DNA from: Thuidium tamariscinum
Taxonomy: Eukaryota > Streptophyta > Bryopsida > Hypnales > Thuidiaceae
Direction: 5' to 3'
Assembly: GCA_947034885.2 (NCBI GenBank)
Contig: OX344752.2
Span: 21,289,386-21,353,385 of the forward strand
DNA length: 64,000 bases
In this document: in pieces, positions 1 through 64,000 of the stretch
Position numbering within the stretch: position 1 is the first letter of the stretch
How the letters are laid out: each line of letters begins with the position of its first letter
The notes under the pieces: model-generated
What the model was told of the DNA's origin: nothing
The model's input: only the letters and a program-made list of their open reading frames with translations
Database searches by the model: none
Translations under genes and position numbers: made by a program

Positions 1-668
1 TTAATATATTTAATTGGAAAATCTCTTGTCTATCACTATCCACTCTAAGTACAACCCACATACTTTACACTTACACATTCTTTACACTTACAAGAATACA
101 ATTTGTTGAGCTCTTCCATTGTGTTTGTATGAGATTAGGTTTGGAATGAGGGTCTAAGGTTTTGGTTTTGGATTTTGGATTCTCAAATTTGAGTTACAAA
201 CAACATTAAGACTACACCAAATTGCATCAAATTGTATGAGATTGTATCATATTGAAGCAATGGCATGTCCTAGGCCAACAAGGCAACCACCTATTATCTT
301 TGACCCTCACAATTTGTCCAATAAGTGCTGGGGTCGAGATGACAAATGTTATACCTATAGAATTTTGAATTATTCAAGTCGTTTCCAAAGGAAAGAAAGC
401 CTCATTGTAAAATATATAAATAAATTTTAAATGTCAAAGTGTCTTAGCATTGTTAATGAAACTCAATATCTGTTTGTAAGATGAGAGCTTTAGATAGATG
501 TACTACATTGATAATAACTTTGTAATATAAATTATATTACAAATATAAAATAAAATAAATAAAACTTATCCAATATTTCAAATCTTCAATATTACATTAT
601 TTGCATTGAATTTAGATTTTACTTCAACAGAGAAACAAATTGCACCAACAAGAAGTTTAACAATTTAG
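1..668. other. AT-rich DNA without a recognisable gene
   Basis: I see no convincing coding region, intron signals or RNA gene here. A short open frame at 236-430 has no recognisable domain and is probably chance. Confidence 0.5.
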
Positions 669-865
669 CATATTGTAAGAATTCCTTATTTTAAGAGACG
701 GATTTTAGGTGACATTCAATGTAGCAACCCGTGTTTTTATATCCAAATAATGTCTGCCATAACATCAAGATGTTATGGCGGACGTTAGTTTGGACATAAA
801 AACATAGGTTGCTACAATGGATGTCACTTAAATTTCGTCATTTAAAACACAAGTTTCTTATAGTG
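669..865. mobile_element. Fold-back MITE, CACTA-like ends
   Basis: The segment is nearly palindromic around position 766, where GCCATAACATC meets its complement. The outer right end reads, on the minus strand, CACTATAAGAAACTTG. An inner motif, GACGGATTTTAGGTGACAT, recurs in the fold-back element at 9588-9837, so the two belong to one family. Ends starting CACTA and the lack of coding capacity suggest a non-autonomous CACTA-type MITE. The left end is degenerate and I could not confirm a target duplication. Confidence 0.6.
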
Positions 866-1035
866 TCTTGTACAAAAACAACAATGAGAGTAAGGTACAT
901 TAGTTCTATGAGAAGTGATGTGGGGTGCCTCAGTATGTTCTTGAAAAGCAAAGGTTGATGGTTGAGAGATCTATCTAAATACAAAAATTTAGTCTGTGCC
1001 AATAAGCGAGTAGTGAGATTTTGTGATGAAAGTTG

Positions 1036-1266
1036 GAGGATAGCCATATTGATTCCATTATTGACATCATTTTGCATTACAGGATGAAAGATTACATACA
1101 AAAAACAATGGTTTTTGCCAATTGCTATGTTTTAGAGCTTGTGTATGCAATAATGGAGAAGGGTCCATTAGTGCAAACTATTCATTTTTTTGGAAAGGGA
1201 AGATCCACCATTGGTAGGATTTTATGGTTAGTTTTTGAATTGTCTGCACACAAGTTGGTGGTTTAG
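1036..1266 (+). pseudogene. Possible remnant of a PIF/Harbinger transposase
   Basis: A short open frame contains the phrase FGKGRSTIGRI followed by a hydrophobic helix. This resembles the helix-turn-helix 'FG.GRSTVSRI' segment before the DDE domain in plant PIF/Harbinger transposases. The frame closes soon after and I see no DDE motifs, so at most this is a decayed fragment. The resemblance is to one short motif only and could be chance. Confidence 0.22.
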
Positions 1267-1677
1267 GAGTGTTGTGATAAGATTAGGTCATCAGAAGAAA
1301 GTGCAAAGTCAAAAGTTTATGATTTGGCCTGGGCGATTGCCTTGAAAATTTACAAAAGTCCAAGATGTGAAAGAAAAACAATTTGTTGGGTGTTATTGGT
1401 ACCTAGACTCCAAGACAAATCCAATTTTTGAAGGTGTGTGTACAGATTTTGGTATAGAGATTGATACCACCACAACCCTAGAGATGATTGTGTCAAACAA
1501 GCATGGCTTCAAACATGATGGTAATATAATTGCATTGAAGTGTTTATAATCTTTTGATGTATTTTGGGTTTCGATTTGGGTTTTCATTTGAATTTGTACT
1601 CTAAACCCTAATAGTAACAATTATTAAGCAAGGTTGGTCATACTATTGCAAGTAGTGCTTTTTGTGAAGAAGTTTTT

Positions 1678-2423
1678 CTTTGTAGGGTGAATGCAAGAAA
1701 CACTTGTACTATTTTTCGTCACAAGCTAAGTGCTGATCTGATTTTTGGCCATAACTTTTGCATTTTTGCTTGAAATGACTCAAGATTTCTAGAGAAGATA
1801 CTCATGTCTATCATACACATTAAATAATTTTTTCATAATTTTCAAAAATATTTTAATACTAAAATAGTACTAGTGATTAAATGTCACAAATAATAATTTA
1901 GAGGTTTTTAGTACTAAGGAGTACCTTTTTTTAATTATTTTGAGATGAAATTTGGATGAAATGGTCTTCTAGTAGATTTACATCTCTCTATATAAGGAAT
2001 TTTGAAAAAAGTTATTTTGTGTGGTGTAGAAGTCTACAAAGTGAGCTTCTTTCTGCTTGAATTTTGAAACATATAAAATATTATTTTGGTATTTTTTTTG
2101 GTGAATGACCATCTCCATAAAATTGTTTCAAATGGCCACTTTTCATTTTTTGAATTTACTTATTTTTACTATTTTTTCCAAATAAAAACATGAAGATATG
2201 TATTTTCTTGAGGTTTGGTGCTTTTTTAATTCTCCTACTTAGAGAATTTTTCTATCAATTTCCTTTGGTGAAAACCTTCATCTTAGAGGTCTATACATTG
2301 TTCATATTTTTCAAATATTTTTCAAATTAATTTCCTAATTTTAAAGTACTCTAGAAAAAGTCATGAGTACTGTAGTAAAACGCAACAAATAGTACAAGTG
2401 TTTCTAGCATTCACCCTGTAGTG
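1678..2423. mobile_element. Non-autonomous CACTA-like element with about 32-bp inverted ends
   Basis: The left end (from about 1684) carries GGGTGAATGCAAGAAACAC and the right end is its near-perfect inverse. Read inward from 2423, the right end starts CACTACAGGGTGAATGC. The inverted match runs about 32 bp. The 740-bp interior is AT-rich and non-coding. CACTA at the right terminus suggests this superfamily. The left terminus has decayed and the 3-bp flanks do not match, so the copy looks old. Confidence 0.6.
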
Positions 2424-3437
2424 CCACCCTCAATTTTTAAGAAATTTACAAATAAGTCACTTACTAAAAAGGATTCGTAGCCATTGAAATGAAAGTTGAC
2501 AAAATTAGTTTTGGGAATGGAGTAGTGGACTTTGGAACTTTGATTAGCATATTCCCCTAAAACTAATGCAAAACTAGTCTAACCCTAAACCTCATGAAGA
2601 GCCATTCTAGCAAGCCTTTTTGATCTTTTTAGATAAGAGATCAGACATCAAAACATTGGATACTTAATTTTAGAATTAATGTGTAACAACTTTTGGTATT
2701 TTGAGACAATGGCTAAATTTCTGGTATTGATGCAATTTCAAGTCTTTCATGTAATTTTCTGTTGCTTTTGGTGTCATGTATAGTAGCTCAATGCAAAAGT
2801 TATAGTCAAAATTACTATCTACTACTTATATGTGTGAATTAATCAATATCTTAATTCATATTTCTAGTCTTAGCAACTGTTAGATTTTAAGTGACTAAAA
2901 GGTATAGTTTTAGTACATTCTGACCTACTTCTAGTGTAAGCATTGTAAAAAATATTCTACAATTGTATTACTCTTGCAAATTGCACTAAATTGTAGCTTC
3001 TTGGATTTGCAAAAATCACCTTGCCATCATCTCTAATAGTGATTCATATTGGACCATTTAAATTGTATATCTATTATATAATAATTGTAGACTATTACGA
3101 CCCGTGTCATGACTTGCTATGACAAAAATTGTGTCGTTTTCATTCGTTTGTTTCATCCAATTATTTTCATTGCTCCTATGTCTTTACTTCCTATGTATCT
3201 GAGAATGCAACTATTCAAAATCCTAATCACACCCGGATAAGCATGTGAACTTTTCAATGAAACCTTGGAGGTATGTGAAGGACGTTGACTACTTGCTCGA
3301 GTAATTAATTTAGTTAGAATCAATTGAGGCATTGCTAATTTCGTTGCTTGAAGCGCTCTAACTACTTGTAGGAGTGATTAGTTAGAATCAATTGAGGCAT
3401 TGTTAATTGGTACAATATAGGTACAAACTAGAAAATT
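2424..3437. other. AT-rich intergenic DNA
   Basis: No gene is seen. A short direct repeat (TTAGTTAGAATCAATTGAGG) occurs near 3311 and again near 3380, suggesting a local duplication. Confidence 0.5.
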
Positions 3438-3677
3438 CACTAGAAGAAAATTGTGTTGGAACCCTCCAAATCACGTTGGGTCGGTGTTGTTGAATTTCCA
3501 ATTTCAAACACAAAATTCTACATTGTCCTGGCGTTCCAAATTTCGCATTGTTTCGGCAAACACAAAATTTTACGTTAGAACACCAAAACAACACAAAAAT
3601 TTGTGTTTGAAACTAGAAACTCAACAGTATTGACCCAACGTGATTTGAAGGGGTTCTAACATGCTTTTCTTCTAGTG
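3438..3677. mobile_element. CACTA-like MITE with ATT target duplication
   Basis: This 240-bp element begins CACTAGAAGAAAA and ends with the inverse, TTTTCTTCTAGTG. The arms pair for most of their length around the shared motif CAAATCACGTTGGGTC. It is flanked by ATT at 3435-3437 and 3678-3680. The 3-bp duplication and CACTA ends fit a CACTA-type MITE. Short open frames on both strands come from the palindrome and are not genes. Confidence 0.75.
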
Positions 3678-4260
3678 ATTGGCTTTCAAAGATTCAATTG
3701 ATTCAAATGCATTCTAAAGGTTTTCTTTATTTTTCAATTTGAAGACATATCCAATGAGATTTTGTAAGTGACACATTGGCTCGAGCCTGATTGACAAAGT
3801 GGTCATAGGATCATTGAGGCCACTATTCAATTGTAAAGATTTTGTGGTCAAGATGTTTTTATCATTAAGGTGAGTGTTGTGTAGCATTTCATTTTCAATG
3901 TTTGGTGGGAGTAGTTGAAGGAGTGCATCATTAGCCACATTTTAATTTTTGTATGTTTTTAAATTTTCTTACTAATAAGTAATCGTTTGCTTTTGTGTGT
4001 ATAGGTTGTTGGGGTGGATTGTTGGAGTGAGTATTTTTTTTAAATTTTGGACAATTGGTAGTTAACATTGCAATATGAAAAGAACGCAATTGTTTATTGA
4101 ACTTTGGGAGTTTGGGACTAATATACACACAACTTAGGAGGAGGCTAGTAGTGACATGGCAACAACATTAGATTTGTACATTCTAGATTTTTCACTCATC
4201 TTTAAGAAATATTATTAAACTCATGCCAAAAAAAGTAACATTCATTCCCCGACTTCCTAA

Positions 4261-4601
4261 GGGCATGTGCAATACAACAATGGTATATTCCCGGTATTGA
4301 TAAAACTAACTTATGAATGGCAAACAATTAGAACTTGAGAATTGTCTCATTGGCAATGCATTGAAAAGAATTTGGAAAAGGTACCCAAAAAAAATTCAAA
4401 ATTAAACATTGAACAAGTACTTCAAAAGCAAGGTATAAGTCTAAAATTTTACCATTCACGATTACCAAAACAAAATTTAGAAAAAAAAACCCATTGATCC
4501 TTTGCTTCCAATGAGACAATTTTCAAGTTCTAACTGTTAACCGTTCAAAAATCAGTTTCACTAATACCAAACCACATATCACTGTTGCATTGCAAATGCT
4601 C
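4261..4601. mobile_element. Tourist-like (PIF/Harbinger) MITE with TAA target duplication
   Basis: The element is 341 bp. Its termini are imperfect inverted repeats (GGGCATGTGCAATACAACA against GAGCATTTGCAATGCAACA), and an inner inverted pair around TTAGAACTTGA continues at 4331 and 4525. TAA flanks both sides (4258-4260 and 4602-4604). A 3-bp TAA duplication is the hallmark of PIF/Harbinger-type Tourist MITEs. It has no coding capacity. Confidence 0.78.
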
Positions 4602-4604
4602 TAA

Positions 4605-5185
4605 GTATGCATAGCAAGTTGGCACTAGCTTTTTCATTTTCGGCACTATGGGACTAGATTGTACCATTTAAAAATAAATGTTTTTTTTTTGCCAAATTTT
4701 TTTTAGTTTTCTTTAAAATCTAAACTTTAAGACAAGTGGTTTATTTTGTTTGTTTGTTACGTTGAGATCTCTCGAACCATGCGTCCTTAGGTCGCGTGCT
4801 TGGTACCATCAGAAAGCTCTTGGCAAGGAAGGGTGTAGAAGCTTGGTTTCTGGGCATTTGCACTTGTGGGGAAAAGATTATCGAATTTCAAAATTTTATT
4901 TAATGAATTAAAGAATTAAAAAATATCTTTTACTTTAGATCTGATTGTATAAATGAAGTTGCCAAATTTAGATGAAAAAGTGTATGAATATGATGGAAAA
5001 GTGTTTTTAAGTCCAAAAGATAGATGTATGTAGAAATACAAATGCTTGAAGTGATCGCCATCTTGGCACTTTCTCAAAAAGTAAAAAAAGGGCTGGTCGG
5101 GACAGTACAAAGTTGTCTGCAAAGGCCACGCTTTTTCATTTCGTCTTTTTACGTTTCATTTGCTTTTTCAATTTTTTTCCTCGAG
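4605..5185. other. Upstream intergenic region of the UBL5 gene
   Basis: AT-rich DNA without a gene. The frame open from 5024 into UBL5 is an in-frame upstream extension, not part of the protein. Confidence 0.5.
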
Positions 5186-5189
5186 AGCC

Positions 5190-5196
5190 TATATAG
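5190..5196 (+). promoter_or_regulatory. TATA box of UBL5
   Basis: TATATAG lies 164 bp before the start codon, preceded by a pyrimidine-rich stretch. The position fits transcription starting near 5220 with a leader of about 140 nt. This is assigned by position and sequence only. Confidence 0.5.
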
Positions 5197-5359
5197 AGTG
5201 TTTCTCAAGGCATCCTTATGCGATTGTTGTCTTTCATCTCGCACACAGATTTCGCTCATCAGAGTGTTGTTGCGTCTTGATTGCCCACTAGGGTTGTGCT
5301 TCTTCGTCTTTTTCGTGTGGTTACGGTTAGTGAGAGCAAGGCGCAGGAAGTCAGGAACC

Positions 5360-5581
5360 ATGATGGAGGTGGTGCTGAACGACAGGTTGGGAAAGAAGGT
5401 GCGCGTCAAGTGCAACGAGGATGACACCATCGGGGATCTGAAGAAGCTGGTGGCCGCGCAGACGGGCACGCGGCCGGAGAAGATCCGCATCCAGAAGTGG
5501 TACACGATTTACAAGGATCACATCACTCTGGGCGACTATGAAATTCACGACGGCATGGGTCTGGAGCTTTATTACAACTGA
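5360..5581 (+). CDS. UBL5: Ubiquitin-like protein 5 (Hub1/UBL5), 73 aa
   Basis: The 73-residue product matches the full length of the UBL5/Hub1 family. It keeps the start [17 protein letters not shown], the segment [30 protein letters not shown] and the terminal GLELYYN, with the Tyr-Tyr pair in place of the Gly-Gly tail of ubiquitin. Known UBL5 proteins bind spliceosomal partners non-covalently (the HIND element in Snu66, for instance) and influence splice-site choice in the nucleus. I chose the first ATG of MMEVV because it aligns with MIEVV in other plants; an in-frame extension upstream to 5024 has no counterpart. The gene is intronless in its coding part and its GC content is much higher than the flanks. 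A broken copy of its 3' end follows. Identity is nearly certain. Confidence 0.97.
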
Positions 5582-5687
5582 GGAGCACGCTGTGGAGGGG
5601 GCGGCCCCGGTTGAGTATGCTTAATTTTACTCTACTCGAGAGACTTAGGGTTTGGAAATAATGTCTGAAAGCTTGGAGATTCGCAGT

Positions 5688-5868
5688 CAGAAGTGGTTTA
5701 CCATCACCCCGGGCGACTATGAGACTCACGATGGCATGGCCTGGAGCTTTATTACAACTAAGGAGCGCGCTATAGAGGGCTTCCCCGATGGCGTATGCTA
5801 AATCTTTATCTGTTCGAGAAACTTAGGGCTTGGAAGTAGAGGTTGAAAACTTGGAGTTTCGCAGGAAT
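5688..5868 (+). pseudogene. Truncated tandem copy of the UBL5 3' end
   Basis: From CAGAAGTGGTTTACCATC onward, this stretch repeats the last coding bases and 3' untranslated region of UBL5 with substitutions and one internal loss. The block around GGGCGACTATGA is kept, as are TGGAGCTTTATTACAACT and the downstream ACTTAGGG(T/C)TTGGAA. It lacks the first half of the gene and cannot encode a ubiquitin fold. It arose as a tandem duplication of about 190 bp starting inside the coding sequence. Confidence 0.85.
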
Positions 5869-6255
5869 TCTTGACTTGGTGTTTCCGCATCTCGGGTTTC
5901 TGAACATATAATTGTAAAACACTGGTATATGTGAAAGTTTTATCGTTTTTTTGTAAATTCGAATATTGCGTTGGTAGTTAATGACTTCCGCTCCTGCTTT
6001 TTATCTCAAGCTATTGCATGAAGCTATTGTGGTGTTCTTGCTGTGACAGGGTTGTACACAGAGGGATTGAAGGCTTGGACATTCTTAGGGATCCTTGGAT
6101 TTTAATTTTCCACATCTCAGTTCACTGAACATGGAATTGTATTGTTTGTTAATTCGAACAGTGGGGATGATTCTGTATCGGTGATTTATTCTTTTGGCTT
6201 CTGTTCCTGTTCTCTCTTAATCTATTGCGTGAATCTAAGTTGCTGCAGAACAGGA
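5869..6255 (+). repeat. Two diverged direct repeats downstream of UBL5
   Basis: The stretch near 5870-6055 recurs at about 6085-6255 with many changes. Shared pieces include a CATCTC(G/A)G...CTGAACAT(A/G) block and a later CTATTGC(A/G)TGAA block. Together with the truncated UBL5 copy this shows repeated local duplication behind the gene. Confidence 0.5.
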
Positions 6256-7744
6256 CGCCATTGGTGCTCATGTCAAGATTAGGTTTCGGCTTTGAGAAAT
6301 CGGCTATTCCCCTTAAGTCTCTTCGTTCAATTTCTGACGGCACGATTCTTCTAATTTCATGTTTGCTTTCCAAATTGTTGCAGTTCTCATTGACTAAAAT
6401 TCATTACGACAGGAGTAGTTTTGAGAACTTCGCATTCGATTGGGTGTGGATGGCGATGAAGTCCTATTTGATGTTCAGAGGAACCTGGTCAATGTATACG
6501 ACTGTTTGTCAAACCCTTTTTCTTAGAATATTTGTTGTCTTCGAAACTAATAGGGACAAGGTCTGCAGGGACTAGCAGGCTTTCTATGCTCAAACCGTAC
6601 TTGGTCCACTCTGTAGATTTAGGATATCTGAGGGTGTTGAAGTGGAAGTTGGAGTGGGAGTCTAAAAAGCATCGAGCTTGGGAGACAAAACTCTGTATTG
6701 TATTGCATTTGGTTCTCTCCAATGGGTCCTGTACAGCGCGTGGCAACATCCAATTGAATACAACAGCTTCATTTCAATCGTTTACGACAAGGTGCGTTTT
6801 TAGGGTGCACGCAATTGTGTCCTTTACTCTGAACCAACAATTAAGACTATCAACTCTGAATGATAACGAAATAATTAAAGAATGTGTTGAAAATAGAAAT
6901 ACTTAGAAATGCTAAATCCCTTGTATTGTGCATTGGATTATATAGAATGATCTTCAATTTTCTTGTAATCCCATCAAAGAATGCCTCAAATAGTACACAT
7001 TTCCTTTACACAAGCGTTTTGGTGCAATGTTTGCTTCAATGGAATTTGCCATTGGTAGACAGACGACTTTTGGTGGACGCAGATTGGTGATGGTTATTTT
7101 TGCCTTCATTAAACTCACAACTGCCACTTGTTACAGGATGTCCAATGGCCACATAGACTAAAGAAAGCATGTGAATAAATAAGCACTGTGAATTCCTCAG
7201 TGGTAGTGACAGTTTAAATTGCAAAAGAAGAAAGTCGAGGCACTGTATCCATGTAATCTTTCTTACCTCAGCATGTTCAAATACAAATAAAACATCAAAG
7301 TAGACTCACATCTATTCCTGTCGAATCAGAACTATGCAAGCATGTACATATATATTGAATATAGACACAATCTATTGTGCAATAATATCTTAATAGTTAA
7401 TGTAAAAATGTTGAAATTTTTGTAGAGCGAATGGTAGTACAACACTCACTACTACCAATACATCTTGGCAAATATATTGGCAACTATATATCATCTACAT
7501 ATATAGTATACTTACAATCTCTCATGCCATAATCTCCAAATAGATATAATAGAAGTAATGGAATTTTTGCTCAATGACAATAAGGGTGCACTTGGTTGCA
7601 CTTTGCAATGCATCTGTGTTTGAGATCCATATTTTTTTGGGTCAAATCTCAGTGTTACAAATTTCGTGAATTCAAGACTTGTACATGAATTTGAAGATGA
7701 ATTTCAAATACACATCCAATTGTCAACATGAATCTTGCATCGAT
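6256..7744. other. Intergenic DNA, no supported gene
   Basis: Several open frames of 60-124 codons occur on both strands. None has a recognisable motif, good codon structure or splice signals that I could confirm. Confidence 0.4.
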
Positions 7745-7945
7745 GTTCCTCTCATATCCATTGAGATCTCACAGTCAATCTTTACTAACCCTTTGGTTGA
7801 GAATGTTTCACTCATATTCATTGAGTTCTCACAGTCAATCTTTACTAAGTCTTTGGTTGAGAATGTTCCACTCATATTCATTGAGGTCTCACCTTCAATC
7901 TTTACTAACCTTTTACTTGAGGATATACTTCTCATATTTGTTGAG
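7745..7945 (+). repeat. 60-bp tandem repeat, about three copies
   Basis: A 60-bp unit containing CTCATATTCATTGAG, a TCACAGTCAATCTTTACTAA block and TTGGTTGAGAATGTT repeats about three times with small differences, the last copy being more diverged. Because 60 is divisible by 3, all frames stay open over the array, so the open frames here are by-products. Confidence 0.8.
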
Positions 7946-8590
7946 ATGATGCTATTGTTGTTTAATATGAGTGACTTTGACCAATTGTCATTTTGATATG
8001 AGTGAGTTGACAAATTAGTATCGTGAAATGTGGATTTGACATTTACATTAAATTAAAATTAGTTGTAAATATCTAAAAGGATTATCATCTCTGTTTGATT
8101 ATATTGTTAGTTGTAGTTTTCAGTTTTCAACGATAGTGGATGAATTTTAATAGCTTTTCCTATAGAATTGCATTAAAACCTTGCAAGAAAATCAAATCAA
8201 GAATTAAATCCTAATTATTTAGTTTGGATTAAATTTTGACATTATCACAATTTGTTATTTAACCTTATTTGTACTTTCTTGTGGATGATTTATCTTAAAT
8301 TAATTTCTAAAATCATCATAATTTGTCTTTTTAGATTTTACTATAGGTTTTTTTAAAAATTAATTTTTCACATTCTTTTAATTTGTGTGATTGTTAATGA
8401 AAATATCTATTTCAAATTTAGATCAAACCAAAAATTAAACCTAAATTATCTTCAAAGATTAATTTTTTAAATCAGATTTTAATATTAATCATCAAAACTT
8501 GTTTACGTAATCTTTTTTTCAACTTTGTTGTTGTTTCCATTTTGAATTAATTTTTTGATAATATCATAATTCATTTGTATAACTTTCTTT
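7946..8590. other. Very AT-rich DNA
   Basis: Degenerate repeats of ATTAATTTTT with nearby ATCATAATTTG motifs; no gene is seen. Confidence 0.4.
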
Positions 8591-8750
8591 GTACATAACA
8601 TTCAGTAGCATGGCATGCCTCTACAGTGATGGTGTGGTATATTCCACACCCAACCAATTAGTTACTGATGAACATTGCTGGGTGTGGCATATTCCACACC
8701 ATCACTGTAGAGCCAAGGCAATGCCAACCTTGCTACTGAATGTTATGTAC
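8591..8750. repeat. 160-bp inverted-repeat hairpin (MITE or foldback)
   Basis: The outer 20 bases GTACATAACATTCAGTAGCA are perfectly inverted at the other end. After a small mismatched block the arms pair again through CTCTACAGTGATGGTGTGG. The flanks are TTT on both sides. RNA from either strand would fold into a long hairpin. A MITE is the simplest explanation; a young inverted-repeat small-RNA locus is possible. Confidence 0.7.
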
Positions 8751-8814
8751 TTTGAAACTTTTGTTGAATTTTGTGCAGCAAGCAAATAGCAAGGATGTAT
8801 GTATGGCAGTTACT

Positions 8815-9415
8815 GCCACTTCTCGGTACATTGTGTAACAATGTACCCAGATTTGAAAAAAAAAATTAATTTAAATTTTTTTAATTCAGCACCCCCTTTC
8901 CCCCTCCCAAATTTTTTTTAATTAAATTTTAAATTTTTTTGGAAGGGGAGAAGGGGGTGTTGAATCAAAAAAATTTAAATTAAAGTTTTTCAATTTAGAG
9001 CCCCCCCTCCCTCCCCTCTTGTAATTTTTGGAGGGGGGGAGGACTCCAAACAATATGGGACAAATCTAGTGTACACCTGTGTACACATCCAACTGTATTT
9101 GTATTCATACTCAGATGTATTTGTATTTGAGCCGTATACACACCAGACGTATTTGTAGATGTATTCGTATTTGTATTAAGACATATTCGTACTCATAAGT
9201 GTATATATCAGTCGTATTCATATTTGTATTCTGTCGTATTTGTATTCTGCGATATATACATTCAGCCGTATTTGTGTTTGATCCAACGGTTGTAAAAAAT
9301 TCTTTGAAGGAGGGGTGCAATTTTTTCCCCCCAATCCAACGGCTCACAATTTTTTGAAGAGAGAGGGCCTGTTAATTAATGGCAAAACCCTGGTTGTCAC
9401 TTTTCAGTACATTGT
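8815..9415. repeat. Low-complexity region with inverted blocks between similar ends
   Basis: Similar phrases, CTTCTCGGTACATTG near 8819 and CTTTTCAGTACATTG near 9400, bracket the region. Between them lie pyrimidine- and purine-rich inverted blocks (8880-9000) and degenerate GTATTTGTATTC repeats (about 9095-9285). No gene is supported. It may be a decayed non-autonomous element, but I could not assign a family. Confidence 0.45.
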
Positions 9416-9587
9416 CAATCTTACTTTAGACCTTTGAGTACGGCAATTTTGTGTCAGGATCTCATAGTAGGCTTTTTCGGGATGAAACGGGATGAAAATG
9501 ATTGTCATCGCATTCCTCACTTGTGCATTAGTGCCATCCATGATGTACACAATATTACTGCAATCAAGTACATTTGCAAAACAACTG

Positions 9588-9837
9588 CCTATAGGAAACC
9601 TGTATTTTATGTGACATTTTGAAATTTTTTGTGATACATTTAAGTTGACATCAAATATCACAATCCATATTTTTAAGTTAATAATGAAGTCAAATGAAAC
9701 AAAAAGATGTTTCATTCGACATCATTGCTAACTAAAGATAAAATATGGATTGTTAAATTTGATGTCACCTAAAATCCGTCACAAAGATTTTGAAAATGCC
9801 ACATAAAATACAAGTTTTTTATAATGGTTACTAGTAG
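9588..9837. mobile_element. Fold-back MITE related to the one at 669-865
   Basis: The arms pair around position 9708, with TGTGACATTTTGAAATTTTT on one side and a matching inverse ending AAAATGCCACATAAAATAC on the other. The minus strand carries GTGACGGATTTTAGGTGACAT, shared with the element at 669-865. The ends are related to CACTATAAGAAAC but degenerate. Confidence 0.6.
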
Positions 9838-10265
9838 TGTTTTTTAATTGGGCATTTAAATGCCTAATTCCACCAAAAATTCAAGCTTAGCTCCTGTCCT
9901 ATAGAAAATTGTGTAGTAAAAATGACTTGTTAGTGCTAAAGGTGCACCAATACAAAATGAGAGCATGCCTTGTCTAAGTCAAAATCAGTTGATCCTTACC
10001 TATTTGGAGCCAACCATAATCTTCCACCTACATCCCTATAAGCATCACCATCGCCATGTTTGGCCTATCAAATAAGTGACAATTTGCATGTATAGCTAGC
10101 GTCTCCACCTTCATCATTGAAGAGCGCCAAATACTAAAAAAATTTAATCACTATTTTTGCCAATCCTTTTCTTACTTCCACATTTTGAATGCCATAGCTT
10201 TTTTAGTTTATACTTTCTTTGTAGCTAGCATTATGTCCTTGACATTGTTGCCATTGCCAGAATGT

Positions 10266-10393
10266 GTACGTTGATTCTTAAGTAGCTTTTACTATCTTAG
10301 GTTTCATCATCATTGTGTGTGTTTACAATGTACGTTGATTCTTAAGTAGCTTTTACTATCTTAGGTTTCATCATCAGTGTGTGTGTTTACAAT
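10266..10393 (+). repeat. 64-bp direct duplication
   Basis: The segment starting GTACGTTGATTCTTAAGTAG is repeated after 64 bp with one visible change. It is non-coding. Confidence 0.85.
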
Positions 10394-11590
10394 TGCCTTA
10401 CCAATTATTACTAGAAACAATTTATCTCAGGCTAAAGGTCGTTTTCAACACACAAAGCTAAATTTGCAACTTAATTTGAAGTTCAAAGCAAAAATGAGGG
10501 CATGAAGTGGAAATCAGGGTCTTACCATCTAGAACCGAAGTAGAGGTTAGTTTGTAGATTCATAGTATTTTGAATATATTTGAAGGAGTGTGATGGATTG
10601 CTTATTTGTTGAAGGTAGAGGTGAGTACATAGCAATGGTCAATTAGCAACAACAAATAGGTAAATCATTGATCGCCTTTTTATGCAATGTTTTCTTGAGT
10701 TATATTTATCATTGCAAGTCTTATTTGTTGTTAATGAGTTACCTATTTCTTGAGATCCAAGTGTCAATTTAGTGATCAAGTCGCAATGGGGTTAGTGTTT
10801 TTGACTTTTACTTTTACTTCTAAGTTGAAATATTGATGTAAATTGTAAAGTTGAATTATTGATGACTTGATATTTGTAAATCACAATCTTATTTTTCCAT
10901 CATAGTATTTGTTTGTTTTGTGCAAGTGTGTTGTTTAAAATATAGTTTCTTTCCAAATTACAATAGAAGTGATTGCATTAAAATTTATACATTGATATTT
11001 AGTGCATTTCGTTTTCATTATTGTTGCCACATAGGATAAGATTTTGCATTTAGATTATTAAGTTGTGCCTTTTTTTACTTTCACAAACTTGTTACAAGGA
11101 TACTACTTTACTTCAAATGAGAGTCTAGTGCCACTAATTGAGCTCAAAATTTTATGTTCAATGCCAAAAATTAAGTCCAAACATCTTTCCTACAGTGTTG
11201 TTATATCACTATAGAATAATATGAATGTTGTTGGATGAGTACTCCAACTTTATTTCTATTGACACATTTTCCCCTCCCCCCCTAGAAATTGCAATAGAGC
11301 TATTCAAGAACCATAGCTTTCACAGTTTATGCCTCTAGGCAAATTCAACAAAAAACAAAAAAAAGATTAATCACTAGATGTGAAAGCCCTACTCACAGTG
11401 CCATCCTTGGAATACAAAGTCTATTGTATTCTACGTTGATGTTGGTACATATATATATAAACTCTGATCCACTATATAAGCAGTCCGGCGTGAATAAAGT
11501 GTCTGTTCGTCCTGACAATGAGCCAATGTCCACAGGATCAAGGGCTATTGGTGCAAGACTACTCTTTCCTTTCGGAAATAGACACTAAAG
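10394..11590. other. Intergenic DNA up to the LINE 3' end
   Basis: No gene is seen. At 11470-11575 the plus strand shows a TATATAAG box followed by AATAAAG and a GC-richer stretch. That resembles part of an old LTR, but I see no partner copy or element ends and do not assign it. Confidence 0.3.
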
Positions 11591-11739
11591 TAACAAGTAA
11601 CTATTTTAAAGTATCCATAATTTAATTTTGTTTTGCTAGATTTAATTAGATTTAATTATGATTTGATTTAATTTAGTTATTAATTCATTAGTATTGGATA
11701 GGTATGCACTATGCAATGTAATGTGCATTGTTGGGTTTA

Positions 11740-12094
11740 TTATTCTATTGGAAGTGGTTGGTTGTTTTCAATTCTTCTTTTATGTAGAATGATTGATCCA
11801 GCGTATTGTATGGCTATGGTATTGATGGCTTTGAAAGTGTGTGTTAAAGCAGTTTCTGTTATTTTAAGTTTGGCTTCAAGGATTTTCATTGAAGGAATGT
11901 GTGTTGTTCCTCTAGCTCCTGCTGTAATGACAATAAGTGGATCTATATTCCATCCTTGGGCCGCGATACTATTTATTAATGGTTGGTATTTTTGAATTTT
12001 ATTATCTATGGTTGTTTGCGCAAATCTATCATTGGAGTATGTAAATTCAATGAATTGTATTGTGAGATTATTATCTGGGGTATTTGGTGGGTTG
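11740..12094 (-). pseudogene. LINE ORF2 C-terminus: probable restriction-like endonuclease, second part
   Basis: The frame continues exactly across the LTR insertion when one copy of the GGTTG duplication is counted. The segment has IEFTY followed by KIQKY and a hydrophobic strand LIVITAGARG. With KPDILW on the other side of the insertion this gives a PD...E...K-x-x-K-Y pattern, as in the restriction-like endonucleases of R2, R4 and Dualen-type LINEs. I infer function from motif order only. The frame ends in a TAA at 11742-11740 after about 115 residues of this part. Confidence 0.6.
12090..12094. repeat. Target-site duplication GGTTG, left copy
   Basis: GGTTG directly precedes the TG end of the LTR element and recurs at 23344-23348 directly after its CA end. 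A 5-bp duplication is usual for Ty3/gypsy integrases. Confidence 0.95.
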
Positions 12095-14767
12095 TGTCGC
12101 AACACAGGGTAAGTAAATTCCCTGTTATACTCACAAAAATCACTGTAGAGTATAACTAAGTGACTCTAAAGATCGAACCCGCGAGATTCTGTGAAGTATC
12201 TGGCTTAGTTAAGCGATTAAGATAGGACAGCTCCCAAAACTCTATAATCCAGTTCTAGATCTAGAACCGGAAATACACAAATAACCCGAGACGACAACCC
12301 GTTATCCCGTTCAAAAACTGATATTCTAGCAATCTGGTCCGGAACGGATCCGTTCCTTCACTTTTCCGGTTTCCCGGATTTTATCCGTTCCGTCAGACTG
12401 CAACGGATCCGCTCCCTAACGAGTTCCGCTCCTGGTTTCCTCTTCGGACCAATCCGTTCCGGATGATCCGTCCACACCCGTTCCTCAATCCGGTTTGGTT
12501 TTGCCTCTGTTTTACCATCAGAGGGGTCGCCGCTTGATTTTGTGAGCGGTAGGCCCACCGCTCCTTCCGTGACTTATAGTGGCTGAAGACCCACTTTCTA
12601 CCCGTTAATTCTAAAATTACTTCAGATCCAGTTTGATCCCTCACAACAATCCAGACAAAGATCCGGACTGTAGGTCACACAGAGATCCCCCGTACGATCT
12701 TCTCATACTACAACGACTTTGACGCGACTTTCCGTTCCTGGGGAGCCAGGTGGCTACAAGTGTATCCGTCCGTTCCAACGTCAACCAGAACTCTTCCGTT
12801 TGCCACAAAGACGGTGAGACCTCACAGGAGATCGGACACTCAACTGGGTTTCCCACCCAGGAGCTCTAGCACGATTAAGGAATCCCTCCCTCTCGTCTAG
12901 CCTAACAACGGCTTTCTCACCCGGAATCTTAAGTCCTAGAAGCGCTGAGGCGCTAGAGTTACACTCCCAACTCTTCTCTACCCGTTCTCATATACTCAGA
13001 CACGGAAAATAAGCACCAAAGGGAGAATGTCGCCTGCAAAACCACTTGCGCCTTCCTAACTCCGCGTCACGCCGCCCTGCCAAACTCGGGAGATACACAC
13101 GCAAAGCAAGAGAGAATAAAATACACAAAGATAATGCAAAGGAAAAGACTCCCAGTCCACCGCGAGGGGACTGACTTAAATAATGGGCAAAAAAGCAAAA
13201 AGCGCCATACAAGTCCGCCGCGATTAACGCTCGGCGGATCCGTTCCTACCTACTTCTGAACCGGAACGGATTCCAACCCGCTCCAAGTTCCTAAACCGGA
13301 CCGGATTTCCTCCTGATCCGTTCCTAAGTTAAAAACTACAAAAACAGGAAAGTCCTAATACCTACGTATCCGGCTCTGCTACCCTAGATCCTATAGTCGG
13401 GCTTTCCGCCCTACTGATCTGCTCGAAGACCTCGGTGAGGTTCCGATTCCGTTCTCCGTTTGTTGCAACCGGAGCTCCAGTAACCGGACTCGCAGGAGAC
13501 TCCGACAACTGAATTGCCGCCTCCCGGTTGCCCGTTGACGCTCGCCCTGACTTCTTGGATTGCGGCGTCCTGTCCTTCCCTGGTCTCTGAGGCAACCCTT
13601 CGGAAATATCCGGTAGAGACAGATCGGAGAGTCTGACCGGAATTTCCGTCAGTCTCCGGCTACAGTCTTCCATCCGTTCGGCCGCCTCCCGAACCTTCAC
13701 CAAAGTCGTCTCCACCTTTTCGGAGAAGTCGGACAGAATCCGGACTATCCGGCTTCCGGATAGTTTCTTCTCCTTGTGCACCTCTTCGTCAAACAGTTGA
13801 GCCCGGATGACAGCCGATCCGGGTTCCCCGAATGTTGCCTTCACGTGCTCCGCCAATTTGACGGTCTCCGCCGCCATCTCCTTGGTAGCGGCCTCGTTGT
13901 CCCTGAGAACAAGGAGCTCCGCCTTCAAACCCCAGGGTATCTCTGCTAACCCTAGACACCCCATTGCGGTTAAGTCCGCCATCAAGTTGCTTTTCTCCGG
14001 CTCTGTGGAAGGGATGAGCGGAACTACTTTCTTCAGCTTTATCCCTGAGGGTGGGGGTGTAGTGGACTCGGTTCTCTTCCGGCGTAGCTGCGGCATGGCA
14101 ACTATCCGGGAAACTACCTCACTGCTCTCCTAGCCGCACGTCCCGTTCCTCACACACACTCACAACACAACTACAAAAGTAATCCGCCCGTAATAACCAC
14201 TTGCACATACACACACACACTCCTCTCCACACACCAGCGTCTCAGCGCACAGTCTGAAACCCGCGCCGCTGACAACTGCCCGCTCTGACAAAACACCCGC
14301 TGCTAATACTGACAGCCGCGTCACAGAAAATTGCGCCACCAAACACGCGCGGAAAACCAACTCACAGAAAAGGCGGAAAACGTTGAGGGTTGAAAAACAC
14401 ACAACGAAGCGCCTGAGAGCAAATGGGCCAACTGAAAATGTCAGGCCTTATATAGTTTCCAGAAATGGATCCGGTCTTCCGTTCTTGATCATCCGTTCCC
14501 GTTCTCATCCGATCGGTCCAAATCCGGAAATCATCCGTTCCGTTCTGGGACTGAATCCGGATAGAATCCGTTCTGTAGGGTCCGGAATTTTTCCGTTCCG
14601 GTATTCCGTCGTAATAAACCGGAATTATTCTGCCACCGGTCTCTACAACATTATCTGGTACTACTTCTGGATCTTACCCATTCCCTGAACAAATCCGGTT
14701 GCTAAATTTTCCACTTTCCGCTCCATACTGACTTTAAATGGAAAGATCAAAAATATGTCTTGCCACA
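12095..14767 (-). repeat. 3' LTR (2,673 bp)
   Basis: It begins TGTCGCAACA and ends TTGCCACA on the plus strand, with TG...CA termini. It matches 20671-23343 along its whole length at a constant offset of 8,576 bp. It contains a copy of the LTR reading frame (14096-13362) and many ATCCGTTCC/GGAACGGAT motifs. Confidence 0.97.
13362..14096 (-). CDS. LTR-borne reading frame, 244 aa (3' LTR copy)
   Basis: This is the same predicted protein as in the other LTR (see 21938-22672). In this copy it lies at the 3' end of the element and would only be expressed from a transcript starting in this LTR. Confidence 0.5.
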   Translation of the reverse strand: MPQLRRKRTESTTPPPSGIKLKKVVPLIPSTEPEKSNLMADLTAMGCLGLAEIPWGLKAELLVLRDNEAATKEMAAETVKLAEHVKATFGEPGSAVIRAQLFDEEVHKEKKLSGSRIVRILSDFSEKVETTLVKVREAAERMEDCSRRLTEIPVRLSDLSLPDISEGLPQRPGKDRTPQSKKSGRASTGNREAAIQLSESPASPVTGAPVATNGERNRNLTEVFEQISRAESPTIGSRVAEPDT

Positions 14768-14785
14768 TTACCCCTTCCTCATCTG
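14768..14785 (-). other. Polypurine tract of the LTR element
   Basis: Directly upstream of the 3' LTR, the minus strand reads GATGAGGAAGGGGTAA. This purine run would prime plus-strand synthesis. Confidence 0.8.
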
Positions 14786-14803
14786 TGAGCGTCCTCGCGA
14801 ACA

Positions 14804-17800
14804 TCATCCCCCCTCATCTGAAGAAGTAGCTTCTAGGTACTTCTTCACCCTTGATCCGTTCACGCGAGTATCCAGCCACTGTCCTTGCAGATTCTCAAGT
14901 TGCAGGGATCCGTTCTGGAATACCTGGTTGACTCGGAAAGGCCCCATCCATCGTGTATGTAGCTTTCCCGGGAAATCCTTGTGTCGGTTGTCGTAAAGAA
15001 GGACAAGTCCGTTTTCTCGGATTCCGTGGTCAGCCGGGATCTTTCGGTCATAGTCTTCCTTCCGTTTGAACTGGATGCTCATGGTCCTTTCCAAGGCTGC
15101 AGTCCGGATCTCCTCCAATTCTTCAATTGCAAGAAGTCGTGGAAGTGTATCCACCCTTGGCTCAGCATTCCGGGCTGCCATTACCCGGAATGTTTCCACC
15201 TCTAACTCCACTCCGTGAATTGCATTTTGGCCAAAAACCAAAAAGTACGGCGTCTGTCCGGTTGTATTCTTCTCTGTTGTATTGTACGCATGGACTGCCG
15301 AAGGTAGTTTCCGATCCCAGTCAGTCTTGTGAGCGGAAACCATCTTATTCAAAATCTTACCAATGATTCCGTTCGCACGCTCCGTCAATCCGTTCGCTTT
15401 TGGATTATAGGGAGTCGTCTTCCGGTGCTTAATAAGGTATTTGTTGGTGATGTCGATGATGACATCGTTGAGGAAATGCGTCCCTCGGTCACTGACCAGC
15501 TCCAATGGGTGTCCAAACCGCATGAGAATCTCCTCAAACAAAAAGTTCGCGGAAGTTTCAGCGTCATTCTTCCTTGTCGCCTTGGCTTCTACCCACTTCG
15601 TTGCATAGTCCGTCGCCAGGATGATGTACCTCTTCCTCCTTGCACTGACCGGAAAAATGGGTCCAATAAAGTCTATGCCCCATTTTTCGAATGGTGCTAG
15701 GGGAATGATAGGAGTAAGCGGCCAGTGGTTCCGGAAGGATGGTGCTCCTGTCCGTTGACACTGATCGCAACTTCGAACAAAATTTTTCACATCTCGGTGT
15801 AGGAACGGCCACCAGTATCCGGCCGACCGGATCCGGTTAATTGTACTCATGGAGGCGAAGTGCCCTCCAGAGCTTCCAGCGTGAAGTGCACGTATTACCT
15901 TCTTCTGTTCCGCCGGTTCCAGACATCGTCGGAGAATGTCGTCCGCTCCTAACTTGAAAAGGACTCCCCTAATCAGAGTGTAAGGAGCCACTTTTCTATG
16001 AAAGATCTCTTTCTCCTCCCGATCCATCTGTTCAGGGTATCTAGACTCTACGAAATAATCTATGACGTCTTGGTACTTTGAAACAGTCTCATTGTTGAGG
16101 TGAAAGACTTCTAAAGAAGAATCCGGATTCTCTTTTTCATCCGGAATCTTCAGAGAATCCGGAAACTCATCCGGAAACTCAGCAGAAATATCTGCTACGG
16201 ATTCCTTCCCTCTCTGCCTTGAGAGGTAATCCACGTTTGAATTTGCTTTTCCCGGTTTAACTCTAACCTCATAGTTAAACTCTTGTAAAAGTAAAATCCA
16301 TCTTGCAATCCGGCCTGACAGATCCGGTTTATTTACAAGATATTTCAAAGAGTCATGGTCTGTGTGAAAAATTACCTTATACCCCAATAGGTAATGTCGG
16401 AATTTCTTACAGGAATACACCACTGCTAGCGCCTCTCGTTCTGTGGTCGTGTAATTCCGTTCTGCCAAACTCATCTGTCTGCTTGCATAATAGATCGGAT
16501 TCTCACGCTTCTCTTGGTCGAACTGCCACAGAATAGATCCCAGACACCAACCGGATGCATCGATGGTGACGTGGAACTCATTTGCCCAATCCGGAACACA
16601 GAGGATCGGAGCTCGAGCAAGCTGGGTTTTGAGATCCTCAAAGGCTTGCTGTCGTTTTCCGGTCCACTCAAATTCCGCATCCTTCCTGAGAAGTTCCGTA
16701 AGAGGTATAGCCCTCTTGGCGTATCCGTCAATGAATCTGCGGTAGTAGCCTACACATCCAAGGAAACCCCGAATCTCTCTTACGCTCGTGGGAGGTAGTA
16801 GAGATAGAATTACCTTTACCTTTTCCAAGTCTGCTTGCAGTCCGTTCTGGCTTACCATATGTCCAAGCAGGATTCCGGAATTCATCCCGAAAAAACATTT
16901 ACCCGGATGCAACTTCAAGTTGGTCTCCCGGCATCTTTCAAAAGTTTTCCGTAAACAATCGAGATGACTTTTCCGGTCACTAAAAACCGCAAAGTCGTCT
17001 ATAAAAATTTCGATGAAGTGTCGAAGAAAGTCTTTGAAAATGTCCATCATTAATCGTTGAAAGGTTCCGGGTGCATTGCACAAACCAAACGGCATCCTGG
17101 TGAAAGCGTACGTACCCCATTCTGTTGTAAATGTGGTTTTCAGCTGGTCACACCATCGGATGAATACTTGGTTGTATCCAGAAAATCCGTCCAGGAAGCT
17201 GTAACACTCGTGTCCAGCTACATGATCCAAAATGATATCGGTGAACGGAAGTGGAAAGTAGTCTTTTCGGGTTGCTGCATTCAGCTTCCGGAAGTCCTGG
17301 CATACCCGGATCTTGACCTTTCCATCCGTTCCTACCTTCTTTGGAACCACCACAATGGGAGAGACCCACTCGGAATTGTTGACTGGGTAGATGAATCCGG
17401 CTTCCAGTAACCGATCGATCTCCTCCTTCACCATCAACGAGTACTTGGGGTTGAGCCGGTACTGTCGCTGACGGACCGGAATGGATTCTTCCGTCAAGTC
17501 AATGTGGTGTTCTCCTAAATGCGGGGGAATCCCTGTCAAGTCAGTCGGCTTCCAGGCAAAAATATCCAGATACTCCCTCAACAGTTGAGTGTACCCGGTC
17601 CTCTCCGTATCCTGCAAAAATTTGTTCAGATAGAAACTCTTGCCGGGACCGATCTCTTCCTTCTCATAATCCGTGGATGCGACAACCGGCTTGATTTTCT
17701 CCGTGTGTGCTTCTTCCGGATCGAGGACCAGATGTCCCCATTCTCCTTTATTTGACGTACTGCTGCTGACCGGAAGATTTCCGTTCCTGATCTGTAGGGC

Positions 17801-18907
17801 AATCCACTCAGCCGTGAGCGGAACACTGGACTCCCCTAAACTTCGATCCTCAGAAACTGGGTTAAGATCCTCCTTTGGAGTGTATTCTAACACAGCGTTA
17901 GAGAATCCAAAGTTTGACTCCGACTCGTGCCCAAATGAATCCACATAATAGGATGGATCGGAATCTTCCGGATCCGTCCAATCGGATGTATAACCTTCTG
18001 AGTCGCTAGTCTCCCCCAAGTGACGCTCGGTGACCCAGGGTATCCGGATTGAAGGTTTCCCCACAACCAGCTCCTTGGCTCCCCAATCCACGAGTACTCG
18101 CGTAGAGTACAGCCATGGCCTCCCAAGCAGCATAGGAAAAGGTCTCCCTTTGTTAACACGGATGATGACAAAGTTCAGAAGGTAATCCGTTCCTCCGATC
18201 CGGGTTGGGACCTGTGACAATCTCCCAACCGGATTCACTCGCGATTGATCCGCCATACGAAGAACTTGATCCGTGGCTTCAAACGTAGTGAATCCCAAAT
18301 CAAATGCTGTTTCTTCCAACATCAGGTTCACTCCTGATCCACCATCGATAGGAACCTTTGGAATAGAACACCCTTCTATTTCCACAGTGACTTCTGGTGC
18401 TCCGGCATCCTCCGGTTTAGAGTAGTTCACCGCGACAGATGGAAGTTTCACCTTCTTCTTCCGTTTCCGTGTCCAGGCATCCCGGATCAGCTTCTGGTAC
18501 ATCACATTGTCGTGGATGAGCTGTCCGATCGTCACGTTCGCCTTCTGGTCCTTGATGTCCTGGATGATGTTATACTCGTGGGCCCTCACGTCCGGGTTTA
18601 GTATCACTGGAGTGTCATCGAAAGTAACTTTCTTCCGTTCTGGCACTATTTTTTCTGCAGAGATATCCGCTCGTACTTCGGCACTAATGTCGATCGGAAT
18701 CCGGTTCCGCTCCATCCCTTCCTCCGAGTGGTCTTTCTCTGGTTCCGGAACTCGTAAGGAAGGGGGCGGATCAGACTCACTGCTCGATTCCGGCTTCCTT
18801 CTGTGCTTTTTCTTCCTGCCCCTGACAGACCGTTCCGGCTGATTCCGGGTGGAACTGCGGGTGGATACCCGGTGCACCAAATTCTCCATCCCCCCGGGCA
18901 GTTCCAC
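14804..18907 (-). CDS. Gypsy pol polyprotein (protease, RT, RNase H, integrase), 1367 aa
   Basis: Domains follow the Ty3/gypsy order. A retropepsin-like segment has IDGGSGVNLM near residue 190. The RT has VCQDFRKLNAATRK and FIDDFAVFSD, RNase H has TIDASGWCLGSIL, and the integrase has an HHCC zinc finger (CDQCQRTG), a DDE core (WGIDFIGPI ... SDRGTHF) and a C-terminal barrel without a chromodomain. It lies in the same frame as gag, separated by a short gap. In several gypsy-like lineages such a boundary is crossed by read-through, which I infer could apply here. The frame looks whole. Confidence 0.96.
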   Translation of the reverse strand: MELPGGMENLVHRVSTRSSTRNQPERSVRGRKKKHRRKPESSSESDPPPSLRVPEPEKDHSEEGMERNRIPIDISAEVRADISAEKIVPERKKVTFDDTPVILNPDVRAHEYNIIQDIKDQKANVTIGQLIHDNVMYQKLIRDAWTRKRKKKVKLPSVAVNYSKPEDAGAPEVTVEIEGCSIPKVPIDGGSGVNLMLEETAFDLGFTTFEATDQVLRMADQSRVNPVGRLSQVPTRIGGTDYLLNFVIIRVNKGRPFPMLLGRPWLYSTRVLVDWGAKELVVGKPSIRIPWVTERHLGETSDSEGYTSDWTDPEDSDPSYYVDSFGHESESNFGFSNAVLEYTPKEDLNPVSEDRSLGESSVPLTAEWIALQIRNGNLPVSSSTSNKGEWGHLVLDPEEAHTEKIKPVVASTDYEKEEIGPGKSFYLNKFLQDTERTGYTQLLREYLDIFAWKPTDLTGIPPHLGEHHIDLTEESIPVRQRQYRLNPKYSLMVKEEIDRLLEAGFIYPVNNSEWVSPIVVVPKKVGTDGKVKIRVCQDFRKLNAATRKDYFPLPFTDIILDHVAGHECYSFLDGFSGYNQVFIRWCDQLKTTFTTEWGTYAFTRMPFGLCNAPGTFQRLMMDIFKDFLRHFIEIFIDDFAVFSDRKSHLDCLRKTFERCRETNLKLHPGKCFFGMNSGILLGHMVSQNGLQADLEKVKVILSLLPPTSVREIRGFLGCVGYYRRFIDGYAKRAIPLTELLRKDAEFEWTGKRQQAFEDLKTQLARAPILCVPDWANEFHVTIDASGWCLGSILWQFDQEKRENPIYYASRQMSLAERNYTTTEREALAVVYSCKKFRHYLLGYKVIFHTDHDSLKYLVNKPDLSGRIARWILLLQEFNYEVRVKPGKANSNVDYLSRQRGKESVADISAEFPDEFPDSLKIPDEKENPDSSLEVFHLNNETVSKYQDVIDYFVESRYPEQMDREEKEIFHRKVAPYTLIRGVLFKLGADDILRRCLEPAEQKKVIRALHAGSSGGHFASMSTINRIRSAGYWWPFLHRDVKNFVRSCDQCQRTGAPSFRNHWPLTPIIPLAPFEKWGIDFIGPIFPVSARRKRYIILATDYATKWVEAKATRKNDAETSANFLFEEILMRFGHPLELVSDRGTHFLNDVIIDITNKYLIKHRKTTPYNPKANGLTERANGIIGKILNKMVSAHKTDWDRKLPSAVHAYNTTEKNTTGQTPYFLVFGQNAIHGVELEVETFRVMAARNAEPRVDTLPRLLAIEELEEIRTAALERTMSIQFKRKEDYDRKIPADHGIRENGLVLLYDNRHKDFPGKLHTRWMGPFRVNQVFQNGSLQLENLQGQWLDTRVNGSRVKKYLEATSSDEGG

Positions 18908-18916
18908 CTCGCACCG

Positions 18917-20281
18917 TCACTTCTCTGGATTTTCCGTCCCAGCAGTGTGTCCGTAATTGAGCGCGGTCTGCTCCCTCGGTAGAATTTGCACCTTCTTGTA
19001 CACCGGTCTTGGCTGTACCGGCTTGGGACATTGCTCCTCCTGATGTCCATATTCTTGGCAATTCTGGCACGGAAGAGTTCGCGGAGCACCCTGCCCCAGT
19101 CCTCTGTTGGGACAGGCGTTGGCATAGTGTCCTGGCTCTCCACACCCGTAACAGATAACCACTTGTCTATCCGGATAGCCAGAGGTTCGGATCGGCTGCT
19201 GCACCATCATTCCTTGACTTGATCCTGGTAGGAAGTTCCGGCTCAATATGTTGGGCCGGATTGGTACTGCAATACCCTTCCCTCGCCCGTACGTTGGCTG
19301 AACTTGGTACACTTCTTCTTCCTCTTCTTCTGCCATGGTGTAGTAGATCTCCTCTTCCGGAAACACATACTGCACTTGTTTCTGGGTGATTCTCTGGCAT
19401 TCGCTCGGGTAGTGACCCGGTTCTCCACATCTTCCACACCAAACGTTGGAGCGCGAGGTCGGAATTATCCGCCTAGGCTTCCGGTTCTCAGCAAGGTTGA
19501 CCTTGATCGCCTCCAAAGATTGCTGAATGCTCTTCATCATATTCTTCGAATCCGTATCTTCAGTCTTTACCTTCACAATGGTCTTCCCTCGAAGGCCCTT
19601 CGATTTCGAGGAACGTCGAGGAGGTGAATCGCTCCGCTCCTCATCCGAACTTGATGAACTTGGATCGGAAACTTCCGTTCCAGAAGTGTCGGAACTACTT
19701 TCCGTCTCCAAAGTCTTCCGGTGGTGCTTCTTCCGGTTTTTCTTGTGCTTGCCCTTCTCTTTCTTCTCATTACTTCTAAGGGACTCCCTTAATGACTGAG
19801 CTGAATTTTCGTAGTTGGCAGCAGCATCCATGGCCTCTCTCAAAGTCCTCGGTCGCGTCTGACGGATCAGAAATCCCATGGATTTTGGTAAACCGGCAAC
19901 GTACCACTCCACCTGCAAGCTGGGAGCAATCTCAGTAGTCAGTTTCTGAATGAGTGCCTTAACCCTTTGTCCATACTTACGAACGGATTCTGATGGCCTC
20001 ATAGTAAGAGTACTCAACCGTCCCAAGGCTCTGGCTTCTCCCCCCACTTCACGGAATGCCTGCAAGAATTCCGTTCTCAATTGGTTCCAATCATTTCGGA
20101 CCGGATCCGTAATATCTTGGTACCATTTGAGAGCTTCTCCCTTTAACAGTCCTTGAAAGATCCTTCTCTGGGCCGCCTCATTCTCTTGATTGGCTATTGC
20201 CGTTGATTCAAACTCGCAGAGCCAGTCATCCGCATCTTGACTTCCGTCGCCCTTGAAACGCTTGTATCTTAACCGGGTCAT
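18917..20281 (-). CDS. Gypsy Gag protein with three zinc knuckles, 454 aa
   Basis: The N-terminal part matches the retrotransposon gag fold, with FQGLLKGEALKWYQ and VEWYVAGLP phrases. A charged Ser-rich linker follows, then three CCHC knuckles (CGRCGEPGHYPSEC, CYGCGEPGHYANAC, CQNCQEYGHQEEQC). It would form the particle and bind genomic RNA. The start could lie further upstream, between the primer-binding site and 20281. Confidence 0.93.
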   Translation of the reverse strand: MTRLRYKRFKGDGSQDADDWLCEFESTAIANQENEAAQRRIFQGLLKGEALKWYQDITDPVRNDWNQLRTEFLQAFREVGGEARALGRLSTLTMRPSESVRKYGQRVKALIQKLTTEIAPSLQVEWYVAGLPKSMGFLIRQTRPRTLREAMDAAANYENSAQSLRESLRSNEKKEKGKHKKNRKKHHRKTLETESSSDTSGTEVSDPSSSSSDEERSDSPPRRSSKSKGLRGKTIVKVKTEDTDSKNMMKSIQQSLEAIKVNLAENRKPRRIIPTSRSNVWCGRCGEPGHYPSECQRITQKQVQYVFPEEEIYYTMAEEEEEEVYQVQPTYGRGKGIAVPIRPNILSRNFLPGSSQGMMVQQPIRTSGYPDRQVVICYGCGEPGHYANACPNRGLGQGAPRTLPCQNCQEYGHQEEQCPKPVQPRPVYKKVQILPREQTALNYGHTAGTENPEK

Positions 20282-20641
20282 GATGTCTTCGTTCTCCAGA
20301 ATCGGATCTTCCCGCTCTTGCTCTAATTCCCGGTCAGGAGATGGAGGCGAATCTACAATTCTAGGATCTACTTCCTCTCTGGATCCGGTTCCTAGATCTA
20401 CAACAGGATGATCTTCCGGATCGGAGCTCTCCGGATTGCTAAGATAAGGTCCGGATGATCCTTCCGCCTGCTAGCTTGGACCAAATCGTTCAGACCTCCT
20501 CACTTTCCGTGCCCCCTTTTTCATGGATTAGAAATCTCTATTTCTATAAGAAAGCTAACTCCAAGAAATGGTAAACTAAAATGGGGAAAACAAGACTGTC
20601 CCTTCTATTTCCTGTCGCAATCGAAGCCGATAGCTTTAGAA

Positions 20642-20659
20642 TCCCCGGCAGCGGCGCCA
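20642..20659 (-). other. Primer-binding site, tRNA-Asp type
   Basis: Reading on the minus strand, TGGCGCCGCTGCCGGGGA lies 11 bases inside the 5' LTR. It complements the 3' end of plant tRNA-Asp with one mismatch by my recall. The same primer type is used by Athila-like elements. Confidence 0.75.
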
Positions 20660-20670
20660 GATTTTTGCCA

Positions 20671-23343
20671 TGTCGCAACACAGGGTAAGTAAATTCCCTG
20701 TTATACTCACAAAAATCACTGTAGAGTATAACTAAGTGACTCTAAAGATCGAACCCGCGAGATTCTGTGAAGTATCTGGCTTAGTTAAGCGATTAAGATA
20801 GGACAGCTCCCAAAACTCTATAATCCAGTTCTAGATCTAGAACCGGAAATACACAAATAACCCGAGACGACAACCCGTTATCCCGTTCAAAAACTGATAT
20901 TCTAGCAATCTGGTCCGGAACGGATCCGTTCCTTCACTTTTCCGGTTTCCCGGATTTTATCCGTTCCGTCAGACTGCAACGGATCCGCTCCCTAACGAGT
21001 TCCGCTCCTGGTTTCCTCTTCGGACCAATCCGTTCCGGATGATCCGTCCACACCCGTTCCTCAATCCGGTTTGGTTTTGCCTCTGTTTTACCATCAGAGG
21101 GGTCGCCGCTTGATTTTGTGAGCGGTAGGCCCACCGCTCCTTCCGTGACTTATAGTGGCTGAAGACCCACTTTCTACCCGTTAATTCTAAAATTACTTCA
21201 GATCCAGTTTGATCCCTCACAACAATCCAGACAAAGATCCGGACTGTAGGTCACACAGAGATCCCCCGTACGATCTTCTCATACTACAACGACTTTGACG
21301 CGACTTTCCGTTCCTGGGGAGCCAGGTGGCTACAAGTGTATCCGTCCGTTCCAACGTCAACCAGAACTCTTCCGTTTGCCACAAAGACGGTGAGACCTCA
21401 CAGGAGATCGGACACTCAACTGGGTTTCCCACCCAGGAGCTCTAGCACGATTAAGGAATCCCTCCCTCTCGTCTAGCCTAACAACGGCTTTCTCACCCGG
21501 AATCTTAAGTCCTAGAAGCGCTGAGGCGCTAGAGTTACACTCCCAACTCTTCTCTACCCGTTCTCATATACTCAGACACGGAAAATAAGCACCAAAGGGA
21601 GAATGTCGCCTGCAAAACCACTTGCGCCTTCCTAACTCCGCGTCACGCCGCCCTGCCAAACTCGGGAGATACACACGCAAAGCAAGAGAGAATAAAATAC
21701 ACAAAGATAATGCAAAGGAAAAGACTCCCAGTCCACCGCGAGGGGACTGACTTAAATAATGGGCAAAAAAGCAAAAAGCGCCATACAAGTCCGCCGCGAT
21801 TAACGCTCGGCGGATCCGTTCCTACCTACTTCTGAACCGGAACGGATTCCAACCCGCTCCAAGTTCCTAAACCGGACCGGATTTCCTCCTGATCCGTTCC
21901 TAAGTTAAAAACTACAAAAACAGGAAAGTCCTAATACCTACGTATCCGGCTCTGCTACCCTAGATCCTATAGTCGGGCTTTCCGCCCTACTGATCTGCTC
22001 GAAGACCTCGGTGAGGTTCCGATTCCGTTCTCCGTTTGTTGCAACCGGAGCTCCAGTAACCGGACTCGCAGGAGACTCCGACAACTGAATTGCCGCCTCC
22101 CGGTTGCCCGTTGACGCTCGCCCTGACTTCTTGGATTGCGGCGTCCTGTCCTTCCCTGGTCTCTGAGGCAACCCTTCGGAAATATCCGGTAGAGACAGAT
22201 CGGAGAGTCTGACCGGAATTTCCGTCAGTCTCCGGCTACAGTCTTCCATCCGTTCGGCCGCCTCCCGAACCTTCACCAAAGTCGTCTCCACCTTTTCGGA
22301 GAAGTCGGACAGAATCCGGACTATCCGGCTTCCGGATAGTTTCTTCTCCTTGTGCACCTCTTCGTCAAACAGTTGAGCCCGGATGACAGCCGATCCGGGT
22401 TCCCCGAATGTTGCCTTCACGTGCTCCGCCAATTTGACGGTCTCCGCCGCCATCTCCTTGGTAGCGGCCTCGTTGTCCCTGAGAACAAGGAGCTCCGCCT
22501 TCAAACCCCAGGGTATCTCTGCTAACCCTAGACACCCCATTGCGGTTAAGTCCGCCATCAAGTTGCTTTTCTCCGGCTCTGTGGAAGGGATGAGCGGAAC
22601 TACTTTCTTCAGCTTTATCCCTGAGGGTGGGGGTGTAGTGGACTCGGTTCTCTTCCGGCGTAGCTGCGGCATGGCAACTATCCGGGAAACTACCTCACTG
22701 CTCTCCTAGCCGCACGTCCCGTTCCTCACACACACTCACAACACAACTACAAAAGTAATCCGCCCGTAATAACCACTTGCACATACACACACACACTCCT
22801 CTCCACACACCAGCGTCTCAGCGCACAGTCTGAAACCCGCGCCGCTGACAACTGCCCGCTCTGACAAAACACCCGCTGCTAATACTGACAGCCGCGTCAC
22901 AGAAAATTGCGCCACCAAACACGCGCGGAAAACCAACTCACAGAAAAGGCGGAAAACGTTGAGGGTTGAAAAACACACAACGAAGCGCCTGAGAGCAAAT
23001 GGGCCAACTGAAAATGTCAGGCCTTATATAGTTTCCAGAAATGGATCCGGTCTTCCGTTCCTGATCATCCGTTCCCGTTCTCATCCGATCGGTCCAAATC
23101 CGGAAATCATCCGTTCCGTTCTGGGACTGAATCCGGATAGAATCCGTTCTGTAGGGTCCGGAATTTTTCCGTTCCGGTATTCCGTCGTAATAAACCGGAA
23201 TTATTCTGCCACCGGTCTCTACAACATTATCTGGTACTACTTCTGGATCTTACCCATTCCCTGAACAAATCCGGTTGCTAAATTTTCCACTTTCCGCTCC
23301 ATACTGACTTTAAATGGAAAGATCAAAAATATGTCTTGCCACA
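20671..23343 (-). repeat. 5' LTR (2,673 bp)
   Basis: This is the promoter-bearing LTR of the minus-strand element. A TATATAAGG box occurs on the minus strand near 23023-23031, so transcription should start just below 23000. The 244-aa reading frame (22672-21938) then falls within the transcribed part of the LTR. Confidence 0.97.
21938..22672 (-). CDS. LTR-borne reading frame, 244 aa, sense orientation
   Basis: The predicted protein has a basic, Pro-rich start (MPQLRRKRTESTTPPPSG), a long helical, probably coiled-coil middle (around residues 70-155) and a low-complexity Ser/Pro-rich tail. I do not recognise a family. It lies about 330 bp downstream of the LTR TATA box, so it would be the first frame of the element's transcript, ahead of gag. 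Reading frames within LTRs are uncommon. Its exact preservation in both copies is expected from reverse transcription, so identity alone does not show selection. Confidence 0.5.
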   Translation of the reverse strand: MPQLRRKRTESTTPPPSGIKLKKVVPLIPSTEPEKSNLMADLTAMGCLGLAEIPWGLKAELLVLRDNEAATKEMAAETVKLAEHVKATFGEPGSAVIRAQLFDEEVHKEKKLSGSRIVRILSDFSEKVETTLVKVREAAERMEDCSRRLTEIPVRLSDLSLPDISEGLPQRPGKDRTPQSKKSGRASTGNREAAIQLSESPASPVTGAPVATNGERNRNLTEVFEQISRAESPTIGSRVAEPDT

Positions 23344-23348
23344 GGTTG
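23344..23348. repeat. Target-site duplication GGTTG, right copy
   Basis: This matches 12090-12094 and marks the exact integration point in the LINE. Confidence 0.95.
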
Positions 23349-23797
23349 CTTTGGTAGGAGAGTCCTTTAATCCAGAGGATATCCGGTTTAAATCTAGCGT
23401 TACAATGGCATCTTTGTCTTTGGCAAGAGCAAGGTAACAACCATGGGGGGACTGTGTTTTCTTGTGGATTGTTATTGAATGTTCCTGCATTCATGAGAGT
23501 ATAGTATCTACTATTTGTGGTAGATAGGATTAATTTTCTCAGTTCCCATACTGCTTTGTTATGTCTTTTGACACGAAGGGCATGAATATGATGTTGTTTG
23601 CATTTTAAGAGTACATGGAGCCATGTGTCTACGTCATGAGAGTTACAAATGGAACATGTGATGGATGGAAATCTCTCAATCCCGAAAAATAATTGTTTTC
23701 TAGCATTTCCCATGTATTGGCCAGTGCGGAATTTTAGTAGGCTTGTTTTTTGTGAGTCGGTTATTTCAGGGTTTGACCAAAATTCATTAGAGAGGTC
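23344..23797 (-). pseudogene. LINE ORF2: zinc-binding segment and start of the REL-like domain
   Basis: After an in-frame TAG at 23800-23798 the frame reopens with LLKFRTGQYMGN, as in LINE segments just after RNase H. It continues with CSICNSHDVDTWLHVLLKC (a C-x2-C...H...C zinc-binding motif) and CSCQRQRCHC. KPDILWIKG follows, the probable PD motif of the restriction-like endonuclease. The LTR element interrupts the frame after GLSYQSN. Confidence 0.75.
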
Positions 23798-24472
23798 CTA
23801 ATGTATATCAGGGTTAAGGGTCCATTTACTAATGTTAGGAAATCGTTGTGCCATTATTTCCAGATTTTTATCATGATCATGTTTGATGATGTATGTTCCT
23901 AAACATCTAACCGGACCTTTGTTAGGTTGATGGGCTTGACCTAGCCATTCATCTTTTTGGTAATAGAATGGAGTAGTATGTGCAAATTCATAATTTTTTG
24001 AGGCAAATTTATATTCTTTTGTTGTGCCATTTTTTGCAAGTTTGTCTGCTTGTTCATTGCCTACAATATTACTGTGGCCTTTAATTTTGGAAATTGTTGT
24101 AGGTTGTGTACGATTTTGAAGCATCTCTACTATAGATTCCAATATAATTAAGTTTGCATGGTTACGATGTAGAGTAGGATGTTTTAATTGTGTATTAAGG
24201 ACATATAGACAGTTTAGGCAATCAGTGAATATGTAGGCAGGTTCATGTGGATATTGGGTAGTGATTATGCGTAGAGTTTTGTGTATGGCCATGAGCTCAG
24301 CTCTAAAAATGGTTTGTAAACCAGGAAGCCGTTTAGAGATTTGAATTTCTTCTTTGAAAGAGTTGTATATGCTGTATCCTGCTTTTTCGCGTATCCAATG
24401 TCCATTTGCATGTTGTTGTGGTGGTATAAATGAACCATATGTGTAGTAGCTATATTGCGGTGGAAACTTTAA
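23798..24472 (-). pseudogene. LINE ORF2: RNase H domain
   Basis: This is in the same frame as the RT, behind a TAA at 24475-24473. Motifs are YTYGS where YTDGS is expected, then FRAELMAIHKTL, YIFTDCLNCL and KGHSNIVGNEQADKLAK. The Glu of AELMAI and the Asp residues of FTDCL and NEQAD are kept, but the first catalytic Asp is Tyr, a single-base change. RNase H domains occur in some LINEs, including I, R1, Dualen and some plant L1 lineages. Confidence 0.85.
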
Positions 24473-27400
24473 TTAAGGGATAGATGTATACGTTGGTAGC
24501 GGGGGAATATGTAAATTTATTAAATTATAGTTGATTTTATAAGTGAGTTTTTTCCAGTTTGAATTCTTTTTTACTATTACATTACTAGGTGTTGGTGCAG
24601 CAATTTGTATGTGATACTGTGGTATTTGCATATTTTGGAGGGTCGTTGTGAGGGAGTCTAGTTGATTGGGTGGGCCAATATTGTGGTTTTGGTGATGTAT
24701 GCATAGAATATGTATTGCAAGAGGCTCAGTGTGTGGTTGTTTGTTTAGTTCAATTGGGATTGTTGGTTTTTCATAAGTAATAGTGTCCGCAGCAAAATGT
24801 GCAATAACGTGTGTATCTTCAAATGGTCCAATATATGGAGAGAAGTTATGGTACCAATTTATATCTGGTATGACTAATATAGTTATGGTGTTTAGATCAT
24901 GTTTGGCTGCTAGTCTTGCCCAATGTAGTGCTTGTTGGGCTGTTTCTTCATTTTGTGGATGTGCAAAACCTTTGCCTTTCCATTTGTATTGAAATGCTTT
25001 GCCAAGAGATCCAAATATTTTATCTCTTTCAAAGAAAGAGTAAAATTGTGTGATTAGTGTGGAGCAGGTGATTGGTGATGAGAAATATGAATGAGAGATG
25101 TCAAATGTTTTTGTTAAGGAGTCTAAGATGTTTTGTGGAAGGGAGTGTTGCGATGTTCTTAGCGTGTTTTTATTAGATTTCTTATATTTGTAACGTTGAT
25201 ATAGCCATGTGATCTCGGTTTCAAATGATTGTGTAGGTGGTGTCAAGCCATGCGTATTATGAATAGTAGTGTGATATTGTTTCCATAGCCATTGTAATCT
25301 AGTGGTTGGAATAGTTATTAGATAGTTACCGGTGTCAAGGTATATATGTGTTAGTTCATTTTGTGTTATTATGGTAGATGTATTTGTTATTATGTCTTTT
25401 TCAGGATTGCATTCATTAGTTGAGATTTGCATAAGTGGAATTATTGTTGGGGGTGGGATAAATCTAGTATCTCTGGGTTGTTCATGGTTAAAGTTGACCA
25501 TGATGAGGTTTTTGTAGTATTTATGTTGTTGTTTTGTATAATATTGTGTTAGTAGGTGGATGTTGTGTGCTATTACCGTTGGTTGATTAAATGGGAAAAG
25601 ATATCTTTGTGGTAGCCATTTGCTATAAATGGTATTGTTTTCAAGTGTCCATTGGCACAGATATATATTAAATTTTTTAGGGATTTTGTATTTGTCTTTG
25701 ATCTCTTTGATTTGATGATCTATTATAATATATATGGGAAAGCTAAGTGGGTTGTTTTGAATATGTAGGGGCGGATTTTGTTGTGGTGGTATTTGTACTG
25801 GTGGTGGATGTGGAGGGTTATATGAAGTCCTGGGAATTAAATCTCGGTTATCTGAAATGTATTGTGCTCTTAGAGTTCTTGGTAGCGGGTCTCTTGGACA
25901 AGGTTGTAAACATTCAGGTGTACATTTTGGGTAACAGAAAAGCTGTTCAGCTATATTTAAAGCAGCTTTTTCAATTTTGGTTGGAGTTTTGTAGTATATT
26001 TTGAAGTCTTGAGGTGACATTAAATTTGTACCATTTGGAAGTGTAATGTGTTTAATTTTATATATGTTATGTAAAAGAAGTTTATGTAGCATTTTAAAGG
26101 AAAGTTTGGAATTTATATGTGGTAGAATAAGAGTAGTTTGTGACATCCATTCTTTTTCAAGTTCTGTTGGATGTAGTTGAAAGTTTTCTATTACACTCAT
26201 GAGGTGGATGTTTGCTTCATGCTTTAGAAGAAAGAGGGTCCTTGTTGTAGGTGATCTGATACAATCTTGTTGTTTGATTCTTGGAATGTTTTCTGCCCCT
26301 CCATACTTGGCCAGTATATGGTGGATGAGTCCTCTATATATTATACCTAGTCTTCCTGAATCGTTTAGGGCATTTCTAAGTTGTTCACTAATGCAACGTA
26401 GGTATGCATTTTTAAGAGAGAAGGCTTCAAGTCCAAAAAATTCGTGTGGAAGTTGTGCTATTACGTTGGCAGTGCATTTTGGTAATCCACATATAGTTTT
26501 CTGAATTCCAATGATCTTTTTATCAAGTTTTTTAATTGTTGGTAGCGAATATGGCACTGCATAGAAACTATAGGCTATACCTGCTCTAATTACAGTGTCA
26601 ACCATATTGATTTTTTGTTTTATTGTAGCTGGGCACTTAGTAAGTTGTGCACATTGATCTGTTACCTTTTTAGTGGTGATATGAGTTTGTAGTTTCCATT
26701 TTAGAGAAGGTATTAGTTGTATTCCTAAATACGGGTAGGGTTCGTGTTGGTGTAAAACCGGTATTTGTTGGTTTCTATAGCTAATGTTCATGTTGAGTAT
26801 TTGAGTTTTAAAGATGTCTGGTTTTGTTTTTGATTTATTTGGGCATCCAGTGATTGCGCATTTTGGTACTCCTAAATCCATTCCTGCCCATTCACAGTAT
26901 TTATCTAGTTTATTTAATTGAGATTGGAGTGATTGGGGATTATTTGATGTAGCTGCTAAGTCATCTGCATATGCTGAAGAATTTATAGTTATCTGGGATG
27001 TACCAAAGTTGTAGCCATTATTACCTATTTGGAGCCATCTAAGTAGTGGTTCAAGAAAAATAAGGAAAAGGTATGGACTGAGTGTGTCACATTGGATGGT
27101 TCCTCTTTGTATTTGTATTGGTTTAGTTTTACCAAAATGCTCTCCTGTAAAAATTGTAGTGGAGTTTGAGTAAATATTTCCTATTAATGCTACTGCGTCT
27201 TTTGGATATCCAAGGTCTAACATTATAGCCAAGAGCCTTGCGTGGTCTATGGAACCAAAAGCGTTTTTGAAGTCTATATATAATATGTAAATGTCTTGAT
27301 TAGTGAAACGTGCATCTTCTAGAGCTGCTATAAGAAGTTGTAGTTGTCGTGACGTGCTACGTTCTTGTCTAAATCCTTCTTGGCTATCATGGAGGATTTG

Positions 27401-27934
27401 GTATTTTTCACCATAGTTTGAAAGGGTTAAAGTGAGAGTACTAGTAAAAAATTTGTAGATTGTGTTTGCAAGTGCAATTGGTCTATGGTTTGATAATTGA
27501 GAAGAATCACCTTTTTTGTAAAGTAATATAGTTAGACTAGTTTTCCATGATGATGGGATTTGTTTGTGTTTATAACAATGTTTGAAGAATAGAAAAAGGA
27601 GGTTTTGAAAACATTGAGGCATATTTTTAAGGATTATATTTGGAATTGAGTCTGGGCCAGGGGTTTTATTATTGGATAAGTGTTTTAAACATATGTCATA
27701 CGTTTCTTTAGTGAAGTAAGTATGTAAAGGAGTATCCGGGGTTCCACGTTTGTCTATAACAAAGCCATTTAAGTCATGCCAAGGGTATTGTCTCACTGCG
27801 CATGTGCAATGTGGTGGGTGTTCTGGTAGAAAATAGCATGTTGGAACTGTAGGGCTATTATTAATTGATTGTTGAGTGTGTATTTCATTGGCAATGTCTT
27901 GAGGGTTGGTCAATAAGTTGTTTTGTCTATCCAA
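24473..27934 (-). pseudogene. LINE ORF2: reverse transcriptase and long linker, 1153 codons
   Basis: RT motifs in order: NNKTPGPDSIPN (about residue 88), RPIALANTIYK (151), QEGFRQERST (185), ILYIDFKNAFGSIDH (217), RGTIQCDTLSP (277) and AYADD (321-325). The catalytic Asp residues of IDFKNAF and YADD are present. A Cys replaces the usual Gly in QGDTLSP. A long, less conserved region of about 700 residues follows before RNase H. It joins the upstream endonuclease frame through a one-base shift in a C5 run near 27950. The first codon given is not a real start; translation would come through from upstream. Confidence 0.92.
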
Positions 27935-27942
27935 AATGCAAT

Positions 27943-30252
27943 CTAGTGAGGGGGTATTTTGGCTTTTGAATATATATATATATTTTTTTGGGGACTTTTT
28001 TCATATAGTTGTCTGTATTTTGAGATTGCCTTTTTGATGCAGTTTTGAGTATATTGTGTAGTTATTTTACGAGCTTGTATGTTTGCATTTTTGGCTAGGT
28101 TTGCTATGGTGTTAATCCATTCTTGGTGGTTTGTACCATGTATTTCAGGTAGTGGGATGTGGGCGTTGTTGTGGTTACGTATTTCGTGTATTATTGGGTG
28201 GGTTATCCAATTTGTTGTGTGTTTGGATATGTAGATTGCCTTCCTAATCAGGTGGTAAGTAGAAAGGTGAGCTTTCCATTTTTTTTGTGTTTTTCTTGGT
28301 AAAAAGCCACCTTGTTGGGCTGTACGATTTGTTAGATGGGGCAATGGTGGTGCACTACAGTTTTCGAGTATTTTATTGGATATACTTTGTATGAGGTGGT
28401 CTAAGGTTTTACATGCTTCATGCCATTGGTGGTTTGTTATATTTTCGTTTGTAAGAATGGTGGTTAGTTCATTTATTTGCATTGAGTGTTCTTCAAGAAA
28501 ATTTGTTTTAAATCTTTCTATATTTTCTTGGGGAATAGGGTTTAATATTCGTGGTGGTTTATTTATTATTGGTGTTGTAGGTCTGGCTAGTAATGTATTT
28601 GGTGGTATATGTAATGTTACTGGTGAATGGTCTGAATTGAGGTTGTGGTTATGATTTGTGGTTGCTGTGTATAAAGTAGAATTAGGTGTATTTATATAGT
28701 AACCATCTATTAGACTAGTTTGAGTATAGTTGTGGCCACCTTGTCTAGAAAAAGGGCTGTTAGTAGGTATATATGTGAGTTGCTGGCTGTCTGTAAATGT
28801 ACGCCATTCTATGTCTTCTGTTTGTGGCGAAGTTATGTTAAATTCATTTTGTTTATCAATGAGGGCAATATCTCTGTTGAAATCTCCACATAGAATATAA
28901 GTGTGTTGTAAGTGTAGGGAGATTTGTTGACTTATACATTGTTGAATTTTGGGTATCAATTGTAAATCATCTGTATGTGATGGCATGTACATGTGGAGTA
29001 GTAGCCATGGTTGTAAAGGGTGATTGTTGATTTTTATAATTTGTAAATATGGTGAAAATTCAGCTGGAGTTGGAATTTTGGTAATGTTTCCTGGGTATGC
29101 ATATTTTTTATTTATTAGTGTAAGGAGTCCACCCCGTCCTGGTGTATATGGTCGTCTCTGTTGCATACATCTAGTTAATGAATGCGTATTATTAAATATT
29201 AACTTATATTGTGGAAATAAATTTTCGATGTATCTTGTGGATTTTGTTGCAGTTATTTTGGTTTCTTGTATTGTTATTATTGCAGGGGTAGTTGGTGTAT
29301 GTGATGTTAGGTGTTGGAGGCTTGGTAAGGCTGTGTTGATTGATGCGGCGTTCCATGTGGTCATGTATGTATTGAAGTTAGTAGTTTGTGTATTTGTAGT
29401 ATTTGTGCTTGATAAATTGGGTAGAGGAGTGGGGTGGGAGTATTCTATCAAAGCGTCTTTGCATTTCAATGCTTCTAGAAGTAGTTTCTCAGGTAGGTAT
29501 GGGAATTTGTTGAGTATAATTTGTAAGGTTGGTGTTGTAGGCGTTTGTTTAATGAAATTATACATTTCTTTGTGAATGGAGTTGGAAGGTGTAATGATAT
29601 CTTGGTGTAGATTTTTAAATTGAATGTATGGGTGTGGTGTTGTGATATGTCTTTCTGGTGGATTTTGTAAGAGGGCCATTTTTTCAAGTAATAATGTGGT
29701 CCAGTTTGGGATTGATGTTTGTCTTAATAGATGGTTACATGTCTCTAATTGTGGGCTAATTGTGGTAATAAGTGCGAATAAAAGTCTTGGTGGTGGGTGG
29801 TGTTGGTTTTGATGAATGTATTGTGATATGTAAGGGTAATTTATGGTAATGTCATTGTGGTGAGGGTGTGTAATGTTTATTATGGGTGAGAATAGTTTTG
29901 CTAAATGTTGGTATTCGGGTTGTAGTTTTATTGTGCATATTATAAAATACATTTTATATCTATTTTTATGTGAAGGTGGGTGGGTGGTAAGTATATTGGG
30001 CATGGGTCCCGGGTTAGTTTCTATATCACCACATAAAAGCATTGTAATGTACAAAGGGAGTTTCTGGTGTTTTGGAATAAGATAGGTGGTTTTCAATTTT
30101 ACTTTAAAGTGTTGACAAATTTTACTAAGTATTTGAATATGGTTGCTAACAAGTATAATGTGTTTGTGTGTATATAAGTGTGATTTATAAGTGTTTAATT
30201 GTTGTGTAAGAGATCTAATGTCAAAAAAGAGGTGGAATTTTGATGAGGACAT
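27943..30252 (-). pseudogene. LINE ORF2 N-terminus: 2A leader and APE endonuclease
   Basis: I place the start at the ATG at 30252-30250 (MSSSKFHLFF); an earlier in-frame TTG is less likely. A leader of about 83 residues ends in GDIETNPGP, then M begins the downstream product. After about 200 residues without a known domain the APE endonuclease shows TWNAASINT, TIQETKI, YILCGDFNRD, LIDGYYIN and SDHSPV, covering the catalytic Asn, Glu, Asp and His positions. The frame runs to 27943, where it differs by one base from the RT frame. It begins 143 nt after ORF1 ends. Confidence 0.88.
30001..30042 (-). promoter_or_regulatory. 2A-like ribosome-skipping motif (LLCGDIETNPGP, then M)
   Basis: The D-(V/I)-E-x-N-P-G-P consensus is fully met, preceded by LLCG. 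Known 2A sequences make the ribosome skip the final Gly-Pro bond, releasing the upstream peptide while translation continues. 2A-like motifs near the N-terminus of ORF2 are known from APE-type LINEs of trypanosomes and several animals. In this LINE the cut would free the leader of about 83 residues. Function is inferred from sequence. Confidence 0.85.
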
Positions 30253-30395
30253 GAAGAGAAGCAAAAGCAAAGTATATATATAATATTGCCACCAAGTGGC
30301 AGTGTATAGTAGTGTAAAGCAAATAATGGATGATGTAATACTAAGGTATATGACTATGGCACTCTGTTTTTGGGTGATGGCGTTGTAAAACTGGA

Positions 30396-32035
30396 CTAGT
30401 TTGGCGGTGAGGAGGGTTCGGGGGCTTTAATGGCTGAACGAGTCAAGTCTTTAAGCATCTGCATGCTCTGAGCTAGGATGGTTTCTAGGTTTGTCAGGTT
30501 ACCTCTGAGCTCCTGATCTACCTTGTCTGCATAACTTTGTGCCTCTATTGTTAGTTCTTCTTTCATTTGGCTCATGTCTGACTTAAATTCCATACGCAGC
30601 TTCAGATTTTCTTTGGAAACCGCCTCTCCTATCAATGCTGATAGTTCTTCTTTCTGTAATGATTGTTTTGGGGCAGAGGATGATGCTGTGTTTTGCATTG
30701 CTTCAACTGTACCAGCTAAAGCAGTGTTGATGTCCAAGAGGCCCCATTTCTGAAGGGTTTCATCAGTGGGTTTGGCAGTCCCATCTAGAGAGTTAGGATG
30801 GGGCTGAAACTCCACCCATTTGTGCTGAAGGCGTGTTGATTTCTTCACATGTTGCTTGTAGACTGCGGCGTTGAGACATTCGATGTTGGCAACACCACTA
30901 TGAGCATCTCCTTTAAACCGTGGAAAGAAGATGGATTTGACATTTTTGGCTCCAAAGTGGTCGTGAAATCCCTGGGTTACTTCAGCAATGGATTTGGTGA
31001 GGTTGATGCCTTTGACAATGAGTACTAGGCAGTTTCTCTTGTTCACCTCTTCACGAGTCAATTGATTCAAGTCTCGGTTAACTGGTTGTAGAAGTTCTCC
31101 TAATACTGCAATTCGTTGCTGCTTGATTTTTGCCAGTTGTTCAGGTGATGTTGTTGTCAGCCAACCATAAGGTTCAGCGGTAGGTTTTTGAACCTGTGTT
31201 AGCTCAAATTCAAAGCCCCTATGGAAACTCTCTTTGAGTGTCTATTTGAAAAGGTGGTGGGGTTCCATGTTCTGGATGGTCTCACTATTAATCTTGATAG
31301 AGAGTAGGGTGCTAGAGGTAATAGGATCAAATGATTTGGAGACTTTGGCTATAGTGAGTATGTCATCATCTAGAGGAATAGCAAACACTCTAGTACCACG
31401 GAGTAAAGCTATACCATCAGTTTCTGGGTTTTGAAGGTGAATTCTAGCCATGCCTGACCAGACTTTGGAGTTTTTGGCTCCATGACATAGGATTGCTATG
31501 GGGTCAGCAATGCTATCCCCTAACTGTATGTTCATCTCTTGGAAACGCCCCAACACTTTCCCATGGCTTGTTTTTGGGTCAATGGGGACAAAGGTTTTTC
31601 GAAATGTAAGAGAATGTGGTAATCAAGAGCGAGTTGGGTGTGCATGTTTACCTCGACATCAAAGGGAATTTGAGTCAGGTTGAAGTGTTGGCCTGCAATA
31701 TTGTCGGGTCTTGATGTAGGCCACAGCTTTTGTTGCACGCGAGGAAATGACATACGGGCTTTTGTGAGGTCTTCTGCTTCACGTGGATTGTATCCTTGAG
31801 TAATGAGCTCTACTACTGATGCTTTATTGGTGAATGGCGGCATACTGGCTTCATAGGCAAGGGTTTCCATAGTGGGAAACCCATACCAAAATTCGTAAGG
31901 TACTGGTTCACTGAGTAGTGCCAAGGTTGTAACGGTGCCTTTTGATTTCTTCTGTGTGGATGCTTCAGCTTCTGATGTCATGTGCTTTTGTGAACCAACC
32001 GCATCTTCCATTTCAATATCATTTGAGTAAGCCAT
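30396..32035 (-). pseudogene. LINE ORF1, broken
   Basis: The frame starts at MAYSNDIEMED (ATG at 32035-32033), shifts by one base near 31540 after QAMGK, and meets an in-frame TAG at 31244-31242 before the last open part (to 30396). The full product would be about 545 residues. The middle holds NCLVLIVKGIN ... KSIFFPRFKG, which could be an RRM-like fold. The C-terminal part is a clear coiled coil (about 30680-30430). No CCHC knuckle is seen. ORF1 proteins of LINEs bind element RNA as multimers; the role here is inferred from position. Confidence 0.7.
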
Positions 32036-32050
32036 ATGTCTCCGAAATTT

Positions 32051-33427
32051 CACTACAAAAAAAGGGGCCTACACGTGACTGCAAAGAATGACTGCCCTAC
32101 CGGAACGACTAAAAAATAACTGCGCATTCCATAATTGCACCGCCAGGAGCGCAGCCAGAGTACTGCAGTCATTTGGAAGTCATATCCTCGACTATTGGTG
32201 GAACGAGAATGAAGTTCAACTTCCATCTACGTTTTTCAGTTGATGATACGAACGACATTATGATTGGGAACTGAACAAAGTCACGGTGAACTTGCTCAGT
32301 CATTCAATAGTCATACAATGACATGAAATACTACTTACAGTGACTATGTTATGACTACAAAATGAACGTGTGTGGTCAGGTCTGCTATGCTGCCCAATGT
32401 TTTGAACAGTCGGGCAGGGAGGCAAAAACTTGCGGTTTAGGGTCAAAGACCAACAACTACAAAACAACTTCCCTGAACTTCTAGGAGATTCCAAAATGAC
32501 TTGCGTGCTCAAAGAGGGGCATGCTACGATTTTCACCTTCAGAATGGGCTCTTAAATGCACTGACGTGGCAGTCGGTCTGTCCAGGGTTACTGCTTCGCG
32601 ACTTCGCATCACTAAGCCGCGACTCATGAATGACTTATGACCATCAACGAGGTTAGGGTCCTGTTTTTTTTTTCTGCCGTCATCATCGACAAGGTTTTCT
32701 CCAAATGTAGGCATCATTTACAAGTGGAGTTTTTAGAGGCGGTTTAGGGTGCCTACGGGCTTTTCAGTGACTTTTGCGTCAGGATTTCTCCATCGCCTTC
32801 CAAGGCCGAGTATCACCCAAGTAGAATTCCAGGCAATCCAGTGATTTGTATAGGGTTCCGGGGGCTTCATACTTTTTTGGGGTTACAAGTACCACTAGCA
32901 TCGACCTTAGTTCGAACTCCAACTTGAAATGTTGGAGGACTTATGAAATTAGTGAGGCCAAATGCGAAAAGTGTGGGTATCATGAAATAACTCTTACGAG
33001 TCTTACAGAAATGAACATATTGTATAGGGTGGATGTGAGCTCTTCTTATGCTTGTGTTAGTGGTCTACAATGTTTGGCAGATCAAAATCACAGCTACATG
33101 TATGTGCATTACCGGTTTAGGCTAGGTCGTGACTTCAGTCACTAGGAAATGACTTCGCCGTACTGCAGATTGCTAAGGGTACAACTACGTAGTGACTTTA
33201 GCCATGCTACAAAATGACTAAACTCTTCACTTGAAAGCAACATGCTTGCAAATAACTGCTACAGAGAGATCTTTTACTGCGAGAAATCCAATTGTACTTG
33301 GAGGGCCATTGTAGCTATGAGCACCCAACGCCAATCTCATTACAATGGGCGAGAAATTCATGCACATGGATTTCAATGCGAGGTTGACACAAAAGCTCTT
33401 TAGACCTACTGGTCTAACACAATGACG
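32051..33427. repeat. CACTA left terminus and subterminal motif region
   Basis: After the CACTACAAAA end come many copies of GTGACT, AATGACT, AGTCATT and related forms on both strands, for example near 32078, 32088, 32169, 32281, 33128 and 33189. Subterminal repeats of this kind bind the TNPA-type protein in En/Spm. No gene is supported here; the short open frames have no motif. Confidence 0.65.
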
Positions 33428-34165
33428 CTAATACCCCTCCCTTGCTAATAAGTTGTCTTCCTCTGAGAGTTCTATGGCCCCAATTAAATTCACTGTTTCT
33501 GATGGAATTGGCAATCTTTGGGGAGCTGTTAGGCCTGCACTGTCAATTGTGGTGCTAATAAATGCATCACCTATATCAAGAACCTCTCGTCGTGCTCGAG
33601 CCTCTTTACGTAGCACAACTTTCCAACCCGGTCTTTCTGTAACATCGGAGAAGAAAACTTGTGTATCTTGGCTTGGAAAAATGAAAGGCTCCGCGAGGCG
33701 AGGCAGTTTGTGGCGGAAGTTTACTACAAGAAAGCCAGACTCGTCCTTCGTGTACATAGGATTGCCTCGATTGTCTTGGGTTTTGACCCACTCACAACGC
33801 AGTAAAATTACAGGTGAGCTCAATGCACCGTAATCCAGCTCAAATACGTCCTTCAACACTCCTACATAGTTCACAGAACTTTCCTCCACGTTCTGTGCGG
33901 GCTCTTGGAAAACCGATGCTACCCCACTGTTGTAACTCAGCAAGTGTCTAGTACTCTCATCCTCCACTTGAAAGTGGTTGCCGAAGGCTGTGACTCGTGA
34001 ATACCTTGTAGCTCTCTGGGATGGTTTCTTGCTTAAGAGAAATCGATCCATGTCTTCCGGGTTACGCATATCCAAGTCCGACTCTCCCACTGTACGTTCT
34101 ATCCACTCCGCTACTAACGGGGTTGCTGGATTATCCTCTGATTCTGTCCTCCAGTTCCTTCGCAA

Positions 34166-34488
34166 GCCAGTGACAAAGATATGTTATTAAAAAAACGCAA
34201 GAGAAGCTGAGGTACTGAAAAGCCCCTACAACAGTACTGCCTTTTGACTTCGAGGAACGGCCGACCTGTAGTGATTATCTACGACTTCTCCGTAACTTCC
34301 ACTACTCACTTCTGAGTCATTTGTAAATTATTGAAAGTCTTCTGAACTCCAAAATGACTTCAAAATAACTACTGAGTGACTTCAAAGTTTTGGAAGATGA
34401 GACAACCATTGACGGAGACAGAATAGCTGACAGTTTCGCCATTCTACGCTACTTTCTATCGCAGAAGAGTGTGACCTATGGAACTTAC
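34166..34488 (-). other. Intron of the CACTA transposase gene
   Basis: It starts with a GTAAGT donor at 34488-34483. The acceptor is near 34170 and not certain. It contains AGTCATT/GTGACT motifs like the subterminal region. Confidence 0.5.
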
Positions 34489-35387
34489 ATAAATAATTCC
34501 TGCATGGCCGAGGCATTGGAAAGCACATATTGGTGGGCCACATCTCTGAGCTCACGACTCATCACATATGGCCTTGCCGCCCCTTGCAGAACCTCCTCAG
34601 CATCTCCGAATTCTTCATCTTCATTCCACACACGCCTCTGGGTGCCCTCAAAATTCTGGAGGTACTCGGTAATGAAACCAATGCACTCGTCTTTCAGGTA
34701 TCCCTCTGCCATGCATGCCTCTGGTCGTGCCATATTTCTAACATAGACCTTCAATACTTTCATATACCGCTCCCCTGGGTACATCCACCTAGCACTAACC
34801 GGGCCACACAAGTCCAATTCTTTTGCAAGATGGTATGGGAGATGAGTCATTATGTCAAAAAATGACGGTGGGAACTCTATCTCCAACAATGCCATGCTTT
34901 CCGCCACATCCGCTTCTAGTGAGGGAAAGTCCAAGGGATTGTAGACCTTCGTGCCCAAGCGACGGAATACCCTACACATTCTCATGATAGCCATACGAGG
35001 TCTAGTTTGCATTAGACCATGAAGAGCTAGTGGCATCACTTATTGCATGAGAATGTGGTAATCGTGGGACTTGAGTCCACCGAAATTCTTCTTGTGGAGG
35101 CACTTGCCAATGTCTGCGCTATATCCCGTTGGCGTCTTCAAAGATTCAATGCACTTCACGAACTTCTCAAACTCATCCTCAGACAACACATAAGATGCTT
35201 GAGGCTTCACCATCTTCCCAGCCTTACGTGGATGTGGAGTCAGCCACAAGTGCCTCCGGACATTTCGGCGTTGCAAATCCCTGCGCACTTTGACGGTGTC
35301 CTTCTTCCCTGATATGGTTTTCAGGAAGTTTTTGGCGAGTTTCAGCTCGCAGTGCATCAGGTCCAGCGTATAGCGGATGAGAAGATC

Positions 35388-35605
35388 CTAAAAATAGAGA
35401 CATGAGGACCAGATTAGATACAGTACTGAAGTAACGCCTTAGTTACATATCAGTCATTTATTAGTCCAAAGTGTCATTCAATAGTCAAATCCCCTTACAA
35501 CAAGTACTCATATATGACTTCAACGACAGTTACGGGTGACTACCAAGTTCCCTACAAGTCACATATAAGTCATTTTTTTGGTCAGTGCGAGAATTTCACA
35601 CTCAC
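35388..35605 (-). other. Intron of the CACTA transposase gene
   Basis: GTGAGT donor at 35605-35600 and TTTTTAG acceptor ending at 35388. It interrupts the transposase just before LDLMHCE. It also holds AGTCAT-type motifs. Confidence 0.75.
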
Positions 35606-37378
35606 CCTCCAATATGGCAATCTGAACAGAATGCTGAGCCGCTTCAGACCAAAAATTTTGGAGGGGTCCCTAGTAGCACCATCTCTGTTTCCAGCTGCCT
35701 TCCATGCTTCGCATTGCAATGCATGCTGGATTTGTTCCTCCACACTCACAACCCGTGGTTTGGGGCGGTTTTCAATGAAGCCGTTGAAGTGGTCCTTCAT
35801 TTCCTCGGACCTGTAAGGATGATCTTTGCGAAGCCATCGACGAGTCCCACCATAAGTTTGCTTGCCAAGTTCAGTAGAATGCTCAGCTCCAAGATCTTGG
35901 CCACACCATGGGCATGCTGCATAACCTTGGTGAGAGAATCCTCCCACGGTGCCATAACCTGGAAAGTCGTGGATAGTCCACAGTAACATGGCCCGCAACT
36001 GGAAAGCCTGTTCACCTGCTTCCGCTGTCACGTCATGGGCAGGGACTCCACCCCACAGCAACAAAAGCTCTTCCACCAAAGGCTCTAAATAAACGTCAAA
36101 CACATCACTCGTGACAGACTCCCGCCCTGGAATCAAGAGGGCCAACTGAATGAAAATTTTTTTGGTGCTCAACCACGGGGGCAAGTTGTAGTTCAATAAC
36201 ACAACCGGCCAAGTAGACCACGATGTCCTGTTCTGCTTGTAAGGGTTGACTCCATCAGCTGCTAAGGCGAAGTGAACATTTCGTGGATCGTTTGCAAAGG
36301 ATGGATCCACATTGTTCTCAAAATGTTGCCAAGCCTTGGAGTCGCATGGATGCCTAACAAGGCCATCCCCTCCTTCTCGGTTGCTACGGTTCTTCGCATG
36401 CCAAACTATGAGCTTCGAAATTTTGGGACTCATGAACATCCGCTACAACCTTGGAATGATGGGGAAGTGACGGAGCACCTTCAGTGGAAAACAACGCCGC
36501 TCCTCGTCTCTATATCTATGCCCACCACACTTAGGGCACCGTAGGGCATGCTCATGTGGTCCACGGAAAAGCACGCACCCTCTTTCACATGCATGGATGG
36601 TGTTGTATGTCAAACCCAACTTAGAAGTGAGGGACTGCGCTGCGTAATAGTTGCGTGGCAAATTATTGTTCCTTGGCAGGAGATGGGAATGCAATATGCT
36701 AAACAACTCGTTGGCGCAGTGGTTGCTCACACCATGCACAATGTATAAATTCATCAATAGTACTGTTGCGGCGAGCTTACTAGAAGCAGCTTCATCGTAC
36801 AGAGGCTCCAAGCAGGACTGTAGCACCCTCGCATCAAAGTTGTCGTTACCGTCACCTCCTTCGCTGATTGCGGTGGGAGAATGCTGCTCTTCACGGCACT
36901 CCTCATCTTCTGCAACATCAGCTTGGGACTCCTGCAAGCACTCGTCTTGGATAGAGTCGGCTATGTCTAAAGCATTCCTCACTTCGTCTTGTACTCTTTC
37001 CACAACAATAGGTGCAACTGGAACTGGGCCCAATGCTTGGTTCACGATGCCTTGAGTATCAACAGTGGCATCCAAGCCGTCAATGCGTGCCTGAACCTCT
37101 CCAGTTGGACCCCAGAAGTCTTGCTCCCACTCTTCGTCAGAGGAGTCTCGTACGCCTGGGCCTCTCCAAACACGACAATCTGGATGCCTACCGTGACGTT
37201 GAAGGTGATCGCGTATGTTCTTCAACAACAATCTCTTACGACCCCTGCAGTTGTTGCATGGACAGTGCAATTTTTTAACATTATACTCTCTGGCTCTTTG
37301 CACCTCCCTCAGCCACATCCGTTCGTCTCGAAGTCTCTGTCTTTCCCTGTTTGACAAGGGAAGCCTTGCGGGAATCAT

Positions 37379-38045
37379 CTGGACCCCGGAGACAAGATTG
37401 TATACCCGTGATACAAAACTTAGAAAGTGGGATGCTTGGCAGCTCGATTATGTGACTTCAGACTTGCTCCCATGACTGACATTTCTGCGGAGTAACTGAT
37501 AAATGTCTCCCACAAGTCAAGACTACGTTTATTAGTCATTCAAAAGTCAAAAATGTTCATAGGTATATGACTGAAGTGTGTCACATGGTGACCTCAAGGA
37601 AGACAAACTTTGACATGCTTTGGCAACACGAAAGTCATCTGAGTACTACCAGAGAAAGTGCTTCTTACTGTCCTCAGCAAAGTAGAAAACACAATTCATA
37701 AATAGGAAATAGAACATGACCTCACATGTGATTCCTTCAACACATTGGGGTTAGAACTTGATCATTGTAACATCTTCCATGAGAACACATTTCACAAGGG
37801 CCATTCAACACAATGGAAACTACTATGGAACAAAGTTATGCTTTTTCATTAATGCATATTTCTGAACATGTCATCCACTCCGACTAGCCTTGTCTGGAAG
37901 GCGATTGCAGGCCTCCAGAGTAGTGGAGACACCCGCCACAATTCTAGGCACAGGTTCTACGAAGGGGGGGTCAACTGATGGTTGTACTACTGAAGATACA
38001 CCAAGGGCCAGAGCAACCCAAGCTTCAAAACGCCTATGTAACTCA
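37379..38045 (-). other. Upstream region of the CACTA transposase
   Basis: AGTCAT-type motifs are dense at 37440-37640. A frame at 38125-37871 (HWVSASMTRVD, then RRFEAWVALALG) looks protein-like and may continue the small frame that ends at 38046, with a shift near 38125. I cannot assign it. Confidence 0.35.
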
Positions 38046-38315
38046 CTATGCATAGGGGGAAGGTGGCGGTTGGGATCTACTCGTGTCATTGAGGCACTGA
38101 CCCAGTGGGGCAAATCCTCCATCATTGCTTCCTGCTATTTCGGACACAGAATTCTGTTTCCTTGTCGAACTCACAGACGAGGACAATGAACTTTGACTGT
38201 TCAACGAAATTTGTTGGTTAACGATGCCCACCTCATTGTCAGATTCAGGTGTTACCATTCTGCGTCTCTTCCTCAAGAAGAGGGGTGCAGCTCTTAGCAC
38301 TTTTCGCTTTGGCAT
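38046..38315 (-). CDS. Small hypothetical frame upstream of the transposase
   Basis: This 89-codon frame starts MPKRKVLRAAPLFLRKRRR, a basic run like a nuclear localisation signal, followed by Ser-rich sequence. It lies about 670 bp upstream of the transposase start and on the same strand, so it may be a first exon of that gene or an independent protein of the element. I see no family motif. Confidence 0.3.
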   Translation of the reverse strand: MPKRKVLRAAPLFLRKRRRMVTPESDNEVGIVNQQISLNSQSSLSSSVSSTRKQNSVSEIAGSNDGGFAPLGQCLNDTSRSQPPPSPYA

Positions 38316-38599
38316 TCTGTACTGCAGGATTATTTGACAGGGAGGTGCACTTCACGGTTTCCAGCTTTGACTACTATGGATAAGAAAAGTGCAAACATGG
38401 GGGTTGAATACCTGAAGGGCTACAGTGGAACCCACTTCCTGGATTCAAGTGTCTTCCTTTACTCGCAAAATGGGCTTCACGTAGTCAATAATCGCCACCG
38501 TGTTTTGCAAATGTTGTGCTCCCTGAATGACAATGAAAAAAGATTCCATAAGTTCAAATTCAGATCTACGGTATTGTTGCGCATAGAAGACACCGGGCA

Positions 38600-38890
38600 G
38601 TTATCATAAACGACTATAGAGCAACCTTAGTCATCTTCAGTAATATTATATGAGTTATTTACGACTTGTGAATGACTGAGGAAGTCGCGTAGAAGTCGCT
38701 TCGCAGTCACTTAAGTGACTGCGGTACGCGCTCATCTCTGATGATAATCACGCCCGTTGCATGAAGCTCTGACATAAAGGAGGCAGTTCAGCTATGGAGT
38801 GTTTACTTGGCACTACAAGACATACACTAAACAATTAAGGTACTTGCTGAGTCCCCAAAAGAACAATAACATTGCTGCGCTCTACTCGAA
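38600..38890. promoter_or_regulatory. Spacer between the two divergent CACTA genes
   Basis: It is dense in GTGACT, AGTCGC and AAGTCGC motifs (38640-38725) and contains no gene. Because the genes on either side point away from each other, both promoters probably lie between here and 40400. No convincing TATA box was identified. Confidence 0.35.
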
Positions 38891-39375
38891 TGGCCCAAAA
38901 AAAATGGGGAATGGATATGTCCCCCAGTGCCTTACACTGAAATAAAAGCGCTTGGGGCACAAATTAGAACAAAAACTGCCCTAGTCACAAACATACTAGA
39001 ATGGACAAAAAAAATGGGGAATGGATATGTCCCCTACTTCTATAAGACTGAAATACAAGCACTTGGGGCACAAATGAGAACAAAAAATACACTAGTCATT
39101 CACATACTAGAATGGACAAAAAAAATGGGGAATGGATATGTCCCCTACTTCTATAAGACTGAAATACAAGCACTTGGGGCACAAATGAGAACAAAAACTG
39201 CCCTAGTCATTCACGTACTACAATGGACAAAAAAAATGGGGAATGGATATGTCCCCTACTTCTATAAGACTGAAATACAAGCACTTGGGGCACAAATGAG
39301 AACAAAAACTGCCCTAGTCATTCACGTACTACAATGGACAAAAAAAATGGGGAATGGATATGTCCCCTACTGCAT
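38890..39375 (+). repeat. 111-bp minisatellite, about 4.5 copies
   Basis: The unit contains AATGGGGAATGGATATGTCC and GCACTTGGGGCACAAATGAG. Successive copies start 110, 111, 111 and 111 bp apart. Since 111 is a multiple of three, a 183-codon frame stays open across it. The outer copies are the most diverged. Confidence 0.93.
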
Positions 39376-40410
39376 TACACTGAAACTGACCTCATTTGAA
39401 TTTGAGCCTATGCAAAATCGAAGCTACCCGGACACTCCAGGACCTGCTACCACAACTATTTTAATGTTAGTACTATAGTACAGATTTTCATATTGAACAC
39501 AAAGATGGGTAATGCCTTCCTGCTTATGGTCTCCCTCATTCTATACTATGTTGAAAATGCAATGCTTAGACTGTCCACGATAGGGAGGTTGCAATCAAGC
39601 TCAGTGCAGGGATTGAAGGGAATGCCTTCATGGACTGTCGCATGGTTTTTGAAACAACGACTACTGAGTGACTTCTATAAGACTGAAACAAGTCTTTCTT
39701 AAGTCATTTTGTAGTTGTAGAGGTAGTGAAATGACTTGTCACCATGAAGCTGTAATGACTTCGAGCAATTGTCTACTAGATTGGAAGTAGCTGGCTACTA
39801 GTCTGTGCCACTTGTTGGCTACTGCCTACTTGTGTAACTAGTTGCCTAGTGACCCAAATTGACGTCCCAATGCTTTAGCCATATGTTTAAGCATTTCAGT
39901 CATAATTAAGTGTCCAGCTTGCCAAGCCGCAGCTTCAACGGATTGTACTCAAATTCATATCACATGAGATCACCGCTAGTGCACCTCAGTCTAGTCCAAT
40001 AATCGGGATGATGGACCCCAATAATGACACAATCCCGAAATTAATGATGACCCGCCGTCACTCCACAACCCATGCCTAGCTTCGGCCGCCCAGTTAACCT
40101 TCAACCGCCGTTCCATTTTCTCAGATGTGCACATCGTGAGTAGCGCGTTGAACTGAGACCTTGCAGTTTCCATTCGCATTGCATCGCTACGCAAGCTTGG
40201 GCGCACAGAGGTGGACCCCGATCGTGACCTACAGTGCGACAAGCCGGAGTCTTTTGCACGTTGACTTCAGGAGACAGCGTGAAGCCAACACTGAGGCATC
40301 GCGAGAGAGGAGGAAGACATCGCTAGAGAGGAGCCTGACATTGTACAAGAAGACTGAGCCATCGGAAGAGAGGAGGAAGACATCGGAGGAGAGAAGACTT
40401 ACAACGCACG
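39376..40410. other. Non-coding stretch before the second CACTA gene
   Basis: AGTCATTTTG/AATGACTT motifs occur near 39666-39745. A purine-rich stretch with GAGAGGAGGAAGACATCG repeats (about 40300-40400) precedes the ATG at 40411 and may be its leader. Confidence 0.4.
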
Positions 40411-40529
40411 ATGGAATCGAAAGAAGACAGTCCCCCACCCGAGAAGACACGCTATGAACTCTTGCGTGAAGAAAACGTAGCAAGGTTGCAGAAGATTGCC
40501 GGTCCAGCCGTGGTGGTACGAGTGGAGCT
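40411..40529 (+). CDS. CACTA second gene, probable first exon
   Basis: It starts at an ATG and encodes MESKEDSPPPEKTRYELLR, then EENVARLQKI, before a GTAAGT donor at 40530. A YE-x-x-R-x-E-N-x-x-R phrase is common near the start of plant Transposase_24-associated proteins. An acceptor (CTGCAG) at 40574 would open a further exon with the frame LEESPRTSTKARF. Gene start and early exons are a proposal. Confidence 0.5.
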
Positions 40530-41074
40530 GTAAGTTTCTCACAATGTTGCGTCTTGCGCCGTCATAACTGCAGGGAAGAGTCGCCGCGTACTTCTACGAA
40601 GGCCCGATTCTTGAGCGGACCCTCACTGACAACGCAGTCCATGGGTTTCATGTCGTTCTGCATGGGTTTCACGTGGCCCCGACGTTGTGCGCACTTTCAA
40701 GGTGTCGAGGGCCCCCGTAGAAGGTCTTCAGGTGTTATATTTGACCGTTGTTGTGTTTATTTGCAATTGCACGTTTTTCCAAGCGCAAGGGCGGCGCATT
40801 CCTAGGATTTCAGTCCCAAACGTAGTGTCTGCGGTTGTCATTCCCCCTGAAGTGGAAACGGTGTCGTTCATGAGAAAGTTGTAAGTCACATTATGTGTCT
40901 CGTAACTTACACGCAACTCCGGATAAGTCACCTGGAAGTCTTATATGAGTTACTAGGTAGTCACACTGTCGAAGCATTCCTGAGAAGGGGAATGACCAAC
41001 GTGGCGGCCACCTAGGAGTCGTCGTGCTCGTTGGGTGGCTTGGGAAGTCTGCTGTCCTCAGTTTTCACTAACTC

Positions 41075-41495
41075 TTGCCTAACTCTGCCTTCCTCTCCGT
41101 TGTATTTGCGCGCTATTGTGATTTTCTAGAGTTGTTGCATTGTAATTTTTGGTATGTGAGTGCACTCAAGTGTAGCATCCTGAAGTCTACTTGTTCGTGG
41201 CGGCGTAGGGAGAAAGAGTACGCCAAAGCCAAGCTCGCTAGGGTTTCTTCCGCTGCTGCAAAGGAAGGCGACGCTGTTGTGCGGAGGAACACACGACGGG
41301 CAAGCCTTCGAGTGCGCAACGATAGGAAGGCAGAGGAGGGCAACACAGTCGAGGGGCGCGAGATGAGATCAGCAAGAGACTCGTCGTCGGAGGCAACTAA
41401 GTCTGATGGCGATGCCTTCGCGACAGGTATGATGCATCTTGCTATTGCTTGTACCCATGTTGAGCGGCAATTTGACAAGGAGGCTAAAGCCGCAG
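41075..41495 (+). CDS. CACTA second gene, upstream coding exon (5' border uncertain)
   Basis: The last part (from about 41205) encodes a basic, Ala/Arg-rich segment ending DKEAKAAG, then a GTAAAT donor at 41496. Joined to the acceptor at 41688 the frame continues without a break into GSEEEPIDSSEEE, which supports the splice. The first 40 codons look less protein-like, so the exon probably starts within this interval. Confidence 0.55.
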
Positions 41496-41688
41496 GTAAA
41501 TCAAGATCCCTCACCAAATCTCTTGGGTCGGGATTAGAGTGTTAGGGTTTGATTTTCCTTGAAGGGTTTAGGGTTCTTATTCGAATTCTTCATCCGTTAT
41601 GCTACTAGGATAATTGCACGCCTCCATGTATGTGTTCAATTGGCGTTGTAATCGGGAACACTTATGAGTGCTGAGTCCTGTTTTCCAG

Positions 41689-42502
41689 GATCGGAGGAAG
41701 AGCCGATTGACTCTTCTGAAGAAGAGTTGGAGCTTGAGGAGGAGGAACCTCTAGTTGATAGAAGGAGGAAGAAGAAGAGGATCAACACCATACACGCTTC
41801 GCCGGTGCAGGTGGCCCCTCCACCCCCACCTCCTCCACCACCAGTTGAACCAAGCCAACCCACCCTTACCTGGGTGCCGGGACACTACATGCCAGTCCCC
41901 CAAGCAGCCCGAGGTGCTTGGCCCGCAGTTCCAAGCGCAGCACTAACAGAGCTGTGGCCTGGAGAAGATCAGGAGGATCGGAATGATCGGAGGAAGCGGA
42001 AAGCGGAATATGATCTGGCGAGTCGAGAACAAGCAACAGCGGGCGTGAAGCCAAACAGGGTGTATGTGTTACCAGGTGGGGAAGTTGATAGCACATGTGA
42101 AGGGAAGAACGCTTGGGATGAAGCTCTGCGAGACTTGGTTCCTAAATGTTTGGACTTGAGTATTGTGTCGTGGTCAAAGCATGAGCCACAGACCCTGAAG
42201 AAACTCCGAGGTGCCTTAGATAATGAGTTCGAGTACTTGGGCAATCCCTTAGCATGGTTGGATTTAGGGTGGCCGTCACCAAATTCATGAAGGCCGAACG
42301 CTTCCGCTTGAAAAATCGGTACCTGAGAGGTATCAACACTCCTCCTCTGCATTGTGACAAGCCGGAGTGGGACCGGCTAAAGGAATACTGGAACATGGAC
42401 AAACAGAAGGACAAGGCACGGAAGATGTCCGTGGCTCGTCAAAGCGTCCGGAATTTATCAACGGTGGGGAGGAGAGGGAAGCCTTCACGTCAGTCCTTCC
42501 TG
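41689..42502 (+). pseudogene. CACTA second gene: Transposase_24-like exon with a frameshift
   Basis: It opens at a TTTTCCAG acceptor with an acidic stretch, then a basic RRRKKKR run, a Pro-rich tract of nine prolines, and the family block FEYLGNPLA. Near 42250 the frame shifts by one base and continues as VGFRVAVTKFMKAERFRLKN, CDKPEWDRLKEYW and RKMSVARQSVRN. These match the Ptta/En/Spm Transposase_24 family pattern (EW..L..YW, AR..V.N.S..G+.GK). A GTAAGC donor follows at 42503. The shift breaks the protein unless it is an assembly error. In En/Spm the comparable TNPA product binds the element ends. Confidence 0.75.
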
Positions 42503-42646
42503 GTAAGCGTCCAAAAACCTTGCTCCCCGTGAACGCATAGTACTTGCCAAGTTTTAGATGTTTATAGCAATAAACGTGCCACACTGAAATCGAGTCCCTG
42601 CGCCCTTCCAATTTATACTAAAACTTGGTGACGGTGTGCTTACTAG

Positions 42647-42730
42647 GGAGGGGGGACAGAAACAAGCCAGGGGATGATGGACGAAGGGGAAGGGAGTTTA
42701 TCAAGTGCACGGCAACGAATTAAGGGCAAT
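42647..42730 (+). CDS. CACTA second gene: 28-codon exon
   Basis: A CTAG acceptor and a GTAAGT donor bound an exon in phase 0 on both sides, encoding GGGTETSQGMMDEGEGSLSS and a few more residues. Phase agreement with the exons before and after supports it. Confidence 0.6.
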
Positions 42731-43443
42731 GTAAGTTCCCATTCTATTTGTGAGGTCCCTTTCTGGTCATGGCTTGCTGTACACACGTATAGAGTATCAT
42801 GAGGGGCAGCCTATGATGTGTGAACTCTTGGAATGGCCAAGCAAGTAGGCTAGCAGTAGTAGGTAGATTTCAAATTGGAGCATGACCTACCAATATGTCA
42901 TCCCGTGCCATTGATTAATTAGAAAGGGATGATTCCTCAATGCGAGGCTGCCGGCAGTAGATTTGGTGAATGTATTGGCAATACCTCTCTGTAGCATTGT
43001 TTTTTAGTGGATAAAGCAGAAGGTTGTGGGTGCAATTTTTCGTAAGCAAAGTTCTAATCATACACAAGTGTATGGTGCTTGAAGATACACTCCTCGTTGT
43101 TTGGTGTTTAGTTGGAGCCATCGTACCAAAGTCTTCGTAGTGGTATCTGAATCATTGTGCTCCGTCCATGTAGTCATTTAGGAGTCGCTCTGCAGTCTCC
43201 CCTTAGTCATACCTGAGTTGCTCTTCAGTCTCACAGTAGTCATACCTGAGTTGCTCTTCAGTCTCACATTAGTCATACCTGAGTTGCTCTGCAGTCTTGA
43301 CGTAGTCACGTAGGAGTCGCAGTGAAGTCACCTTGTAGTTGTTTTGCAATCATTATGAAGTTAAAGTTCTGTCTGTGGAGTTGTAGCTAACTGGGGGTGA
43401 CCGTGCGGCCGACGGTCATTGTCCTTTACGTGCCTGTGAGCAG
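42731..43443 (+). other. Intron of the second CACTA gene with a 33-bp tandem repeat
   Basis: Between 43200 and 43300 a 33-bp unit containing AGTCATACCTGAGTTGCTCT is repeated three times (starts near 43205, 43238 and 43271). It is a local amplification of the AGTCAT motif found across the element. GAGCAG at 43438-43443 is the proposed acceptor. Confidence 0.7.
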
Positions 43444-45181
43444 ATTCTGGGTACAGGTGACTCAGCTCGATGGGAAGCCATGGAATTGTGGAAGAAGGAT
43501 GTGGACGTCAAAATCGGGCAATTCCTCGCAAATTCAACTGCGCAGACGGCGGCCCTAGCTGACTTGCGCTCAATGGTGTCCATCATCGTGGGCACTCCTC
43601 CAAACACGAATGAAGGAAGTCCTTCCATGTTGCAGTCAGCGTTGGAGGACGTCGACTTCCATGCCAGGGCTACATGTGAAGCCGTTGGGGTGATGCCGAA
43701 GTCCAAGAAGAAAATGAAGTCCCCTAAAGCCGGAGTAGCCACCGTTGTTGATTCAGCAGAAGAGAGAAGAGGTCCTCCTGGTTTGTCACGGAAAGAAGTG
43801 GGCAATGAGATCACTGCAGTGGCTGCAGACATCACGCTTTCAGATTCCGAGCTTGAGCGTCTGCCACCTGTAGCCCAAGCACTGAACTCAAAATCCATGC
43901 CCAAAGAGTGGAAGGTGATTGAGCGTGTGGTTCATGGATCAGTTGCACAGGCAGTTGCGGTCTCACAAGACAAAGTAGATGCAAAGCTTGTGAGTGGCGT
44001 AGGCCCAGAGTCCGCTTGGGAGGTGGCAACCCCTCGTCTGTCCCCATTGAGAAAACCAACAACCACGGCTGTGCCGCATAGCGAGGGAACGGGAGAAGTT
44101 GTGCATTTGGAGCACAACACAACTGAAGAAACCACACCAATGGAAGAGCATGAAGGAGGGGAAGACATAGCAGGAGGAGACTGGCTGCCAGGCACGCCTG
44201 ATAGCGGAGGTCCTGCTCCGCCAACTTCACCGTCTCGCAACGACCGCAACATGGTGAACGAGGAGGACAATGAGGTTGCAGTGGTGGCAGCGGAGAAAGC
44301 CTCGACCACACCACCCGTGGAGGAGCCAACTGAAGACCACGCGGCAGTTGTGGAAGCAGACCCTCCAGCCCCCGCAGCCCCTTCACCATCACAGCCGAAG
44401 TCGAAGAAACCCCCGAAGTTGCCTGTGAAGGTATTTCCCCTGCCCGACGTTCGCCCACTAACGTCGAGTGAGGTGAGACCTTCCGGTACCCTGGACCAAT
44501 GGCCTCAATTATTTGAATGTCCTCAAGTCAAATTAGTGATTTTCAATGTACATGGTACATTGTTAGATTGTAGTATGCTGTCAGAGGTGAATCCGAACCC
44601 TAAAATTAGAAGCACCGTGAACACAACACTGAGGAGGGTCATCTTCCGTCCATGGTTGAAGACCTTCCTTTGCCGATGCTTTGAAAATTTCAGTGTGGGG
44701 TTTTGGGGAAGCGGTAGTAAGTCGCATATGAATGATGTCCTGCCCACCATCCTTCGTGATTTGCCATGTGAGAATGCAGCCCCCTTGTTTGCCTGGTCTG
44801 GTGACGTTCTTGAGGGCGAGGATACTTTAGATGGCTGCACCCCTAAGTGGGGTAAACAACTAGAGGCAGTGTACTATAGATGGCCCTATTTCAGCGGAGC
44901 CAATACAATGATCATAGATAGTAAACCCGATAGAGTCAACTGCAATCCTGATGCTAACGTAATCATCAGCACCCCATTCTACGTGAAGTGGATGTGTTCA
45001 TTGGCAGATGACAAGGAGTACTTGAAACAGTACCTGTGGCCACTTTTGGAGGCTTGGAACTCATGCCTGGACATCACTGATTTCCGTTCCAAATTTCCCG
45101 AAATTATCAACGAATCCATGTCACAAATGCTGCATAGACGCCGAAGTGGACATCCATATGAGTTTCTCGATATTCTTGAAG
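43444..45181 (+). CDS. CACTA second gene: long exon with an FCP1/NIF-like HAD domain lacking catalytic Asp
   Basis: The exon continues the frame in phase 0 (ILGTGDSARWEAMELWKKDV). The first about 320 residues are disordered, rich in Pro, Ser, Glu and Val. An FCP1/NIF-type HAD domain follows (about 44527-45090). It has KLVIFNVHGTLLDC at the place of the DxDGTL motif, then VIFRPWLKTFL, FSVGFWGSGS, LFAWSGDVLEG, NTMIIDSKPDRVNCNPDAN and a final helix DKEYLKQYLWPLLEAW. The two catalytic Asp residues of DxD are Asn and His, so the domain should not dephosphorylate and may bind protein instead. A GTGAGG donor follows at 45182. Such a domain is not a usual CACTA part and suggests capture from a host gene. 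Confidence 0.72.
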
Positions 45182-45277
45182 GTGAGGGGACTAGCTGCCC
45201 CCGGGCTTGCATCCGTGAAAGCATCCCCTCACCTTCCCTTGGTCGTTTTATCTAATAGTCTGTCGATGTGTCTGCAG

Positions 45278-45358
45278 GGCAAGGGACAGAAGCGGGAGGC
45301 GAGGCCAAGGGTTGCATCGGGGGCGCCCAAGAAAGGTTCCGTTCCATCCACGAAATCG
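45278..45358 (+). CDS. CACTA second gene: 27-codon exon
   Basis: A TGTCTGCAG acceptor and a GTAAGT donor bound 81 bp. One frame gives a basic stretch (GKGQKREARPRV ... STKS) that would join the last exon in phase; the frame in phase with the previous exon reads GQGTEAGGEA. The correct phase is unresolved. Confidence 0.5.
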
Positions 45359-45680
45359 GTAAGTTGAACCGCTTAGCTTCTGTATATTTAGGGTTTTTGA
45401 CTATCAAAATTTTCATTTCCTTTTGGCCAAAGTATATTGCAAACTCCGTAGGTGAAGTCCTCATGAACGCAGTGACCTGATAGTCACGTTAAAGTTGTTC
45501 CATAGTCATTGTGAAGTCACATTCTAGAGATCGTAGTCATATCACATAGAAGTTATTTTTATTAATGCAGCCCTAACTGTCACAGACAATGCTAGTGACA
45601 ATTGAAAAAGTAGAGGAGGTAGCCGTAATGGTCGTAGTGAGATAGCATTTTAGGGGCAGCGAGTGCAGTGGTAGCAGGTT

Positions 45681-45688
45681 GTGTGGAG
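45681..45688. repeat. 8-bp target duplication GTGTGGAG, left
   Basis: The octamer directly precedes the hAT inverted repeat and recurs exactly at 62879-62886. Eight base pairs is the hallmark of hAT elements. Confidence 0.97.
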
Positions 45689-46023
45689 CAGGGTTGTCAT
45701 AACGGACGAGTCAGGGTCACCGGACGTCCCGGACGGACGGGCGAGGCGGACCGGACGACTCCATTTTTCAAAGTAGTGGGACTTTATTGGGTTGACACGT
45801 CAGCTTAGAAAACGAGATCCAAGGCGCAGACGTCTCCGTCAGGGCGCGGACTTCATCGTGTCACCGTCAGGGCGCGGACTTCACCGTCAGCGTCAAGGCG
45901 CGGACTCGAACAAGTAGGGCGCGGACTCGAACAAGTAGGGCGCGGACTCGAACAAGTAGGGCGCGGACTTCTGCGTGTACGTCAGGGCGCGGACTTCACC
46001 GTTAGTGTTAGGGCGCGGACCTC
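45689..46023. promoter_or_regulatory. hAT left terminus with subterminal GC-rich motifs
   Basis: The inverted repeat is followed by CGGACG-type motifs (ACGTCCCGGACGGACGGGCG near 45743). Then come about nine copies of (G)GGCGCGGAC(T/C), three of them in identical 23-bp steps with CGAACAAGTA between. Reiterated short motifs in this position bind the transposase in Ac (AAACGG). I infer the same role here. Confidence 0.7.
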
Positions 46024-46932
46024 AACATAAGGGATGACTTCACCAAAAAAAAATCATGGTAAGAAACTTATTTTTTAGCCCTTCGTAGGCTGTCAAAATT
46101 GGTAATTGTCAAAAGTTTCAAAGAACTACACCTGTTGAGAGATTTCAAATATCTTCTTCACCAAACCTTTTTTTACCTTGAAATGGTTTGAAAACATATT
46201 AAGAACATAGAGATTATTCCATGACAAAAATTTCACGGCAAAAAAACCAAGACTCAATCCTTACTCCTTAAAAAGGTGTCAAAGTTGAAAGTAGTGAAAT
46301 GTTTCTCACTACTACCCATCTTGGTAGATTTTGAATAACTTTTCTTTCCTAAATCTTTTGGCCTTGAAATTTGTCACATATAATTAACTTCAAGGTTATG
46401 CTGTGGAAAAAATTTTGTGGTTAAATACTATTTTTTGAGCTCACGGGAGGCTTTCAAAATTGGCCATACCAAAAAAATTCTCACTGCAAATTCGAAAAAG
46501 ACTTTTTCTTTATTGGTACCCCATTGTACAAAATAAAATAGCCACATCACAAACCTTGAAATTAAATTCAACTATCAAACCCAATTCATCATTGAAGTCA
46601 AAGTGCCTCTCATATTAAATAGAATTAGCCTACAAAATATATTACATGATTGCACTCACCAATGTTTCCAACATGCACGTCAAAATGTCAAATACAAAAA
46701 CATTATAGACATATTAGTCGGCTTCAATCTTTATGATAACCAAAAGTATTTATAAAATTCATGCATTGCAATTTGCAAAGTACAATAACAATACAATGAA
46801 TCTATACTTCCTAAATATGCCCACTTTCTCATCGGTTATCTAAGCCATTCCTTTGGCTTCTCGTCCATCTTTCTTTTAATTGCTACAATTATATTCAACT
46901 CTTAAAGACACGAGATCTACCATTGGTGCAAC
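46024..46932. other. AT-rich hAT left subterminal spacer
   Basis: It holds degenerate repeats of roughly 180 bp (shared phrases GGCTGTCAAAATTGG and GGCTTTCAAAATTGG near 46090 and 46450). No gene is seen. Confidence 0.5.
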
Positions 46933-49900
46933 TCAGTTATTGAAACGACTCGACCTACGAACTTCTTGGGCACTAGGATCCACTACATTAGCATCTCGAA
47001 CAACAACATCATCATCCTGTGGTGCCTCATCGCAGTTTGGATCATCCTCGTCATTGGCATCTTCGTTGCTGTCATATTCATCTTCTGCTTCACCACTATC
47101 TGTGGTCCAATGTCCCTCAATCTCTGAGTTTTCATTTCGAAGCTCTACAATAGTTTGACCTTGACTACGTTTGCGCTTGAACCTCTTATGTCGTAGTGCG
47201 TTGGGGTCTTCTGCATCAGAATTTATAGTGGGCCCACTTGAAACTCGAGGAACAACAAATGTCGGGGTTGACCTACTAGGTCCTGGTACGTATGTATCCA
47301 AGAACGGTTCTACCACCCTATTTGAGTCTCTTGCCCCTATTCCAAGGAGTGGACGATGAGTAGGCCTTGACGATGATGCTTCTCCAATATGTGGACCTTC
47401 TCTTCCTCCACGACCTCTAGTCCCTCCACGGCCTCCAATCCCTCCTCGGCCTCCAGCCCTTCCACGGCCTCCCATCCTTCCACGACCTTGTTGATATTGA
47501 CCCACTTCATGATGAATGGAGGGCCGAGGTGCCGTAGGTGGTCTACCACCAACAGTACTACGAGAAATGTTTTGAGGAGTCATATCAACATTTCTCATAG
47601 AGCCTAACCCTTCTTCAAAAGGTCTTTGGATGGCATTGGAAGTTGCTGGTGAAGATGGGTCTAGGGAATGTGGCGCTTGGCTAGTTTGGTCAGAACCAAC
47701 TAGAGTGGGTTCACGCGCAAGGTCTTCTGGTGCATCAATAAATGCAAAAACATCATTGTAGTCTACATGCTCTGGATCAAAACGCCTTCTCACATTACTT
47801 GCCGATTGATTCCTTCCAATGGGGCGAGCCATTCTTGCATTTCTAACGTTTCTGTCATGGTGTCGTTCAACAACAATATTGCTACGAACTGATGCTCCCA
47901 TTCTTGTAGGCCCTGTATTGCCATCTTGATTGTGAGAAGATCCTCCACAATTTGGATTTGCAATCCTCCCCATGTTTCCGCCACCATTTCCATTTCCATT
48001 TCCACCACCATTTCCATTTCCGCCGCGATTTTCATTTTCACCGCCACTTCCATTATTGCTTCCATTTCCATTTCCGCCGCCATTTCCTGGAGGGAGGTCG
48101 TCATCATTGTCGTTGTTGTTATGGGAGATGCCATCATCCACGTCATCGTCATTTGGATTGGCGGCCTCTGAAGAAGATGACAAAGCTTGGACTTCTGCGA
48201 CCCCTTCATTTTGAGGAGGAGGAGGTGAAGGACTGCGACGAGGATTAGGTACCCAAGGACCCCAACGACCACCAACGGGTTCTTCCTCTCCATCGTCAGC
48301 ATCTCCATAGTAGTTTCTCGCTTCCTCGAGGTGATCGGCACCTCGCCTCCAAAGATCTGGGTTCGCCGGATACTCTTGAGGTGCTTCATTGGCTTCCACA
48401 CCAACTTCTTCTTCTTCCTCTGCTTGCATTGCGTCAAATTCCCAATTGCGTTCATTCAAAGGGATCGGACCAAGGGCATCTGGATTGGAATCCTCCGAGT
48501 AGATATTTGCATCATACCAACGAACTGGATCGGCTCCTGGTCTTTCCTGAAGTACACGGCTATTAGTATAAATATATACCAATGACTCTGCCTTCGCGGG
48601 GGCTAATCGATTTCGGACCCTATTGTGAATAAAGGAATACATACTCCAATTCCTTTCACAAGAGCTGGCCGAACACGTGAGGGATAGAATACGCACGGCA
48701 ATTTTTGAAAGAGCCCGATCTCCAACCCTATGCCACCATTGGTGGGGAAGCATTTGTGTCACACGGATGTTGGGTGTCTCAGCTGCACTGTACGGTCCAC
48801 TACCCTCCTCAAATTGAGTTAATTCCGCCAACACATCATCAAAAGTGACACCCACTACATCTTCCATTTTGTGGATGACTCTGTACAATGCACGTAGCGC
48901 AGTTCCGTCTACCCTGAGCGCCACGTTATCCAAGAGGTATGGATTCAAAAGGGCCGCGGCATAGTGCGTATCTTCAAAAATCATGTCCCATCTTTCATTG
49001 AAAGATCTCTCCAAAGTGACTGCTATGTCATCTCGTAAGCTAAAAGGTGGTTCTCTCAAAGAATACACGTGTCCTCGCAAGTTGTGCATCACGAGCCACG
49101 CCCGACCCATGGCTGGTTCTCGTCCATCAAACACACGCAAAGCCTTCAATACGTCTTCAGCCATGTACACGTAATTCACACATCGTTGCCAAAAGGCCAC
49201 ATCTTCAATGGTTCTTCTGACATTACGTGAAGCGGTAGCTGCCTGTGGTCCATTCTGTTCGTTTCGTAGGGTATCATAATAATTTATAACACGGGGGTGG
49301 TTATTCAACCGCTCCAAGACTCCTCTGAGTTTGACCACTCGCTGTAACATGAGGAAATTACAAGCAAAGCGAGTTTCGCTAGGCACTACGAGTTGTAGGT
49401 TTGGACTCAACTCACGAAAAACCGACATGGTTGCATGATGGTTTCGAATGTATTGGCACAATCTTCTTGCCCTGTCAATTAAATCGGAAAATTCCTGAAT
49501 CTTGGCCCAATCTTCCAACATCAAATCCAATGCATGTGCCATGTAGCCTTGCGCAAATATGTGCGGATAGGTTAGAGTAATGTCTCTCAATGCCCCAAGC
49601 ATGTTTGCTGCATTATCTGTGCAAACTTGTGTCACATATTTGGAACCCACCTTCTCAATGTAAACTTTCATTTGGTCTGCTATATAGCGCATGGTTTTCT
49701 TTTGTGAGGTAGTGTCAATTGACCCCAAAAATACATCACCTGCGGGGCATGACATCATCACATTCATGAGGGGCCTCCGATTGACATCATCCCAACCATC
49801 GGTGCATATCGTCACCCCATAGTGCTTGACAGCAAAACCAACCTTCTCTTCAATCTTCTTCTCGATTTGCAACCTCCTTGGTTCAATTAAATTAGTTCTG

Positions 49901-50529
49901 AACTGATGGTAAGAAGGCGGACTATATTCAAACCTCGCCACTGAGGTTGCCCTCACAGCCTCAATGAAGGCTGGATGCCTTGCCACATTAAATGGCACAT
50001 TTGCTTCATAGAAAAAACTTGCCCACTTGTCATCCAACTCCTTCCTCTTTGCAATGTTGAATGCGTCCGCCATGCGTCTCTGACGTAATGATCCTGATCT
50101 TATAGAATTTGAACCTGCAAGACTATTGGACGTTTGTAGAATTTCATTTCCTTCAGGAACGTTTGCCCGTTCTTCCGCTCTCCCACCAGTGACCCCATCC
50201 GTCACCTCATTTTCAGTGGCTTCGCTTGAACTTGCAAGTGGAGTTGCTCTAGCCGGTCCACTGTGAATTGGTTCTCCTTCACACATGTTCCCGGCATCCA
50301 CTCGTAGTGGGACAAAACCTGCACAATTGGCAAACCTATGTCGCACTTCACGAGGCATATTTGGACAAATTGACCTCTCCGATTTTGCGCCATATCCGAA
50401 ATGTGCAAAAGCACGCTCACGTTTGTAACAGAAGGTCCCAGTACAGAAAACACAAGTCACTTTAGTCCCATTCTCCGTGAAGTTCAGCCACGGTTCCCAG
50501 TCCTTGGTCTGCCTCCTCTGACTTGCCAT
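46933..50529 (-). CDS. hAT transposase, 1198 aa, apparently intact
   Basis: I start at the ATG of MASQRRQTKDWEPW; the frame is open a little further up but without another ATG. A BED-like zinc finger (CVFC near residue 26, then His and Cys) is followed by a DUF659-type core with TICTDGWDDVNRRPLMN (Asp 244) and VTQVCTDNAANMLGAL (Asp 305). The C-terminal dimerisation region (SLTCSASSCERNWSMYSFIH, Glu 625) completes the D-D-E triad. The last about 530 residues are extra: acidic stretches, an Asn/Gly-rich tract and an RGG-rich box (about residues 1075-1105). Typical plant hAT transposases end near the dimerisation region. No stop or shift is seen, so it may be active. A TATA box at 50783-50790 and a GGGCGCGGAC cluster lie upstream. 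Confidence 0.93.
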   Translation of the reverse strand: MASQRRQTKDWEPWLNFTENGTKVTCVFCTGTFCYKRERAFAHFGYGAKSERSICPNMPREVRHRFANCAGFVPLRVDAGNMCEGEPIHSGPARATPLASSSEATENEVTDGVTGGRAEERANVPEGNEILQTSNSLAGSNSIRSGSLRQRRMADAFNIAKRKELDDKWASFFYEANVPFNVARHPAFIEAVRATSVARFEYSPPSYHQFRTNLIEPRRLQIEKKIEEKVGFAVKHYGVTICTDGWDDVNRRPLMNVMMSCPAGDVFLGSIDTTSQKKTMRYIADQMKVYIEKVGSKYVTQVCTDNAANMLGALRDITLTYPHIFAQGYMAHALDLMLEDWAKIQEFSDLIDRARRLCQYIRNHHATMSVFRELSPNLQLVVPSETRFACNFLMLQRVVKLRGVLERLNNHPRVINYYDTLRNEQNGPQAATASRNVRRTIEDVAFWQRCVNYVYMAEDVLKALRVFDGREPAMGRAWLVMHNLRGHVYSLREPPFSLRDDIAVTLERSFNERWDMIFEDTHYAAALLNPYLLDNVALRVDGTALRALYRVIHKMEDVVGVTFDDVLAELTQFEEGSGPYSAAETPNIRVTQMLPHQWWHRVGDRALSKIAVRILSLTCSASSCERNWSMYSFIHNRVRNRLAPAKAESLVYIYTNSRVLQERPGADPVRWYDANIYSEDSNPDALGPIPLNERNWEFDAMQAEEEEEVGVEANEAPQEYPANPDLWRRGADHLEEARNYYGDADDGEEEPVGGRWGPWVPNPRRSPSPPPPQNEGVAEVQALSSSSEAANPNDDDVDDGISHNNNDNDDDLPPGNGGGNGNGSNNGSGGENENRGGNGNGGGNGNGNGGGNMGRIANPNCGGSSHNQDGNTGPTRMGASVRSNIVVERHHDRNVRNARMARPIGRNQSASNVRRRFDPEHVDYNDVFAFIDAPEDLAREPTLVGSDQTSQAPHSLDPSSPATSNAIQRPFEEGLGSMRNVDMTPQNISRSTVGGRPPTAPRPSIHHEVGQYQQGRGRMGGRGRAGGRGGIGGRGGTRGRGGREGPHIGEASSSRPTHRPLLGIGARDSNRVVEPFLDTYVPGPSRSTPTFVVPRVSSGPTINSDAEDPNALRHKRFKRKRSQGQTIVELRNENSEIEGHWTTDSGEAEDEYDSNEDANDEDDPNCDEAPQDDDVVVRDANVVDPSAQEVRRSSRFNN

Positions 50530-50782
50530 TGCATTCACAGATAATTTGAAATGCCTTCCCCTTCTTTGTGCTGAATTTAAGAAGACAGAAGATCTAACGG
50601 GCAAAGTATCAGTAACATCAGTTAGCGCTAATCCACTGCTTGAACTGATTTTGACATCACCTCAGCAGCAAACCAGGGCAATCTGCCACCCAAGTAGACT
50701 CACAAGGAGCTCAAAATGAATTGAAGTCCAAGAGATAGAGGCCAAGGTGACAAATGTAGGGAATGCAAGGTTCAGGATTTCC

Positions 50783-50790
50783 TTTATATA
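50783..50790 (-). promoter_or_regulatory. TATA box of the hAT transposase gene
   Basis: TATATAAA on the minus strand lies about 255 bp before the transposase ATG and directly downstream of the motif cluster 50803-51314. Confidence 0.65.
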
Positions 50791-50802
50791 CTTGGGGAAG
50801 GT

Positions 50803-51314
50803 AGGGGCGCGGACTTCACCGTTACAGGGCACGGACTTCAATCCCAAAGTCTATGCACACCTAAATCCCTGCCGTCAGGGCGTCGACTTCAGGGTGGGGA
50901 CTCCTGCACAGGGCGGGGACTCCAGGGCGCGGACGGGAAGTCAGGGCGCAGACTTGAGGGCGGTGAACTTTGACAACGTTCAAAATGCACACCTGAATCC
51001 CTAGCGGTCTGGGCGGGGACGGGAAGGCAGGGCGCGGACTTCAGGGCGGGGACGGGAAGTCAGGGCGCGGACTTCAGGGCGGGGACGAGAAGGCAGGGCG
51101 CGGACTTTAGGGCGGAGAATTTGTGAACTTTGACAACCTCCAAAATGCACACATGAATCCTTGGCGTCAAGGCGGGGACGGGAAGTCAGGGCGGGGACTT
51201 CAGGGCGGTGAACTTTGACAACGTTCAAAATGCACACCTGAGTCTGGGCGGGGACAGGAAGACAGGGCGTGGACTTCAGGGCGCGGACTTGAAGTCAGGG
51301 CGCGGACGTCCTCG
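50803..51314. promoter_or_regulatory. GGGCGCGGAC motif cluster at the transposase promoter
   Basis: Roughly 20 copies of GGGCG(C/G)GGAC, often as TCAGGGCGCGGACTTCAGG, alternate with a repeated AACTTTGACAAC(G/C)T(T/C)CAAAATGCACAC phrase (near 50967, 51134, 51212). The same motif fills both hAT termini, so the transposase could bind its own promoter. Binding is inferred. Confidence 0.7.
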
Positions 51315-52289
51315 TCCAGCACTATTTGCAGTGCACTTGGGTACGAGATTTTTGAATTCACCTTTTGTTGGAGCGGGAGAACCATTAATGTAACCAATAC
51401 AGCTTGTTCTAAATTCAGAGAACACCATGACAGCAAGATGCCACCTTAAAGAGCTGAACGGCCTAAGATTTGGAAGGTATTTATGGAAGTGCATGTCCCG
51501 TTTCTTGTGTTGCAAGATGTCATTCCTTAGTTCTCCTAACCATTTTACCACTTTGAAGCAAGAAATATTTTATTTCCCCAAAAAATCACACAAATTCTTT
51601 GATTTAGGAATGTTTAGGAAATACTTAATAAATGTATAGGACATACTTAAACCATATCATTCATACAAAACCTTTGGCTTTGTTGTTTAATAAATGCAAT
51701 GGTTTAGGGTTCTTTTCTTTTAAAAAAAGAAGATACCAAAATTAAGAGATCAACAAAAAGAGATTGCAAAGGAACTTCTTGAAAAACCATGTCCCCTTCT
51801 TTGATTTGGAAGATGTCATTGTTTACTTTGTAAAGAAACAACATTGAAGGGAAATATATGTACTGATGAAAACAAACAACTCAAAATATTTTGTTTTTCA
51901 CTTTCAACATTCCTCAAGCAAATTCTTTGTTTGCGTAAAGGCTACGTTTCATAAATTATGCTCAATTTTGTTGAATGTTTAAAGTATTATTGTAATGCTA
52001 AAAGGGATTATTTATGAAATGAAAGTTATTCAATTCTTGTAGACTGATGTTCACCACATTCAATTCCTTAAACAATTGCTGTAGGGGAACAATTCTGGTT
52101 TACGATTAATTAAATCTTACATTCTTTTGGATTTACGTAAACAAATTCATTTTTGTTTTATATTTCATACAAGGGATTTTTTTAAATGAATTTCTATTGC
52201 TTTGTTTGTTTTTTGTTTTTTGTTTTTAAAACGAGTGGCAAACCATTGCATTAAATGAATACTATTTTGTTTTATTTCAATCACATGGA
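51315..52289. other. hAT internal non-coding DNA
   Basis: The first 230 bp resemble 54690-54905 (GGAGCGGGAGAACC..., CAGCAAGATGCCA, TTTGGAAG), showing an internal duplication. The rest is AT-rich without a gene. Confidence 0.5.
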
Positions 52290-53107
52290 AGGGATTCACT
52301 TTTGACCATTTTAACTACAACTCTACAAGGGATTCTTTTTAAACGAGAACTTAGATCTTCCATTCTCTTGGATTCACGTGAAGGGAATTGTTTTTGTGGA
52401 TGCTTGTTACAACTAATTCGTGTAGCCTAAGGTATGAGCATCATACTCTTGAATTCACTATTCTTATAAGGGGATGCATTTTTGACCATTTTAACTACAA
52501 GGGATTCTTTTTGAACGAGAACTTAGATCTTCCATTCTCTTGGATTCACATGAAGGGAATTGTTTTTGTGGATGCTTGTTACAACTAATTCGTGTAGCCT
52601 AAGGTATGAGCATCATACTCTTGAATTCACTATTCTTATAAGGGGATGCATTATTGACCATTTTAACTACAAGGGATTCTTTTTGAACGAGAACTTAGAT
52701 CTTCCATTCTCTTGGATTCACGTGAAGGGAATTGTTTTTGTGGATGCTTGTTACAACTAATTCGTGTAGCCTAAGGTATGAGCATCATACTCTTGAATTC
52801 ACTATTCTTATAAGGGGATGCATTATTGACCATTTTAACTACAAGGGATTCTTTTTGAACGAGAACTTAGATCTTCCATTCTCTTGGATTCACGTGAAGG
52901 GAATTGTTTTTGTGGATGCTTGTTACAAATAATTCGTGTAGCCTAAGGTATGAGCATCATACTCTTGAATTCACTATTCTTATAAGGGGATGCATTATTG
53001 ACCATTTTAACTACAAGGGATTCTTTTTGAACGAGAACTTAGATCTTCCATTCTCTTGGATTCACGTGAAGGGAATTGTTTTTGTGGATGTTTGTTACAA
53101 ATAATTT
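52290..53107 (+). repeat. 172-bp tandem repeat, about 4.5 near-identical copies
   Basis: Starts of the unit at 52388, 52560, 52732 and 52904 are exactly 172 bp apart. The unit includes CTTAGATCTTCCATTCTCTT and ATTCGTGTAGCCTAAGGTAT. Copies differ at only a few sites. Older diverged versions of the same phrases (GATTCAC(G/A)TGAA, GAACTT) extend from about 52080 to 53540. Identical 66-codon frames in each unit are by-products. Confidence 0.93.
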
Positions 53108-53745
53108 TTTTTAAACTTCCAAGTTCAGTTTCTTAGATTCACGTAGAAGGTAGTCATTTCTAAATAAAAGGTACAAGATATTCTTCTTTTGAATGAGAAC
53201 TTTACATTATTTTGGATTCACATGAAAAGATTCACTTTCTTGAATAATTGATAGAATGCATTTTTTAAATGAACAAATGAGTTTCATTTCTTCAAATCCA
53301 TTATTCATAAGCAAAGATTCTTTTTTTCTGCATAATAACTACAAGGGTTATTGACTTATTGTGGGGAAATGGAAAATTATAAGTTATATTTTGTTCTTAA
53401 TGTGAAAGGATCCATTTTTATAAATACTTGTTACAATGGATTCTTCCTTAATAAAACGTACAACTTAAATTGAAGTAGAAAGGTTGTAAATGGAATCCAC
53501 AATTAGAAATAATTGCTACAATAAAATCTTTTTTACATGAACTTAGAAGACATATTTTTCAGATGCATGACATAGGTTCTTTTCCGAAGGTTTAGAATAC
53601 ATTGATTTGTTTTTTAATTCAACCCTAAAACCATCTGAAATGAAGTCAAACAATCCAAACTCAAACCCTAAACCCTAATACTCCAAACCCTAAACCCTAC
53701 ACTCCTAAAACCTTTGAACCAAAGAAGCCAAGGAGTTGAAGGGAC
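53108..53745. other. Diverged satellite-like DNA
   Basis: Decayed copies of the 172-bp unit are followed at 53640-53715 by telomere-like AAACCCTAAACCCTA runs, which are short and imperfect. No gene is seen. Confidence 0.45.
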
Positions 53746-54660
53746 GCTAGGTCAGGGCGCGGACTTCAAGGCGTGGACTCCAGCACAGGGCGCGGACTCC
53801 AGTGCGCGGACTCCTGGACAGGGCGCGGACTCCAGGGCGCGGACTCCTGCACAGGGCGGGGACTCCAGGGTGCGGACCATTCTTGGTGCGCAAACGTGCA
53901 TGCAAAGAAGAAGAGGTTGACCTCCCGCATGGGATCCCTCCTTGCTCCTATTTATTGCTCTTGGAAGATGGTGTCCCTCCTTTTCATGGAAACCGGGAAC
54001 CATTAAATTTAGTCATGCCGTCTTCTACATTATGGAGAGACACGAACGCTTTCTCTCACTAATGTTTTCGTTACATTGTCTGTGTCATGGCGCGGACTTA
54101 ATGTCAGGGCGCGGACTTGAAGTCAGGGCACGGATACAGCACAAGAGAGGACTTTGAAATGCGATCGGGCATGAGAACCAGGGAAGCCAAGGAGTCGGAG
54201 GCTTGAACTTCACTGCATTGGCGCTACTCAGGGCGTGGACGTCAGGTGAGGGCGCGAACGCCAGGGCGCGAACCATTCTTGGTGCGCAAACATGCATGCA
54301 CTGCAAATGAGGTTGACTTCCCGCATGGGATCCCTCCTTGCTCCTATTTATTGATCTTACAAGATTGTGTCCCTCCTTTCATGGAAACCAGGAACCATTA
54401 AATTCAGTCATGCCTTCTTTTAGATTCTTTATAGTGATGGAGAGACAAGAAAGCTTTCTCTCACCAATGTTTTCGTGACATTGGCTATGTCAGGGCGTGG
54501 ACGTAGGGCGCGGACTTGAGGGCGGACAATTCTAATACGTGGCGCGGACTTCATGTCAGGGCGCGGACGCCAGGGCGCGGACTTGAAGTCAGGGTGCGGA
54601 CGTCAGGGCGCGGACTTGAAGTCAGGGTGCGGACGCCAGGGCATTCAGCACAAGAGGGAG
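53746..54660. promoter_or_regulatory. GC-rich motif clusters with a duplicated module inside the hAT element
   Basis: Three motif groups (53750-53880, 54085-54275 and 54490-54650) contain GGGCGCGGAC copies. The segment 53870-54090 (TTCTTGGTGCGCAAAC, CCGCATGGGATCCCTCCTTG, CTCCTATTTATTG) recurs at 54260-54490. The TATTTATTG after each cluster could act as a weak TATA box for plus-strand transcription, but no gene follows. It may be a duplicated promoter that lost its gene. Confidence 0.55.
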
Positions 54661-55139
54661 GACTTTGAAGTGCGATCGGGCATGAGATCCTTCAATCTTT
54701 CCTTTTCTTGGAGCGGGGGAACCTTTAATTTTAGGAAGAACAACTTGTTCAACATTCCGACAAGACCATGAAAGCAAGATGCCAAATTGAAGAGCTCAAT
54801 GGACTAAGGTTTGGAAGAAACTTCGTGGAAGAGCATGTACCCTTTGTTGTGGTGGAACATGTCGTTCCTTATGTCTTCTAACACTCCGAACTACTTTGAA
54901 CCTTATTTGTGTCCCCAAGAAGAAACTAGTACTTTGAACTAAAAAGAATTTTTAGATTTAAAAAAAGAAGTCTAGATTCTTCTATTTAGCAAATGTTCCG
55001 GATATTTTGAGGAAATATTTAGGGAATATAGAGGAAATGTAGTGTACTAGATACAAGGCTAAAACTTAATTTGTTTAAAATGAAAGAAGTAGTAGAGATT
55101 TAAACAAAAAATTGTAGACCTCCAGTACGCCACTTCAAT
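54661..55139. other. hAT internal non-coding DNA
   Basis: The first part is the second copy of the 51340-51560 sequence; the rest is AT-rich with no gene. Confidence 0.4.
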
Positions 55140-57240
55140 TTTTCATCTCATCATCCCCTTTCCAATTTTTTATGCATCGAAAGCAAAACTATCTTATCCG
55201 AAGTCAATGCCATCTTTTTATTTCTTAATTCAATTCCTTGTCCATTTCTTTTGCTTCATTAATTAGCGAAACTCTTATATTTTTGGCCTCTAATGCAAAA
55301 ATTCTTTTATGCAAAGTCATTGTCATTCCTTTTTGTTGAATTATTTAGCCCCCTTGTTTTGTGGCATCATTCCTTATGTATTGAATCGTTTTATCTCCTT
55401 TTTTTTTACTTCATTCCTAAAACTCTTGCATTCAAATTGAATGCCAATTTGTTTTTACGTCATTCGTTTTCCTATTTATTTCCCATTAATTAGCAAAGCT
55501 CTCATTCTCCAACTGTATGCCATCCTTTTTTTGTTGCATCATTCTATCTTTTTTTGTCACCATTTTCTTTTCAGATTTTCATTTCTATTGGTCTTCATTA
55601 ATTTCTAGAACTCTTTTATCGTAATTAGCAATACCAATATTTATTAGTTGAATCATTGCATTGCCTTTCCTAAATGTATTTGGCTTCATTGATTAGCAAA
55701 GCTCTTTCATCCAATGTCAATGGGAATTTCTTTTGTACCACCAGCTAACCAACCTCTTTACTATTTCTTATTATGTTTTTACTTTATGGTTTAGCAAAAC
55801 TTGTCCATGTAACTCAATACCAATTTTTTTTCGCCCTCATTCTCGTTCCTTATTTTTTAACCCTGAACCAAAATCTTTTCCGTCTTAATAAATTGTAATT
55901 TTTTTTCCCGTCAATCCCTTTCCTATTTTTTTTATTCATTAGGAAAACTCTTCCATCCCAACTCAATAATAAATGTTTTTTATGGTAAGAAATGGAAGTC
56001 TTTCCATTCGCTTTCCATTTCTCGTTTATTAAAATAGGTAATCAAACACAATGTTTGTTACATATCTCTTTCACATTTGTTTGCTTTTATTAAGAACATC
56101 TAAAATGCACTTTCACTCCAACTAAATGACGTTTTTTTCCCTTACCTAATTTTTTTCATAGATTGGAAATGAATTCCACTCCAATTCAATGACTTTTCAT
56201 TTCATTCCATACATGTTTTTATGATTGAATCCTATTCCAAGTCAATGACATTTTACTTCATCAATTTCAAGTCAATGAAAATTGATTTTTTCGCCACTAA
56301 ATTTTTTTATATTGGGTAACCATTTTTTATTAAATATGTACCTATTTCCATGCCAATTTAATCATCCCTACTTACTTTTCCCATTTTTTTGTACTTTGGG
56401 TAACAATACACTTCCATTGTAGGTCTGGCAATTACGTGATAGGAAATTGAAGGATGAGTGTTTGGGATTATAGTCAATCACTTTAACTTGTAAGTGAAGT
56501 TTAGAATCATTCCCAAATAAAATTTACGAAAGCTTGGGTCTCTCTACCCCTCTTTTGGGTGCATTTATTTTGAAAGCACTTACATTCCAAGTCAATGCCT
56601 TTTCAACTTTTCTTTTGTTGGATTCCTTTTCTTTCATTTTTTTTGGCTTCATTAGCATAATTGTTCCATCTCAAGTTATGGAAGAAGTAAATGGCACTAC
56701 TGTTGTCTTCCTAACTTTTTTCCAACCGAATGCCATTCATTTTTCTTTGATCATTACCTTCCTCATTATTCGAAATTCATTAGCCACATGTTCCATCCCA
56801 ACATAAGACGATTTATTTCCTAAACTCTTTATAGTTTTATTTTATTGATTTGGAAGATTATTTTGTCCCAATTGAATGCCATTTTTTGTGGATATCATTC
56901 CCTCCCTAATTGTTTTTGGCAGCATTTGCAACATTATCCCATGCCATCCCAATGCACTTTATTTATTGTATATCATTCCCCCCTACTTTTTGGGGGCTTG
57001 ATTAGCGAAATTGTTCCATCTCACTAGAATGCCCTCTATTTTTTGGTGGTATCTCAAGTGAATGCCATTTACTTGTTTTCTATCATTAGCAACATTAGAA
57101 ATGAGTTTTTTTCCAATATAATGGCATTTGTTGTCCTTCCCTAATTTTATTCATTCATGGAAAAATGGAAATGAATTATAGTACAATACTCCAATTCAAT
57201 GACATTTCATTTTAGGATATAATTTTTGTATATGTATGAT
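55140..57240 (+). repeat. T-rich degenerate repeat array
   Basis: A loose unit of about 80-130 bp recurs at least a dozen times: CATTAATTAGCAAA, then CTCTTCCATCCCAACTCAAT, GCCA and a T run. Clear copies lie near 55256, 55490, 55688, 55940, 56645, 56770 and 57000. The short frames in it have no protein character. Confidence 0.6.
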
Positions 57241-57764
57241 GTTGTTTCAAAAGAGTATGTGCAAAAAAAAAAAAAGTGATTTTGGCCTGGATTTTGGGCT
57301 AAATAATATATATTTCATAAGCGTCATGGAATACATAGTTGGAAAAGTATATGACAAGGTTACTATAACCATGACACCATCTAAAAATGCATGTGCCAAT
57401 ATCTAATATAACGAATAATATCTATTGCCGAGATCAAAATTCTATAAGCCTATATTAAGCTAGGACCCTAAGTCTTCTATGAAAACATAAGTTCACTAGC
57501 TAGATAGTAGAAACTTCACTTAGTCTATGTCCATTGCACTGCCACTTGGGCCAGCCTCGTTGTCATGTGTCCCTGCAATGACAGGAAGGTCTTCGTCCGA
57601 GCCTAAACGAGTCTACGAACTGCGGATCGAGTTCTCCGCACTGGTCCATCTTCCTCCAATACAGCCCTCATGATCTGTGATTGTTTGAGGCTCTCAAGAC
57701 ATTGGCGAGTTCGAGGGCTATGCTGTTCAAGCAAGAAATCCATCCCTTCATGTCGAAAGGTTTC
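57241..57764. other. 3' flank of the RING gene
   Basis: No separate gene is seen. A more GC-rich stretch at 57530-57760 may be the 3' untranslated region of the minus-strand RING gene. Confidence 0.4.
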
Positions 57765-59804
57765 TCACCACTCTGACTCCTCTAGTTGAACTAGTTCAGC
57801 AGGGTTAGGCATGTCAATGTCGTCCACCATACGAATCCCATCGTCGTTAGTGATACAAACTCCATCCCTATTCCAAAACCACTGTTTAGGATGAGGTCCA
57901 AATTGAAAGTTCTCAAAAACCTCGTCCCAATGCCCATTGAAGCACTGATAGAAGAAATTCCGTCGTCCTTGGCTATACTTGTCCTTCATTGGAATCAAGT
58001 GTTGACACACCTCCACTATTTGAGCTGGATTTTTTTCCCAACCCCATTCGGCAGAAAGGTTTTGTTTATCCAAGGAATGGAGCTTCAATTTCCAACTCCA
58101 CACCAAGTCAGTTCCCCACTTCTGAGCATGATCAGGGGCATTTTCAGCATTATATTCCCAATGTGGTGGCATGTATGAAAGTAATCCAAATAAATCATAC
58201 AATCGCTCATGGAAAGGAGCCTTGCACAAGGAACACCGTCGACGAACAACCATCAAGCTAATCAAACAAAATGGATGGTACAAGTGTTCGCACGTGCCTA
58301 GGTGCATTCCACCTTCAGGGCCAAATGGATTTAGACAAATGGGACATGTAGTACCATCATACACGAAGCTTGAAGGATTTGGCCACAATAATAGTGGATT
58401 GCCGTTCTGGTCGAGGGAAGAGCCAACTTCATTCTTGAAATCCCAATGGTGTTTGGACCAATCGATGATTGTTGTTCCACCACCAATGTCTTTGGTCACC
58501 ATTTCATCCATGTTGAAATGATCATCCACAAGGGCCCACGATGTCAACCCAAAAACCCTCTCTTGATTGTATGCGCCATAATTGTTGTCGATTTTTTGGA
58601 ATTCTGACGCCATTTGCTGAGTCCTGTCAACTGAAAAGACGCATGCCATCTTCTACTGGTAATATTGCTCCATCAACGCTTTCAATTGCTCTTTCAATAT
58701 CAAATTGTTTGCAAGTGTGTCCGTCAATTGAGTGCTCTGGTCAATTGGCATTGCTTGACCTGCATTTGTGGGTAATTCTCCAAATGACAGTGCATCATCT
58801 TGAGTACCCTGTGTTGCACCAACTTCAACATGTTGCACTGGAATTTCATCATGGATTGGAGGCCCTTCCGCTCCCCCTCGTGGATCCTGACCATCATTGG
58901 CCAATGTGGCTGCTTCAAGAGCATGCTACAGCACCTCTATCTGACGTTGTTGTTCACTTATAATATTGTTCTTCTCTTTGAGTTCATCCCTCAATTTAGC
59001 AACATCTTCATACAAAGAATGCAGATGCGCATTGCTCTCTTCCACTTCAATCCTCAAACTCTGAATTCGATCTGCAGCTGCTGTAACATCAACAATTCCT
59101 ATTGTTGGTTCGTCAGTAGCTGGCACCTGTCCCTCCACAACATTTTCTTGTACACCCTCTTGAGTTGCACGCTCAGCCCTCCTCTTTTTAAGCCGTAGAT
59201 TTGTTCTATAGCTGAGTGCATGTGGCACATGAGATCCATCCGAGTCGTTATCTGTAGCAGAGTCCTCAGTGTCATGTAGTGGTGGTGCTTCAACTTGTGT
59301 CATTGTTTTACCCAGTCCACCTTGCGGGTACCTTTTTACCCCCCTTGGAATGAATCCATTTGCTGGTGTTGGAATGTTGACTTTCTCCCCCATTGTCTTC
59401 AAAGTTGACCAGTCCATTCTCTTGTTCAACTTCAATTCCGCATGTACCCCTCGTGCAATGAAGAGATGCACTTCATTGCGTTTGACAATAGGGACATCAT
59501 ACAACGCCTGGTATACTTCGATGCACCGATTTGTGAACTCCTCATCAATGCAATGTTTTAAATTTGCCTTGTGGAAGCGTCGGTGATAGTTGTGTCACTC
59601 TTCTGGGAAGACCTTGTCAATGTGGCACCACTCGATGTAATTGGCACAGGTTTCGTAAGTCCATGGGTCAGGCACGTCTTCCCACCCTTTGAATGCAAGC
59701 TTTGCGGGATTACGTAAAACATGCAACCGCTTACGATGTTTGTTTCCTCCTCGTAGTCGGGTCTTATCTCGTTCCTCCTTCCTTGGTCTTGTCGGTGTAG
59801 CCAT
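57765..59804 (-). pseudogene. RING-H2 finger protein gene, one frame with three in-frame stops
   Basis: The whole 2.04-kb stretch is open in one frame from the ATG at 59804 (MATPTRPRKEERDK) to 57765, except for TGA at 59597-59595, TAG at 58928-58926 and TAG at 58655-58653. There are no frameshifts. The N-terminal 200 residues are unknown (PDPWTYETCANYIEW, IARGVHAELKLNKRMDW). A coiled coil follows (about 59080-58930). The C-terminal third holds a RING finger: CPIC, then TCEHLYHPFC and CSLC, of C3H2C3 type. RING proteins usually act as ubiquitin ligases. It shares a bidirectional promoter region with the kinase gene. Stops at possible former CAG or CGA codons suggest recent decay; read-through is less likely. 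Confidence 0.75.
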
Positions 59805-59849
59805 TTTCACGGGAAAATGTGAAAACCTCCCACGTGGCAATCAAGAAGA

Positions 59850-60260
59850 CCCTGCACGACACTCACAACCAACTCAATGAAGAGGTGGAAGGCTTGAGAG
59901 TATGCAGGGCGGGGACAAGTGAGGCGGGGACGGGTTTATATAGGGGCAGGCGGGGGACGTCAGGGCGCGGACACCATCGCTGTCAGGGCGGGGACTCCAT
60001 CGATGTCAGGGTGCGGACGCCTCCGTCAGGGCGGGGACTCCTTCGTTGTCGGGGCGTGGACGCCTCCGTCAGGGCGGGGACTCCTTCGTTGTCGGGGCGC
60101 GGACGCCTCCGTCAGGGCGGGGACTCCTTTGTTGTCAGGGCGCGGACGTCTCCGTCAGGGCGGGGACGCGTGTGTCAGGGCGGGGACTCCACGTGTTGGG
60201 GCGGGAACGCGATGGGGATGGGGCGGGGACGTGCAGGGGGGGGACTATATAAAGCGAGTC
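59850..60260. promoter_or_regulatory. Bidirectional promoter with GGGCG(C/G)GGAC motifs and two TATA boxes
   Basis: About 20 GGGCG(C/G)GGAC copies, often GTCAGGGCGGGGACTCC, lie at 59905-60245. On the minus strand TATATAAA (59942-59935) points to the RING gene, whose ATG is 130 bp on. On the plus strand TATATAAA (60246-60253) points to the kinase ATG at 60450. The divergent layout around one motif array suggests joint control of both genes. Confidence 0.72.
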
Positions 60261-60449
60261 CCCGCCCTCATTCCTTTGCCAAGTCCGCGCCCTATGCCTC
60301 ACATGCTAGTTCGTTCCCACGGCCTATGCGAGTGAGTTTGGTGGGTGCTGGGCTTGGCTTGCATATGTGACCCGGTTTTTTTGAATTTTTTTGAAACTTT
60401 CTTGCTTCAGGATTGATACGGAGGCCTATTGGAACTTTTTTTTTCCATT

Positions 60450-62029
60450 ATGGCAGGTGAAGGGAGTGGATCAGTGGACAAACGTCCTATGTTTGTAGAC
60501 TTGGATGATATCGGTGAGACGGTAATTCCATGTACAAACACGTTGATGGCCTCAGGTTCATCAAATCCTTCCTCATCAGGCCAGAAAAAACGCAAGAAAG
60601 AACAAAATCCCCAAATACCTGGACATGAATTCATAGTCGAGGGGAGAAAAATAGCTGTGGTGTTCTACACTCGTCGAAGTACAAATATGTTGAACAGGGA
60701 GTATGTGTCGCTCAACGAAGAAGGGTACCACAAACTGACGAGGGACCTGCGAAGGGAGCTGGAGTCAAAGTTTGAAGAATCAGAAGAATTCAACAACTTC
60801 TCAGATTATTGGTTGCACCAAGAGTGGCTGGATAAACAAGTGGTCGCCTTGACAACCAATATAGTGTGTAATTGGTGTTATCACACGGGTAAGAAAGAAG
60901 ATGGTAGCGACTGGGACACGGAGGACAGAGAGATGGTTACAAAAGTGAAGGAGATTCAAACGTTTGCTCAACGATATTCTTCTTCACGTAGAAAAAAGCA
61001 AGCACTATGGAAAGTGACAATTGAAGAAGCGATAACGGCTCATTGCGTGAGTGGAACATTCAAGTGGCTAGGAAGTTCCGTGAAAGTCATCCCCATGCCG
61101 GAACAAATTGCGATTGGGTCGTATGGGACCGTGAGGAAGGTGATCTTTACGAAACTTGAGAGCATTCCTAGTTGGATATTTTTTGCTGGGAAGAGCTTGA
61201 AGACTAAGAATGAAAAGGAGAAACGCCAAGCAATCATCAATGAGGCAGGAGGGTGTCCAGTGAATCATCCTGGCATCATTCGAATGCGTACCTCCACCCT
61301 AAAACAATGGAAGGCTACACACTATGGTGGAATGGAGGATCTCTAATTTCTTTCTTGTCCAAATGCAATGCGAAAGTGAGCGAAGCACTGGATTTGAATG
61401 AGATTGAGAATGACATTTCTACGGGGCTAACGAAAGAGGAACTTTCATGGGTTGCAACGTATCGGAGAAATCGAGTGAAATTGGCATTGTCATTACTTGT
61501 CACTGTGGGGAAATGCCATGATGCGCAGTACATGCACAACGACATATCTCCATCCAATGTTTTGCTCCATTTTGATCCTTGGGAACGAAATAGGGTGTAC
61601 ATAGGGATATGTGATTGGGGACTTTCTAGCCAAGTTGTGGAGAAGGAACCATCAAGGTATGGCTATCCCAGTATGGAGATCCTTGCGAAGGAGAAAAAAA
61701 AGCGAAGGTTTGCAGCCCCAGAATTGTTTTATGTATACGGAGAGCAGGGTTCATCAAACTCCATTGAGGCCATGCAAAAAACGCATTTGTATTCTATGGC
61801 AGCTGATGCATATGCAGTGGGATGGATAGCTTCTGCAATTTGGAAAGAAGAGTGGGATCCTAAATACTTCACAACGAAAAACCCAGAGCAGTATCAGAAT
61901 TTCATGATCAAATTGGGAAGCCTCGTAAAAGAAGATGTGCGTGAAAGGGCAATAGTGCCAGATGTTCTAGAGAAATTGAAGAAGGCCCCCCACTGTTGGA
62001 CGATGCCGGATTGTTGTTATCATACATAG
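60450..62029 (+). pseudogene. Protein kinase gene carried by the hAT element, one frameshift
   Basis: Starting at ATG 60450 (MAGEGSGSVDKRPM), about 200 N-terminal residues match nothing I know. Then comes a kinase domain: glycine loop AIGSYGTVRKV (near residue 221), Lys 248 in FFAGKSLK, Glu in INEAGG, and HPGII. Near 61285 the frame shifts by one base and continues with YTLWWNGGSLISFL, the catalytic loop HNDISPSNVLL (Asp near 61541, Asn kept), DWG in place of DFG (near 61612), AAPELFYVYG and a shortened C-lobe. All catalytic residues are present, so the ancestor was probably an active kinase of about 525 residues. The Arg before the catalytic Asp is replaced (HND for HRD). I cannot place it in a named kinase family. 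Confidence 0.8.
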
Positions 62030-62665
62030 TATTTTGTTTTTAATATTTTTTGTAGTTTAGCATATATTTCAGGCATAGAAGAAAATCATCCTCGTAGAGG
62101 AGCCTATGTACCTACTTGGCAATTGCCAAACAGCTTGAATATATATTAAATCGGATGTGTAATTGTGTACCATACTCAAAATCCCAAAATATATTAATAT
62201 GCCCTTTCATTGGTCTTTCCTCATGGCATTTTTTATGACTTCTATGAATTGATGATAAAACGTAAATGAAAACTATGGATGCAATAGTTTGGTATAAAAA
62301 TGCATACACTTAATTTTTTCCACTATGCCTATGTTTTAGGAGTCACATATGCAGAAGTGATTTGGATATGGAAATGGTTTGCATGTTATAGTGAGGTAAT
62401 TTAACACCTCCTAAAAATATAAAATGGTGTAGTAATTTGGATATGAAAATGGTTTGGATGTTAGAATGATGTAATTTCACACCTAAAAAAAATGGAATGG
62501 TGGAGTAATTTGGATATGAAAATGGTTTGGGTATTAGACTAATTAGAGTGATATGATGTAACATTAAGAAAAATATAAAGTGTTGGAGTGACTAGGAAAG
62601 TGGGAATATGGAATATAAAAAGGAAATATGTAGAAGCATATTAATTAATTTTAAGGTGGTCCCAA
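62030..62665. other. AT-rich 3' flank of the kinase gene
   Basis: It contains a degenerate 70-80-bp repeat (TTTGGATATG(A/G)AAATGGTTTG near 62359, 62437 and 62507). No gene is seen. Confidence 0.5.
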
Positions 62666-62878
62666 ATCCTGTCCGCGCCCTGACGATCCCGTCCGCGCCC
62701 TGCATGTTCGGGAATCCACATGGCAACCACGTGGCAGCCACATGGCAGCCATGTGGCCTATTTTTCCATTATCAAAAAGTCAACTATGTGTTGACTCTAC
62801 CGGACGGGCAAGAGCTCTATCGGACGTCCCGGACGGACGGACGGGCGAATCGGACGTCCGCCTGGTATGACAACCCTG
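62666..62878. promoter_or_regulatory. hAT right terminus with inverted subterminal motifs
   Basis: Two GTCCGCGCCCTG motifs (near 62678 and 62692) are the inverse of the left-end motif. CGGACGTCCCGGACGGACGG follows near 62821 and the element ends ...TATGACAACCCTG. The opposite motif orientation at the two ends is as expected for transposase-binding subterminal repeats. A short imperfect CCACATGGCAACCACGTGGC repeat lies at 62716-62755. Confidence 0.7.
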
Positions 62879-62886
62879 GTGTGGAG
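62879..62886. repeat. 8-bp target duplication GTGTGGAG, right
   Basis: Exact copy of 45681-45688. Confidence 0.97.
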
Positions 62887-63196
62887 ACTGTGAGCTTGTT
62901 GTGTGAGATTGTGAGCTTGTTTGTTTGGAGACTGTGTAGACTTGGAGTTTTTTGTTTTTTTGTCTACCATTGTAGTAGTACAACAGACATGGCTTTTTGA
63001 AAGAAGTTCTGATGACATAGTTATAAGGAAGTGGAAGAGTAGTCGCGAAAGCGACAAGCCTTTGAGAAGTGAGGAAGAAGTCACGTTTCAGTCATGTAAA
63101 AGTCACAAGGAAGTCACTACCCAGTAACAGTCTGGGTTCAGTCCCAAATTGCATTGGGCCACACCGCCCGCTTTCTAATCGGTGGCTTGTTTGCAG

Positions 63197-63463
63197 TATC
63201 GATGCGGAGACGAAGTATTTCTCTTCAGCCCACGCGCGCACAAGCAAAAAGTGGCGGTGGGTAAGATCAGTGGTTTGCTGGGGAAACACAAATACCACGG
63301 CTCGGAGATTCCAGAGACCTGGTTTAAGGTGGACGTCCATGAAGTTCTGCAGAAGGGGGTGGTGCTCATGTTTCCTAATCCTTACGATGATGCAACACTA
63401 CTGGATCATGTGAGCGGGACATGTACCTTATGGGACCAGAAGTACCTGAAGATCACGATGTGA
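63197..63463 (+). CDS. CACTA second gene: last exon
   Basis: After a TTGTTTGCAG acceptor the frame encodes YRCGDEVFLFSPRAHKQKVA, then VGKISGLLGKHKYHG, WFKVDVHEV and a final TLWDQKYLKITM. The pattern V.L......VA.G.I....LHG....... V.V is typical of the C-terminal region of plant En/Spm-associated proteins, which supports its assignment to the CACTA gene. Confidence 0.65.
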   Translation, partial: YRCGDEVFLFSPRAHKQKVAVGKISGLLGKHKYHGSEIPETWFKVDVHEVLQKGVVLMFPNPYDDATLLDHVSGTCTLWDQKYLKITM

Positions 63464-64000
63464 GGTGACAGTATTTTGTAGTGTGTTTGTTCACATTGCC
63501 TCCCCTAAAGACTTGGAGCACCGTGTGGACTCTTCCTTCAGGATTGTATTTTTGTAAATATAACCGCTTGTTGGAACTCATGGCCATTCCTATCTCAGGG
63601 GCCACTTGTTCATTTTGCATATAGCGGATTCCAAAGGCAACATTTGATTTTTGAATGTTTTTAGTAGGTTGGCTCCTCCTGGCATTCTTCGTAGTCATTG
63701 TAGGAGTCTGTTGGGCAGTTCATATAGTGACATTGTTGCTGCTCCCGCGAGGCTTTATGAATTTAGCACCCGTTCTTCCCAATCTGAATGCTCCGTAGTT
63801 GTTGCATGTCCAAAGTCACGTCCCAATCATGTGCATGTAGTCCTAAGATATGGAAGTGTCGAGAGCAATTTCTGTATGACACTCTTCCCATCTCAATTGC
63901 ACCGCAAATATAACTAGGGAAAGACTGAGAAGAGCCCTCATAGAGAATACAGAATGTCATGTGTACAACTGCTGAATGACTTCCCTACAGCCTACGTGCT
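63464..64000. other. CACTA sequence towards the unseen right end
   Basis: No gene is supported. TAGTCATTGTAGGAGTC (63691) and GAATGACTTCCCTACAGCC (63974) belong to the element's motif family, so the right terminus is beyond 64000. Confidence 0.5.

Follow-up and report, generated by a model that had tools for sequence, protein, structure and literature searches.

A 17.2-kb moss hAT element with a RING-finger gene and a protein kinase gene beside its transposase

To our knowledge, the transposase is the sole gene encoded by the plant hATs described so far, and hAT-type Class II transposons are usually regarded as one-gene elements. The window analysed here, a stretch of 64,000 nucleotides from the moss Thuidium tamariscinum, includes a 17.2-kb hAT element (45689..62878) with a transposase gene, a RING gene and a kinase gene inside one pair of ends. 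The question is whether the two additional genes belong to the transposon or merely travel with it. Because both are kept in the majority of related copies and also in a distantly related sister family, the RING and kinase genes look like working transposon parts, not hitchhikers. The element in the window is best read as a decayed member of a hAT family whose autonomous form has three genes, and its features are as follows.

45681..45688, left target-site duplication GTGTGGAG, perfect 8 bp
45689..45701, plus strand, left terminal inverted repeat CAGGGTTGTCATA, 13 bp
45842..46020, plus strand, left subterminal motif array (family motif GGGCGCGGAC), 8 sites, none with more than 1 mismatch
46933..50661, minus strand, hAT transposase, frame open for 1242 aa
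50784..51307, minus strand, transposase promoter region, TATA-like box at 50784, motif array at 50805-51307
52291..53106, non-coding tandem repeats of a 172-bp unit
53755..54634, plus strand, further motif array with duplicated stretches resembling the sequence upstream of the transposase, without a recognised gene
57765..59804, minus strand, RING-H2 gene, a pseudogene in this copy
59805..60449, divergent RING/kinase promoter, TATA-like boxes at 59936 (minus) and 60246 (plus), motif array at 59907-60292
60450..62029, plus strand, protein kinase gene, one frameshift in this copy
62671..62700, minus strand, two right subterminal motif sites, inverted relative to the left array
62866..62878, minus strand, right terminal inverted repeat, complement of CAGGGTTGTCATA, 13 bp
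62879..62886, right target-site duplication GTGTGGAG, perfect 8 bp

A sequence-only reading of this DNA had proposed a single element bounded by 13-bp ends and 8-bp duplications, with the RING and kinase genes inside it and a bidirectional promoter of their own. Both the ends and the duplications proved perfect, the zf-RING_2 and Pkinase matches fall where the two genes had been placed, and the 645 bp separating the RING ATG from the kinase ATG contain a TATA-like box facing each gene. An Rfam search gave no match.

No stop codon interrupts the transposase frame, and translation from the first ATG of the conserved start (50529) would give 1198 aa. The protein matches DUF659 (E 4e-35) and Dimer_Tnp_hAT (E 2.5e-8), both above the Pfam cut-off. 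The conserved hAT residues listed for Ac in a plant hAT survey are D301, D367, E719, W722, S723, R733, C401 and H404 (PMC6027215). Read by eye, the window copy has the catalytic D, D and E with associated hAT residues (TDGWD, TDNAANM and CERNWS(10)R). The position of C401 is occupied by Tyr in the window copy and in one other of 7 copies, and by Cys in the remaining 5. The earlier description of the transposase as intact-looking holds for the open frame and needs qualifying at this residue. The CAGGG...-type short inverted ends, the 8-bp duplications, DUF659, Dimer_Tnp_hAT and a D..D..E with the ERNWS motif are all shared with the hAT superfamily (Ac/Ds, Tol2, Hermes); unlike the plant hATs known to us, the moss element has two further constant genes. 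The main text of the survey mentions neither kinase nor RING, and reports no hAT from the moss Physcomitrella (PMC6027215). Among open-licence full texts, we recognised none on a hAT with a RING gene and a kinase gene.

The RING gene encodes an N-terminal family domain, a coiled coil and the RING. In the window it has 3 in-frame stops and 1 frameshift, and its zf-RING_2 match (E 2e-5, 25.0 bits) is slightly under the Pfam cut-off of 27.3. Copies open for 773 aa are found elsewhere, and an open copy has the complete RING-H2 ligand spacing; the C3H2C3 pattern is present in all three families described below. Profile matches are to the RINGs of RNF24 (E 7e-7) and RNF38, and a structure model of the RING protein P0034 was too poor for a fold comparison (mean pLDDT 53.5). 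The kinase (Pkinase E 3e-8, above the Pfam cut-off) is represented elsewhere by copies open for 537 aa, and in the three families it keeps the ATP-site Lys, the catalytic Asp/Asn and the metal Asp (AGK, HND..xxN and D[WF]G). It has no close known family, the best profile matches being to CDPK, VRK1 and CK1 (E about 1e-4).

Matches to the 13-bp end CAGGGTTGTCATA number 224 (107 + 117) across the 363-Mb host genome, versus 2 for a reversed control pattern. We refer to the window element and its relatives as family 1. The elements examined were taken from the first 100 of these 224 matches and comprise 27 plus/minus pairs no more than 24 kb apart and part of one 34.5-kb pair; longer or unpaired ends among the 100 were left out of this set. 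Identical 8-bp flanks were found in 25 of 28 paired-end elements (27 fetched and the window element), and the other three have 3, 1 and 2 mismatches. Family 1 includes at least 37 transposase loci, with RING at 34, kinase at 34 and both at 32, where the chance expectation for a RING gene at the same position is about 0.4%. At the other 5 loci RING or kinase was missing among the matches listed. Only RING and kinase matches of at least 56% identity were counted, and those at 44-45% and 33-36%, which represent family 2 and other families, were dropped. As genome searches score best candidates only, all copy numbers are lower bounds. Gene order and orientation are alike in the 6 full family-1 copies read, and in most loci RING lies 6.1-7.9 kb from the transposase. 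The sequence-only reading would have been undone if other copies never held the two genes, which is not the case; a deletion derivative and non-autonomous relatives, which it expected, are also present in the host genome.

A second complete hAT of 17,098 bp, the representative of family 3, is nested inside one family-1 copy. It has CAGGGTTG at both ends, a perfect 8-bp target-site duplication ATACAAGG on both sides, and a transposase with DUF659 and Dimer_Tnp_hAT above the Pfam cut-offs. It contains the same three genes as family 1 in a different order (42/32/33% identity). For family 3 there are at least 56 transposase hits, accompanied by kinase at 55, RING at 50 and both at 49; RING or kinase was missing among the matches listed at 7 of the 56, and no hit lacked both. 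In 52 of 55 loci the kinase is offset, in coordinates, by 5,190-5,195 or 3,550-3,552 bp. Within family 3, copies of each of the three genes show 94-100% identity, and most are open (no stop across the 811 aa compared in 44 of 56), which suggests that the full three-gene set was mobilised recently, near-identity of copies being indirect evidence of transposition. Family 2 includes RING, kinase and extra genes in the stretch read, and hAT status is established for families 1 and 3. With RING and kinase near-constant in two diverged hAT families, the label 'cargo' given to them in the earlier reading is too weak.

Each family also has a private GC-rich motif (m1, m2 and m3 for families 1, 2 and 3, respectively). 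Counts in families 1/2/3 are 61/0/1 for m1, 0/25/0 for m2 and 0/0/32 for m3, and all three motifs are absent from the remaining 46.8 kb of the window; controls of local composition gave means of 0.1-1.2 and a maximum of 4. Arrays are found at gene promoters in all three families, mid-element and far from the ends, and near the left and right ends alike in the families for which two ends were read (1 and 3). Arrays also occur immediately inside the two ends, inverted between them, of 16 non-autonomous elements measuring 3.8-10 kb; five small elements of 228-291 bp are without arrays. Arrays at the ends of promoterless relatives are compatible with a function in transposition as much as with one in expression. 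On a rival account the three-gene set is real and the arrays are no more than transposase-binding sites, with RING and kinase acting on the transposition reaction (turnover, cell-cycle timing or transposase assembly), not on silencing. The inverted arrays inside both ends of families 1 and 3 and of the 16 non-autonomous elements favour this account, as does a kinase without close known family, but the mid-element promoter arrays of three families do not, and we consider it rather unlikely.

Raw pooled within-family dN/dS was 0.63 for the transposase, 0.54 for RING and 0.71 for the kinase, but the apparent constraint disappeared when a trinucleotide-matched expectation was applied. For shared family-1 variants corrected for the mutation spectrum, omega was about 0.84 for RING and 1.10 for the kinase, with no significant constraint, and 0.60 (P 0.06) for the transposase. 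Among the family-1 transposase variants, 160 of 203 are C-to-T; together with the broken RING and kinase genes in the window, this dominance shows that family 1 is evidently subject to methylation or some other decay in the host. Between families, pS is 0.71-0.80 (synonymous sites are saturated) versus a pN of 0.42-0.51, and codon position 3 differs most and position 2 least in transposase, RING and kinase alike. These comparisons clearly indicate purifying constraint on the three genes between families. Purifying selection measured by within-family dN/dS, the check that the sequence-only reading had proposed, is not significant once the C-to-T spectrum is allowed for; of its interpretation, one hAT holding all three genes stands, and the cargo wording and within-family constraint do not.

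The lack of significant within-family constraint and the frequent breakage of both genes in family-1 copies would suit captured host genes that do nothing for the element, comparable to Pack-type capture or to ToxA in the fungal ToxhAT. Against such passengers, the pair is common to two hAT families and family 2 with a purifying signature between families, it is near-constant in families 1 and 3, and no closer cellular relative was found among 5.8 billion proteins; this explanation is very improbable. The matches in that search were metagenome or assembly proteins and two Ceratodon purpureus proteins at 43-44%.

A kinase and a RING protein are a frequent pair in large DNA viruses, which might suggest that the moss pair is of viral descent or stems from a fusion of virus and transposon (Teratorn-like). 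Searched with kinase peptide patterns, 2.9 million viral contigs gave 15 matched stretches, 0 of which encoded a relative, and elements of families 1 and 3 contain no recognisable gene for a capsid or a polymerase. A viral origin is highly improbable. That the pair is a separate mobile element prone to inserting into hATs can be dismissed, even though large nested insertions are frequent in family 1, as spacing and orientation are constant, the order differs in family 3, the motif is shared by all promoters, and no second set of ends or of target duplications, the latter named in the earlier reading as grounds for abandoning it, was seen around the pair; spacing, order and co-occurrence likewise rule out a later separate insertion of cargo.

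We therefore return to a hAT lineage with a three-gene autonomous element, in which RING and kinase are probably element-encoded regulators, perhaps with an anti-silencing function. Extra element proteins are known from other superfamilies. TnpA of CACTA Spm/En and MURB of Mutator are second proteins besides the transposase, and these elements have short subterminal binding motifs that also occur near the promoter, a placement like that of the moss motifs; the proteins are different ones. ToxhAT (a 14-kb fungal hAT with ToxA) and Starships are also large elements with extra genes; in the accounts we drew on, the extra gene is host-useful cargo that varies by element, whereas the moss families keep the same two genes. 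A further parallel in layout is with the Arabidopsis VANDAL elements, which encode the accessory genes VANB/VANC. According to the passages of PMC5735166 on their motifs, a short family-specific motif is densely repeated, in one orientation, in non-coding parts of VANDAL elements; these arrays evolve with the family and are bound by the element's own anti-silencing protein VANC; dense family-specific arrays are likewise present in the moss element. In VANDAL, VANC accompanies a Mutator-like transposase, whereas the moss transposase is of the hAT type. VANC is neither a RING protein nor a kinase, the RING protein and kinase gave no other Pfam match pointing to VANC, and anti-silencing is demonstrated for VANC and proposed for the moss hAT.

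In the moss element, the motif would be bound by an element-encoded protein, via either a BED-like transposase N-terminus or the N-terminal domain that the RING proteins share. Binding would switch on the element's own promoters and mark the ends of the element and of its non-autonomous relatives. Acting as a ubiquitin ligase, the RING protein, together with the kinase, would modify the transposase or else host factors of silencing or chromatin, keeping the element expressed for transposition as VANC does for VANDAL elements. As the sequence-only reading had suggested, the kinase and the RING protein may influence silencing, the cell cycle or how stable the transposase is. It is possible, and we put it forward tentatively, that a plant hAT lineage evolved its own ubiquitin-ligase-plus-kinase system, guided by family motif arrays, that undoes silencing of promoters and ends, with several families running separate non-crossing versions, one of them recently or still active. 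A hAT lineage keeping RING and kinase through deep divergence would be a new autonomous element architecture. It would give motif-coded self-recognition a second case, independent of VANC, and would supply element-encoded proteins possibly acting on plant chromatin or ubiquitin pathways. Because family 3 has dozens of near-identical open copies, the question is open to experiment in a plant group that is haploid and can be transformed.

The left end of family 2 was placed at C5:5452619, and GATAACAC is the sequence expected directly after its right end. A gene adjoining the family-2 locus (L050:2729-7345) was considered as the family-2 transposase and rejected; because its copies lie away from family 2, it was assigned to another repeat. 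Large nested insertions are common in family-1 elements.

The element at 45689 to 62878 passes all of the hAT tests applied to it, and its gene set (transposase, RING and kinase) is not known for hATs. The sequence-only reading had described 13-bp inverted ends and 8-bp duplications, and both are present as perfect hAT hallmarks, with the ends at 45689 and 62878 and GTGTGGAG as the duplication. The transposase, which contains DUF659 and Dimer_Tnp_hAT domains, had been called intact-looking; its frame is indeed open, but a Tyr occupies a position where a conserved Cys is found in five of seven copies. The RING frame is broken by three in-frame stops and one frameshift, and the kinase frame by one frameshift. 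These two genes are divergent and the 645 bp between them, with two outward TATA-like boxes, confirm the dedicated bidirectional promoter that had been claimed. The exact strings of the RING-side and transposase TATA-like boxes recur in all six full copies of this family (family 1), and that of the kinase-side box in five. The window copy also contains a tandem array:

52291-53106: 172-bp unit, 4.6 repeats, inside the hAT element

Repeated stretches resembling this array align in the other full family 1 copies that were read.

The genome searched was the 363-Mb assembly of 19 contigs that includes the window, and eleven contigs (numbered with the prefix C) bear all of the protein matches listed. 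The family 1 13-bp end occurs 224 times, compared with 2 for the reversed control. Twenty-seven further elements with paired ends, ranging from 228 bp to 23.8 kb, were read, and perfect 8-bp duplications flank 25 of the 28 (window included). A transposase is present in six, and the same six carry the RING and kinase genes, in identical order and orientation. No transposase, RING or kinase was found by tblastn in the other 22. Small deletion derivatives had been anticipated, and among these 22 the 11.0-kb element at C3:46.95 Mb derives from the large element by deletion. Five of 228-291 bp lack the family 1 motif described below, and the remaining 16 have only the ends and motif arrays in common with family 1:

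L009, L026, L032-L035, L043, L044 (fetched genome stretches) and others: non-autonomous elements, 3.8-10 kb, family 1 ends and inverted motif arrays

Genome-wide, among the matches listed, 34 of 37 family 1 transposase loci have the RING gene upstream on the same strand and 34 have the kinase beyond it, a count that includes one locus whose kinase lies 70 kb away. Both genes accompany the transposase at 32 of the 37 loci, and the other five are:

C10:5.06 Mb and C2:8.29 Mb: no kinase
C8:16.52 Mb and C8:23.82 Mb: no RING
C6:19.78 Mb: neither RING nor kinase

In open family 1 copies elsewhere in the genome, the RING protein is 773 aa and the kinase 537 aa.

The family 1 copy at C4:16.47 Mb is interrupted by a second complete hAT with the same three genes (family 3; 17,098 bp), which has the ends CAGGGTTGTCTATCC and CAGGGTTGCTTCC and the duplication ATACAAGG at both sides. 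It encodes a 1061 aa transposase with both hAT domains and an 802 aa RING protein, and the gene order (transposase, kinase reversed on the other strand, RING) differs from that of family 1. Identities to family 1 (tblastn) are 43 % for the transposase, 30 % for the kinase and 29 % for the RING protein. Family 3 is young and abundant, with at least 56 genome matches to the transposase at 98-100 % identity, at least 87 to the RING protein and at least 146 to the kinase. Among the 56 transposase matches listed, 44 are stop-free in the 811 residues compared, and 55 are accompanied by the kinase, 50 by the RING gene, 49 by both and none by neither.

Further RING relatives (44-45 % identity) and kinase relatives (about 35 %) form convergent pairs (family 2). 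Ten pairs were read by eye among the matches listed; the distance is 9-10 kb in nine of them and 13 kb in the tenth. At one locus on C5 (stretches L050, L049 and L051), the left end is followed by RING, X3, kinase and X4:

C5:5452619: family 2 left end, CAGGGTTGTTCTGCC
L050:9179 to L051:6498 (C5:5453179-5470498): family 2 locus, each gene with its own motif array

X3 and X4 have a domain in common with the N-terminus of the RING protein (42-44 % and 40 %) and lack the RING. This domain is the better conserved part of the protein (52 % over 158 residues, family 1 versus family 2). Family 2, known from the left end to X4, is not classified here as a proven hAT.

The motifs were chosen from the same sequences and the home counts, namely 61 sites for GGGCGCGGAC in the family 1 element (≤1 mismatch), 25 for GGGCGACCGCG in family 2 and 32 for GGACGGCCTG in family 3, are partly due to that choice, whereas the absence from sister families and the promoter placement are not. 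Counts between families are 0 or 1, and local-composition control motifs average 0.1-1.2 (maximum 4). The family 1 motif occupies the two subterminal regions, the transposase upstream region, a block in the middle of the element and the stretch that separates RING from kinase; the remaining 46.8 kb of the window contain no site at ≤1 mismatch. The family 2 motif lies upstream of all four genes. The family 3 sites cover the left end together with the transposase start, the regions ahead of the kinase and RING genes, and the right end, and the three coding regions contain none. The sequences show a fixed set of three genes accompanied by motif arrays that are private to each family.

In comparisons between families, synonymous differences have reached saturation (pS 0.71-0.80) and roughly half of the nonsynonymous sites remain conserved (pN 0.42-0.51), for transposase, RING and kinase alike. 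Within family 1, C-to-T and G-to-A changes make up 160 of 203 variants in the transposase, 92 of 138 in the RING gene and 55 of 90 in the kinase. The dN/dS comparison of copies that had been suggested was negative after correction for this spectrum, with no gene showing a significant deficit of amino acid changes (P 0.06 for shared transposase variants) in what is a weak test on 6-7 mostly dead copies. All three families retain complete RING-H2 spacing and the kinase motifs AGK, HND..xxN and D[WF]G. Profile comparison places the kinase closest to the solved structures of CDPK, VRK1 and CK1 (E about 1e-4) and the RING closest to RNF24 and RNF38. The only named kinase relatives are two Ceratodon purpureus proteins, whose locus tags suggest the U and V chromosomes; the viral contigs searched yielded no kinase relative at all.

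An element-encoded protein would read the motif arrays, and this reading would raise expression from all of the element promoters and mark the element ends. For the RING protein and kinase, the targets may be silencing factors or the transposase, both roles being compatible with the sequence. In the VANC precedent (PMC5735166), the array layout is like that of the moss families and the proteins are different. A survey of plant hATs records none in the moss Physcomitrella, and its main text, as far as available, mentions neither kinase nor RING (PMC6027215). No hAT with RING and kinase genes was recognised in the open-licence literature searched.

Several other features were seen in the window. 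Two 255 aa frames with identical translations (13362-14129 and 21938-22705, minus strand) flank gag- and pol-like frames (14804-20470) and may lie in or beside both LTRs of a Ty3-like element. A non-LTR retrotransposon frame (27943-30426, minus strand) contains GDIETNPGP, a match to the D-x-E-x-N-P-G-P pattern of 2A 'stop-go' peptides, upstream of endonuclease/reverse transcriptase sequence. Broken frames at 33428-37447 (minus strand) resemble a CACTA-type (TNP2) transposase. A 622 aa frame (43387-45255, plus strand) with a NIF phosphatase-like domain (Pfam E 4e-9) ends 430 bp to the left of the hAT element.
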